From the NCBI RefSeq assembly GCF_963576615.1, contig NC_088711.1, positions 60,120,248 to 60,184,247 of the forward strand: a DNA stretch of 64,000 nt, given 5' to 3'. This document shows, one piece after another, positions 1 through 64,000 of this stretch (positions are counted from its first letter, which is position 1; each line of letters opens with the position of its first letter). The notes below the pieces were generated by a model. That model was not told where the DNA came from, ran no database searches, and saw nothing but the letters and a program-made list of their open reading frames with translations. Made by a program: the position numbers and the translations under genes. Origin of the DNA: Watersipora subatra (taxonomy: Eukaryota; Bryozoa; Gymnolaemata; Cheilostomatida; Watersiporidae).

Positions 1-186
1 TCCATATTTGACCTTGCATCGTATCAAGTGTTTGTACATGACTTGATGAGGTAGATAGCGGTCTAAAGGGGTTTGTTGCACTCGGCTCTATTGCCAATGA
101 TTTTACAATGGCAATAATAATAATAATAATAATGTTTACTGCAATCAGAGTCGTGTCAGTCCGAAGTCGCAGGTAAAAGTTGGGAA

Positions 187-300
187 AAAGATTGCATCAT
201 ATGGGATTCAAACTCGTGACTTGTATCATGGTAGGCAGACATTAACAACTACGCCACTCAACTGTACACTGGTTACATAGAGTAGTTGTATGTATAGCTA
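187..300 (-). mobile_element. tRNA-like SINE fragment
   Basis: The minus strand shows an A-box-like gagtggcgtagttgttaatg and a B-box-like cgagtttgaatcccatatg with tRNA-like spacing. It is too degenerate to be a working tRNA. Confidence 0.4.
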
Positions 301-719
301 TTACACCTGAAGATATATTTAGGCACCCTAGAGTGCCAGGGTACTAGTAGTAATAATACATGCACCTCATTTTCATGTTAGTAGTAAGATTGACCAAGCA
401 TGAAGCTTAGATATTGAGGTAATGGATATGGAAATGTTGACTAGTTTATATTTGTTTTTTTGTGTGCAAATATCACGTTTTCTTATTATTTACTGCAATA
501 TTTAAAGCATCAAAGCAATAATACTTCAAACCGGAAGTTTCTTATCTTGCTCGTGGGTTCTTGATGAGTTCTAGTTGTGACTTTATTGGTTCGCCGAACA
601 GCAGACCTCTAAACTACCAGTCAAAAACGTAATATCGGTATGCATGGAAATTATGGCTAGTAACTACGAAAACAAACAATTGTTTGCTCTTGTTAACCTT
701 AGTAATGTATTGTGTTACA

Positions 720-905
720 TAAAACAATCATATACCGATAACCTTACAGTAGCAGCGTCATATATTGTATAAACAATCATATACTGCTGACATATCAATC
801 TCTTTGAGATCTCTTACAGTAGTCGTGTCATAAATTGTATAAACAATCATATACCGCTACCTATCAATCTCTTTGGGATATCTTGCAGTAGCGGCGTCAT
901 ATATT
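720..905. repeat. About 70-bp tandem repeat, two to three copies
   Basis: Units contain ataaacaatcatataccgct and cagtagcggcgtcatatatt. Confidence 0.7.
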
Positions 906-1302
906 GCTGTAAAAGGCAACTAAAATTAGTATGATAATCATCAGCAATGCATCTCTGGTTGACCAAGTGGATGCAGTCAAATGTGCAGAAGCGAATTGCA
1001 GAGATTCTGCACTTTTCTTATGTTACCTAATAATACCTGTTGTGTCATGATAAGAACCTTTCTGTTAGCACGCATTGTGGCCCATCAATAGTTAGTTTTA
1101 ATGAGTAACGCTAGTTCCATATTACCAATGGTCGTTCCTATGAAACTCTGTTAAACCGTGACAGAATTCCAATTTAATAACAGCCAGTATGAATTAGTGA
1201 GGCACATCCAAATTTGTGTTTTCTCAAGAAAATCGCCCAAAAGAATTGCAACTCCAAGTTACCCGCAAGTTACGTCATTATGAAAACAGTTTCAAGCCTA
1301 GC

Positions 1303-1384
1303 CAGTATAGCTAGTATAGCCAGTATAGCTAGTATAGCCAGTATAGTTAGTATAGCTAGTATAGCCAGTATAGCTAGCTAGCTT
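1303..1384. repeat. 9-bp tandem repeat (agtatagcc/agtatagct)
   Basis: About nine units alternating c and t at the last base, ending in gctagctagc. Confidence 0.85.
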
Positions 1385-1523
1385 GATATCCAATCGTTAG
1401 CTGGTGTATTACCTGGTTATTAAGGTTCGCTGAATGCTTTTACAACTGTTTGACTGTATGAATCGAGACTATTCTGTGAAGTAAGTATATTCATCTAATG
1501 CTATTACTTACATATACTTACAG

Positions 1524-1647
1524 CCAAGCCAGCCATTGGATTCCAACCTGGCATATTACCAAATTATGAACACTGCTCCCTACGCAGGGAGCAGTGTACC
1601 ACCAGCAACACCTGTTGCGGCAGTGGGCCCTACAGCACACGGATCCG
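1524..1647 (+). CDS. Zinc-finger gene, first visible exon (Pro/Ala-rich)
   Basis: The acceptor ttacag precedes 1524 and the donor gtaagt follows 1647. The exon reads PSQPLDSNLAYYQ, then MNTAPYAGSSVPPATPV, and ends in phase 1, which matches the next exon at 4751 (ASPVQPPVSYDTQYPPS). Because it begins after a good acceptor, a 5' exon probably exists further left. No such exon could be recognised in bases 1-1500. Confidence 0.7.
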
Positions 1648-4600
1648 GTAAGTACTCGGTACATCTTGGTAACTGAATCGTATCTTCTTTGTCAATTGTT
1701 ATTGACACTTGTGGCATTACCAGTTTATGAATATGTTTTATAGCCCCGTTCGTAACTGGTTACATCCTTCTAGTGAGTTGCTGAATCTGAATAAGAGTCG
1801 TTGCGAGAGGTCGTTGCGAGAACTATGAAAAGTCTTTGCAATTCACTAACTCACTGGAAGGATTCTTTTATTTTACTCGTATTAGCTTTAGATTGGCACC
1901 TATTTGAATTTAAAAAACCCAAGCTTGACACAGGCAGAAACTTAAAATTTCTCACTTGTTCCTTTTTTTATTTAAAATTATCGCTACAGACATAGAAATG
2001 CCTTCTAAGCTTTTTAGGATAGGCAATACACGGGTATATTGCCTACAAGGATAGCCAATACATAGGCATATCGACTTCAAGGATAGGCAATACATGGGTA
2101 TATCGACTACAAGGATAGCCAATACACAGGCATATCGACTACAAGGATAGGCAATACATGGGATATCGACTACAAGGATAGCCAATATATAAGCATATCG
2201 ACTAGAAAGATAGGCAATACATGGGCATATTGACTACACGGATAGGCGATACACAGGCATATCGACTACAAGGACAGGCAACACATGGGCATATCGACTA
2301 CAAGGATAGGCAATACATAGGCATATCGACTACAAGGATAGGCAATACATGGGCATATCGACTACAAAGGTAGGCAATACATGGGCATATCGACTACAAG
2401 GATAGGGAATACATAGGCATATCGACTACAAGGATAGGCAATACATAGGCATATCGACTACAAGGATAGGCAATACATAGGCATATCGACTACAAGGATA
2501 GGCAATACATAGGCATATCGACTACAAGGATAGGCAATACATGGGCATATCGACTACAAGGATAGGCAATACATAGGCATATCGACTACAAAGAATCACT
2601 TGCAGCATTTTTGCACCAAAGAGACTTTAAACAGCACTTCCCTGATTCCTATCAGTATCATGATTTGCTACTAGATTTGTCGTTGCGTCAGCATAGTTTA
2701 CTGAACAAGTTTCTTAGATAGAGATTGTGACCAGTCCTATCAAAAGTGCATTATATCGACGTTTCTATTAGATAAGAGATTGTGACGAGTCCTACCAAAA
2801 GTGCATTATATCGACGGTTCTCTTTGGTAGAGATTGTGACGATTCCTATCACAAGTGCATTTTATCGACGTTTCTATTAGATAGAGATCTTCTTATCAGT
2901 CTTATCCTTACCAGTCTTATCAAAAGTGCATTATATCGACGTTTCTATTGACATTTTATTAAGTTTTGAAGGAAGTGAGGTGAAATTTTGTTCAGCTTTG
3001 GTTTGTAAATCTTTTGCGAACTCAAAGTGTGTTATCGTTAATATTAAAATGTTTGCCGTTTCCACATTAGAAAGTGAACTATGTTGATTACGTGTTCTGT
3101 AGCAGAGAAGCTAGAACAATAACCTTTAACAAATATGGCTGCCGGAATTCAGCTCACTAGCTGATGTTAGATTAGTAATACATACAGCCTGCACACAGCT
3201 TCATGATACTTACAAGTACATGTATGCGAGAAGCAACACTTGAGAGTTAATCACTATGTTTCCATGATGCGCAGTACTTCGGAGTTGCGCCCTCTCCGGA
3301 TCATGGAAACGGCGTCTTTGCACTGAAATCACTGCGCACTGATCAGTGCGAGGCCAGGGCAAATTCGCAGCAAGGCAACGGCATTGCGCGGTGGCTGCGC
3401 ATAGCTCTCTTGCTGTGGAGGCTGATTCATCGAGGGCCATGAACTAGTACAAAAGTTATCCCGCTATTGTTTTTTTCTATTTTTCCGATCTTCTTTCACT
3501 TAAATTTAATTATGATCTTCAACGACGAGGATGATGAGGTGATTACTTTCCTAGACTTTGTTATCGATGCCAACACTTTTTTAAAAATAGGTGGCAAATC
3601 CTAAAGTAATGTTTAAATAATATATTACATATTACTTAAAAATACTTAATAAAAATATATTACTTTGTAAAAATTGTGTTAAGGTTTGTAAAACCTTGTG
3701 AATGTGTATTGTAAATAAAAGTATAATGACAACAGAAGCATAAAAAGACTGCTTCTGATGTTCGGTATCCATGATCGATTCTATTTCTCCATCAGGCGAT
3801 TTGATTTATACAATTTCTCTTTTCTGGCTAATTTGCTGAAAACCACTGCGCAGCATGTAAACGTACAATCCCCTCGACTTCGGAGGGGGCTGCATCGCAG
3901 TACTGTGCATCATGGAAACATAGTGAATATTATAATAACGTTGGATACTGCAATACTTCCTCTTTTGTGTTAGGCTTTTAATTGACAAATTGTTTTGTTG
4001 ATCCGGTTCTGTACAGGATGGCTGAATGGTGAGTGAGCTGGTTGCTTAGAACTTCAGATCTGACACTAGCTTTATTTAAAGATGAACTTACGCAAAATTG
4101 TACGGGATTTTATCATAAAGTATCAGTATTTTTTTGTTATTTGCGATTGTTTTTAATGTTTGAGGTAATCTGACTGCCAGGATGTTTTAAGATTAAAATC
4201 GACAGATTTGATCACTGTTAAAATGCTGAGAAGGCGTCACTAGTTGCTATCATTGATATCGGATATCGCGTTCAAGCTGCAGCTTTATGCATCAGTATAA
4301 TGTATCTCTTTACAGCTATAAGCGTCATAGTCACACTTTTGCTCGACCTGAAAGTTTTAAGGGCGATCAAGTTTTGTCGATTTTATTGTAACATCTTGGC
4401 AGTCAGATCATCAAAAGCTTTAAAAATAATCGCAAATAATAGACAAGTAATGATATTTTCTGATGAAGTCTACTAAAATTTGGTGTAAGGTCATCTTTAA
4501 TTAAAGGCATGAGTAAGAATGCTACCAATTACTTGACTGACCTAGCTGAAGTTCCAAAGTTATGGTCAATTGTATTTTAAGTTGGCTGTATGCTGTTGTA

Positions 4601-7600
4601 TTACTCTCTAGATCAGTTTTACATATTCGGCATTATCTAGTTATTCATTCTCTAATCTCTAGTCATTAGTTTTTATTTAAATTTGATTTTCTCGTTTATT
4701 ATTATTTTATTGGGTGTATAGACTACAATATACTACTATATGCCTTACAGCAAGCCCTGTGCAGCCACCAGTATCATATGACACCCAGTACCCTCCATCA
4801 GCTATTGGCCAGCAGTCATTTAGCCAGATTCCAGACCCAGTGATTCCAAGGGGTGAGCTACTCAATGACATTAATTGTATTGGTAGCACTCCTTGCTTCT
4901 TCACAGACGCATTGGTACAGCCCTCCATTTTAACTGAGTCATACTGTTGCAACTTCTCATTTCACCAAAATCCTTCATCTATATAAATCTCATTGTTTGT
5001 GCGTCTGTTATTCTCTACTTTGGTGTGCCCAGCTATAGCTATTAAAATATTGGAATGAAGAATCCATATTGCAAAATCTCCTGTCCGCCAGGCAAACATC
5101 TTACCGATTAAGCTACGTGAGATTGATGGATTCATTGGGCAATGTATGTCGCCATGTGGGTAAAAATACGCATACCGCTCTCCGTTATTTATGCTTGCTC
5201 TCTTGGCTCTTATTAGTAAGTTAACTAGCTTGTTCAAATTAGCCATTGGCAATGTGCCAGGCCGCTACATTACCTGACACTGTTTTATAATACCCGTGCA
5301 ATGCCGGACATTCCGCTAGTTGTAGAACTAAAGTAAACTATTTGGTTAAATCAAATGTCATTATGTAGGACAGTTATTAGGCAAGGTCATGGACATCAGC
5401 TAACTACAGTCAAACATGGATAACTCGAACTTCACGGGACCAAGCGAAAGTGTTCAAGTTATCAGAGCATTCAAGTTATCAGAGCACTGTCACAAGTCCA
5501 TGTATTTATTTATTTATTAGAAGATACATGCACATATACAAACTATAATAGAAATCAAAAGCATAAATGGCTTGTTTCAAATTAAATGCTTCTAATGTAA
5601 AGTTTAAAACTTTTTTTATCAAAAAGTATAGGAGATTTTTCTATCACTTGAGATTGTTTTGTTGTTTGAGGTGATGTTATTGCCAGGACGTTTTTTAGAT
5701 TAAAATTGGCAAAACTTGATCGTTGTTGAAATGCTCAGAAGAAAAGACATCTTTTTCTTCTGAGCGTTTTAACCGAGATCAATTTTGCCGATTTTTCTTG
5801 AAGTTTATGCGAAGGTCACCTCACTTTTCCATGCTTCCGAAAGGCGATCGCTAAGCGGATGTTTGGTAAAAATCAAAATTCACCAAACCTTCAGAAAAGT
5901 CGTTGACAAAAATATTTTGCCGACGGTGGTAATAACGACGCCAATGACTTACGAAAAGTTGAGGTTTACCTCTATGACTTGGAATAAAGTGATTTTCTAA
6001 AGCGATAACAACCGTCTCGGTAGCCATTGGGCAAAAAACTGTTCGAGTTAGCAGAGTTGAGGTCGAGTTATCTATAGCAATTTATCATTACGTGGGAACG
6101 GACCAAAGAAACCGTTTGAGTTAACCATGTGTTCGAGCTATCCGTGGGCGAGTTATCCATGTTTGACTGTATGTGTGTTTGTTCATACTTGGGTGTGTCC
6201 AGCTATAGCTATTAAAATGTTGGAATGAAATATCCGCTTTATGCTGGATTTGATCTCGGAATCTCCCGTTCACCAGGCATATCTCTTACCAATTAAGCTT
6301 CGCGACATGCATTAAATTCTAAGGCGATAGGAGCCGTTATGTCGGTTAAAATAGACATAGCATTCTGTGTCACGCATCGTGACTAGAGCTTGCACTCATG
6401 GCCCATATTAGTAAGTTTAGCAATACGAATAATAAATAGCCTTCTAAATTTAGTTTTTGGCAATGTGCCAGGCTAATGGCAAGTGGTAGGCAGCAACATT
6501 ACCTGCCACTGTTTATAAGCTGTTTTTAACCCATCATTATTTGTACTTATTTAGGGAGAGTGTTACAGCTGGATATGTATAGATCCAACATTACTTATAA
6601 CCATCTAGGGTTGGTGTTACATCTGCCCGTGTATAGATCCAACATTGCTTGTAACTATCTAGGGATGTTGTTACAGCTAGTCGCATCTAACATGAGATAA
6701 ATGTATTTTATCCTGCACAATGACAGTACGTTTACACGTGCTTTTACATAATTTTCTAATGTATCGTATGTGATGAAGAAAGAATTGTGTGTGAATCTAC
6801 TCAGGTGGATATCATTTGACATATTACTAATGACTCGACAAGGAAAATATAACATGGTTGTTTTGTGTTTATGCAAAACTATATTTTGGTCAGTATACAA
6901 ATGGAAAAAATTGAAGCAACTGCAGGATTTTCTCTTGCAGGGCCGTTTGAAGCTGTGCATAGGTCCCAAAGACTATCATCAGAACAACCTTCTAACCCCA
7001 AAGTGGGGAGGGGTGGGGGTGGGCGTGGGCGTGGGCGTGGTCCAAGACAGAACCGAGGCCCCCGATCTCGGGACATGGGGCCCCCTGGGGGTATAGGATC
7101 GAGAGACTTGGGATCAAGAGATATGCACGTTAGAGATCATGGTTCACGAGGGATGAGGCCGAGAGGAATGGGCCCAAGAGATATTGGTTCAAGAGATATG
7201 GGCTCAGAAAGCCTTGGTCCAGGAGGCCCTCGCATTCGTGGACAGACGCCTCGAGCTCTACCTAATTCTCGGCAGTCATTTGGAGCAAGACCTGACTTTC
7301 AATCAAGAGGACCCAGGCCACTACTTGGTGATAATGAACCGCCAGATAACTGGAATGGCCCTCATGGCGGCTGGGATGAACCTCGAAAAAATTGGGAAGG
7401 CCCTCCAGACCGATGGGAGGCAAGACAGGTCCCACCTGATAGGTTTAATTCTAAGAAGAACCGGGATTCTCTACGAGGAGGCAAACAAGGAGGCGAGCGA
7501 GGTAGGCTAAGAGGAAAAGAGAGATTTGCCAAAAATGTTGGAAAACCACCTCCATTGATGGGTCCTGGGGTAAGCATTTCTTCATTTCTTGGAATTCATG

Positions 7601-10600
7601 TTTAATCCAATAACTACTAGGTAAATCAAAAATAATTCATGTTATAGAGTCCCGTATTCACAGAGCCAAACTGAAAAGTAGCTACTAACACTTGGCGTAT
7701 AGGCGTTGAATATATCGTTTCACCATGTAAAATATTCTTATTTATTGCAGTTTGATAGAGAAAAAGGTGGTTGGCGAGATCGAAACGTAAGTTTCATGTT
7801 TTGATTACTCATGTTTAGTGTAGGGCTCCCGTATGCGGGTAAACTTGACATCCTCTGCTTTAGAACGAATAAACACATTCAAACCTTGGTTTGTGCCCTC
7901 CTTCTTCATAGTGATTGGGGTGTGCATTGTGATGCAAGAGTTCATTGTGATGCATGTGTTCATTGTGATGTGTGTGTACATTGTGATGCGTGTGTACATT
8001 GTGATGTGTATGTACATTGGGATGTGTGCGTGTGTACATTGTGATGTGTATGTACATTGTGATGTGTGTGTGTGTACGTTGTGATGTGTGTGTACATTGT
8101 GATGTGTATGTACATTGTGATGTGTGTATTGTACCTAATGACCATATTCTATAGCATATCATTCTAGTGCTCAGATCATCAAATGTTCAGTGATTACAAA
8201 CATGTCAGTCATTATTACTCATTGATTACCCATAATACATAAGTATGAGTTTCTTTACCTCTCATACTTTGTTGTAGCGTAAAAGACCGAGAATGGATTC
8301 GACTTCAGAGAAGCATGCTAAGGTTAAACGCGTAAGCTTTATATCTTTAGTTTTCATTCACTCTTAAAGTGAACTGAGTTGAGAATGCTAAAGTTATTAG
8401 ATCTGATATGCTGCCAGTCACGAGCGTCGTGAGAGATCGTCCTGTGTAATAGGTATGCACACAATTATTCTTAGATGTGGAAAGGTGGTCAAGTGGAGCA
8501 ATGGTAGTGCACATGCCTTCGAATTTAGATATACGAGTTTGGTTACCTTGTGGTGTAACTTTTATCTGAGCACTATGTGTTCTAATAGTATTGGGTATTA
8601 ATGGAGTCTGTTCGTAGATGTGGTGACATTCACTTTGATAGCGGTGTTGTTCGTGTAAAAGCTGATGGCGAAACCATCATAGAGATTAGTTACTGTTGCT
8701 CGCACTGGTCGCTGCTAGATGCGAGGTTCATAACTCCAGTTGTTTGATGTATTCATAGAGGCGTGTAGATGAAGACCTCAATGTGACCATATCGGCGAGA
8801 GATGGTGAGGACAAGGAAGGCTTCTACTGCACTGTCTGCAAAGTCACCATCAAGAAGGGCTATGTAAGATATCGTGTACTGTTTTTGTTCACAAGCACTG
8901 TACTGTGTTATTCTATAGCATGAGGTAATTCTAGATGCATGGGGTGGGCTTAGCTTAAGTGCTTAGGCTTTGGGATATTGATGTCCAACAAAAAGTATTT
9001 CTTTAGTAAGCTTGCTATGTAGTTTTTTCCCAATACTTCCTGCTGTCACAAACACTGTCTACCAATGATATTTTTTAGGAATTTCAACAGCACCTAAGAG
9101 GGAGAAGGCACAAGCAGAGGGTCGCTGATCAAAAGGAGGTAAGGCTCTCTTAATTTACTCTGCCTCAATCCTGATTTATATTTGCTATTAGCATTGTCTA
9201 GCTTAGAGGCTACAGGGTGTTTTTTTATATGTGGAGGTTCTTGCTTGGTTATTTTCTTCTTAAAGACTTATTCTAGTACAGCCATCGCCAAGTAAAAAAG
9301 AACTCGTGTGTGATACATAGAATCAGCTTTTTGCCCAAGATCATGTATGCTACTGCTGGACTGGGATGGCCCAGTGAGTGTCACCTCAGGTTGGACTTCA
9401 CCTTAACTTATCACCTGCCGTTTCTGCTTGTTTTTAGGGCGGTAAAGCTGATGCAGATGTCTCAGGTAAGAACTAGACAGCAAGACTTGGATTATTAGAG
9501 TTGTCAGTCTTGTTGCAGTTTGATCTGTTTTCAGAACAGCTAAGAATAGTTCATTGTCATTTGAAATGCAAGGTAATTACAAATAGAATAGAGACACTAT
9601 TGCTCATTAATGTTTGGTTTTACGAAATTCTATTTATTTAGCGTTAGCAAAACGGCTTAAGCTCGCAATGAATACTCTCCTCTCTTGGTGAGCAAGGAGT
9701 TGTCATCTCTTTGTTAAAATTGAACTTATGACTTTCTTTTATGTATACTATCAGAACCTTTCTAGAGTAGCACCATAAACAACAATGATAGACCAATGAT
9801 AGACAGCTGAAATGGTATTATGCAAAAGCTATTTCTATTCCTTTATCATATTGTGAACATCAGAAATTGATTAGAATTGCTATTCTTGAGATAGTCACAG
9901 CCATGGGAAGCCTGAAAAGTTTTCGTGTGTATGCTAAAATGATCATAACAAAATGGCGCACAGATTCTGCTGTCTCTAGCTAGGCATTAAACAAAAATAT
10001 TTGTTGGTCACCTTGATAGGCGCACAGGGTGCAATGCCGACTGACCGCAATGTGACATTTGATGCTACACTCACTATGATGCCTATAGATGACCCAGAAG
10101 CTATCCGATTCTATTGTGTCATATGCCGACTGGTTCTGCTCGAAGAGATAGTAAGTCATCTATTCATACTTTTGAAACTATCTGTTGCAGGAGACCTGAA
10201 CACACGAGCACACACGTTTTGATGACGATGTGAAAGATTAAATAACAATATAGTAAATTAATGCAGTATGACATCTTTTACAATGACGATTCGAGAGTAT
10301 GCTCAGCTTTTTGCATTCGTATTGTCCCTAAAATATACAAGCAGCTTAAACGTGCAAGGCTATTCTCTCGATTGGTGCAAAAAAATACTAATAAGCCAGA
10401 GTATTGCAAAAACATGAAACGTTACACACCTAATTTGTTCAATAGAACATCTTTTAAACATGAATAGAAAAAACTCTCTTTATTAACTGTGGACAAAAAT
10501 GCTTGGCTAATGTTTGTATCCATGGATTTTGTAGTATTTTTCATCATATTTGTGCTCTTGTGTCTGGGCCTTTGCTAGGGTGTTTGACAGCCCTTCTGGT

Positions 10601-13600
10601 TGCTGTAAGCAAACATAGCGTATAACATTAAGTTTATGGATAAGTGTGAATTTTGTATTCTTTTTGCCTCATGCCGCTTATTGAACAGTTGCTACACTGA
10701 AGAGCTCAAGACAATGTCAAACCATGGACGTCCGATGAAGGTGAGCACAAAGAGTGGCATTAGGTAATAGCGATAGAATACTTATGCTGAAGGCCAGCAA
10801 CAACTAGATGTACTATATTTAGTCATTATACTATCAGTTTAGCATTTTTCCTAGAGGTTTTATTTCCAACTCGATAAAAAACCTTCATTACTTTATTGAC
10901 AGTATTAAGTAGTAGAAATGGTCTTTCTTTCATTGGAATACCGACTTGATTTTTTCTTTTTGACAATTTATCGAAACTTGTAGTTTTGTAGGATTGAAGA
11001 TTTCTACTATGTCCATGTCCAGCTGTACGCTTAATTGTTAAGTCCGTTTCGTGCTGTTATGGTAAAACCATTTAGTCCATTCATTTGCCATTGCTGTTCG
11101 TAGAACAAGAAGGCCCACGATTGCACCCCGAGTCACCTGAAACGTATCAAGGAGATTGAAGACTTGAAAAAGTCAAAACAGGAGGATGAAGCTGTCTGCG
11201 TTAACTGTGTGGTGAGTTCTCCGCGCTTTTGCCTATAAGGTTTTTATAACAATGCTGGTTTTGGAAAAGGTCGTGTTGGTTTGCTAGAAGTTGGTTTGGC
11301 TCGTTGTATTTCCGTTAGCTTTTTAGTCAGCGTACGAACAGTACAGTGTTACTCCAACACTCGAGCTTGAAGCGTTCCAGAGTTTGTATATCAATCCTCT
11401 AGTATTAAAATATCAAGTCCAGTTTTCCTATATAAAATTACTAACTACAAATTAATCTGTTCCCACCCTCTGAAAAACCGACAGAAAAACGGGATATTAT
11501 GATGGAAACACGTGTTTTTAATCTAACCACCCACGCTCAAAGTAATAAGTGCCTATCTTGTAGATATTTTCTGCAATAAAATGTAACATTTTTATGTACA
11601 GTACTCTATGGAGTTATTGCCTTTGAGAAAGACTGTAGTGGCTAATGGTGGTGAGAGAAATGGCAGCACGTTAAGTATGCTACACTTTTGTAACACTAAC
11701 ATAACATTAAATTCAACTTACATGAACTCAGCTTACTACGCAGAAATAAAAATAAGGTTTAATCTTACTTTGAAAGACTGAGTGATTGCACCCCGAGTCA
11801 CCTGAAGCGTATCTGCATGTTCTCGTAAGCAGCTTCTTGTATACTTGGCCACTTAACGACCGGGTCAAGAACCATCTCGTATGCTCGTATTTAAAATTTG
11901 TCAATCGTGCCTCAAAGCAAAAGTTTGCTGGAACTTTTCCTTCCTCATACTTCAAATTTATTTTATGTTTGGACACTCATATGTCAAAGTATGGCATTAA
12001 TAGGTTCCATATTCATCCTCACTATCGGTGTACATGCAAGTTACCAACTAACAGATTATTAAATGAAGAAGTTATTCGCTAGTTGTTGTCAACACTTTTC
12101 TGACACGAACTCGCTGCTGACGATAAAGTTGTGTCTGCAGGTTGTTTATAAGGAGACAGATGAAGATGATCACAAGGGTAGAGAGTCGCATAAGGAGTCT
12201 CTACACTGGCGAATGGCCTCGTGTGAAGTCTGCACTTGCAAGTTTAATGACACGGTTGAGCTTGAGAAACACTTCAACCTGCCGAGACACTTCAAGCAGT
12301 CACAGAAACTCATCGCCAATGGCTTGGAGCCTGACCAGATGGTATGTGGGGATGATTCTAAATTATTTGCTCTGCATGAAAACCTGGTTGGTTTTCACGC
12401 CGAGTAAATAAGGCTTTTGTTTGCTTGTTTCATAAGCAGTGTTTAGGCTATTGGCTAAGATTATATACAGACCTTCTCATATCGCTACATCTTCCACCGG
12501 CACTCGATTTCCTACATGATGATGAATGTCGTTCAAATGCATCAAATATATATTTCTGTTTCTAAGGTCAGTATTGGAACATTTTTATTCAAAATATTTT
12601 GATTTGATTAACTTTTATATTTTCAAGTAAATAATAAGTAAGATCAACCAATGTTTACTGTATATCTCAGTGTTTGTGTGCCTAGCTGTAGTTATTAAAT
12701 ACTTCGATTGAAAAGCTTGTATCCTCCAGGATTTGAACTCACGAAGATGGCAACTGCATGTTTGTACACCAGTCATCTGACCACAAGTCTACAAAAGCAC
12801 TCACACTTTCATAGCTCTTACTACAAACTTTATATCCTTTTCCCAATTTCACACGCTGAATGACGTATTAATTGAGACATTGCGCTTAGGGGTTACGATG
12901 CCCCTGTTGTAAAATATTTTTTCGCTCAACTCTATAAAACACGATGCTTTCCATTCTTGCCATACAATATCAACAAAAATCATTCTTGAATTAAAAATTT
13001 GGTGATTTTTGTACTTACGATTTTTATTTGATTTTCTCAGTTTGTATTAATTGTATCATTACCAAATCATCTGTTTTGTAGTTTACATACTTGTTATTTA
13101 TTTCACATCTACATTTATTTGCTTTCTTAATTTATTTCATCTGCTCAAAAGAATTTTTCCAGCTACACTACATTTTTCTTGATTCTGATGATAGCCCATT
13201 AATTTATAGGGATTTCTTGGCTCTTACCGTGCGTCCCACAATCATTGAATACGAACAAAATCTGCTTCTTTTCTTTTCTTTGACTCTCTTTTGCATTTAT
13301 TTTTCTTTTAAAAGTTTTTTTGAAGTTATAATCATCACTTTTTTAATTTGTAATTTTCAAATGTGCCGTTTGAACTTCGAATGTGACTATCACGGCACAA
13401 TTTCAAAATTCAATTTCCGGTTTTTCCAAAAGGCATTTGCTAGAAATTACAAAACTAAAAACTGCTCACAGGGAAACTCTCGAGTAGGATTTGCCTCTGC
13501 ATTCTCTCTGTTCAGCCAGACAAAGTACCTTCGTGCCCTTTGCTGATGTGTTTAATCTTGATATCCTATTTTTACGTTTATATCTATATCGAGAAGAACC

Positions 13601-16600
13601 AGTATCATCGTATTTGATGGATAACTTTTGCTGCAACAGTAACATTTTTATACACAAACTTTTATGTAATAATTCTAATTGTTGTTATTTTTGTTGAACA
13701 TATTCGCGATTTTTATTTGTTTTCTTAGTTTGTATTAATTGTATCAAATCATTTTCCGTTGTAATCATTGTAGCAAAATGGATTATCTAGCCATTACTTC
13801 CTAATTATTTCACATTCAAACAGTTTACAATTCATCGTTTTATTTTTTTCTGGAAATCAATGTTTTCATATAATTGATTTTAACTAAAAACACTTTACTC
13901 ATGTTATCAAGTTTAAAAGTTAGAATGGTTAATGTGGTATAAACATTAACTAAAAATAAATTCTTTGTGAAAGACTTTTAGTACTCGAGCAGTCATCTAG
14001 TTAACTATATAGTTACAACAACAGATTCTTGTTAACAAAGCTTTTTTGTAAAACAGCTTTCTAAAACATGAAAGAGCTTTTTAATTTTTTAGCCTTTTTA
14101 AGTTCAATATTGAATTTCCAATAAAAAAAGAGCGCCATAGCGTCCAATTCGAGGCTTTACGGTATTTAAATACAATTTAATTCGTTCCCACCTTCTGAAC
14201 CCCCAGAGGTTTAGAGGTTGCAAAAATATACAATTAATTTCATATCAGGCATTATAATGCTGGGATTTAGTTTCATATCATATCTAGCAACATTTTATAT
14301 CATTTATATTATGTCTGGTGCGGCAGGCAGTTTTGCTACAGATATCCATACACTACAGCTAGTTGACATTTATCTGTAGTGGATTGGTTCACCGCAAGAC
14401 GTTACATACATACAATACATATAGTCGAACCTTGACATGTTAACTCAACTCCATTTTGAGAGTGTCTTTGTATGTAAAAACCATCACATGTCGAAGCAAA
14501 TATTTTTGTAAGAATACACAGTACTTTAAACAAACTTTATGGTATATATTTTGTTTAATTATATAAACCATTAAAACAAATACATTATATAAAATCTATT
14601 TAGAAACTCAATTAGATGTAAGAAACTAAACTAATAAAGTGATAATTGATAAAAAAGTTTTTATGGTCACATCGCCTTTGCTTAAAACAAGCGCATAAAA
14701 GTGTAACTTTAGTAACCGGCAGCGTTACTGTAGAAGTGGTGATAGAGATATGGAACTAGTCTAATTTAGCATGCATGGACTTCACAGGTATTTTTGTTTT
14801 TTATATTTTAACATTAAAATTTCAACTATTATATCCAGCCTTTCTGCTTCCATTCGGTTGATGTTTCCTTTTTCGCATCACTTCAGTTCTCTTCTTCACG
14901 GAAACTATGTAGACCAGTGCTGCCCAACGTCCGGCCCGCGGGCCGGATCCGGCCCATGAAGCCTTAGAATCCGGCCCGTGCGTCAGTCTTTAACTTATTC
15001 CTGTTATTAACGCAGAAGCTTACAACTGTTATTTTTCTTCGAAGATGATTGGCTACTAATCAATAGTTTTCAGTTTGAAGAATTCAGTAGCGTTAGGTCA
15101 AAAATTAGTGTCTTTGCTGACATTGAAAAATTGATAAAAAGTGAAGTATCACAGCGTGTACGATTGATTGATTCGATCGTCGAATCAAAAGCCTCAGGGC
15201 GCTCACCTCAGCTGGTTGAAGAAGGACTGCTGGGAAATTACCATAGATATTTCAATAGAAAACGCTGAACTTTTTACCGCTTATTGAAATATCTATGGTA
15301 TTTTCCACCGAGGCGCGCACGCCTTATTGACTTTCCGCATCAATAAAACTGGCTTTTGAGGTGATTCAATTTCAAATATACTCCAGCACAACCTTTGATA
15401 AGGAAGCCTTCTTATACCGATGAGCAAATTACAGTAGTTTCTTTTTCACAATAAATTTCAAATTTTGTTCATCCATGGCGTCGGCTAGAAAAATCAGAAA
15501 AGTAGACAAGGAGAATCGCAGGTTTAACGAAGCATGGACAAATTTGTATTTCTTTGTGGAATCAAATGCAAAATGTCTTTGTCTGATCTGTGGTGAAACA
15601 GTCGCAGTTCTAAAAGCTGAAAATGTGAAACGGCATTACACATTAAAGCACGCTTCGACCCATAATCGTTATGAAGGAGATCAACGCAAGGAGAAAGCAC
15701 TTTTACTTCAAAAGAATTTAGTCTCACAACAGAACATTTTTCGGAAAGTAGATGATGAATCGAAAAAGTACGCCAAAGTGAGTTTCGTCATTGCTGAAAA
15801 GATTGCACGCAACATGAAACCTTTTTCGGAAGGAGATTTTGTCAAAGAATGTATCACCTCGGCGATTGAAATTCTGTGCCCAGAGAAAGAGAAAGCTATA
15901 AAATGTGTTAGCTTGTCGCGTAATACAATAACCCGAAGGATTGAAGAACTGGCCAAAAATACGAAAATGCAGTTGAACGAACTTTGTAAAAACTTCGAAA
16001 CTTACAGCATTGCCATCGACGAATCTACTGACATTACTGATACACCACAACTGGCGATTTTCGTGAGAGGTGTTGATTCAACTTTTAATATCACTGAAGA
16101 ATTACTTGCTCTATGCCCCATGAAAGGAAATTGCACGGGTGCTGCTGTTTTCAAAGAAATCGACACTGCACTCGAAAAGGCGGGACTGACTTATGATCGT
16201 CTGGTGGGAATTGCTACCGATGGTGCACCGGCCATGATCGGCAAGGAGCAAGGCTTGCGTGGTTTCATCCAAAGAAAACTGGAATCCCTGAATGTGAGTA
16301 AAGACCAAATATTGTGGTACCATTGCATTATACATCAGGAATCACTTTGCTCCAAAATCTTTAAGTTTGATCACGTCATGGATAATGTCGTGAAAGCTGT
16401 CAACTTCATTAGGAGTCGTGCATTGAATCATCGACAGTTTCGAAATTTTCTCGATGAGATAAACGCCGAATTTTCTGGCATTCCTTACTTTACCGAGATC
16501 AGGTGGCTCAGCCGTGGACGTACTTTGAAACGCTTTTACGATATTCGAGAACATGTGGCAGCATTTCTTGAAGCAAAAGGAAATTTATGCATCAATTTTG

Positions 16601-19600
16601 ATGACGACAAATGGATGAATGATTTTTCTTTTCTGGTGGACATTACAGACAAACTGAATGAGTTGAATGTGCGGTTACAAGGAAAAGAAAAACTCATCCA
16701 TAATTTGTTTGGGGAGGTGACAGCTTTCCAAAAGAAACTGGATTTGTGGATTGCTCAAATTGCTGACAGCAATTATGCCCACTTTCCTTGCCTTCAGAAA
16801 CAGTCGCACATTTCAACCATGAACCGGGAATTCTTTGTGAGTGAGTTAAAACGGATGCAGGAAGAATTTGCCAGGAGATTTAAGGATTTCCGTGCTTGTG
16901 AAGACCAGCTGAAATTTTTTTCAATGCCTTTTGACGTGGATCCTGCTGATGCCCCCGTTGAGCTTCAAATGGAATTGAATGAATTACAAAGTGATTTTGA
17001 TGTCAAGAGTCAATTTTTAAATAGGAATCTGATGGACTTCTACAAATACGGTCTGCCTCACACTCAATTTCCAAATCTTACATGCTACGCAAAACGCTTT
17101 CTCGTTTTGTTCGGTTCGACATGGATGTGTGAATATCTCTTCAGTCGCATGCAATTAATAAAATCGAACAAAAGAAATTCTTTGAGTGACGCTCACCTCG
17201 AAGATGAACTCCGACTGGCCTTAACAAATATTCCGGCAGACATCGAAAAGCTTCTTGATGACTCGAAACAATTTCAAGTTTCTCACTGATATTTTCGTTC
17301 ATTACCGGTTTACATCTAAAATGAAATTGTTTTATTATTGAAATACAAAGCCATTTGAACAATGTTTTTTTTAATCTTGATAAATTGTTGAATTTATTTT
17401 ATAGAATTTAAGGCACTAAATCAAAATTTCTAATGATCATTTCGTATTCATGTAATATCTGGAGACTATAATCTTTTGATAGCAATAAAAGTAATAGAAA
17501 TACATGTAGTATCATATGTAGGACCCCCTATGTTTAAATTGAGTTATGAATTATAATTGTATAAAGGGTAATTTCTATAAATAAAAAATACAATCAATAT
17601 TTACAGTTCTGAATACTTTTCCAAACCATTTCAAATAGTTCTATTAAAGAATGTAAGACTAGAAATGTGAGTCCGGCCCACTGGCGTCATTTTTTTTTAA
17701 ATCCGGCCCATGTTCGGAAAAGGTTGGGCAGCACTGATGTAGACTATCTTAAAAACACATCCGAAAATGTATGCTAGTGTTTCGCTATAATTTTTTGCTT
17801 CATATCTAAAAAATCATTGCCTTATTCCTCTATAAATTGAGGCTTGACGATGTTGTCTTAGAGGATTTGATGTGAGTACATCCATGGAAACTAGTTTGCT
17901 ACTTTATGCTTTCTCTATGAAAAGATGATACCGACCGTATGTGCTTATTTTACCCGTAGTCACATCGCTTTTATTAATCAAAACATTAATATATTTCATG
18001 GTTTCCTAATTTTGTTGATGAGGAAGGCCTCAAGCTAAAGCTCACACTCCCCCGCTCCTTCCATGTCTTCTGAGGCTGTTTTATAGCTTTTCTAGTCCTA
18101 TGACTAGTTAATAAAATAGAAATTAATGCCATATCTGTAGGTATCAGTTATAAGCATCATCTATATTCAGTTACTAGCAACTACCATAGTTGCTGTCATA
18201 TCTATGCATTCCTATTACACTAGAGTTAGCGATGAGTAGTAAATTATTTAGCGTCCTTCTCTTCTTGCAGATAAAGTACTATGAGAATGTGCAGGCAGCG
18301 ATATCAGAGAAGAGATTGTCTTTTTGTCTTATCTGTACAACAGCATGCGGCAGCGCGGATGTAAGCCCTCAACTTTCATTCGAAGATTTATTTCAGCCAA
18401 CTGCAATTATAGTTCAACTGCACTCTGCCACTCAAGTTTTACTTGTTCTGTTTGTAGATATTTGTGAACACATGACATCTACCTTGGCTTACAACCCAGT
18501 GCTCCCAGTAAAATCCCAGAAAGCTTGATTACTGATTTGATCTGCTTGATCACTCATTTTCTCACCTTTAATGTCCCAATTTCAACCATTTTTTTCATAC
18601 TCATAGTACTCGTTGTTTTTCCATTATTTTTCTATTATATTCACAGAATATGGAGATCCATAACATCGTGGCTGCCAAATACCATGAGAGGATGAATAAG
18701 GAGGCAGCAAAGGCAGGACCTAATCAATTCTACTGCTTTTGTTGCAATGTGAGTTACTTTAGCTAATGCTATTGTACTCGCACAGGATTTATAAAACTGA
18801 TGTTTTTAAGATTTCGGATGTCATATTTCGGAAATTTTTCGTTTCATGTTGAGTGAAGTATTTTCCAATTTGATATATATTTTTTATTTACATGAGGTTT
18901 GATTATATAAACGTGACCAGGTCATATAGTTAATATTTGATGTCGATATGATAATTTTCTTATTTGTCAATTCCGTAAAAATCTGGTTGTTTAGTCTTTA
19001 GTAAACAAACCATCAGCAGTGTACCAATCTTGCTATTGTACCATTTTTACTCAGTACCTGTGATTTAACCGCGTTTTAATATTAGTTGTATGAAGATAAT
19101 TAAAACCATTTAGTGGTTGAAGGATACAGTGAGAAGATAAAATGTTACGTTTACTCTGATATATATTTCTTGACATCTCATTGTAGAGGATAATCGAGGA
19201 GGCAGACAGACGAGCGCATGGGAAGAGTATGAAGCATAAAATGGCCAAAGAGGAATGCCGTAGCTGGAATTGTGAAGACTGTGATTTATCATTTGACCAG
19301 GAGCGTAAGCTTTACCCCCATCTTCAGTGCCGTGCTCATCAGAAACAGGTATGTGACTACATAGTATAAAGCATCTAAACGCTCCGTAATTGGTCGATGG
19401 AGTCCGTTGTCCGATTTTCAGTGTGGAGACAGCTCATTATGACAAGACTTTCTGATTATTCATATTGGAGAAGCTTTTCAACAGTTGCAGTGGCTTGTTT
19501 GTAGCGTTACTTCTTCTGTAACTGTTCACTGGTAACTGTAGTTACAGAATTCTTTTTAGGCAGCTATTTTATTTTTAGGCTGATAATTTAACATGAAAAC

Positions 19601-22600
19601 AAATTTTTGTTTACATTTTAATCTTTTATTTTTTAGAAAATCGCTAAAAAGTAAGAGTCTCTGTTATAAATTATGAAATAATGTATTACCATTTCCCCAT
19701 TATTTTACCTTCTATAGTGACTCGTACTGTCTAACTTACTTATGGTTGCACTACATACTGACTCGTACTGTCTAACTTATTTATGTTTGCACTACATACT
19801 GACTCGTACTGTCTAACTTATTTATGGTTGCACTACATACTGACTCGTACTGTTCACTCTAATATAATATGGTTGCACTACATACTGACTCGTACTGTTC
19901 ACTCTAATATAATATGGTTGCACTACATACTGACTCGTACTGTCTAACTTATTTATGGTTGCACTACATACTGACTCGTACTGTCTAACTTACTTATGGT
20001 TGCACTACATACTGACTCGTACTGTCTAACTTACTTATGGTTGCACTACATACTGACTCGTACTGTCTAACTTAATTATGGTTGCACTACATACTGACTC
20101 ATACTGTTCATTCTAACTTACTTATGGTTGCACTACATACTGACTCGTACTGTCTAACTTATTTATGGTTGCACTACATACTGACTCGTACTGTTCACTC
20201 TAACTTATGGTTGCACTACATACTGACTCGTACTGTTCACTCTAATTTACTTATGGTTGCACTACATACTGACTCGTACTGTCTAACTTATTTATGGTTG
20301 CACTACATACTGACTCATACTGTCTAACTTATTTATGGTTGCACTACATACTGACTCGTACTGTTCACTCTAATATAATATGGTTGCACTACATACTGAC
20401 TCATACTGTTCACTCTAATATAATATGGTTGCACTACATACTGACTCGTACTGTTCACTCTAACATAATATGGTTGCACTACATACTGACTCGTACTGTT
20501 CACTCTAATATAATATGGTTGCACTACATACTGACTCGTAGGGTACACTCTAACTTACTATGGTTGCACTACATACTGACTCGTACTGTTCACTCTAACT
20601 TACTTATGGTTGCACTACATACTGACTCGTACTGTCTAACTTATTTATGGTTGCACTACATACTGACTCGTACTGTCTAACTTATTTATGGTTGCACTAC
20701 ATACTGACTCGTACTGTTCACTCTAATATAATATGGTTGCACTACATACTGACTCGTACTGTTCACTCTAATATAATATGGTTGCACTACATACTGACTC
20801 ATACTGTTCACTCTAACATAATATGGTTGCACTACATACTGACTCGTACTGTTCACTCTAACTTACCCTAGGACACTTATATTTCGCTAGTATTTAGTTT
20901 CGTAAGTAGCGTACAGAGTAAAATTTCACTGCAACTTAATTTCGCAGCTCTGATGAGTGCGAAAATATAGTGATGTGAAAATAAATGCAGTAGAACAAAC
21001 ATAATTAGATCCCTCAGGTTCAGTTCACCCGGCAGGCCTGTATCCACTGGTTGCAAGTTGGGGCGGGTAATGTTAGGCAACTAGTTATGAACACCTGGGG
21101 GTGTTGAGGGGGCCGGTGTAAGCCCCCAATAGGTTTTTCTTATGTAGGGCCTCAGCCGGGCCTCTCGTGTGAAGTTTTAAAAAATTTTACTGGAAAGTTT
21201 CAACATTTTTCTATTTTTTGAGATTTGTTTTGTTTTAGGTGATGTGACTGACGAGACGTTTTTAAATTAAAATAGGCAAAACTTGACCGCAGTTAAAACG
21301 CTCAGAAAAAAGACATCTTTTTCTTTTGAGCGTTTTAACAAAGATCAGTTTTCACGATTTTATTTTAAGTTCATACGGAGGTTTCCACGCTTTCGATGGG
21401 ACATAGCCAAGCGGGTGTTTGGTAAAACTTGATATTTTGCAAACCTTTATAAAGGTCGTTAACAAGAATATTTTGCCACTGATGATGACAATAATGACGC
21501 CTAAGAACTGCTAAAAGTTGATGTTTGTCTCTATGGCTTGGAATAAAGTGATATTCTACAGCAATAAAAACCGCCTCCATAGCCGTTGGGCAAATAACTT
21601 TTCTAATAAATGATGTTGAGGTCGAGTTATCTGAAGCAATTTATCATTGCGTGGGAACGGAGCAAACAAATCCGTTCGAGTTAACCTTGTGTTTGAGATG
21701 AAATGTTACATTTTATCCGAGGGCGAGTTATTCGAGTTCGACTGTACTTAGCCGTGGAAAGTTCCTAAAAAGTTAGGACGCCTCAGCCGGCTAGCCGCCC
21801 CAGGGAATACGGGCCTGGTTCACCGATAAGAAAAAAATTTCAATTTAGGACTAGTTTGTAATCGTGAACCGCAGGTAGAATGATGTGGGTGAGGTCGATA
21901 ATGCAATTTGATTGCTTGCTGCCATTTGTTTCTTGAACTATCAATGAACAAAGCTATTTAATTTCGCGTTTTCGCTCGTTTGTTATGATAGTTTAGTTTC
22001 GCACATGAAATTTTCATGGGAGGATGACTCCGCGACAACGCAAAAGTTAGATGAGGCGAATACATAAGTGTCCTAGGGTACTCTGGTTACAATATATATT
22101 GACATGTCGCTGTAGGTGGAGAAGCGCAAGGCTCTTCAGCGGCACTCAGTCAACAAGTTCATCCTTGGATGGAAGGCAAAGCAAGCTGATGCTAATGGCC
22201 TTATTCTTGGTACGCACATTCCTCTGGTCAGAGGCCTTTTTATGTTACAGACGTTTCACTTTTTTGCAAAAAGGGGGCGACTCTGCCAGGCCAAAAATGC
22301 TTTGAAAGCTTGTCTTTGTTTGTTTGGTCCATCTCCAACTGTAAATGGCAATATTACTGTTTTAGCTTCTTTTACCTTATGAGGGGTTCTTAGCTTCAAA
22401 AGGCTCTGGATAAGCCGGTTAGTTGCTGTGAGATCAACTAGTAGGATGTTTTTACATCTAAATTCATGTACGTGGTTGGTGGGTTTTTCTAAAAGACATT
22501 AAATACAAGAGATGCAACTGCTTGGTTTTTAGTTTTTAGAAAAGGCTTGCTATCGAAATATGATTTACTAGGATAAGCATTTTGTGTCTCGACAGCTTTC

Positions 22601-25600
22601 ATCTAGTCCGAGTTCTTATGATTCTCTTCAGCAACAGATTGATTCTGTTAATTCTATTGCAGTAAATAGCCTTATTTAATAGAATAACTTTAAGAGCAAA
22701 TATTGTGTAAGTGTTTTAAATGCACATGTTTTTATTTTGAGACAATTTGAATGAAAATTGTCCACACTTCAAATTGTCCACATCATGAATTATTTTCATT
22801 TTTAAAGGTCTGCAAAATATATTTCGAACATTGCTGGTTACACGGGACAGGTGATTTTGTATGCTAATTATTTCACTCGTTCGCTATGCGGATCAACTAC
22901 AGTCGTAAATCGAAAACTCCCAATGCAACGCTTTGCTGATTCAGAGCTTTTAATGACATAAAAGTATGACTAAGCACTAAATTACCATTAGTTAGTGACA
23001 CTTAAGACTTATAACCTAAACAAATGTAATTATCATAAAACCTCTATTTGAACTCCACCTCTAATAGAATGCACCTCTAATAGAACACCACTATATTGAA
23101 GGGTTTAAAAATACCACACCACCCTCTAATTGAATGCCACCTCTATTTGACCGACATTTTCACATTTTTTGATCTTTATGCACCCATAAGAAAAAGCGAT
23201 CAGTAAAAAAGTGTCCACAAAATAGTACCAAAATCACTGCACTGCATCAATAACAATGAATTATTTCGTCGCTGTCGGAACTGCCATGGTTTTAGTAACG
23301 GTGTACCTGAGAAGATCGATCATCAGAACTACAGTCTGATTAGAAGTCACTAAGGTGTAAATCCGTCCCATTATCTTCAGATTTGTCCATGAACGTGGTT
23401 CACTGCCTAAAGACCTCAAAACGTTTCGATAAACGTTGAGAATACTTTTCAGTAACAGCGTACGACGAAATAGCAGCCATTGTTACGGCATATCAAGTCC
23501 GTTTTCTAGCTCCAAAGTTTCTCGGCTCTTTCCTCAAAACTGTGAAAGCAACGCCATCGAAATAAGTAATCATCGTATCAGATAAAATGTTTTACTTAAT
23601 GTAGTTTCTTGTTTGACCCGGTCTGATACTTTGATGCATATGAAAACTCGTACGGCAAACATGCTAAGGCCGACGGCATTAATATCACGATGCCCGAGGG
23701 TGAGTGTAAAATATAAGTAACATTAGCATTGCTTCACCCGTAAAAGGGTTAAATTCATTTTCCCAACGCTCTGAGCTTGTCGACAAATAGAGCACCACCA
23801 TCTATTTGAATGTCACCTTTAATAGAATGCCACTATAGAGGAGAGGTTGAAAAGTACAGCACCATGGCACTCAAATAGAGATTATCCGGTATATAGATTT
23901 TACCTTAATTTTTATATTCAACTTAGTAGTGCTGGAAACATCCAAACTGACTCCTGAAGGTAGGAAGGCTGTATTGTGAAAAATTCTTTATCATAAAGTT
24001 TGAGGAGTTAGTCTTCGGGTGAAGGTAGAATATGGCACCGACCTCGCATGCGCTTACAATTATTAAGTATCCATATGTATGCTTATATGCCTCGAATTTA
24101 AGGCTAAATTGTGATGGATTTTAGCTCAACTGGCTAAGCTGTCGAAAAAGAGTCTGCTCGGTCATGACGTCAAGCAGCAGAAAATAGAAGAGGATGATGA
24201 AGCAGATGGAACAAATGTTGACCCATCCAAGGAGAAATCTGATGGTGAAGAGGAGGAACCCGTCACAGAGAAAGAATCTGCGACTGAAAAGGATCTGACA
24301 GGTAATGAAAGCGCTTGTCAAATCTTGCCATTCATAAGAATTAAAGGTTTGGTCACAGCATTTTTATCTACAAACTGCCATAAGAAACTACAGTAAAACC
24401 TCTAATTGAACCCCACCTCCAATTAACCGCCACTATAGAGGAAGATTTGAAAAGTAGAGCGCCATGGCATTCAATTAGAGGTTTTACTGTGTTTGCTGTT
24501 TTTTTAGCTGCACAAGTCTCAGTTTCAGTGTCTGCTTATTAGATTTCCATAATAATCTGAACGAGTGATAGAGTTTGTATTCTTTAATTGTAATGCCCAA
24601 CATCTATTGCCCTACCTGTCTCCCTCTGTATGGCCCAAGCTGCTGCAAATCCCTTCTAATCGATGACTTTTTCAAAAATGACTGCGTCTGGCACCAATGA
24701 AGATCAACTATCAGTCATTCATGTGGTCCCAACATACAACATAATTGTACGGTTTTTGTCGGATGCTTCGTCTGACTGACCGGAAAGAGAATTTAGAGGC
24801 AATCCCTACTCGGGATAATACAAAAAACTGTTCACGTGAAAAGTTTTTAGTTTTTACAATTTACAATTTTACAATAGTAGTTTATCTTCCATTGATTTTC
24901 AATTGTGCACCATTTAAAAGATCAAAAGGCTTTGTTGTCTTCTTGCAACAATCTTTGTGAGAGAATCCATTTAGCTCGGGTTGTCGAGAATAATAAAAAT
25001 ATGTGACAAGCTATAATTCTGTTTGTGATTTATATCGTGGCAATGACCTCTGGTAAGGTAAGACATATGAGCCGAGTCTTTGTCTCAAATAACTTATTCT
25101 CAATTTATTGTTGCAGATATGGAAGTGATACCGATCTCTGGTCACTTCTGCACTGTGTGTAATGTCTTTTATCAATTTGATGCTGGACGAAGGAACATCT
25201 GTGTCCATGTTAAAAGGGCGAAGGTTAGAAGGCCTATATTTCCTCATTTTTCTGGCATTATGTTACTCATGTGATAATAATAAAGTTCCCACATTGGCAT
25301 AAACAATAGGTGCTTGAGTCACCTTGTCCGTTGTAAATAGCGCTGTTCTGAATACCTGATTGCGCATTTGAATGCAGCTTCACTTAAAACCTGGTATGTT
25401 GTTATGTATTTCAGTGATCAGACGTACTTTTAATATATCACCTGAGGTCAGGTTTGTTTTACCTTTGAAAACAGATAGCTGTATTTCTGAAGACCAGGAA
25501 AGAAAAAGGTGTCAATACAAAACTGACAGTTCTTTTTGTGTTAAGGAGTAAGACTCATACCATTTCATGGCTCCATAGATCGTCATAACTCCTTATCCTT

Positions 25601-28569
25601 ACCTTGTCCTTGGAAGCTTACTTTCCATGTAATATTCACTTATTTCTTAAGGTGATTTGGTTACATGACAAAGTGTAACAAAATGCCTTTATTTCAAAAT
25701 TTATTTTGAAAATGATTAGCATTACTTCGCTTTTTCTATGCTAATAATTTTCATATGTGCAATTCATTGGCTTCAGAGGGTGATTAAGTTTTAGGATTGT
25801 GCGGCAGCTTATCTTGGTAATTGTGGATTGTGTTTACAAGAGAACCAAGAGATCTTGTTTTATGTGGTTTCATTTACTCTCGAAAATGATGCAATACTGT
25901 AGTTAGAGATGAGATGATTTGTGGTCCTGAATTATTCGTCTTTACATATACTTGATCAGGGTATCAAAGAGAAGCCACGCAAGACCGCTGTCGCATCTCT
26001 TGAGTCTGAAACGGGATCTAGAGAGCAGGCGTCGGGTGAAGACGTGAACTGCGCTGAACAGATCAAAGAAGAGGTGAAGCCTGCATCTGATGGGTCAGAT
26101 TTGACTGAGCATGGGGAGGCTGAGGAAAGACCAGAAAATGCTGGCACTGAGATGACAGCTGTCGGAGATGCTGACGTAAAGGATGACGGGGCCACTATGG
26201 TCAGTGAATGATACTTCAGAAAAGTTGTTAACCGATAGGTTTACTTGACGACATCTAAAATACATTCACAGTGGGGGCCGACCACTGTTGAACTGCTGTT
26301 CTCATACCCTGGAGGTGTTTTTGATAAACGTTGCAATTTTAGTGTGTAATGTGCAAAATCATAACATAAAAAGATCGTGTGATTTTTTACACATTAGCCA
26401 TGGCTTTGGTCCATGGTAAATGAGTCTCTGGGTCTGAGGCACCCACTCACTTCCAACAGCCAAAAATGACCAACCTTTGTGTGTTAGAAAGTCTAAATCC
26501 TAGCGGAATGCACCGAGTTATGGCAGAGTAAACTTGGCTAGTGGAGTTTGTACGAGTCGAGGGTGGCCCATGCATCTTTTTGCTACCTACCAGTCAGATG
26601 TGTCAAAGTTGGTTGATATTGTACTAAAGTTAAAACAGAGTCAAACAGAGATTTTCAAACATAAGTTTCTAAAAAGAAAGATACAAAGTTAGGTCAGCTC
26701 TTTCTGCCCAGTCTCTGTGAGACAATTGTACACACACATTTTTCAATTTGAAACAGACATTCCTTATCTCCCTATTGTGCTGAGGTTCTTCTGTGCATGT
26801 TCCTTAATAATATTTCTGGGGATGTCTTGAGGTAACCACTGATGTTTTAATGAATTCTGACACATTTGCTATGATTAGAGATATTAGTATGTATAGCTAT
26901 TAATAAATGTCAAGGTGATTAAAAGTGTGTGCCTATGACTCAAGCTAGCCTGTGACCTTTTGTATTTTAGTAACATTGATTTTTATAGGAAACGGGAGAG
27001 GGGGAGGACACAGGAGTAAGAGAAGAAACTGTGGTTGAAAAACTGGAAACTATTGGCGAGAAAGAAAACAGTGATATTAGTGCCACAGATAAGGGTGATG
27101 TTGAGGTACCAGAGGCAGACCAAGCCAAAGCAGCATCCTCTGATGAGAAAACTGGTATGTTTCTAGGAACTTATGGCCATTGTCACTCCTTCTACAAAAG
27201 GGCCACGCAGTCAAATCTCGACATCTTAAGTTAATCCATTCTGATATTACCTTCATCTATCAAAACTGTTATATTTTGGATCAATTGCTACTTACCGGTA
27301 TAAATATCGTGTTTTTTTAACCTTTTCGCAGACAAAGTGGCAAAAACAAAAGTGATGCAGCATAAGCCATGACATACAAAGTAGAACTGTACCTATATAA
27401 TATGTATATATAATGTAATATATAATATGTGCCTTGTATGTCACAACTGTCTTACATCAGAACAAATGCTCCTATATTATAAAATACATTGTAATTTGTG
27501 TAGTTCTGGGAAAAGCCAAAAACAATTATAAATGTTTAAAATAATTACCAATATTTATTAATTAAAATGTAAAGTGCATCATATAATACTATGTAAAAGT
27601 AAATGTCAAAACCTAAATTATAGGTAAAAACTTAACTGATAAAAAAATAATTTGTACACCAGAAATAAACAATAACTTTTTATAAAAGCAAATAGATGAT
27701 GCTTAAAAATAATATTTTCACTGAATAGCTTATTCATCGAATGACTTCATATTAAATGCGCGTAGTTTGGAAATAAAATTGATGATAAAAAATCTTTCTT
27801 AAATCCATATTTGATCATTTGAAAAACTCAAGATATTGTATTTACATTGTGAACAGGTTTGACTCAGCGAAAACAGAATACTTAGCACATGCGTTTGTAT
27901 GACACGCTTTGAATGATAAGGTGTTAAAATTTTACTTTTCATGGAAACAAAGCAAAACTGTATTCAGCGAGATTCCTTGAATTTTATTCTGTTGTTAAAT
28001 ATATATCTTATGAGATTCTTTATATAATATATTGCATTTATATTGTATCATCAATAAAACCAAAAACAGTGTTACTGATTTTTTATTATTTTTCAAAACT
28101 TCTATATAACTTCTTGTAACCATTGTTCTTATTTTCGTTAAAATATTAGATGTCTGTGATGTTTAAAACAAGCTTTTGGCTTTTTGAACCAGTTGAAAAG
28201 GTAGGCATTTATTGACAATGCCATCTGTTACTCATAAAATAAATATTCAAAATGAATTTGAATATTTAATGATGAATTCTCATCATTTTCTGCTGAAACG
28301 TGGAAAAACACGCTGTTTAGAGTAGATTTATTTATTGTCCGTTTTTGCAGATTATGCAACATCAAGTTTTTCACTTGTTTTAAATTTTTTATGTTTTGTT
28401 TTATTTTGTTACAGACCCCACAATTCCTTTATTGTTTATTATTGCTCTATGATAACCAGCAAGTTTGCTCCTCTAGTTGAAGGTAAAAGAGTAACGATTA
28501 GTGGAACTGATTCTTGTCTCCCATATTGCAGGTGAAGGAGAAGGGGATGAGGAGATGGATAAGAACTAG
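1524..28569 (+). CDS. Multi-finger matrin/U1-type C2H2 zinc-finger protein with RG-rich N-terminal region (21 exons, 5' end uncertain)
   Basis: Exons read from splice sites: 1524-1647, 4751-4852, 6941-7569, 7751-7786, 8278-8331, 8759-8863, 9079-9138, 9438-9465, 10020-10150, 10705-10740 (weak acceptor), 11104-11211, 12141-12341, 18271-18360, 18647-18748, 19187-19348, 22116-22209, 24125-24301, 25117-25223, 25960-26199, 26989-27154, 28532-28569. They sum to 2790 nt, 929 codons plus TAG, and every junction keeps frame. Order: Pro/Gln-rich start, RG-rich exon, basic NLS-like exon, about seven fingers mostly C-x2-C-x12-H-x5-H (FYCTVC, FYCVIC, SCEVC, FCLIC, FYCFCC, WNCEDC, HFCTVC), then an acidic Glu/Asp/Lys tail ending DEEMDKN. 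This spacing is typical of matrin/U1/JAZ fingers in CIZ1, ZNF638, ZNF346 and ZFR, which bind RNA, dsRNA or nuclear matrix. A nuclear nucleic-acid-binding role is inferred; orthology is not settled. The start may be the ATG inside the first exon (MNTAPYAG) or lie upstream. Confidence 0.85.
2018..2591. repeat. 32-bp minisatellite, about 18 copies
   Basis: The unit contains aggataggcaatacat followed by ggcatatcgactaca. The right half is nearly homogeneous, while the left copies are more diverged. It lies in the intron after exon 1524-1647. Confidence 0.92.
2705..2950. repeat. About 62-bp tandem repeat, four copies
   Basis: Units contain agagattgtgacgagtccta and aaaagtgcattatatcgacg. Confidence 0.75.
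3251..3927. mobile_element. MITE with CACTATGTTTCCATGATGC inverted ends
   Basis: The left end cactatgtttccatgatgc is repeated inverted at the right end (gcatcatggaaacatagtg). Length is about 677 bp, with no coding capacity. The superfamily is uncertain because the target duplication is not clear. Confidence 0.65.
4078..4498. mobile_element. Fold-back element, copy A
   Basis: Two long inverted arms (about 4110-4232 and 4363-4465) contain gtttgaggtaatctgactgc and its diverged complement. The outer ends aaagatgaacttacgc and ggtgtaaggtcatcttt also pair. The arms match internal parts of the Tigger-like elements at 5407 and 31463. Confidence 0.6.
5015..5290 (-). mobile_element. tRNA-derived SINE, family 1
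   Basis: On the minus strand it shows a tRNA-like head with an A-box-like tagcttaatcggtaagatg, and a body ending in the shared tail tattttaatagctatagctg. Related copies are at 6185-6525 and, weaker, near 12668-12850. Confidence 0.55.
5407..6169. mobile_element. Tigger/pogo-like MITE with TA target site, copy A
   Basis: Terminal inverted repeats CAGTCAAACATGGATAACTC and its complement, flanked by TA on each side (5405-5406, 6170-6171). TIRs of this type belong to the Tc1/mariner pogo-Tigger group. Only short, non-transposase ORFs are present. It lies between exons at 4751 and 6941 of the zinc-finger gene. Confidence 0.8.
6185..6525 (-). mobile_element. tRNA-derived SINE, family 1
   Basis: The minus strand carries the A-box-like agcttaattggtaagagat and the B-box-like gagatcaaatccagc, then cattttaatagctatagctg. 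It starts a few bases from the right end of the Tigger-like element. Confidence 0.6.
6941..7569 (+). CDS. Zinc-finger gene, RG/RD-rich low-complexity exon
   Basis: This 629-nt exon follows the acceptor tctcttgcag and ends at the donor gtaagc. It opens with an (RG)n tract (VGRGGGGRGRGRGPRQ), then about ten degenerate repeats of the type GSRDMG/GPRDIG, then a Trp/Pro/Asp-rich stretch (DNWNGPHGGWDEPRKNWEG) and a Lys/Arg-rich end. RGG/RG tracts are common RNA-binding, methylarginine-bearing regions in RNA-binding proteins, so this supports an RNA-related role for the gene. No folded domain is visible here. Confidence 0.85.
7915..8130. repeat. Short GT-rich minisatellite
   Basis: About a dozen units of roughly 18 bp containing tacattgtgatgtgtgtg. 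Intronic. Confidence 0.85.
8450..8600 (+). mobile_element. tRNA-derived SINE, family 2
   Basis: Shares cacacaattattct and ggaaaggtggtcaagtgg with 38075-38240. The tRNA-like core is degenerate (gcaatggtagtgcacatgcc, then acgagtttggttacc). Confidence 0.5.
12141..12341 (+). CDS. Zinc-finger gene, exon with one complete matrin-type finger
   Basis: Acceptor tgtctgcag, donor gtatgt, 67 codons in phase 0. It contains a whole C-x2-C-x12-H-x5-H finger: CEVC, then TCKFNDTVELEK, then HFNLPRH. This is the clearest single-exon diagnostic for the family. The next coding exon is almost 6 kb away because the hAT element sits in the following intron. Confidence 0.88.
12668..12850 (-). mobile_element. tRNA-derived SINE, family 1, degenerate
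   Basis: Minus strand: B-box-like gtgagttcaaatcctggagg and the tail taataactacagctaggcac, similar to the copies at 5015 and 6185. Confidence 0.45.
14915..17736 (+). mobile_element. Complete hAT DNA transposon (Charlie-like) with TIRs and 8-bp target duplication
   Basis: Both ends carry the same terminal inverted repeat, CAGTGCTGCCCAAC, followed by subterminal CCGGCCC motifs. The flanks are direct 8-bp copies of ATGTAGAC (14907-14914 and 17737-17744), the target-site size of hAT elements. Length is 2822 bp. It carries one uninterrupted transposase ORF (15475-17289). It lies in the intron between exons 12141-12341 and 18271-18360 of the zinc-finger gene, in the same orientation as that gene. 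Identical target duplications and an open ORF indicate a recent insertion. Confidence 0.95.
15475..17289 (+). CDS. hAT transposase, GTF2IRD2/ZBED/SCAND3-like
   Basis: A single-exon protein of 604 residues. The N-terminus has a BED-like zinc finger (CLIC near residue 36, then HYTLKH near 53). The RNase H-like core shows the hAT acidic triad: D182 in IAIDESTD, D249 in IATDGAPAM and E553 in CEYLFSRM. The C-terminal FGSTWMCEYLFSRM region is the hAT dimerisation segment. Length matches the Charlie-like group that gave rise to vertebrate GTF2IRD2 and related genes. The ATG at 15475 follows a short 5' leader inside the element. No stop or frameshift interrupts the ORF, so it may encode a functional enzyme. 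Confidence 0.93.
   Translation: MASARKIRKVDKENRRFNEAWTNLYFFVESNAKCLCLICGETVAVLKAENVKRHYTLKHASTHNRYEGDQRKEKALLLQKNLVSQQNIFRKVDDESKKYAKVSFVIAEKIARNMKPFSEGDFVKECITSAIEILCPEKEKAIKCVSLSRNTITRRIEELAKNTKMQLNELCKNFETYSIAIDESTDITDTPQLAIFVRGVDSTFNITEELLALCPMKGNCTGAAVFKEIDTALEKAGLTYDRLVGIATDGAPAMIGKEQGLRGFIQRKLESLNVSKDQILWYHCIIHQESLCSKIFKFDHVMDNVVKAVNFIRSRALNHRQFRNFLDEINAEFSGIPYFTEIRWLSRGRTLKRFYDIREHVAAFLEAKGNLCINFDDDKWMNDFSFLVDITDKLNELNVRLQGKEKLIHNLFGEVTAFQKKLDLWIAQIADSNYAHFPCLQKQSHISTMNREFFVSELKRMQEEFARRFKDFRACEDQLKFFSMPFDVDPADAPVELQMELNELQSDFDVKSQFLNRNLMDFYKYGLPHTQFPNLTCYAKRFLVLFGSTWMCEYLFSRMQLIKSNKRNSLSDAHLEDELRLALTNIPADIEKLLDDSKQFQVSH
19718..20866. repeat. 41/45-bp minisatellite, about 26 copies of two unit types
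   Basis: All units share tatggttgcactacatactg and actcgtactgt. They differ in the joining segment: ctaacttattta (41-bp type) or tcactctaatataa (45-bp type), intermixed along the array. Open frames through it are repeat artefacts. Confidence 0.93.
20871..22077. mobile_element. DNA element with CTAGGACACTTAT inverted ends, containing a degenerate Tigger fragment
   Basis: The left end reads cctaggacacttatatttcg and the right end cgaatacataagtgtcctag, an inverted pair. An internal stretch at about 21190-21745 resembles the Tigger-like copies at 5407 and 31463 but is degenerate. The left end abuts the large minisatellite. No transposase ORF. It lies in the intron before exon 22116. Confidence 0.55.
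23035..23890. mobile_element. Probable DNA transposon remnant
   Basis: Inverted, degenerate ends (cctctatttgaactccacc at the left; ctcaaatagagattatcc at the right). Internal copies of the same CTCTAATNGAATGC motif recur. It contains no open frame of note and is related to the short element at 24390. Confidence 0.45.
24390..24490. mobile_element. About 100-bp MITE
   Basis: Ends ACAGTAAAACCTCTAATTGA and its complement enclose a roughly 60-bp centre. Longer related material with cctctatttgaactccacct ends lies at about 23035-23890. Both are in zinc-finger gene introns. Confidence 0.65.
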
Positions 28570-29982
28570 CATCTATTCAACTTATTCAGTAAGTTAAACA
28601 TTGTGATATTTTCCGTCTTAGTTCAACACACATGCAGTTAATGATCAATAATCAATAATTGTGCTCCAATATGAACACTGGCATCTTCCTATGCTTTGCT
28701 CATTGCTATCATCGATGAATATTTATTCTATGTTAGATATACAGTCGAACCTCAGCGCTTGACCATAATTTATTCTGATTTGGTGGTCAAACACTGGTTT
28801 GTTCGCAAACTAAAACCCATTTATCCGTAAGAAACAATGATAAGTATTTTAATCTGTTTTCATCCCTCAGAGAAATATATGAATATATTTAACAATATTA
28901 TATAAGAGCTCATAGCAATGATTGATGTTTGCTACAGTTTGAATCAGTAACTGGCTTTTACTAGAGTTACGAGTCTCAATCTTTTGCACGACCAGTATAG
29001 ATAACAACCTTGGTGTTATCAAATGGTATGCTACAAATCTGAAAATTTAAAAGTTGTATAATAATAGGGAATCTATCAAACATCACAAATATAAATAACA
29101 CAACAAGGTATATTAAAAGACATTGTTTTATAATACATGCATAATCCAAAATAAAAACTTCAAAAAAATTATTTAGCACCTTTTGTTTGGCCTCAGCTCC
29201 TAGTTGGGATTTGTTTACGAATTTTGTACATCATACTCCGCTAATGTTTTCAGTCGAACAGACACTTACCAATTGGTCGAGAAGGGCTGTGAATGGGATC
29301 GGCTCAACTCGGCTTTATTCTTTTCAAGTGTTCCGCAGCTCGACTCAGCTAACTGGTGAATTTTTTTGGTTGATCACCGAATTGTTTGAGTGTGGAGGCG
29401 ATCGAGCACCAAAGTTCCACTGTATTCAACGAATTGTGTTTGTAGTGTTTAGGAATAGCAAGAATTAGTTAAAACTCTAGGGAAAGGCCGGGCTTATAAA
29501 CATTAAATCTAGGTAGCTCTCTTTCTATAAGGTGAAATCTGTTAGCGTGTGTTATCACTTAATACAGCATTATATGATGTATGCTTGTCGCCGGCACTGA
29601 CCTACAAACGCTGACCTACAAACGCTGACCTACAAACATCACTAGAATAATTTACTCTGCGGTCTAAATATACACAGTTTTTTCCAACTTAACATCTTTG
29701 TTCTGTGCAGAGTGCCAGCTTGTAAACCATTAAAATTTTGTAGGACGAGACATGTGATCATGTAGATGATCAAAATCACTTCCAAATGTTGAATACTGCA
29801 CTAAAATTATGTTTTTACGCAAAACCATTTCTGAATGCCATTGATAGAGAAAAAGGCAATTGCATGAATCGGTACTTGTACTTGTTAAACGTCTTCTGAT
29901 ATCATATTTGTACAAGTTTGCTTTATACCTTAATGTCAATATATTTGACGGTATACTTCAAGTCAAACGTCTTCTGTCTCAG
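28570..29982. other. Zinc-finger gene 3' flank
   Basis: Starts with the 3'UTR. A consensus donor (gtaagt) lies at 28589, 20 bases after the stop codon, which may mean a spliced 3'UTR. The rest is AT-rich with a three-copy 14-bp repeat (ctgacctacaaacg) at about 29598-29640. No convincing exon is seen. Confidence 0.5.
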
Positions 29983-32900
29983 GTCATGCTGGAAGCTAGA
30001 TGAAGAATGCAAGCAAAGGTCTGAAGCAAACCGTATGGCAGAGGCCATCTATATCCGGTATACAACTCTTGTGCATTCATGTGCTCTATTATGGCATGAT
30101 GCTCTGCATCAACTCTATTATTTACCTCTCCTTAGAGTAGTTTTCTCTTGTTATCTGGCTATACGCAGAACTTATTTCAGCTTTCTTCATGGTTTAATTA
30201 AAATAAAGCTTATACTATGTGTGCTCTATGGATTGGTGAAGTTACACGTTTTGAATCCAAGTTAGATTTCTTGGGTCATGCGCAGCTTACTGAGCATGCC
30301 ACTCTGGCAGCAGCTGTAGTTGTTATCTTTGACCAACACCGACATGTGGCTGTTGCAAGTGTTGACAATATCAGGCAAGATAGAAGCGTATCTGATATCA
30401 GATACTTTCCTTCTGTATATGTTCATTTTAATAGCCGTATAGTCATCTACGGTTTTTATTGATGTAGGACTAACCTACTGTGAACTCTTCAATTGCCTCA
30501 GTCTCGTTTACAACGAGGACAGATTGTTATGGCATACTTTGCATGCTCGTGTACTTATTAGCTGGTGTTTGCTCACTTCCTCACACCGGGCCATTGCTAA
30601 ATCACATCCAAGTTTACCAAACCATCTTATACTGTCATGGCGCGAGGCGGTTCAATCCCGTCTCGCTCTGCGTTGCTATGGAGGACACATTTACTAAAGT
30701 CAAGACCATCAAACCCTCACCACTACACTGGTTGGGGCGTCATGATACCACCCGGCTAACTCGCTGGTGGGCTGTTAATCAATCAACAACTAGTAAGCGA
30801 AGGCTGCTAGAAGATTGTTTTAAAGCGTCTCAGCCAAGGTAAACCTATCTATCTTACTATTGTATATAGTAGAGGCAAACCAGGGTCCGTGTTTGAATCA
30901 CACCCCTCTTCATTATTTTATGTCTGCATCTTCTATATATCCACTTACATAGCTGCTCACATAACTGCGTGTAGTTTTGTGTGATGTCACTCTTCCAAAT
31001 TAGAATGCATGCTGGCAAGGCGTAAATCTGTACTTGCTAATGTTGTAGGATGATGGATCGATACATTTGTGGATGTTTTGCCAGGCGGTTGTTACCACAA
31101 CTAGTAAGTACCGCTGTTCATTTTATTATTGCATGTAAAGGTTTACCAACTTGGCCATGCATTTGCTAATTAGTGTCAGCTTTCGTATAACACGTGGTGT
31201 AGTCATGTCGCTTAGTTATGACAGTTGTAACGGATACTTGCGGTTTTTGGTCGAGTGAGTACCTTTGATTGAGGGAATGTTATAAAAGAGGTATGTGGTT
31301 ATTTTGTGCCCCAATGCAGCCTTTATATGTTGTGTATTTAACTGGGTAGCAGTGTTTTCTAGCTATAGTGGCTTTCTGGTTGAAATAATTGGCCAATAAC
31401 CGCGCGCGCGCGGTATCTGGTTACCTACACATGGATGCTTGCACTATTTTTAAACCCAATTACAGTCAAACATGGATAACTCGTCCACGGATAGCTCGAA
31501 CACATGGTTAATTCGAACGGTTTCTTTGCTCCGTTCCCACGTAATGATAAATTGTTATAGATAACTCGAACTCAACACTGTTAATTCAAACTGTTTTTTT
31601 CCCAACGGCTACCGAAGCGGTTGTTATCGCTTTAGAAAATCACTTTATTCAAAGCCATAGAGGTAAACCTCATCTTTTCGTAACTCATAAGCGTTGTTAT
31701 TACCACCATCGGCAAAATATTTTTGTCAACGACTTTTCTAAAGGTTTGGTCAAATTTGATTTATACTGCTATACGATGAATAGCACGGGCTTGCCGGGTC
31801 ACGCGCGCAAGGATTTTCGCCACGCACATACAAAACAAAAACAGCATGTTGTTTTGTATGTGCGTGGTGAAAATCCTTGAGTGCGTGACCCGGCTAGCCC
31901 GTGACGAATAGTTTTCCGACGTTAATTCCATGTTGAATCAACGTCGGAATGTTGAATGTTTAAAACGTCTTAAAAATTGTTGTAATTAAACGTATACATT
32001 GTCTTAGCTAAAAAAACTATTCATCGTTTGACCTAAACACAGAATACGTGTGTACATTCAATAAGTATCCATTCAAAAAGCGTGAGTGATATACAATGTA
32101 CCGTAAAACCTCGTAAAACTTTTAATTGAACTGCCTCGGAGTGTTGCTCTTAACGAATCCCAGGTAAAGTAAGGTAATCTTTGCATAAACTTCAAGAAAA
32201 ATCGGCAAAATTGATCGTGGGTAAAACGCTCAAAAGAAAAAGATGTCTTTTCTTTTTGAGCATTTCAACAACGATCAAGTTTTGCCAATGTCAATCTAAA
32301 AAACGTCCTGGCAATAACATCACCTCAAACAACAAACCAATCTCAAGTGATAGAAAAATCTCTATACTTTTTGATAAAAACGTTTTAAACTTTACATTAG
32401 AAGCATTTAATTTGAAACAAGCCATTTGTGCTTTTGATTTATATTATAGTTTGCATATGTACATGTATCTACTAATAAATAAGTAAATACATGGACTTGT
32501 GACAGTGCTCTGATAACTTGAACGCTCTGATAATTCGAACACTTTTGCTCGGTCCCGTGAAGTTCGAGTTATCCATGTTTGACTGTATATTCTAAACCTA
32601 ATAAGGTCATAATAATTATTTAGCAAATTTGTGTTGTCAAAATGACAAAACAAGAAACCTCATTGGATAGATATTATTTGTGCATCATTTTGCAAAAAAT
32701 CAGAAGTTAAATAAATTTGAATCAATTTGTTGTATGGGCAATTTGCCACACCAGTAGATACAGAAACCTTCCCAAAATTACCAATAACTATCAACTTGCT
32801 CTAAAGAAGTGGCCATAGTTGAACATGCTAGAAGTATGTTGTAAGTACATGCTGTAAGTGGCTACTTCAAGTGCTACTGAGGCAACTTTCCTAAAGTTTT

Positions 32901-33145
32901 TTATTGACCGTTTATTATTCTCATAGAGGCTGATTGTGACAGTCCTTGCTCCATCAACTGTATTTCATGCATTTACTGAATATCGGCGTGAGGTTTGCTA
33001 AAATAAACTATGAAATGTAATCTAGCCTTATTTTTTACTCTCATCTACAACTGTTGATTTATAAATGGATGAGTTATTTTCTTTTAATTTGTTCTGTCAG
33101 TATTTTACTTTTCGCTCATCAGTTTTTATTATGTTTTAGATTTGA
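29983..33145 (+). CDS. Candidate 3' end of a small unrecognised gene (four short exons)
   Basis: Four segments have acceptor/donor signals and compatible phases: 29983-30057 (CWKLDEECKQRSEANRMAEA), 31049-31103 (MMDRYICGCFARRLLPQL), 32927-32992 (RLIVTVLAPSTVFHAFTEYR) and 33140-33145, where the stop TGA occurs two codons in. Three consecutive phase matches are unlikely by chance but not compelling for exons this short. No 5' exon or initiator was found. Alternatively these are 3'UTR exons of the zinc-finger gene, whose last coding exon has a good downstream donor at 28589. The family is not recognised. Confidence 0.35.
31463..32585. mobile_element. Tigger/pogo-like MITE, copy B, with a nested insertion
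   Basis: Same TIRs and TA flanks as the copy at 5407 but in the opposite orientation, and about 360 bp longer. The extra length is a nested element near 31773-32027 bounded by acgatgaatag and its inverted copy ctattcatcgt. This lies between candidate exons 31049-31103 and 32927-32992. Confidence 0.8.
31773..32027. mobile_element. Nested hairpin element inside the Tigger-like copy
   Basis: It has its own terminal inverted repeats. Within it, 31786-31904 is a near-perfect foldback with arms of about 50 bp around a short loop (gcacgggcttgccgggtcac matched by its complement ending at about 31904). It is GC-rich against an AT-rich background. Confidence 0.6.
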
Positions 33146-34094
33146 AGGGCAACTTTCAAAGCTCATTCTTCTTCAATGCATGGCGAGTGAAGTGGAAATC
33201 TGAAGTTATTCCCTCCCTAAACACTACTCAACATCTTTATATACTAGATGGCTAGTTAGCATGACACTCTGATTGGATGCGAAATCAATGGTAAGACGGC
33301 TGGCACAGGATTAAATGAGTGTTCCATTTCCAAAAACTCTTTATTTTGACGTATTTCTTTCTTACCAGCATATTTGATACATCGGCATCAGTTGTACTGA
33401 TGAGAATTCTTCTGGTAGCATCTTGTGTGTTGTTGATCAACACATTTAGATATCATGCACCAGTTTGTTTACTCATGACAACTACTCATTCTGTAGGTGA
33501 ATTGCACAAACATGCTCAAGTATACCGTTTCATGTTTATTCTTGTCAGATTTAGTAAAAAATGAGAAGAAATTGCTTAAAAATTGAGTAAATTTCTTCAA
33601 TAGAAATATACTGATACTTTCTACATCTACTAATATTCAGTCTAAGTCTATCTTTAATAATGTCGGTGAGTTTAGTACCCTTGGATGACTAGCAGTGTTA
33701 GTATGTACCAGGTATTTGGGTACACTAGCAACAAAATTTGGGAGATTGCTGGTGTGTATGTCCATAGAATCTTCATTAGTTTAGCAAGTAATGATTCATA
33801 ACTATCATGATATACTATCAGAGATATGTTTTTCAATGTATGAGGAAGTTAATAGTAGTAAATACCTGTATTGAGAATAAGTCTGTATGAAACAAATAAC
33901 AAGTAAACAAAACGAGTACAGACAAAATACTTGGTTACACAGAGAAACACATGAAACACTAATAACATAATATATTAAGAGAAAAAAGCTTGAACTGTTG
34001 ACCTTCCTCAGTATGTAGCTAGTCTGTCGCGCTTTTTAAATGAGGCTCAGTGCTGTGGCTGCAGCACTTATTATCGAGTCTCTTCTCCATAGTA
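33146..34094. other. Intergenic or 3'UTR sequence between convergent transcripts
   Basis: Holds the presumed 3' ends of the candidate plus-strand gene and the giant minus-strand gene. Only short spurious ORFs and no clear repeats are seen. Confidence 0.4.
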
Positions 34095-36488
34095 TTATTC
34101 TTTTTCAACATTTCCTGAAGAGTTTGAGTTATCCGGTTCGATCTGTCGTGCTCTACTACTAGTTTTTTCAATCGTCGCAGACTCTTCAAGTCGAGTGATT
34201 TCATTCGTCTCCTCGATCTTGTTATCTACCTGTTTTATGTCGCTGTTTGAGACTGTTTCAGTAGTAACAGTTTCATCTCCACTGCTGTTAATAATTTCCT
34301 GCTCACCTGTTTGTTTGATCAAATTGTTGACTTCATTCTCTTCAGCATTTGGAATATCCTTCTCATCAGCATTACTTGTTTCTTGTATTTCAGTTCTGCT
34401 AGTTTTTTCTTCATCTTTATTATTATTTTCAGCTTCATTGGCTTGGTTGACGTCTTCAGCATTGCTAGAGTCTAGCTCAACTTTTGCTAGTTCTGAATCA
34501 CTTTTGTTTGTAGACTCTAATATCACGCTGCTTTTGACTGTATCTTCTATTGCTGAGTCATCACTCTTTTCATAACTTTCTCTACTGTAAGTGTCACTGA
34601 CACTATCCATGTTAACAATATACCTGGTATTAGCCCCATTCCCATGGACTTTATCAGATTCATTGTCTTCATTGGCTCGGCTGCCATTACTGAAATCGTC
34701 TGTTTTTATTGATACAATTTCGATATTTTCACTGTTCTTCTCTGTCAAGCCATACTCCTTGTCATGAGATTTGCTACCCAAAGCTTCAGTATCACTGGCG
34801 TCTTCAGTATTTACAATATACCCCATATTGTCCCCTGTAGCGCTAAGATGTTCGGTTTCACTGTTTTCACTCCCTTGAATGACACTATCAGCACTACTAG
34901 CCTCCATTTCCAAAGTTGGGCCTTCAGTATTGCTTTTTTGTTCAGTTTCATCCGCAATACTGATTTCAGGTATCTCCGCCATTGTTGCCATTGGTGCATT
35001 AGTTTTATCACTAACAGTTTCAGCATCACTGATTACCTCAACTTTTACAGTATAACCTGTGTTATTTTCAATAGTACCCTTGTTTTCATTTGCACTGGTT
35101 TTGCCTGCTTGAGTCATGTCTTCAGCGTTACTGGCTTCCCTCTCAATTGTTGTTTCTAGATCCGTGTCTCTCTTGTCTAGAGATTCTTCGGCTAAAGAGC
35201 TTCCATTGATTTCTTCATTTACACACTTATCTTTGTTCATATTAATTTCTGTACTTAATGGTTTAGCATCATGGATTTCATTATTTGCGGAGATGCTCAC
35301 ATGTTCAGTCATTCTGGTGTCTTTGGCTTGGTAAAGGTTGTCTGTAATGTCGCTAGATTTATTTATCTCCATTGTTGCCACATCCGTAGAACTTTCGTCA
35401 TTGACTTTCTCAACACTTTTTGGCTGTATTTCTATTGCTTTCTCACTTTGGTGTCTATAACCTTTTTCACTCAACATTCGAGCATCGTCGCCTTCATCAC
35501 TGAGCATTGCGCTTGCAGAAGGAACTTTCCGCTCACTTCTCATGTTGTTAGTTTTAATGATCTCATTACTGGTTGACTCTACAATGTTGCTGCCATTAAT
35601 TTCTACTGTTGGTGTGTTCACAGTTACTTTCCTGTTGGTATTTATTGGACTTGTCGTAAAGTCATCTTTGTTGCTCATCTCTGTAATGTCTTCAGCGTCG
35701 CTAAATTCATCAATTGGCATGGTCTTCTCTTCACCGGTTACATCCTTGCTTGTCAGACTAATATCTTCTGCAACACTGCTTTCGCTAATTTGGTTTATCG
35801 CTCTACTATCATTGATCTCTCCACTCTCGATCTCGCTTCGTTGCCCAATGTTGATAACTGGTAGCGAGGCTTTTTTCTGTTCCACTAGATTTTTTTCCTG
35901 ACTAGATTTAGTATCTATAAAATTCATTTCGACTTCTGCACCGCCTCCTTCAGCTGACCTGAGTACGTCTTTTCTGGCACCCTCTTTGTTGGTTGCACTG
36001 CCTTCAGCGATATCTGAAACAGATTCCTCTTGATTTTGATTTAATGCACTGATACCATCACTCATGTCATTTTCACTGACGCTCTCTTCGTCAGTCTTTA
36101 TGCTTAGGTTTTCAGTTTTGTAAAAATCAGTTTCTTTCTTTCTACCCTCTAAATTTACTTTGTTAGGTAGAGTCTCTCCTATTCTTTGCACAGTTTTTTG
36201 AGGAATTGTGTCAGCATTACTGTTGTTGTTAATCGATTCTGCTCTGCTGTTATCGAGGTCTTCGAGTACAACATCTTCGTTGACATTGCTTCTCGAGTTG
36301 CCATCTTGCACTAGACTGACATTGACCTTTGGTGCTGGGCTCGCGCTGCGTTGTTCCGCAGGACTCCTGCTGCGTTCGCCTCCTGGACTTCTACTGCGCT
36401 TTCTTCTCGGAGTCTCTTCACGATCTGACAATGGACTCCTTGAAGTTGCCCTTGGTACTTTTCCCTTTTCTTCTGGCCCTCTCAAGAT
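34095..36488 (-). CDS. Giant gene last exon: SR-type start and long acidic tail
   Basis: Follows the acceptor ctattgtag; the first codons read ILRGPEEKGKVPRATSRSP. The start has RS/SP repeats (RRKRSRSPGGERSRSP). The next 700 residues are dominated by Glu, Asp, Ser, Asn and Thr. Diverged internal repeats include GYTVKVEVISDAE, GYIVNTEDASDTE and RYIVNMDSVSDT, and SNAEDMTQAG with SNAEDVNQAN. A hydrophobic core followed by acidic residues is the pattern of SUMO-interacting motifs, but that reading is only a guess. The stop codon ends at 34095. Confidence 0.85.
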   Translation of the reverse strand: MLRGPEEKGKVPRATSRSPLSDREETPRRKRSRSPGGERSRSPAEQRSASPAPKVNVSLVQDGNSRSNVNEDVVLEDLDNSRAESINNNSNADTIPQKTVQRIGETLPNKVNLEGRKKETDFYKTENLSIKTDEESVSENDMSDGISALNQNQEESVSDIAEGSATNKEGARKDVLRSAEGGGAEVEMNFIDTKSSQEKNLVEQKKASLPVINIGQRSEIESGEINDSRAINQISESSVAEDISLTSKDVTGEEKTMPIDEFSDAEDITEMSNKDDFTTSPINTNRKVTVNTPTVEINGSNIVESTSNEIIKTNNMRSERKVPSASAMLSDEGDDARMLSEKGYRHQSEKAIEIQPKSVEKVNDESSTDVATMEINKSSDITDNLYQAKDTRMTEHVSISANNEIHDAKPLSTEINMNKDKCVNEEINGSSLAEESLDKRDTDLETTIEREASNAEDMTQAGKTSANENKGTIENNTGYTVKVEVISDAETVSDKTNAPMATMAEIPEISIADETEQKSNTEGPTLEMEASSADSVIQGSENSETEHLSATGDNMGYIVNTEDASDTEALGSKSHDKEYGLTEKNSENIEIVSIKTDDFSNGSRANEDNESDKVHGNGANTRYIVNMDSVSDTYSRESYEKSDDSAIEDTVKSSVILESTNKSDSELAKVELDSSNAEDVNQANEAENNNKDEEKTSRTEIQETSNADEKDIPNAEENEVNNLIKQTGEQEIINSSGDETVTTETVSNSDIKQVDNKIEETNEITRLEESATIEKTSSRARQIEPDNSNSSGNVEKE

Positions 36489-39400
36489 CTACAATAGTAT
36501 GCCCACCTGTTCAAAGCCCTGAGAAACAAGTGGTAATTTTCATTCTAAATGATTGCCCTTTAAATAATCTTGGCCCATTGTGGGTTGTTCGTCAACATTA
36601 AAGTGAGTTTCAAGTTTTGCATCATTTTTATGATTTGCAATTCTTATGCAGTGGTGTAGCTAAGATACAATTATAGACAGCTCTTGAATAGGCGGAAGTT
36701 TAGATTGCAGAGCTTATACAGTATTTGTGGTTGAGTTTCAATTTGATGAATTTTTAACTTATAAGGTAGTCAATTACCGTGATCGCTAGCGTAAATGTAT
36801 ACAGCCAAATCTCGACTTACTATTACTTCTATATACAATTTTTATGACCTGAAATAAAATCAGCGAAAAAATTGTTTTGATATGAGAAGTAATTTTTAAC
36901 ATACATCCAAGATGTTGTATGACATTACAGTGCTGTGAATAAAAATCGAAAGCTGATAAGAATTAAATGTGCGAATAATTTTTTAATAATAATTTAATTT
37001 TCATTTAAATAAAAAAATTGATTTGAGCTTCTATACTTGAGTTGTCTAAGGTGAACATTAGCTAGTCTCTAAGTTGAGTAAGTTCCGCTGTCTATGTCTA
37101 TCATCATGTCTGCATCGGCCAGCCTACACCTACACATAGACATAAAGTAACATTAGAAATATATGTTTTACTTCATTTTTACTTTTATTATAAATATTTC
37201 TATAATAATGTTTTTATTGATTATTATTTCATTAATTCAGTTTTTACATATGATATAGGATATTACATATGGTTTTTATTTCTAGTTTTATATTAATTAT
37301 ATGTGCTTTAATGTTATATGTAATTAAGTGAAGCATTTATCATTATTTCATGCCTTCGGAATAAATTAGTCAAAATACAATGTATTAGCCATCTGAGACG
37401 AACATCTGAGCTGATTAACTTTATGTCAAAGTTTGCCTGTATAAGGTATTTTCTCTGAGATAATTTGACAATTTAGAAATTATAGTTATTCCAGCTTCAT
37501 TTACTTGGGTGAAAATAAAGATTGTCAATCTACCAACTGTATTGCTAGAAGTACACTTGAATTATTAAATAAGTCATTGTTTTGTTTTACTTTTTCTCTC
37601 AACATAAAGAGCTGCCTGGGTTGTCAGTTAGCAAACTAATGACAGTCGTTTAATTGGCTGGCTACTGCTGCCAGATGTTTTGGGTATTTACTAGCCAACC
37701 TAGTTGATTTCCTGCTCAAACACTCTCAGTTGGCCGTTTAAGTAATTGGGCTTATCCAAGTTTGGATAGTCCTATAAACCAACAATTATAGTGTGATGCG
37801 GTGCGCAAATCGGTGCGCAAGGCGATGCGCAAATCAGCGTCCTTCTATGTTAGTATGTAATATGATGTCTCAGATGTGGTAATCATCAAGGATTAGTAGT
37901 GGTCATTTGACACGCTACTACCATATGTTAATGTGTAATTCCAACTTGTCAAAAAAATTTGAACTAAAGTTTTTTGGAGTTAATTCATAAGGAATCCAGG
38001 GGGTAAACATAAGTTATGAAGTACTAGCACGCTGGCACTTCCATGAGCCGTGGGAGATCATTATATGTAATAACTATGCGCACAATTATTCTCATTTGGA
38101 AAGGTGATCAAGTGGTAGAGCGCTTAGCTTTGAATCCCAAAATCTGAGTTGAATTCACATGCCAGGCAATCTTTTCTCCTATTTGCTTTTAACATGGCTT
38201 CAGAAAGACACGGCTCTTATTATAGTAAAGATTATATACTACCAGACTAACTGTGATTTCAGATGTTTAGTGTCGATGCATGCTGATGTAAGAGGTAATG
38301 GATGAGAGATACATACTGATACAGAGATGTCCCACACTTCATGTAACAGTCTGTTCTTGGTTACTAGAGGTTCATCCATTTTCACCTCGAGGAACGCGCC
38401 AGCTTGCACACCGAAGTTGTCCATGTTAGTCGCTAGCATGAATTTCTCATCTGTATTGTCTGTTTGAGTTGTGTTCACTGTCACAGTACTAGATTTTGCC
38501 TGTGAATCGAAGATGCTTGTGTGTAAAGATAGATGTAAGGGCTATATTAACGTGAGATTTATTAGCATGTACTACAATGATTGTAATTGGCCATTTTTAG
38601 AACATTGTAGCAAAGTGAGCGGGATGTAGCGAAGTTTACCCAGTATGAAGGAAATGTTTTCTAGACAAACAATCTGATCTGAAGTAATTTCACGAATAAT
38701 AATAAATTTTTATTTCACGCGCACAGGTCTAGGACACTCGTAACTGCTGCTACAGTAGTGTGTAAAATAAACTTGATCCTTTTGTCGTAAAAATAAAATT
38801 CTGCTTTACAACTATGTTACTTCACAGTGACTTCATAGTCAATAGCCATAATATATATATATATATTAAATTCATCCTCATTTTGTCATGATTTCAAATA
38901 TGTAAAGCAACTGTAGATACCACAACCACCACTGTTAGAAATCCATTTTCAGTCAAAAACAGTGACTGGTTGGTGTGGCGCCGGAATAGTAGCGAGTATA
39001 TTTGTTTCTATTTATAGTGAGAGGGAAGTCTTCTTTATTATTTATTATCATTATTGTTTATTTGTATAACTCTATATGCTATATATATAGCATATAGAGT
39101 TATACATCTATATGCTATATATATAGCATATATATCTATATATGCTCTAGTATATTTACTAAGAATGGCTGTCTCTCGATAGCTATGTCACTGTGTCTGT
39201 CAATATTGTCAATTAGTGTATCATTATGTAGTAGGTTTATCACTTAATAACCGAGGTTTTTACTTTTTTTGTTACGAATGACTTCATGAAACGCGCTTCC
39301 TTAAAGGTGATAATAGACCTTATCCAAGCGTATAGAATTGTTGGCCGTGATCATAGTTTCATGAGTTGATTAGCTATAAACTGGGTGAATTCACTTTAAC

Positions 39401-42400
39401 TCTTTCAAGCCAGGACCTAAGATAACTCAAAAATATGTTTATCTCTCTGATCCTACACTCATGTGAACTCAGGTTCGCAGTTTCGCTTTGTTTTTTCATA
39501 CTTCCGGTTTACACAAGATTACGAATATTGGTGGCTTTGTGTGCTATAAGATTTCAGTAAAATTCCAAAGTTTCAAGTTGATAGGACTATTGGTTATTGA
39601 GCTATAGCAAAAATATCCATATAAACACTTCTATCCTAACGAGAAATGAAAAATGGCTGCCAGCAGAACACTAGTTCTTTTTGCACCTCTGGTTTAAGTA
39701 CAATTATGAAAGTTTGATCACTTTGTGTGATCATACTTCTGTTTTGAGTATATTTCAAAAGTTCAGGTTGATTAGATTCTTAGTTCTGGAGATATTGCCA
39801 AAATACTGAAGGTACTGCTAACAGACTGAGAAATGAAATAATAAATGGCTGCCGTCAAAACATACTGATTGTAATTCTTCATAATGAAGATAAAAGCTAG
39901 GCAAATAGGCAAGCTAACTAAAAAGTCCAACTAAAAAGCTTCTCCTCAGCAAGAAGAGCGTTACACTAAACTATTGGCTTTTTTACTCTTTAAAATATAC
40001 ACATTTATCAGGCTCATTTTACACCAACCATTACGTTTTTTTTCGAATACTTCTAAAAACATCCAATCTTTGAAAGAGTGTGAAATTGCGAATTGTGATT
40101 TGCTGTATCTTCTTTTTTTTATTGAGGTTTACAAGCTTATCGCCTCAATGAGAAAGTCATTGAATCTATGTCATATTGCTGGTATTGAGGGGGTATCAGT
40201 GCTTACCATAGTAGCGTGTTCATACCGATCATGATATCTGGATGTCACAAAACCAGGTATTGGGAGGTCGATAATTTCATGCGCCGAAATGGGATCACAT
40301 TGCACTATACCCAGAATCCTGCAGGGGTCGAAATCTGCCGTTGTCAGTCGGTGAATGCATTTCATGGAGGACTTCCGACCAAGTGATATGGGCTTGACTT
40401 GTGTGTCATTGCGTTCGCTCCCCTACGGTTACAAGAACAATTTCTATGTAGTCGGACAACCAAATGATAACCAGAAAATATATTTTTAATTAAATCATTT
40501 TGTATTATATTTTACTGCATTACCTTTACTTCAATATTATTTGGCACACCAAAAACCTTTCCGTGAGTTGCGTGTCGCTGAGAGGTCGAAAGTGCTGTCT
40601 TGGCTATAGTTACCACGCTAGAAAATGCTGTCGCTAGCATGAGGTAATCCTCTGTACAGGCCATCGTATCGGCAGCAGAGTGTAGTGGTATAAAATCCAT
40701 TTTAACTCTTCCTTCTGTAACCGCAAATGGTACATGAACAAGAAGAATTTTTCTAAATGTTTGTACACCGTTATTTTTCAAGGAGGTTAGCAACATTCAA
40801 AACAACTTTCTGCTTAAAGATTAACACAAAATTACACAACATTTTTTTGTAGATTCTATCAAAAAGTATTGAAATTTTTTTATCATTTGCGATTGCTTTT
40901 GTTGTTTGAGGTGATCTGAAAGCCAGGATGTTTCAAGATTAAAATTAACAAAATGATCGCGGTTAAAACGCCCAGATCAAGCTGCAGACCGCTTATGACA
41001 TACATCTACAGTTGCTAACGAGGAGCATAACGTTGCAACTTTAACACAATAGCTGATATCGACTATAGCAACCATAGCACCTAGTGATGTCATTCCCCAC
41101 TTATTTTTTCTAAGCATTTTAACCTTGATCAAGTTTTGTTGATTTTAATCTTGGAACATCCTGGTAGTCAGATGACCTTAAACATCAAAAACCATCGGCC
41201 ATCGCAAATGATAGAAAAATACTGATACTTTATGAAAAAATCTACTGATATTTTGTAAGTTTATCTTCAAGTCGTTTTAATTAGTCAAATCAGGAGAGTG
41301 GCACGCAAACTAGCAGTTTTTGTATGACATTCTAGCGTCTGAATTCAGATTCCATCAGTTTCGACTTGTAAATGTAGTAAAAACGTATTGAAGATTATTT
41401 TTGCTTTAGTATCTTAGCTAGCATGTTTCATGTTGCTTATTGTTCACTAGGCGAACTGGAAAAAATATATAATGTACAATTTTAACAATTTATATTTATA
41501 ATTCATAAAGCAAAAGATATATCATAAAAATTATGACAATTTATTTATAATAATTCATAACGTAAAATATAAATGTACAATTTTTAACAATTTATATTTA
41601 TAATAATTCATCACGTAAAATATATAATGTACAATTTATAACAATTTGTATTTATAATAATTCATAACATAAAATATATAAGGTACTAATTTGTAAGGCC
41701 AAATTTTTAGGACTACGTGGGGTGAAGAGTTGTGTATTAACTGATGTGGGTAGTAACTTCAATCTGAAACCTGCTTCGCGTATTAAAACCATCATATGTT
41801 AATCACTGACTCTTTTACGAAGACACTGCTATTCGTTCAATTCATTCATCAACCCAATATCCTGGGATATTTTCCCAATAAATACTGCAGATAATTACAA
41901 ATAGCAATCAAATAAATGTATTATGGTCATAATTATGTATAAGGTATAATAATAAAAACGTAAACTCACCAAAAACTTTTTTTATCGTTATTTCGTCTCG
42001 GAGACAGGTTAAGAGAAAACTTAGTGATGGGAAGGTAGCGATCATGATAGAGATACGTACGGTAACTTACTCTACCTTTCACTCTCTAAAGTGAAAGGTA
42101 ACTTTCACTTTATATTATACAGTGAAAAACTAACTTTGATTGTATATTTTTCACTTTCCACCTTCAACCAGGTCCTTTTCGCTTATAAAACTGCTACTTT
42201 TCTAGAAGTTTGGGAATTAATTCATGCATACCATCAAATGTATACTACAGTTTTTCTTAATATGTTAGAAGATTTTTGTATGTTGGAGACAATCGCAAGT
42301 AAAAGGTTTAATTTTATTATTTTAATTTTATTATTTTATTTTACAGTAGGTGGTCTTTAAAGCAGCCCATGATATTATTATCAAAGTTTTTACCTATGAA

Positions 42401-45400
42401 GTTACAACTGATGTGATTCAAGACAGCATTTGGTATCAAAGTGCCTTTGGTATCAAAGGTTTGTTTTTGTCGAAGCGCAATTAATTTCATTTAATCTCAT
42501 TTCAAAGTTCTGCTTTGATATTTCACTAATAATCATCCATTCTTTTGCTTTGTTCATCAACCGTTTGACTATTTAAGAGTTTGGCGCGTAATGGACACCC
42601 GTATATCTACTAACTTTTAAGTTTTTCTCCGTCATAATCTCTCTTTAGTATATTCAGGTTGTTTTTGGCAGATGCGAGAGTACCGAAGGTATGGATGCCA
42701 TCTCGAGTTATCAGCGACCTCATGTCTATCTGAATGAGACTCCAAATGGCTGCTCCCTGCCATGGATAGTCATCCTCACAGCTCATGGTGTCTTCCGCAG
42801 AAAACAGTTTTACAGAATCTAGATTAACTCCTGCTTCTACAAACGTTAAACGTATAACGTTAGTAGAAGCAGGAGTAATATAGTTAACTTTTTCGAGATT
42901 TTTACAGTTTGAACGTTTTTGTTTTTGAGGTTAGTCGGCATAGCTACAGGAGCAACTTCTTTTTGTAGCTGGCTATTAAAAACGAGCTAATGGGTGGCAT
43001 AAATGCGTAACTGTTTGCATTACAATTATGCAATATTTAATATTTGGAGTTGTGGCATCATTAGCATGTAATAAAACGTTCAAATAAAGAATTGATATTA
43101 GCTTATTCTCGTTTGTTTAGGTTGTGTAAAGAGCAAGATAAAACTGCTTAAAACGATGCAAAATGAAACAATGCTAAATACAAGCATAAAAAATCTACTT
43201 GTGTTTTGTTTTATTGCTCTTTGTGTTCGTGCATCATGTAAAGTTCTAACAAGGAGCCACTTAACTTTTGTTTCTCAGCATGATTTATAATTGGCCGCGT
43301 GAACTCATAAGTAGTCAGCCATTTTTAATAATCTCGTCGAATTCAATTGCAACTAAAAAAAGTGATTTTTACTAGGCACTATCAAATTATTGGTTAACCT
43401 TATCACATCTCCTGGAGAGATAAATGTATATAGACCCATGTATACTGGGAAATTATGTTATGTAGAAGCTCTCTACCTATATGTATTATTGTGACGTAAT
43501 TCAACGTATAAATCTTAAAGTGGTAGAATCAAGTTCCCTATTGTTGTTTTCAATATTAAAGAGAACATAACAACGGAGAAGTCTGCCCATTTAGAACAAA
43601 ATGATTATGGATACGCTACTAATGTGTTATATTTTTAAGTATTATTTCAATAACAATTGCCATCTTCATTTATGGTGTTTCCACCCACTGTAACTGCCTT
43701 ATATGTCAGCGCTCACTAGTCTTTGGCCAAATCAAAATTCTTTAGTTGTTAATTAACGAGCACTTTGTTAAGCTTGCTGAAATTTATCTCATGTTGTTAT
43801 TGCGGTATTCGGAAGCATTTCAAACTGTAGCAAAACTTGTTAGTTATGTATTATTTTGGTAAATAAGCATGTTTAAATACGCCAAAAGAAAGTATTGATA
43901 TTTTAATTTTTCCTATACAAGCTGACTAGCATTGAGCTTGGGTGATGCCTGGCGTTTCTTTCATTTTCCATGAGATAAACCACAAGTGGTTGTTCAGGAA
44001 GCTGGTTCTCAGGAACCAGATGTCTTTTTAAGACCAAAAGTTTTTAACGAACAGGCGGAAGGCATCGAGTATGTGACTGGGAAGTTTGGAAGAAATCAGC
44101 CAAAAATATAGAAACGCGTAGGGTTTTCGCAGATGCACAGACACACACACAATAACAAAGTGAGTTTATTAACATAGTTAAGAGCTATTATCGCACAAAT
44201 GGCAATCAAAAGGAAACAAATCTGAATTTACTTTCACTATAACAATTGTCATTCATTTGAAAAATGGTCAATGTAAAAAACAATCATTAACATTCAGTGA
44301 TTTTCTACTTTGCCAATGGCTTTTTTGGTTAACTTTCTTGTTTTACACTTTATTTTTGCAAACCTTTTAGTTCAAGTTCTGAGCTTCACGTTCAAGTTCT
44401 ATTGTTTTTCAAGTTTTGCACTACCAAATCTTTCTACGGATAATCTGTCTACAAATAATCTTTCTACAGATAATCTTTCTACAGATAATCTTTCTACAGA
44501 TAATCTTTCTACAGATAATATTTCTAGAGATAATCTTTCTACAGATAATCTTTCTACAGATAATCTTTCTGCAGATAATCTTTCTACAGATAAGCTTTCT
44601 ACAGATAATGTTATAAGAAAAAATATCCATGTATTTACCTTGCAGAATTTGTTCACTTGATTTACATTTCTTGGGAACCTGAAATGTACATAATTTAATA
44701 TTCACATATTATATACACGTGATAGGCTAATAATATATTTGTAACTTTAAACTTTTAAAGTGGGGAGGAGTCACGCCTAACATTGGCAGACATAAGAAAC
44801 GAAAACAGACTCAGTTTACTCAACCTTAATGCATAAACTAAAACTAATAGTCTCTGTACTAAAGTGAAACAGGAAATGGCCATAGAGTGACCTGATTATA
44901 TGCTTCAAGAATAAGTCAAGAAGCATTCTATTACAAAAGGTGAAGGTTTTGTTCTGTTTATTGTCTCTAGTATTGCTTTTTTAATGATATTAGAAGTCTA
45001 GTGCAGATGCAAGATTTTTGTGTTCATATCACCTCACCCAGCTTGCCAAAAGAATTATATGCTACTGACAACATACCGGTGCACACGAATCTGCCCCATC
45101 TCCCATATGCTGACTCTGTGAGAGGCAGGTACTAGGTGACCTTGACTGGGATTGTAATCCGATGGTTACTCGGTTTCCCATGTTACTAGTAATTTGAACG
45201 CTTGCCGTGTATTGATTCATATCTCTTTCAAGCTCCTCATCCATGTCAATACTTGGAGACCGAGTCTGGTCGCAAGCACTATGCTGAGGAGTTTCATCCA
45301 GTGAGAGATCCACAGTTACCTTGCTGGGTCTATTTGCTGATCTGGAACAACAGGATCTTGCTTCTTTTTGCACTTCCATGGACTGTCCACTTGCATGCAT

Positions 45401-48400
45401 TTCGTCATTTAGCAGAATCTGTGGGCAAGTCTGTTCATTCTGTGTGATGCTAACATCTACGCTTACAGAGTTTGACTTACTTGATCGATTCATAGCTGAA
45501 TTTGGAGTAAGAGCCTCATTTCTGATTGAAAAACTGAGACTACACTCTGACAAGTCCAAAGCTGGAGTTCGTGTTTCACATAACCTGTTGTCACCCACAT
45601 CTCCTTGCTCATCAAATATGCTGATGCTTGGTTGAGGAGTCTGAGCTTGAAACTCTGCTCCAACACTGATTCTGCTGCCATGTGTCTGCGATGGACTCCG
45701 TTTAGCATCAAGCAGTCTCGGGTCAATGCTGACTGAGCTGCCCTGCTGCTTCTGAAAATGCTGCAAGCTAACTCGGCTGTCTCCGGTCTGTTGGGGCAAG
45801 GCAATGGTTGGGCTTGGGCTGGGGCTTCGGGATTGTCTTTTGGGATTTTTACATGGTTGTTTTAATCTTTGAGAACTGGAGCATTCCTTTGTCATTTTGT
45901 GTTGCGATTTGCTAGGTGAAAAACCATCACCAATAGGTGCATTCAGCAATGATTCTGGAATAGGCGAAGAGGCTCTTGTTACAAAATTAGTCACGAGATT
46001 TTGTGAAGGAATCACTTGTTCTCGTAGCCCTTGTGATGGTTTGCAGGCCTCTGCTAGTTCACAAGGTCCATCTCCCATTCTCATACTGAGAGAAATGCTT
46101 GTTGTGCGTTGGCTTGTATCCGGACATGGACTCGGGCTCCGTTTCCGTAGTTGACTGCTAGATGTGTTTCTTGGACTGGGTGTTGTGCGATTGTCTAAGA
46201 CATTTTCAGAAAGTTTACGATCGATTTGATAAATTGATGAGCATACTGCTGGACTCGGGGTTTCTGGACATCTCTCAGAATTTTCCAGAGCGCTGTTGGT
46301 AAGTTGTAGAGAGTTGGTCTGCTGATCATTGAACGATGCAGTCGAGTTTGGTTCTACAACGGCTATCAGCATTGACTTACTCTTTCCCTTGGTTTTTTCT
46401 TGCTCACACGCTTGGTCAGTCAGTGCCCCAGAGATGATGACTGGCGAATCACCCTTCGCTGCGTAACTGAAACAATTTGGGAAGGTTTTTTAAATCAGGC
46501 ATTGTTTATTCTAAAAAGGATATCGTTTTTGGTGTAGCTTGACTATTTGTGAGAATTATTTGTTGCCAGTCTCAGGTAAACCAGTTGCATGCACTATTAT
46601 ACTATGCATAATGTGCTATTGTATTTTCTGATAGTCAAAATCAGTTCTTACAGTTTGTATTCATGTCTAGTCTATTTTATGAATCTGCTTTAGCAGCTTA
46701 GCACAATTCTTTCTCCTCAAACACGGGATACTCATACTCGATATACACATGGCAATGTATTCATTCCATGTCATTTGCTAATGTAAATACCGGCACACGC
46801 TGTTTTGCCTCACCTGTCGGTAATTATGGAGACTGCGTGTATACGACCATCCACTTGTTCAGCAACCATGAAAAGACTGGCAAAAAACTGCACATCACTC
46901 ATACATGCTGGTCCTAGGGACACCATGGCTCCAGCATAGCAACCTCGTCTTCGCATCGCTAGGTCATTGCCTCGCACACACACTAAAACATAGTAAAAAT
47001 GCTTTCTATATGTGCATGTTGTAACAAATGTATTTCATGCTGACGCAATATGCTAATGCTATATAATGAGACAGCTTGCATTTACCATTTTTCAAATATT
47101 GAAATATAATTTCTAAAAGTTATTTGTGTTAATGTTGGTTAAGTTGTTGTATTTGGAGGAGAAAAATAAATGTTTCTATGAGGGATCTCAAGTTTTCTTT
47201 AAGGATACAATGTTAAAAAAACGTATCAGTTGTCAAATGTTTGAACAATATTTAAAGAATTTTTTTAGCAGTAAGTCGGTGTTTTATTTTTCTATTATGT
47301 AAGTTTTTGGATCTATGGCGAAAAAGATTTGCGTACATTTGTCTGTGATTACACTAGCTAGAGTGTTTTGACATAAATCTACATTACATGTCATACATGT
47401 ATGTGTGTTCATGGATACACCTATTTAGTAGATAATAAATATAGAACAGTATGATTAACTTCAGCGTGACTAGCACTTACTTGATGTTGCTGACTGCATG
47501 TTAAAAGCTTGAAGGAAGTCTGGTGCATTGAGAGGAGAATAAGCTTCTTTAGGTGGTGGTGTTCGGAATAACTGTATGAAGGATCAAGAAGAAAATAAAT
47601 AGGACTATTGCTAGGGTAATGACAAGTTTGCATCTAATCTATAGAAAAATGAAGGTATTTTGACCTTCACTATCATAAAGGTCAAAATTTAATTTTATTT
47701 TCATGTCATAAATTTCAATTTATGAGCTAGTAGATCTATTTCTATTTTAAAGGTTGACTTGCAACAAAATTCACATTACCGTTATTTGATATGAAAAGAT
47801 TCACCATGTCTTACTCTGTTGTGTTGTAGGTGCAAAATATGTGTAAAAAGGTGATTACAAGCTCTTAAAAGCTCAAAAACAAACAGAAAATCGCAGCCAC
47901 ACGAGACCGCTGTAGTTTGGATTCCCTTTCCAAAATGGCTCAAATGTGATGTAGTTGTGAGAGATGGTTTCTGTTTACACTTTCTTGCAACTTTATTCGT
48001 CGAAATATTTTCACAAATATACTTCACGCATTCAATAAAACTATGTCTATTGTTCTTACGCGTCTGTTTTATCGTCATTGTAATGCTGTCACTTTTAGCA
48101 CTGATATCTTATAACTTACCGTAAAAAATCGTTAAAATTTTTAACCTTAGCTCGAATGAGTACATATCTTTGTCTGATAATCATGACGAGCTTGTTGGTC
48201 ACTTGTGATAATCGAAAAGTGCTGCAGATATTATTTGCGAAGTATTGGGTCACATGATCAGAGAATGACTTGACGATTGAATAATGCCGAAACAAAACTG
48301 TAAAGTAGCGAGCATCTATATTTGATACGGGGTCTTCGGTAAAACCCGAAGTGTTTGTCATAAACTAGTACTACAATAAGTTTTATATTGAGCTTTGTAT

Positions 48401-51400
48401 TGGCCTTTCAATTCACGTGAGAACATACGTGACAAGACGACAACCAAATTTCGTGGCTATGTCATCGAAATAAAGAGATTCCAATCGACAGCCGCTTTTC
48501 GTTTTTGAGCTTTCAAGAGCTTGTAATCACATTTCCACATATTTGGCACTTACAACACAACAGAGTAAGACATGGTGAATCTTTTGATACCAAATAACTG
48601 TAATGTGAATTTTGTTGCCAGTCAATCATTAAGCTGATACCTTTCTCACAAGAGAAAACCACCTGCTTTGCTGTCTGTGATATAATAGTTTGTTATATAG
48701 TAATACTTTGATGGTAATACTTGTTATTTTGAAGCAACGTAATAGTATTTTTAGCAGAAAATCATTTAAGATTGAACTATTATATTTATAAATTATACCA
48801 GTTTATTTTGAGTGGGATCCTCTTACCTCCTGTGGGGAAGCCTGATTTGTGTTTGACCGCATAGAGTGAGGCATTATTCGTGAGCTTGCGGCACAATGAC
48901 CTGTCTTTGATTTGACTGGCTGGACAATTACTCTCGATGTACAGGCTTCTAATTGTGATGGAGAGATCTGCTGATCAATGTTTGACTTGCTGGCTTGAAG
49001 TGTTTGTAGATTTGATGCTGAAACTCCAAGCTGTTTTGTTGATGGGCATCGACTCGCATTTGGCTTGCCAGCTTGGAGTATTTGTTGTTTAGAAGCACAA
49101 GTTTCAATTTGAGTGTTTGAAATTTGCTGACTCGCTTTCGATTTAATAGGCTGTAACATTTGTTGATTGGATGACATAGCTTCAATTTGTGACGTAGAAA
49201 GACATTGGTTCGTATTTGATCGCATAGTTTCAAGAATTTGTTGTTTGGATGCAGAAGATGCAATTTGGGAATTTGACATTCGTTGACTTGTCTTTGATTT
49301 AACAGGTTGAAGTATTTGCTGATTGCATGGTGAAGGTTCTACTTGGGTGGCTGACAGACACCGGTTCGCGCTTGATTTTGTTGTTTCCAGCACCTGTTGA
49401 TTAGATGCAGTAGCAGCGATTTCATTAGTTGAAGTTCGTTGACTTGTTTTTGATTTAGTTGGCTGAAGCATTTGCTGATTGGATGGTGAATATTCTACAT
49501 CGGTGGCTGATAAACACCGGTTTGTGTTTGAGTTGGTTGTTTCCAACATCTGTTGATTGGATGCGGGAGTAGCGATTTTAGTCGTTGAAATTCGTTGACT
49601 TGTTTTTGATTTAGCAGGCTGGATCATTTGCTGATTGGATGGTGATGAGTCTACTTGGGTGGCTGACAAACGCTGGTTCATGTTTGATTTGGTTGTTTTC
49701 AGCATGTGTTGATTGGATGCTTTGGTACAAATGTCAGTATTTGAAATTTGTTGACTTGTTTTTGATTTAGTTGGCTGAGGCATTTGCTGATTGGATGGTG
49801 AAGGTTCTACTTGGGTGGCTGACAGACACCGGTTTGTGTTTGATTTTATGGTTTTTAACACATGTTGATTAGATGAACTTTTAGTGATTTCAGTAGTTGA
49901 AATTCGTTGACTTGTTTTCGATTTAGCAGGATGAATCATTTGCTGATTGGATGGTAAAACCCCTACTTGTGTTGTAGAAAGTTGTTGGTTTATGTCTGAC
50001 TTTGCGGTGTCAATCTTTTGTTGCTTGGACTGTGAAGTCGTGATTTCAGTGTTTGAAACCTGCTGACTTGATGGTGAAGCTTTTTCCTCTGTAGCAGATA
50101 GACATCGGCTTGTATTTGACTTTGTTGCCTCGAGCCCCTGTTGATCTAATACAATTGGTAACGTTTCGGTCAAATCTGCATCCTGCATTTCTGGCAATTC
50201 TTCAATGGCTTTAGGCAGGCTTTGTTGAACTTGTATGGATGGTAAACGGGAGGAACGGTGGTCTAAATTTGAACTAATAGATTCTCTCGAGACATTAGAA
50301 GCTGATTCAGCATTTTTGGAGCTTTTACAGGGTTGGATTATACTTTTTTCGGCAACTACTGAATGCCGGGGCGAATTTGAAAAACTAAATGTTCTCTGTT
50401 TTACATTACTTGAAGAATTACGAGGGGATTTTGGTTGTGCTGCTCTTTGTTTGCCAGAGGCAGAAGAAGCATTTGATTGTTTTTTAAAGGACTGTGATCT
50501 ATTATCTCTTCGCATACTTTCTTGATTTGGAATGGAATTAGTCCTTTGGGAGGTTGTTGATAGCAGCCTTTGTTGGTGTGGGTTTAATGAAACCGATTGT
50601 TTTTTAGATGTTGTTAGACGTCGTTCCGGAGGAATAGCAGGTAGCTTGTTTTCTTGTTCAACTGCATCGCAGGTTGAGAGCCTTACTTCGGCTTTATACT
50701 CAGCTTTGTTACACCAATTTGCATCATTGGCTAATCGAATGTCTGAGCGAGGTCGGCCATACATGACCTTGTTGATAGCTTCAGGCTCCACAGGCCATGC
50801 GGAAAGGTTGGGTAAAATGGGACTATCGGGTCTAGCAGTTGCCGCCAGGAGGAGCTGTTCGCGAAGAATATTTTTAGCTTGTTGAAACTGTGCTGCAAGT
50901 GCAAAATATTTTTGTTACAAACAGCATAATTTAAACACTTCTCTTTGGATTAGAAATAAAAGTAGAAGGCTTAACTGAACAGCTCTGTTGCCATTTGGTT
51001 TTAGATTAGGTTCTCAAATGCTATAGAACAAAACAAGAAGTTAGTTTTTTAAATCCTTCTGAAATTTACCTTTTTTCTGTTTCTTGTTAATACAATGTGT
51101 TTTGATGCCACAATATTTTAATGAAAAGTTGAAAAAGGTTATTCAAGCATCCGTTTGCATAAAGTAATTCTAAAATAATTTAATGAACACACAATTTGTT
51201 GTGAGCTAGTCTACTAAACATATTATCAATGGCGGGCAAACAACCATAATTTTCAGGAATTTTTCAGTGCCTGTACCATTTGTCGTGACACACAAGCAGA
51301 GCTGGCCATTATTCTTGACATTACACTTGATATTCCAAAGTCACTAGCAACATTGCAGCTATTACAACCTTTATTTCAACTGCATGCCAGTATGACATTT

Positions 51401-51833
51401 GGCAAAATGTCAAATGTTGAAAATGGGAAATACAGACTAATATAGCAGATCATATTTAAAGATTTCCCTTATTAATTCTAAAACAGCTGAATGATGCTTT
51501 ACTCAGCAAAAAAGTAAAGAATGTTCATATAATTGCCAGATATTTATGATCATTTAATACATGTAATTTAGGTACGTCACGATCTACAATAAAAGGCTGA
51601 AATCTACACAAGGTCTTTAAATTCTCAAACCTACCTGCTCTCTCACTTGCCCGCCGCTCATCGGCTCGCAGTTTTTGTTCAGCAATAATACTTCTTCTTT
51701 TACTATCTTCATAATGTTCTGCGCTGACTTTGAAATAATCGTCGACAGCTTTCTCTGCGTCATAGGATGCTCGTGGTGGGTAAGTGTTCTGTGTGATAGG
51801 CCTGTATGGCTCAGCTGATGGTGAACACCCCAT
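34095..51833 (-). CDS. Giant N-terminally lipidated, repeat-rich, mostly disordered protein (11 exons, about 2,363 residues), unrecognised family
   Basis: Exons, 5' to 3' on the minus strand: 51833-51635, 50892-48827, 47571-47481, 46982-46814, 46466-45077, 44678-44639, 42836-42684 (3' end may instead be 42615), 40714-40524, 40422-40207, 38499-38317, 36488-34095. They sum to 7092 nt and all phases agree (1,0,1,2,0,1,1,0,0,0). The protein begins MGCSPSAEPYRP, the pattern of N-myristoylated Gly2 with palmitoylated Cys3, then a charged helix, a 26-residue repeat array, a Ser/Pro-rich section, short exons with a conserved-looking module, and an SR-rich then acidic tail ending NVEKE. A membrane-associated scaffold is inferred from the lipidation motif and disorder only. 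No enzymatic domain was recognised. Confidence 0.75.
38075..38240 (+). mobile_element. tRNA-derived SINE, family 2
   Basis: Carries the A-box-like gtggtagagcgcttagc and the B-box-like gagttgaattcacatgcc, preceded by the same leader as the copy at 8450. It lies just downstream of exon 10 of the giant gene, on the opposite strand. Confidence 0.55.
38317..38499 (-). CDS. Giant gene exon 10
   Basis: A 61-codon exon between the acceptor cgattcacag and the donor gtatgt, phase 0 at both ends. It contains TDEKFMLATNMDNFGVQAG and FLEVKMDEPLVTKNRLLHEV. The string MLAT and the preceding acidic residues recall exon 8 (EDYLMLATAFSS), suggesting a further diverged copy of the same module. Confidence 0.72.
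39060..39150. repeat. AT-rich palindromic repeat
   Basis: The self-complementary tatgctatatatatagcata occurs twice. It could form cruciforms. Confidence 0.7.
40207..42836 (-). CDS. Giant gene exons 7-9: short exons encoding a more ordered region
   Basis: Exon 42836-42684 encodes EAGVNLDSVKLFSAEDTMSC and EDDYPWQGAAIWSLIQIDMR. Exon 40714-40524 encodes EGRVKMDFIPLHSAADTMAC and TEDYLMLATAFSSVV. Exon 40422-40207 encodes KPISLGRKSSMKCIHRLTTA and HEIIDLPIPGFVTSRYHDRY. The first two start in the same phase and align over about 60 residues (EAGVNLD/EGRVKMD, SAEDTMSC/SAADTMAC, DDY/EDY), so they look like a duplicated exon. The composition here is hydrophobic and Cys-containing, unlike the flanking disordered exons. 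Confidence 0.7.
40816..41270. mobile_element. Fold-back element, copy B
   Basis: Same inverted-arm structure as the copy at 4078, in the opposite orientation, with a matching central segment (gatatcgactatagcaacc). It lies in the intron just 5' of exon 40524-40714 of the giant gene. Confidence 0.6.
41455..41690. repeat. AT-rich tandem repeat, about 58-bp unit, four copies
   Basis: Units contain acaatttatatttataataa and aaaatatataatgtac. Intron of the giant gene. Confidence 0.7.
42824..42878. repeat. Inverted repeat spanning the splice acceptor of giant gene exon 7
   Basis: Arms 42824-42848 and 42855-42878 contain ctcctgcttctac and its complement, with a 6-base loop. The left arm includes the minus-strand acceptor (tttgtag) and first coding bases of exon 7. 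Confidence 0.8.
44435..44612. repeat. 15-bp tandem repeat, about 12 copies
   Basis: The unit is ctttctacagataat, repeated with few changes. On the minus strand it starts about 30 bp after the donor of the 40-nt exon 6. Confidence 0.92.
44639..44678 (-). CDS. Giant gene exon 6 (40-nt micro-exon)
   Basis: Acceptor gtacatttcag, donor gtaaat. It reads VPKKCKSSEQILQ in phase 0 to 1, exactly the phases needed between exons 5 and 7. A 15-bp tandem repeat begins about 30 bp downstream of its donor. Confidence 0.6.
45077..46466 (-). CDS. Giant gene exon 5: Ser/Pro-rich disordered section
   Basis: Starts after gtttcag and ends at the donor gtatgt. It begins YAAKGDSPVIISGALTDQ, then has many SP and RSPSP sites (KRSPSPCP, RQSRSPSPSP, SRSPSTCLSQ) typical of proline-directed kinase targets. 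It also has repeated short beta-prone patches (ISLSMRMGDG, RISVGAEF, SVSVDVSI, VTVDLSLDE, VTIGLQSQ) spaced tens of residues apart. The patches look like diverged copies of one short motif. Antisense ORFs in the same stretch are shadows. Confidence 0.82.
46814..47571 (-). CDS. Giant gene exons 3 and 4
   Basis: Exon 47571-47481 encodes LFRTPPPKEAYSPLNAPDFL. Exon 46982-46814 encodes CVRGNDLAMRRRGCYAGAMV and SLGPACMSDVQFFASLFMVA, ending EQVDGRIHAVSIITDS across the junction. Exon 4 shares the CMSDVQFFASLFMVAE pattern with exons 7, 8 and 10. Phases (0 to 1, then 1 to 2) fit exons 2 and 5 exactly. Confidence 0.75.
47751..48628. mobile_element. piggyBac-like MITE family 1, copy A (878 bp)
   Basis: The element is bounded by TTAA on both sides (47747-47750 and 48629-48632). 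The ends are long inverted repeats, with cttgcaacaaaattcaca at the left and its complement at the right. It extends through the shared motif agattcaccatgtcttac. There is no transposase ORF. It lies in the intron between exons 2 and 3 of the giant minus-strand gene. TTAA target duplication is the hallmark of piggyBac elements, so mobilisation by a piggyBac transposase elsewhere is inferred. Confidence 0.85.
48827..50892 (-). CDS. Giant gene exon 2: Ser/Gln-rich tandem 26-residue repeat array
   Basis: A 2066-nt exon. Its first part is basic and Ser-rich (KQSVSLNPHQQRLLSTTSQR). From about 50130 down to 48880 it is built of about fifteen 26-residue units that alternate between two subtypes. One has SNQQMLQPxKSKTSQR preceded by LSATQVEPSP. 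The other has ASNQQxLETTKSNTNRC preceded by ISTTEIAT. The higher-order period is thus 52 residues (156 bp). The array is open throughout and no stop interrupts it, so the repeat is selected or recently homogenised as protein. Confidence 0.85.
51635..51833 (-). CDS. Giant gene exon 1: MGCS lipidation signal and charged helix
   Basis: The ATG at 51833 opens MGCSPSAEPYRPITQNTYPP. Gly2, Ser/Pro following and Cys3 fit N-terminal myristoylation with adjacent palmitoylation. Residues 24-66 are rich in Ala, Glu, Lys and Arg (for example EQKLRADERRASERA) and should form an amphipathic or coiled-coil helix. The donor is gtaggt, phase 1, joining AQFQQAKNILREQLLLAATA in exon 2. Promoter elements were not identified. 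Confidence 0.8.
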
Positions 51834-52979
51834 GTTTATGTGGGATGCTTAGCACGAGCCAATATTGCCATTAACATGCCAGGATCAGCTCATATTTTGA
51901 TGATGTCAGCGCTCTAGCAGGATTCATTAGTTTGCTACTGTTGAACCACATTGTCATAGGTGAAGGCTGCTAAGCCTCTGCTGTCAATTTTCATTTATCC
52001 ATAAAGTTGGAATGGACATGACTCGATTCAACAGCAGGTAATTTAATAGGAGCGAAACTCCAATCATGCTCGAATTATAAAGTAAAATTCTAGATTCCTT
52101 CTACTCATGCAAAACTAACTTAGATAGTAAAATTATTTTACCGTACATCTATTTCTCTCCTGCAAGCTCACCTATTTAAGGATTGCCATGCGACATGTAT
52201 TTTATCCCGCTATAAATGATGCCATGCAAGGGTGGCAAGCCTCTACTAGTTGCGGTCAATTTTTATTTGACTGCAATGTTAGAACCAACATGGCTTGATC
52301 TCACAGCAGATTGTATTCTAATAGTAAAGTAATATACAACCATTTTATTATTTGCGACAATAACACTGAAATTCCATTGTAAAATTATAAAGATTTATTC
52401 TTTTACTTCATTCAAAGCCAACAATGATAGTAAAATACTTTTACCATAGGCTCTCTTTATCGAATGAGCGCAACGCAATGGCTCTTTTATTCCGATGTAC
52501 ATTGTAAATTGTACATGATGCTGGGTAACGTGCTCACTAGTTTACTAGTTATTGGTAATGTTCAGATTGGCACAATTACAAACAATGTGAATAATCCTAG
52601 CTTTAATAATCCTTCCTTAGCCAACAACTGCTGCATGCCAGGAGCTTTACCGTGAATATAAAAGGGCAGTAAATCAAATTGATATATATTTACTTATTAT
52701 AATGCGCTAACAACAATCTAGTAAACTTGAACAGAACGAATATGAGTTTAGTAAGTAGAGGATCAGCAGCTCATTTCTGAATAGTCAAGTAGATATGTTA
52801 TATATGGAATGATGGGGGGGGGGCGCATGACAACCAAATGTACAATATTAATAAAATCATGGCAAAGCGACCTGCTCTAAGGTGTACCCTCGTCTACAAA
52901 AATGGATGAGGAGTTTGTTCCTCTTCAGAGCAATAAAATATCCACCCAATAAAAACTATTTCCGTCAGGTTCTATGGAT
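51834..52979. other. Interval between PDI 3' end and giant gene start
   Basis: Both neighbours are on the minus strand. Contains the PDI 3'UTR, a G10-type run near 52816, a possible minus-strand AATAAA at 52486-52491, and the diverged duplication listed separately. The giant gene promoter must lie here, but no TATA or initiator can be assigned with confidence. Confidence 0.45.
51955..52340. repeat. Diverged tandem duplication upstream of the giant gene
   Basis: Two related segments, about 51955-52050 and 52228-52330, share aagcctct, gtcaattttcattta-like and cagcag-containing blocks. They lie in the 1.1-kb interval between the PDI 3' end and the MGCS start codon. Confidence 0.45.
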
Positions 52980-53018
52980 TTAAAGTTCGTCATGATCATA
53001 CTCTGCCTCTTCACCCTC
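52980..53018 (-). CDS. P4HB: PDI terminal exon with HDEL
   Basis: A 39-nt exon after the acceptor tactttcag. It reads [12 protein letters not shown] followed by TAA. The tetrapeptide HDEL is a functional variant of KDEL for ER retrieval. It is separated from the preceding exon by a 4.4-kb intron with a minisatellite and a TTAA-flanked element. Confidence 0.92.
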   Translation of the reverse strand, partial: EGEEAEYDHDEL

Positions 53019-56000
53019 CTGAAAGTACATCAAGAGGCAAATTATAAATATAAAAAAGTCTAGATATATCTCAACAAGTGAGAGAAAACAGCCATATTCT
53101 ATACCAACTGGACAATTTGTACAGTCAACTCGGTTCCATAGTCACGTTATACAATTTATAAATCTGTTAAGAGCAGAGAACATGCTCTTTACATAGCAGA
53201 GGACATAGGAAAACTAGCTTGCCTATCATGGAAAGGTGAAAACAAGATGGTATGTAATGAGACATTGTAGTATGGACATATTCATTGCTAGACAGTCAAA
53301 GCAAATTACTCATTAGTTTACATAAACTAAACAATAGGTAATGGTTGGCTGGAGGGAGTGTTTCAATTAATTCACCTCAGATAGAAACTACCTTTTTATA
53401 AAATACAATTAACTCCCTGCGTTTTACACTCTATAAGTGCGTACTATAAAATATAGCAATTATTCAGCTGGGCCTGGTTCATATCATGGGCACCATATAA
53501 ACACCAAACAGAGATCATCAGCTATGACCTTGACCTATAATTCACAGGCCACTCAGTTTTAGACTTGCTAAAGCTACATACATTTACATCGAGCATATGG
53601 CATGAACAGTATTGCTCAATATACATAAATTGTAGTTGTAAGACTTGATGGAAACATCTTGTGAATATTCTATATGCATATGATTGAATATTGTGAATAT
53701 GATCAGCTTAATTGTTTAAGAACTATAAAATCCAGGAAAGACTACATTACTAAACTATATATATGATTTCTTTTAAATTCGCAACATTTCAACTCTGTCT
53801 ACGCAGAAGCAATTCATTGTTATGAAAGTTCCCATCGGCTACGAGAAATGTGAAAGAGTGACCAACCATATATTTTTACTTGCATTATATGTCAGTTGTA
53901 CGTTGATTAAAACACATTGTCTATGAGTCACAATTCAGTCTGTTTAATAACACTGGGTACAATCATAATAGTAAACCTACAACTTCACGTTATGATGATT
54001 TAATTGTTTGGTGACATTTTTGAAGATAGACGTTTTGAAAATTGCCATCGGTCAATGAGATATAGCCAGTCGTATAAACGATACGACCATTTATCTCAGA
54101 CCTGACGATTTCCAAAGCGAGTGATACTGGAACTGAAACGCACTGGCCTTTTAATCCTATAATACGCTCATCCCGTAACCTTCTACACACACGAGCAATA
54201 ATTAAATAGATGTTTGTAATTATCACGAACACCAAACAGTTTCTTATTAAGTTGAAATACACAAATAAGTATTAATAAAAATTTCACATTTTTTACACAA
54301 TAATAATGTCACGAATAATCGTCTACAAGTAGACAATTCGCGAGATGTTGCCATTCTGACAACTGGTAATTTTTACAAATAATGAAGCTCTAGGTACACT
54401 AAGATTTACATCATTGTGCAAACGAGGGACAGAATGGGAAGGATGGAGTGGGAAGTACATATCGTCAACAAATAGTTGACTCTACAAATATTCCATAATT
54501 ATAATTTACGCAAGAGTCAAGAATCTTGGAGCAAATATAAATTGGTTCAAAGCTATAGCTTTAGACCAACCAGGGGACACAACCCGATTCAAACCCAAGA
54601 TTCAATAAGAATTGTCTTCCACGCTGGTCAAAAGCTATACTAAGAACCCATTCAAAGATCCTTCAACAAAATCCAATTAACTGATACTGTACTTAGGCAG
54701 CACAATACGGGTCACACACTTGTGGAAGGCTGAATGAGGAAGTCGAGTAAAGATTTGATTAATTAAACACAATGGAAGGGACTAATCATGGCTTCTCATA
54801 AGAAAACTGACTTTTCTACATAAACTATACACAAACAAATTTTAACAGGAATAAACAATAGGTATTCAATACTAGTTGTTGGCCATGTATCACTGACCTA
54901 TTGATGGATTCAACTATAAAACACCACAAAGCTGCAGTTTATTTTTACATCCAGTAATTGACTTTTGGCTGAACTGATGAACACGTGGCAGCTAATTTGT
55001 TATACTACCTGCCCTCTGCCTCACTTATTGCTGCTCGAAGGCAAGTATGTGGCCAGCCCTTGATTGGAATATATGCACACAACCGATCTAACCTATACAC
55101 CTCTTCGTTACTTTCAGGGAAAAGTAATTTTCCGTTTTTAAAACAAACTTACGAAACCGGTCATAAACTTTTAAAACTAAAATTAGCCTCATAAAATTAC
55201 AATGTATTGGATGTTCCGACTTCACATCTAACATCTTTACAGTCTAGTGCGACAGTATGGTGCGACAGTATAGTGCGACAGTATGGTGTGACAGTATGAT
55301 GTGACAGTATGGTGCAACAGTATGGTGCGACATTGTTTATAGTAATCTATCATTTACACATCTGGGAGGCACAAGGTCATGACATTTTACAACGCCAATG
55401 CTTAACTATCCTTATTGAAAGTACTGATTTCACTGTTAATAGATTGCATTTTCCTAATCCATTCATTTTAGAAAAATAAATACATTTGTTTGTAAGATGC
55501 TCTGTACAAAATATAATAAAAACAGTTTTGCGTAACATTTGCCACCATTTGGCTAAAAGCAGAAAAAATAATTGTCCAACAATCAGAAATTTAAACTTGA
55601 TTAACCCTAGCAGCTGCACAAGGGGAAGCTAGTGGTAGAGGATAACACTCAAATTGAAAGTTAATAAAACTACGCTTATTTTTTAGAATTTTGTGCTTTC
55701 GTGCTATATGATTATTATAACAATAAAATATACCACAAGAGATCAATGTGGAATTTGTCTCATCAACCTCTTCGCTCTTCGATGAAATGCAAGCCATTTA
55801 TATTTAACAAGATTCCAATACAACATTAAAGTCTGGCTACTTAACGTGACAAGTAAAAGAATGACGAGTTAACTAAAAGAATCATTTGTGGTGCGTGAAA
55901 GTTACAAATAACAAAAGTGTGAAGCGTACACATTGCACCTTTTTGTGCACACAAAGCTTGCATTGTTTGATTTACATGTAAGTGGCTGTAGGTCACTACT

Positions 56001-59000
56001 GACTTGTTATTGTGTTGTCCAACAGTCTGAACAATACAATTGGTATAACAATATACAGCTGATTGTTTATTTAACATGAGATTGTAAAGTAGTTGATTTT
56101 AGAAGCATTTACCCAGGTCAGCCAACAACTGATTAAACCTTTACCTTCTGAATACTATAGTATTATTTTTTAAACCAAACTGACCCAAGTGGTTTCAAAT
56201 ACTTATGCAAAGCACAGCTACCCTTTCCCAATAGTCGCGAAAGCATTGCATTTTACCTCTACTTCCATTAGGCTCTCCTCCTATAGAGAATAAGAGTTTC
56301 ATAAAAGTACTGCATGGCCTGATGATAAACAGTAATTGGGAAAAATTTCGCACATCAACTTAACCGTTTCACTGCCATACGCGCGTTTATGCGAATTTCT
56401 CAGCGATTGCGAACTTGATCTTATTATTCGCTGACAACATAACCAACAATCTTTGGTACTTTCATGGTATTGACAGTATCCATCGTTTTTTTGTGACATC
56501 ATTTTATCGTTGTCGGCCATCTTTATATACAATTTTATCGTTAAAAACACGAAGCTTTTGCAAAGAACTTTTGAAAACGATGCTTTTGTTTGCAATTTTT
56601 TTATTATAGTATCAAAACAACACCAAAAAGTAATATTAAATAAAAGAAACACGATCGTTTTCTACAAATATGGCGGCTTTTTCGTGAACGAGCGCATGTG
56701 CAAACGACTTGATGACGTAGAAAAAAAAGATCGATGGTATGAAAATTTCTTTATAAAATTGGCCTAAATTTGCGAAGCAATTTTAAATCTCTGTTTGGGA
56801 ATTTCCAACTGAAAAACACATTTTTTTTCTGCCGTTCGAACTATTTAGTGCTATTATGGCTTTCGCAAGTACCTCATGAGTTAGAAAACAGAGAATTACT
56901 TATGTTGATTACATTATAGCCAATACCGCTGAAAGTGGCAGCAGTGACTTTGATGGTGGTGAAAGTAATAGTTTTGTAAGAAACAATGTAGAGGATCGTT
57001 TTAACTTTGTAGTGATCGTAGTTTCACATAGCTTTAACAATGCACAAAGCATAGATAAGTTGAATTTTTGCATAGCAGCATTTGTTAACATGTTGGCAAA
57101 ATAAAACATAACAAAAATGTGCTAGATTGTTTGAAGTTGAAAAAATTGTATACATATCATGAAGCAGAATCGGCAATTTTCCGTAAAAGTGCTGGCAGTA
57201 TGTCGATGCTAAATTTGTACATGGATGGCAGTGAAAGGGTTAACATGTTTGGCTCACAAGAACTGCAACAACTGAACAAAGTGGTTTAAAGGTGTTTTTA
57301 CAGCTGAAGCCTGCCTATCACTCTTCACGAACTAAAAACAGAGGTTTGATCGCCCGAAACTATGACTATTATTAATGTCTAAAGATGCACTGTAAAAATA
57401 TTTGTGTTAACATTGTCTATAACAGAGCAGTGAAGCTACGACAAGTTATACACACCTCCTCCTCTGTCTCCCCACGACCTATCACGCCACCAGATTCCAA
57501 AAACTGTGTAAATCCATCAAGTGTTCGGTCTCCATTGAAATCTATTTCCTAAAAGAGAAACGTTTTGAGTGTATAAACAACCTCCGAGACGCACAAAATG
57601 GTCGAAGGACCAGACAACCACTAATATAGAAAAACCGCATGCGCTTACTGGCTCATCCCCAGCTGGGAAATATTTGATAGTTGGAAAACTCTCGATATCC
57701 ACTTCATCTACTTCATTAGCCGTCGCATCCATCTTGGCTATTATTATATTTTCATGGTTAGCATATTTCTCTCCAAGCTCATTCCAGATGGGCTCAATCT
57801 GTTTACAGTGTCCGCACCAAGGAGCATCTGTGAATTGATAGATAAAAACTTATTGAAACTGACAAGCAGAATAGTATAACTACCTACTAAGGATGCAAAC
57901 AGATACACATATGACAGAAGACACAATGAATGATTTTATTTCTTATTCAGAGATCCAGAACAAATTTTGTTTCAAAAGAACAGCATTAACAGAGCTATGA
58001 ACTGATATATCAAATATGCCATAAAAATCTTTTCAACAAACTGTCGCAAAAGTGCTTTTCATTGGAGATTTTGTTGCAGTATAGTAAAAACTCAGCAATC
58101 TGTGATTTCACATTGGTAAATTAAATCTGTAAAAAAATTTGAAGTTGAAAATTAAAAACATGGTAAAGTACGCCGAGAGTTTAGGCCTAATATAATTGAA
58201 GCATTTTGAAACACGCTCTTAGTGTTGTAATTATTTTATTTTAATTCCTTTAATTAACCTGTGACAAATTTCATTAAAAGTTGCAACAAAATTCCCACTA
58301 GAGTTATTTGATATCAAAAGATTCACCATGTCTTACTCTGCTGTGCTGTATGTGCAAAATATGTGAAAATGTGATTACGAGCTCTTAAAAGCTAAAAAAC
58401 GAACAGTTAATCGCAGCCATCACAAAACCGCTGTAGATTGGAATCTCTTTTTAAAATGGCTCAAATGGGACGTAGTTGTACAAGATGGCTTCTGTTTACA
58501 CTTTCACGCAACCTCATTCGTCGAAATATTTTCACAAATATACTTCACACATTCAATAAAACCATGTCTATTGTTTTTACGCGTCTATTATACCGTCATT
58601 GTAATGCTGTCACTTTGAGCACTGATTTCCTATAACCTACCGTGAAAATTTGTTTAATATTTTAACCTTAGCTCGAAGGAGTACATATAATTGTCGGATA
58701 AACATGACGAGCCTGTTGGTCACCTGTAATAAACGTGTCACATGATCAGATTACGACTAGACGATTAGACCAAGCCGAAACAAAACTGTAAAGCAGCGAG
58801 CATCTATATTTGATACGAGGTCTTCGGTGAAACCAGAAGTGTTTGTCAAAAACTAGTGCTACGAGAAGTTTTATATTGAGCTTTTTATTGGCCTTTCAGT
58901 TTACGTGAGGAGATCACGTGACAAAACAATAACCAAATGTTATGACAAGTCAGAGAAATAAACCGATTCCGATCTATGGCGGTTTCGTTATGGCTGCGAT

Positions 59001-62000
59001 CAACTGTTCATTTTTGAGCTTTTAATCACATTTCCACATATTTTGCACCTACAACACAACAGAGTAAGACATGGTGAATCTTTTGATACCAAATAACTGT
59101 AATGTGAATTTTGTTGCAAGTCAACCTTTAAACAATTATTTTTATTGTACTAGTTGTTATTACCTATTATATTTTCTGTTACTTGACCTACTGTATTAGT
59201 GTGTATTAATTATTATATAACACTCCCAACTTTAAAATACGATTAAAAACATCAGTTAATGTTTTGTTGTGATTATAATTTAGGCGCATATAAAATATAT
59301 AGAGAATTATATCACAAAATGACATGATGTAAAAGGTTACAATAGAGATTAGGTGATTTTGACTCGTGTTTCATTATCTGAAATCTAATCCTTTGCAAAC
59401 AAAACGGGTTTACTTTGATTGTGTAGAGACTTGAGTTCTTGGTTATAATTAGGTTGCTGTCCTTAACCCTTTCCGCCCTAATCATGAAATACGCTCATAA
59501 AACAGACCAACAAAGCTTTTTTTCATATGTTGTCAGTTCTTACAATCTCCCGCATCAGAAAAATTTGAGCATCATTTTTTTCCGCAGTTCCATTATTATT
59601 TTAATAGTATATTCAACAACTTTATCACTTTACTACATTACTTTAAGTAAGTCCCAAGAACAATGCAATTATAAGATTTAGTTACAAATACGAGACTTAT
59701 AATAAAGGCTGAGCAAGACATCAAATAATAATGATAGTCTCTACTATCTGACCGTGTATGACAGCTGTGATAGAAGTTTTTGCGAGTCAAGTAAACTTTG
59801 ATAAAGGTTGATTTATATTCAAACAATTAACTGTTTGCTGTTAAAATTGGGCACATTGACAATAATTACTCAATAGCAGCGAAATACAATCGAAATTCGA
59901 CCAACTATGTTTTACATAATCATCTCGACGTGTAGTTCATGGATCCTCATAATTTTTCAGTATTTATTTTAACAGATGCGCCTGCAACCTAAACTTATAC
60001 CTTACCAAGTTAGGGTGGTTTTTACGCTTTTAGTGGCTAGTACTTTTTTAACCGCTCAGAAATTCAAAGCAACTATTTTATTTTGCCCATAAAATTTACT
60101 TTGATTTGTACATAGCTACATTATTTTAATATAGAAATGTAGCTTGGAATGTCTTCTTGAATAAAAACAGAATTAAAATAACATTAATAGAAAAGGAGAT
60201 ATGGACCATTCATTGAGTACCACTGAGTCAATCACTTAATAACCATCATAATAGTCTATCATTTCAACCTTAATAACTATAGTTACCTACAGTAACTCTA
60301 GTATATTTAATGATTATGATCTGCAATAAAATGTAACAATACAATGTATTATGTACATTAAGTACCGTAAGAAGTTCTTACCATCGAGACAGACGTATAC
60401 AATAAACATTGAACATAACGTACATGAATTTAGCTTACTAAACACGTACTTGAAGCTAAGTTTCAGTATGTATTTTTACTGAACTTCAAATTTTTCATTG
60501 GCTAAAATTTTATCACTTATCTGTTTCCAGTTTCACTAACACATAATAATGTATGTCGTAACAATGAATTATGTGGAATGGAGAGAGATCGAGCGGTTGT
60601 ATCTCTTTCATGTGTTGTGGAAGGATTTTTGGTGAACAGCATAATTGTTATTCTGACTTATTCAGCACACCAACTGCAAAATTTGAAACTCATGAGAAAT
60701 TTTTGTTGATATCGTATGGAGAAAAAGATTTTGTATGAAAAGAGTGAAAAAACCAGGTGTTCTACATCGTGAAGCAAAAAAATGTACAGCAAGGTCATGA
60801 TAACCCGATGGCACACCGTATTTAATTGGGCCTGTAAGGGTTAACATACTCTCACTAGCGTGCCAGCCGCCAGCTCTTGCTGCCCTGTCACCAACAGCAA
60901 AACAAAACACCTGATACCTCAAATCGCAAAACAATCAAATCCACGTACAGAATTCGACGAAGACATTCTTTGTAGGGTCTAGGGCGACCTTTTGAAAGTT
61001 CTTGCCAACGAGCACCTTTACAGGTTTACTATCCCAGTCTTCAGGGATCTCTTCACTCATCAGAAAAGGGTCGAGTTTGTCTTCAAGATAAGCTGTAACA
61101 AACTCTCCAATCTTCTCTTCAGACACGTCATCTGTGTCAGGCTTGTACTTGGCCATATCCTGTAGGAAAGTCACAGAGAAGATAATACATATACATGCAA
61201 CTAATGGTGCATGAAAACAAAGCTCAGTTTTTTTATTTGGTTATTAGAACAGCGCAGCACACAGTTGCTATGTATTTTCTGCCAAAGATAGGCAATAGAT
61301 ACATAATAGATGAATATATGTATCAATGTTAGTGAACTAGATATGGACCATACAGAACAGCTGCTAAGACATGTCACTGAGAACCTGTCATTTAAATACT
61401 ATAACTAACTATATGAATATAAATACTATAACTTACCACCAGATTTTAAAAAATGCACATCTGCGAGTTTCATAGAAATTCAAAATTTGAGAGAAATTTG
61501 GCATGAAGCACCCCAACAACAGTTTGGGAGTTGCCTACTCACACATACTTGGCTATAATTATCAAAATTGCAGCGTTATGCGCAACATGCACCATTGAAT
61601 TTGCTGGAAAACTACAGGGCAACAATTTGAAACCTCAACTTCGCAGGCTTATAGGCGTTTAGAATTGCTCGATATCTTGGTTAAAACTGTCATGAAAAAA
61701 CCTAATCTAAAACCACACATGAGCAAAAATACATTGTTTACTTTTGCCATTTCTCTGTATTTCTTCTCGCTAATAAACCAAATGCTATTTATTTCCTTTA
61801 CAACTAGCAACCAAAAACTTGCAACAAGAACCACCGCTTCAAAATAAACAGCAGTTTCATGACAGCCAGAATCGCATATAACCTTCAGGCATGAAAGCTA
61901 CGTGTGACAAAGTTAACCGCCTATATCGAAGCGCAAACAGTTGTCAGTTAACAGACTGAGTTGAGTGAGGAGTGAACCAGCACTCGGTGTTAATAGTGAC

Positions 62001-63361
62001 GAACTTACATCATCTAGGTTGATGATTCTGTATGTCGGAGTATCCTCCATTTTCAGTCCAAAAAATTCTAAGATTTTACTATTGTCCTCCACATCAAGGT
62101 CAACAAACACGAACATAATCTAGAACAGATGAGAGGCAACAAGCTGCAGAAGCGCTTCAATAAGGATACATGGTGTCAACCATTAAATGACTAACACAGG
62201 CCGATGTTACGAGAACTGTCCATGTCCACCTGCCACGCAGAATTTCATAACAAAAGCATGATGAACTATGAAGGGCTCAAATGCAAAACCTTGGATGAAG
62301 AAAGTCATGTTTATTATCTACACATTCGCAATTCACTTTAACGGACCATTTAAGATGCAGTGAACACTAATGAATATCAGCAATGAACATATATTAAGGT
62401 TGTGACCTGGCAGACAGACTGGTAAAAAAGACGTGAAACGAGAGAGTGAGGTGAAATTGAACAGCCACCACTGACCTTTCCCTTATTAGGGCTAGCTATG
62501 TTAGCCATAGCCTTAGCAGTTGCTTCATGGACAGGAGATGATTTTTTCATGAACATCAGCAGGTGAGACTGGACATCCCCTCCAAATATCTGTTCTGCAT
62601 TCTACAATAGAAAATTGAACAATTGCATAGCGTATACCTAAAACACACCAGCTGCAACTCTTCACCCAGGCAAACGTGTCACTGTTGGTAACCGCACTAA
62701 GCTATATACTACAAAAAATTAACCTTTAATAGTCGAATGGTGGTGAGAACATCAGATATTGTGTTAACATCAATCAAAAGCATGCAACCAAAGCAGGAGT
62801 GTTGACTAACGACAGAAAAATAGTCAGAACAACTCCTGCATGTATAAATGAGGTCAAATAATCTGACAAAGGTCATCAGCTCAACTCACATCATCATTAA
62901 AATAGACCACGAGAGGAAACCTGTGAGCTTCAACGAAGTCCATTACAGAATCAAAAGTGATCTCTTCTTCGAGCTCGGCTTTCCCCTCGTCAAACTGTTT
63001 ATAGACGACAACCGAGTCCTTGTTTACTTCAGCCGAGTCAAAAAGAGTGCCTTCAGACGTTATAGCAAATTCAACACTGTCCACTGCGGCAGCCACATCT
63101 AGATAAGCCTTGGCAGCGGCAGTTGACTGGTCCTACAACAAGAGTAGATATCTCTGCATAGCCCCATGAATGCTAGAGAACTAATTTACTGTAAAAAATC
63201 GATAAATATAGCCCAAACTGCGCATCACACCTTAAAAAATCCAACAACAACAACATCAGATTTCTGAAGGTCATCAAGTTGCTCCTGAGTGGTCAGTGTT
63301 ACAGCGGCAGGGCCCGTCTTTTTCTTCAGCCATGACACAATCTCAGAGGCAGTCCTTCCAC
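52980..63361 (-). CDS. P4HB: Protein disulfide isomerase, PDIA1/P4HB type (3' eight exons; N-terminal a domain outside window)
   Basis: Exons, 5' to 3' on the minus strand: 63361-63231, 63132-62890, 62601-62476, 62119-62009, 61159-60949, 57827-57649, 57548-57456, 53018-52980. They give 376 complete codons plus a partial first codon and a stop, with all phases consistent. Visible parts: end of the a domain ([20 protein letters not shown]), b domain (VVVVGFFK), b' domain, x-linker, a' domain with active site [12 protein letters not shown], and an acidic tail ending HDEL. PDIA1 is about 500 residues in animals, so roughly 130 N-terminal residues lie to the right. The enzyme oxidises and isomerises disulfides in the ER lumen and is the beta subunit of prolyl 4-hydroxylase; HDEL retrieves it to the ER. 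It could be a close paralogue rather than the sole P4HB. Confidence 0.95.
55246..55335. repeat. 15-bp tandem repeat, six to seven copies
   Basis: Unit gtgcgacagtatggt with single-base variants. Last PDI intron. Confidence 0.88.
56364..57239. mobile_element. Second TTAA-flanked element, piggyBac-like (876 bp)
   Basis: TTAA at 56360-56363 and 57240-57243. The ends are inverted (ccgtttcactgccat at the left; atggcagtgaaaggg at the right). TTAACCC-type termini fit piggyBac non-autonomous elements. There is no long ORF. It sits in the last PDI intron. Confidence 0.75.
57649..57827 (-). CDS. P4HB: PDI exon with a'-domain CGHC active site
   Basis: Acceptor ttcacag, donor gtaagc. The first two bases complete Tyr, then [18 protein letters not shown] is the classical PDI redox motif. 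[19 protein letters not shown] and IKYFPAG follow, including the cis-proline of the thioredoxin fold in SFPT. This copy of the active site is intact. Confidence 0.95.
58278..59127. mobile_element. piggyBac-like MITE family 1, copy B (850 bp)
   Basis: Flanked by TTAA at 58274-58277 and 59128-59131, with the same terminal inverted repeats and the same orientation as the copy at 47751. The left terminus has lost a few bases. It lies in the PDI intron between exons 60949-61159 and 57649-57827. Similarity to the first copy runs along its whole length, with scattered substitutions and small indels. Confidence 0.85.
59466..60842. mobile_element. Possible third TTAA-ended element, degenerate
   Basis: The left end reads ttaaccctttccgccctaat near 59464. 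The right end reads attgggcctgtaagggttaa near 60844, which is its inverted, diverged counterpart. The interior has no coding potential. It occupies most of the remainder of the 3.1-kb PDI intron. Boundaries are approximate. Confidence 0.5.
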
Positions 63362-63724
63362 CTATGATAAGTACATACACATGTAACTGCTATAAAATAT
63401 GCAACAAAATATTGCTATACGGGGAAACTACTTCTATATTCCAACAATATCAACTTTACCCCGAATAAAAGAAGTAAAAACACTACAATGGTTGATGACA
63501 TTTAAATTCAGTGCATAAAACAATGTCTGATCACTAGATATGTTTTATAGTTGTAACAAATGACTCAAGTCAAATCAATTAATTAAATTCCTGATTTCTT
63601 TGCATCATATACTGCGAAAAATCGAGTTAATTCGGTGCTTAAACGACAACACAATTCAATCATCAATTCTTTAGCTATATAATTTCAATGAATCAACTCA
63701 ATTCATTTGCTTGTTGAGCCTTAA

Positions 63725-64000
63725 TGGTCGACCTGCAACAAAATTCACATTACAATTATTGGGTATCAAAAGATTCACCATGTCTTACTCTGTTGTGTTG
63801 AAGGTGCCAAATATGTGGAAATGTGATTACAAGCTCTTAAAAGCTCAAAACGAAAAGCCGCTGTAGATTGGAATCTCTTGATTTCAATGACGTAGCCATG
63901 AAATTAGGTTATTGTCTTGTGACGTAATGTTCTCACGTGAATTGAAAGGCCAATAAAAAGCTCAATATAAAACTTATCGTAGCACTAGTTTTTGACAAAC
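63725..64000. mobile_element. piggyBac-like MITE family 1, copy C (runs off the right edge)
   Basis: Begins after TTAA at 63721-63724 with the same terminal repeat (acctgcaacaaaattcaca). The interior matches the right halves of the other two copies in reverse complement, so this copy is inverted. It lies upstream of the first PDI exon seen here, presumably in an intron. Confidence 0.82.

Follow-up and report, generated by a model that had tools for sequence, protein, structure and literature searches.

Proteins that combine an acylated N-terminus with a phosphorylatable disordered chain include MARCKS, the MARCKS-like proteins and Drosophila Akap200. AKAP12 (gravin), a proposed kinase scaffold, is long and largely disordered, carries acidic stretches and has an N-terminal Gly for myristoylation, and Raftlin, which is membrane-associated, begins MGC. 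By the known rules, N-myristoyltransferase acylates a suitable Gly2 after removal of the initiator Met, and an S-acyltransferase acylates a Cys3.

The gene considered here (the giant gene, encoding the giant protein) lies in a window of 64,000 nt, by which we mean the whole stretch of DNA analysed (C4:60120248-60184247 of the 784-Mb Watersipora subatra assembly, which comprises 239 contigs). The giant protein resembles AKAP12 in length, disorder, acidic stretches and N-terminal Gly, and differs from it in the presence of Cys3, in having no Pfam match to a scaffold family and in that no kinase-anchoring helix has been identified. With MARCKS and Akap200 it shares an acylated-type N-terminus and a disordered phosphorylatable chain, a likeness to which a strongly basic paralog adds; unlike MARCKS, neither giant nor paralog has a match to the family in Pfam or a Lys/Phe effector block that is recognisable by eye. 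Raftlin and the giant protein both start MGC, whereas their pairwise scores lie at shuffle level. We give an even chance to the reading that the locus is one gene, whose 2,386-residue product is an acylated, membrane-tethered scaffold of a small orphan family, tuned by phosphorylation.

Structure of the giant gene

The giant gene runs from 51833 to 34095 on the minus strand of the window and comprises 11 GT-AG exons, whose 7,161 nt encode 2,386 residues plus a stop, without an internal stop:

51635..51833, minus strand: exon 1, with the ATG, MGCSPSAE..., the putative acylation sites G2 and C3 and a charged segment; donor in phase 1
48827..50892, minus strand: exon 2, with the conserved head (SILPN..WP.E...NKV.YG..RSDI.LA.D..W..KAE in the paralog alignment), then the repeat array
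50666..50890, minus strand: part of the family head within exon 2, residues 67-141; alignment A2 with the paralog
48953..50122, minus strand: 26-residue repeat array within exon 2, residues 324-713, 15 units alternating between types A and B with a 52-residue period; TRF period 156
47481..47571, minus strand: exon 3, entered in phase 0 and left in phase 1
46814..46982, minus strand: exon 4, scored as foldable jointly with exon 3
45077..46466, minus strand: exon 5, SP-rich, with RSPS recurring
44639..44678, minus strand: exon 6, 40 nt, with splice sites at the 98th and 96th percentile
42615..42836, minus strand: exon 7, copy 1 of a duplicated module; phase 1 in, phase 1 out
40524..40714, minus strand: exon 8, copy 2 of the duplicated module
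40207..40422, minus strand: exon 9, within a foldable stretch
38317..38499, minus strand: exon 10, within a foldable stretch; its donor is weak (39th percentile)
34095..36488, minus strand: exon 11, with an SR/SP-rich start, a long acidic tail with a few degenerate repeats, and the stop

The gene model, eleven exons joining in one long frame, is confirmed. An earlier reading made from the sequence only had already proposed eleven exons of consistent phase and about 2,363 residues; the eleven in-frame exons stand, and the count has been corrected to 2,386, the difference probably stemming from other acceptor choices. Its MGCS start at the ATG at 51833 has been borne out, as has its description of a two-type array, SP-rich and SR-rich regions and an acidic tail, found in exon 5 and in the start and tail of exon 11. 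Under a codon model with generic amino-acid frequencies and a third-position G+C of 0.40, set against the trinucleotides of the window, the coding log-likelihood is positive for 11 of 11 exons in the predicted frame, with the lowest values for exon 6 (0.4) and exon 3 (2.6). Ranked with splice weight matrices among the minus-strand sites above the score cut (1,321 donors and 2,430 acceptors), eight of the ten donors reach at least the 94th percentile, the exceptions being those of exon 7 (66th) and exon 10, and eight of the ten acceptors at least the 86th, the exceptions being those of exon 5 (77th) and exon 11 (65th). A crude dynamic-programming gene-finding script has recovered exons 2-11, with the exon 10 donor as the sole difference. 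The same script has chained an upstream protein disulfide-isomerase (PDI) gene onto the giant gene and has joined exon 1 at 51801, which lies beyond the ATG; since it over-predicts in this way, its backing extends to the exons but not to where the gene begins and ends. Downstream of the giant stop, AATAAA/ATTAAA signals are located at 436 and 554 nt, and the first intron measures 742 nt.

Two repeat and gene features adjoin this structure. Just past the exon 6 donor starts a 15-bp minisatellite (44427-44609, 12.2 copies, in the region 44424-44708, minus strand), through which the exon 6 frame remains open; without splicing, the translation would thus run through roughly twelve CRKII-like pentapeptides until it met a stop. 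The PDI exons, likewise on the minus strand and upstream of the giant gene, extend over 57.5-63.1 kb and have been recognised by a thioredoxin domain and by a match to a PDI in the PDB at 7.2e-84 for a 273-residue join.

A paralog with the same head

A paralog has been found on the same contig and strand, at a distance of approximately 188 kb between the two starts, with its coding part (without stop) at C4:59983933-59978563. It is predicted to consist of two exons and encodes 513 residues that begin MGCSASGERPP... and carry a net charge of +66; exon 2 continues the head and then passes into repeats of the RSMSxSSRKPSGQ type. The query that detected it comprised 285 residues of the giant protein (the head together with exons 3-4 and the first part of exon 5, with the array omitted) and matched the paralog head in the genome at 43% identity (E=5.7e-17); among the best candidates, which alone were scored in the genome searches, the only further place besides the query's own exons was a chance-level one at E=5.85. 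The reverse search with the paralog head has returned its own two exons and the two exons of the giant gene, nothing more at E<=10, with giant exon 1 alone reaching E=0.0015. Both genes share the first intron, which lies in phase 1 after ERA/ERG and measures 3,832 nt in the paralog. In the alignment of the heads, exon 1 included, 59 of 138 residues are identical, codon positions 1, 2 and 3 are identical at 80, 93 and 55 of 138, and the same codon is used in 24 of 56 identical residues once Met and Trp are excluded. The paralog is thus like the giant in its MGCS start, phase-1 first intron, head and R-x-x-S-rich region after the head, and unlike it in its length, its two predicted exons, its repeat type and its strongly positive charge. 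With composition correction off, a tblastn alignment runs on from the head into both arrays at 25% identity overall, which we read as shared richness in Ser, Gln and Arg, the alternative being that the arrays descend from one ancestor. As detectable in this genome, the family is two genes, in which MGCS and head are conserved and what follows is different. The head of approximately 140 residues defines a small orphan family whose members bear different repeats.

The paralog also bears on the question of whether the giant gene is one gene. Exons 1-2 might be complete by themselves, encoding 762 residues if exon 2 is read through, with exons 3-11 belonging to another gene or yielding a second product from the locus; this is the strongest rival, to which we assign a real, if clearly minor, probability. 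It gains from the paralog, whose open frame appears to stop within exon 2, followed by AATAAA/ATTAAA signals that begin some 70 nt further on; in the 50 kb analysed around the paralog, exons 3-10 find no match. The exact 3' structure of the paralog is a prediction, because other strong donors lie inside its exon 2 (best score 6.17). In the giant gene itself, the exon 2 frame closes 24 nt past the donor, and an AATAAA overlaps the stop. Against a gene ending there stands the donor, which scores 7.19, a value attained by 20 of 7,389 GT sites on both strands or once per 6,400 nt, and whose phase suits exon 3; a donor so strong, 24 nt ahead of the frame end, makes it probable that exon 2 is spliced onward. 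Both the exon 2 stop and the strong donor would be accounted for if one gene had alternative ends.

The paralog locus is rich in tandem repeats in both coding and non-coding DNA. Its intron 1 (C4:59983743-59979912) holds a tandem array that reads YHPIQLYVLLYHSIQL in translation, and a further tandem array lies in the downstream flank. About 23 kb downstream of the paralog, at approximately C4:59953699-59955210 (within C4:59950001-59960000), there is a long regular array with VCTQYVHSMYT in translation and several frames open on both strands.

Selection, foldable stretches and phosphosite motifs

A gap-free alignment of exons 7 and 8 spans 60 residues and scores 88, against 20.9 +/- 4.2 for shuffled sequences, none of which reach it in 500 trials. 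In the codon comparison, for which the first codon, straddling the splice, was taken as genomic DNA, positions 1, 2 and 3 match in 35, 37 and 23 of 63 codons, and of the 21 residues identical among 63 only 7 use the same codon; the introns flanking the two exons are dissimilar. From these comparisons, the pair is an old duplication that has been preserved at protein level. Exons 4, 9 and 10 have been rejected as extra copies of the module, as shuffles reach their scores in 10, 54 and 39 of 100 trials, and a profile of exons 7/8 run against the 1,096 frames of at least 30 residues in the window has found only these two exons clearly among the matches listed (next E=0.51). Mutually exclusive use of the two exons has been considered and set aside, because exon 8 exits in phase 0 and exon 7 in phase 1, and a simple exchange does not fit. 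In the repeat array, compared over 12 of its 15 units, differences per codon position amount to 0.308, 0.190 and 0.508 among six A units and to 0.174, 0.172 and 0.274 among six B units, with the third position highest in both. By this third-position bias, seen in the array, in exons 7/8 and in the head versus the paralog, these parts are coding sequence under selection.

The same figures weigh on a second rival, by which the giant, apart from its head, would be repeat filler of little function, fast-evolving and largely neutral. The two paralogs have no recognisable array in common, and exons 3-4, 5 and 6-10 are without a second copy in the genome: the search with exons 6-10 has returned none, and exon 5 has a single other match, at chance level (E=0.21). 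Yet the long frames stay open, and changes cluster at third codon positions, both within the array and between exons 7 and 8; we consider the filler reading unlikely.

FoldIndex scores 74% of the whole giant protein as unfolded, with 89% for the array, 97% for exon 11, 64% for exon 5, 100% for exon 1, 46% for the exon 2 head, 11% for exons 3-4 and 17% for exons 6-10, in a crude measure by which a folded control, the joined PDI exons, is still 31% unfolded. Two stretches of foldable composition (exons 3-4 and 6-10, approximately 370 residues), which of the two genes only the giant has, thus enclose the SP-rich exon 5. The description of the protein as disordered accordingly applies to most of its length, and not to exons 3-4 and 6-10, which score as foldable and contain the duplicated module. 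Since AlphaFold, given the two-sequence alignment of the exon 7/8 module, has yielded a mean pLDDT of 37.8 and no confident model, foldable is to be understood here in terms of composition only.

Phosphosite motifs have been compared with shuffled sequences, and the enrichment is overstated, as units of the same array cannot count as independent and the exon 11 excess coincides with its SR-rich start; with this in mind, R-x-x-S occurs 29 times in the paralog past residue 140 versus 12.8 in shuffles (0 of 500 reach), 11 times in giant residues 141-755 versus 5.2 (2 of 500), 10 times in exon 5 versus 4.7 (3 of 500) and 9 times in exon 11 versus 4.3 (4 of 500), and SP occurs 13 times in exon 5 versus 6.0 (1 of 500) and is absent from the paralog after the head, where 5.8 are expected. 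Because the four segments enriched in R-x-x-S bear different repeats, the excess, about twice the expectation, is suggestive of many basophilic kinase sites. The looser motif [RK]..[ST] shows no excess in exon 11 (20 versus 18.5; 183 of 500), nor does the stricter [RK][RK].[ST] in giant exon 2 (3 versus 2.3; 208 of 500). The last 746 residues of the giant contain 164 Asp and Glu versus 74 Lys and Arg. Two further motif classes have been dismissed: an LC8-type array, with TQ[TV] found 6 times in the giant against a mean of 1.5 and a maximum of 7 in 300 shuffles, and an SQ/TQ cluster, with [ST]Q found 35 times against a shuffle mean of 34.8. A literature search combining LC8, multivalent, TQT motif and tandem has found no paper.

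Probable membrane anchoring and the proposed scaffold

The start of the giant protein combines Gly2 with Ser6, which fits the myristoylation rule, and has Cys3 at a usual S-acylation site. The PS00008 pattern matches at Gly2, and an N-myristoyltransferase gene is present in the genome (PF01233, with three exons matched at a single place on C3); a run of basic residues directly after the acylation site is absent from the giant. These results, together with the MGCS of the paralog, uphold the sequence-only reading of an N-terminus suited to Gly2 acylation. Following known rules, the giant N-terminus is likely to be anchored on the membrane via predicted acylation of Gly2 and Cys3. Anchoring would be lost if translation began upstream and MGCS were internal or skipped, which we hold to be improbable. 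The gene-finding script has taken the acceptor at 51801, thereby removing the ATG, and among 3,940 AG sites of the strand the acceptors at 51801, 51814 and 51847 rank at the 85th, 86th and 71st percentile. The chain proposed by the script is implausible, however, as it joins the PDI gene to the giant gene, and an in-frame stop at 51851 lies just upstream of the giant ATG; the paralog has its MGCS at the matching place, with an in-frame stop of its own 93 nt 5' of the start.

No recognisable family had been noticed at the outset, and neither giant nor paralog has matched one in the collections searched, Pfam and the PDB among them. In Pfam, no family reaches its cut-off with the whole giant protein, and none is better than E=0.029; no MARCKS profile has been listed at E<=10 for giant or paralog and no AKAP12 or other AKAP domain for the giant, where HMMER filters discard most matches with E above approximately 0.1. 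A PDB search covering the non-array pieces (the head, exons 3 to the start of exon 5, exons 6-10 and the alignments A1 and A2) has given nothing or chance-level matches, the best at E=0.42. Viral contigs and GTDB genomes have confirmed no relative and, as non-animal collections, carry little weight. Raftlin, considered because it too starts MGC and because exon 4 bears it a brief likeness, has been rejected: a Raftlin piece used as positive control matches PF15250 at 3.3e-93, whereas the giant has no match to this family, and shuffles reach the scores of the giant against the same piece in 123 of 300 trials for exons 3 to the start of exon 5, 233 of 300 for exons 6-10 and 209 of 300 for exon 4. 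We hold it to be improbable that sequence searches have missed a distant kinship of the giant with a known acylated family (MARCKS, gravin/AKAP12 or Raftlin), even with the same N-terminal logic, a paralog as basic as effector-type proteins and the start shared with Raftlin in its favour, since Pfam finds none of the three in giant or paralog.

Under the preferred reading of one acylated scaffold, acylation of Gly2 and Cys3 would hold the giant N-terminus on the membrane; on weaker grounds, the head may supply a fixed address, and the long arrays may serve as a flexible phosphorylatable tether. Basophilic kinases acting on R-x-x-S and proline-directed kinases acting on the SP sites of exon 5 could alter the charge of the giant and, with it, how firmly the giant holds to the membrane and to the partners of its foldable stretches. 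Kinase control is possible on the basis of these motifs, and we infer the scaffold role less firmly than the lipidation. As a long shot, giant and paralog may act as a complementary pair on the same membrane via the MGCS head, where the acidic tail of the giant and the shorter basic array of the paralog would bind through their opposite charges; a condensed layer would form on the membrane, to be dissolved by basophilic kinases through R-x-x-S phosphorylation.

If the anchoring is right, the two genes represent a new family on a familiar plan, in which an acylated head is conserved and the rest is rewritten by repeat expansion, leaving two sisters of opposite charge without a recognisable common array. 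They would offer a test case for what fast-evolving disordered scaffolds conserve, namely address and phosphosite density rather than sequence. As animal genomes commonly encode disordered proteins without known relatives, we regard the find as moderate, and the part worth following is the conserved, putatively acylated head with its different, oppositely charged extensions.

Elsewhere in the window, a hAT-type transposase frame (15472-17283, plus strand) sits among exons predicted for a gene on that strand that has several C2H2-like fingers; its PF18658 zinc finger scores above the cut-off, and DUF4371 and the hAT dimerisation region score below. A satellite-like array at 19730-20865 has a unit of approximately 41-45 bp, with higher-order periodicity at 353 bp, and a 32-bp tandem array at 2016-2591 holds 18 copies.
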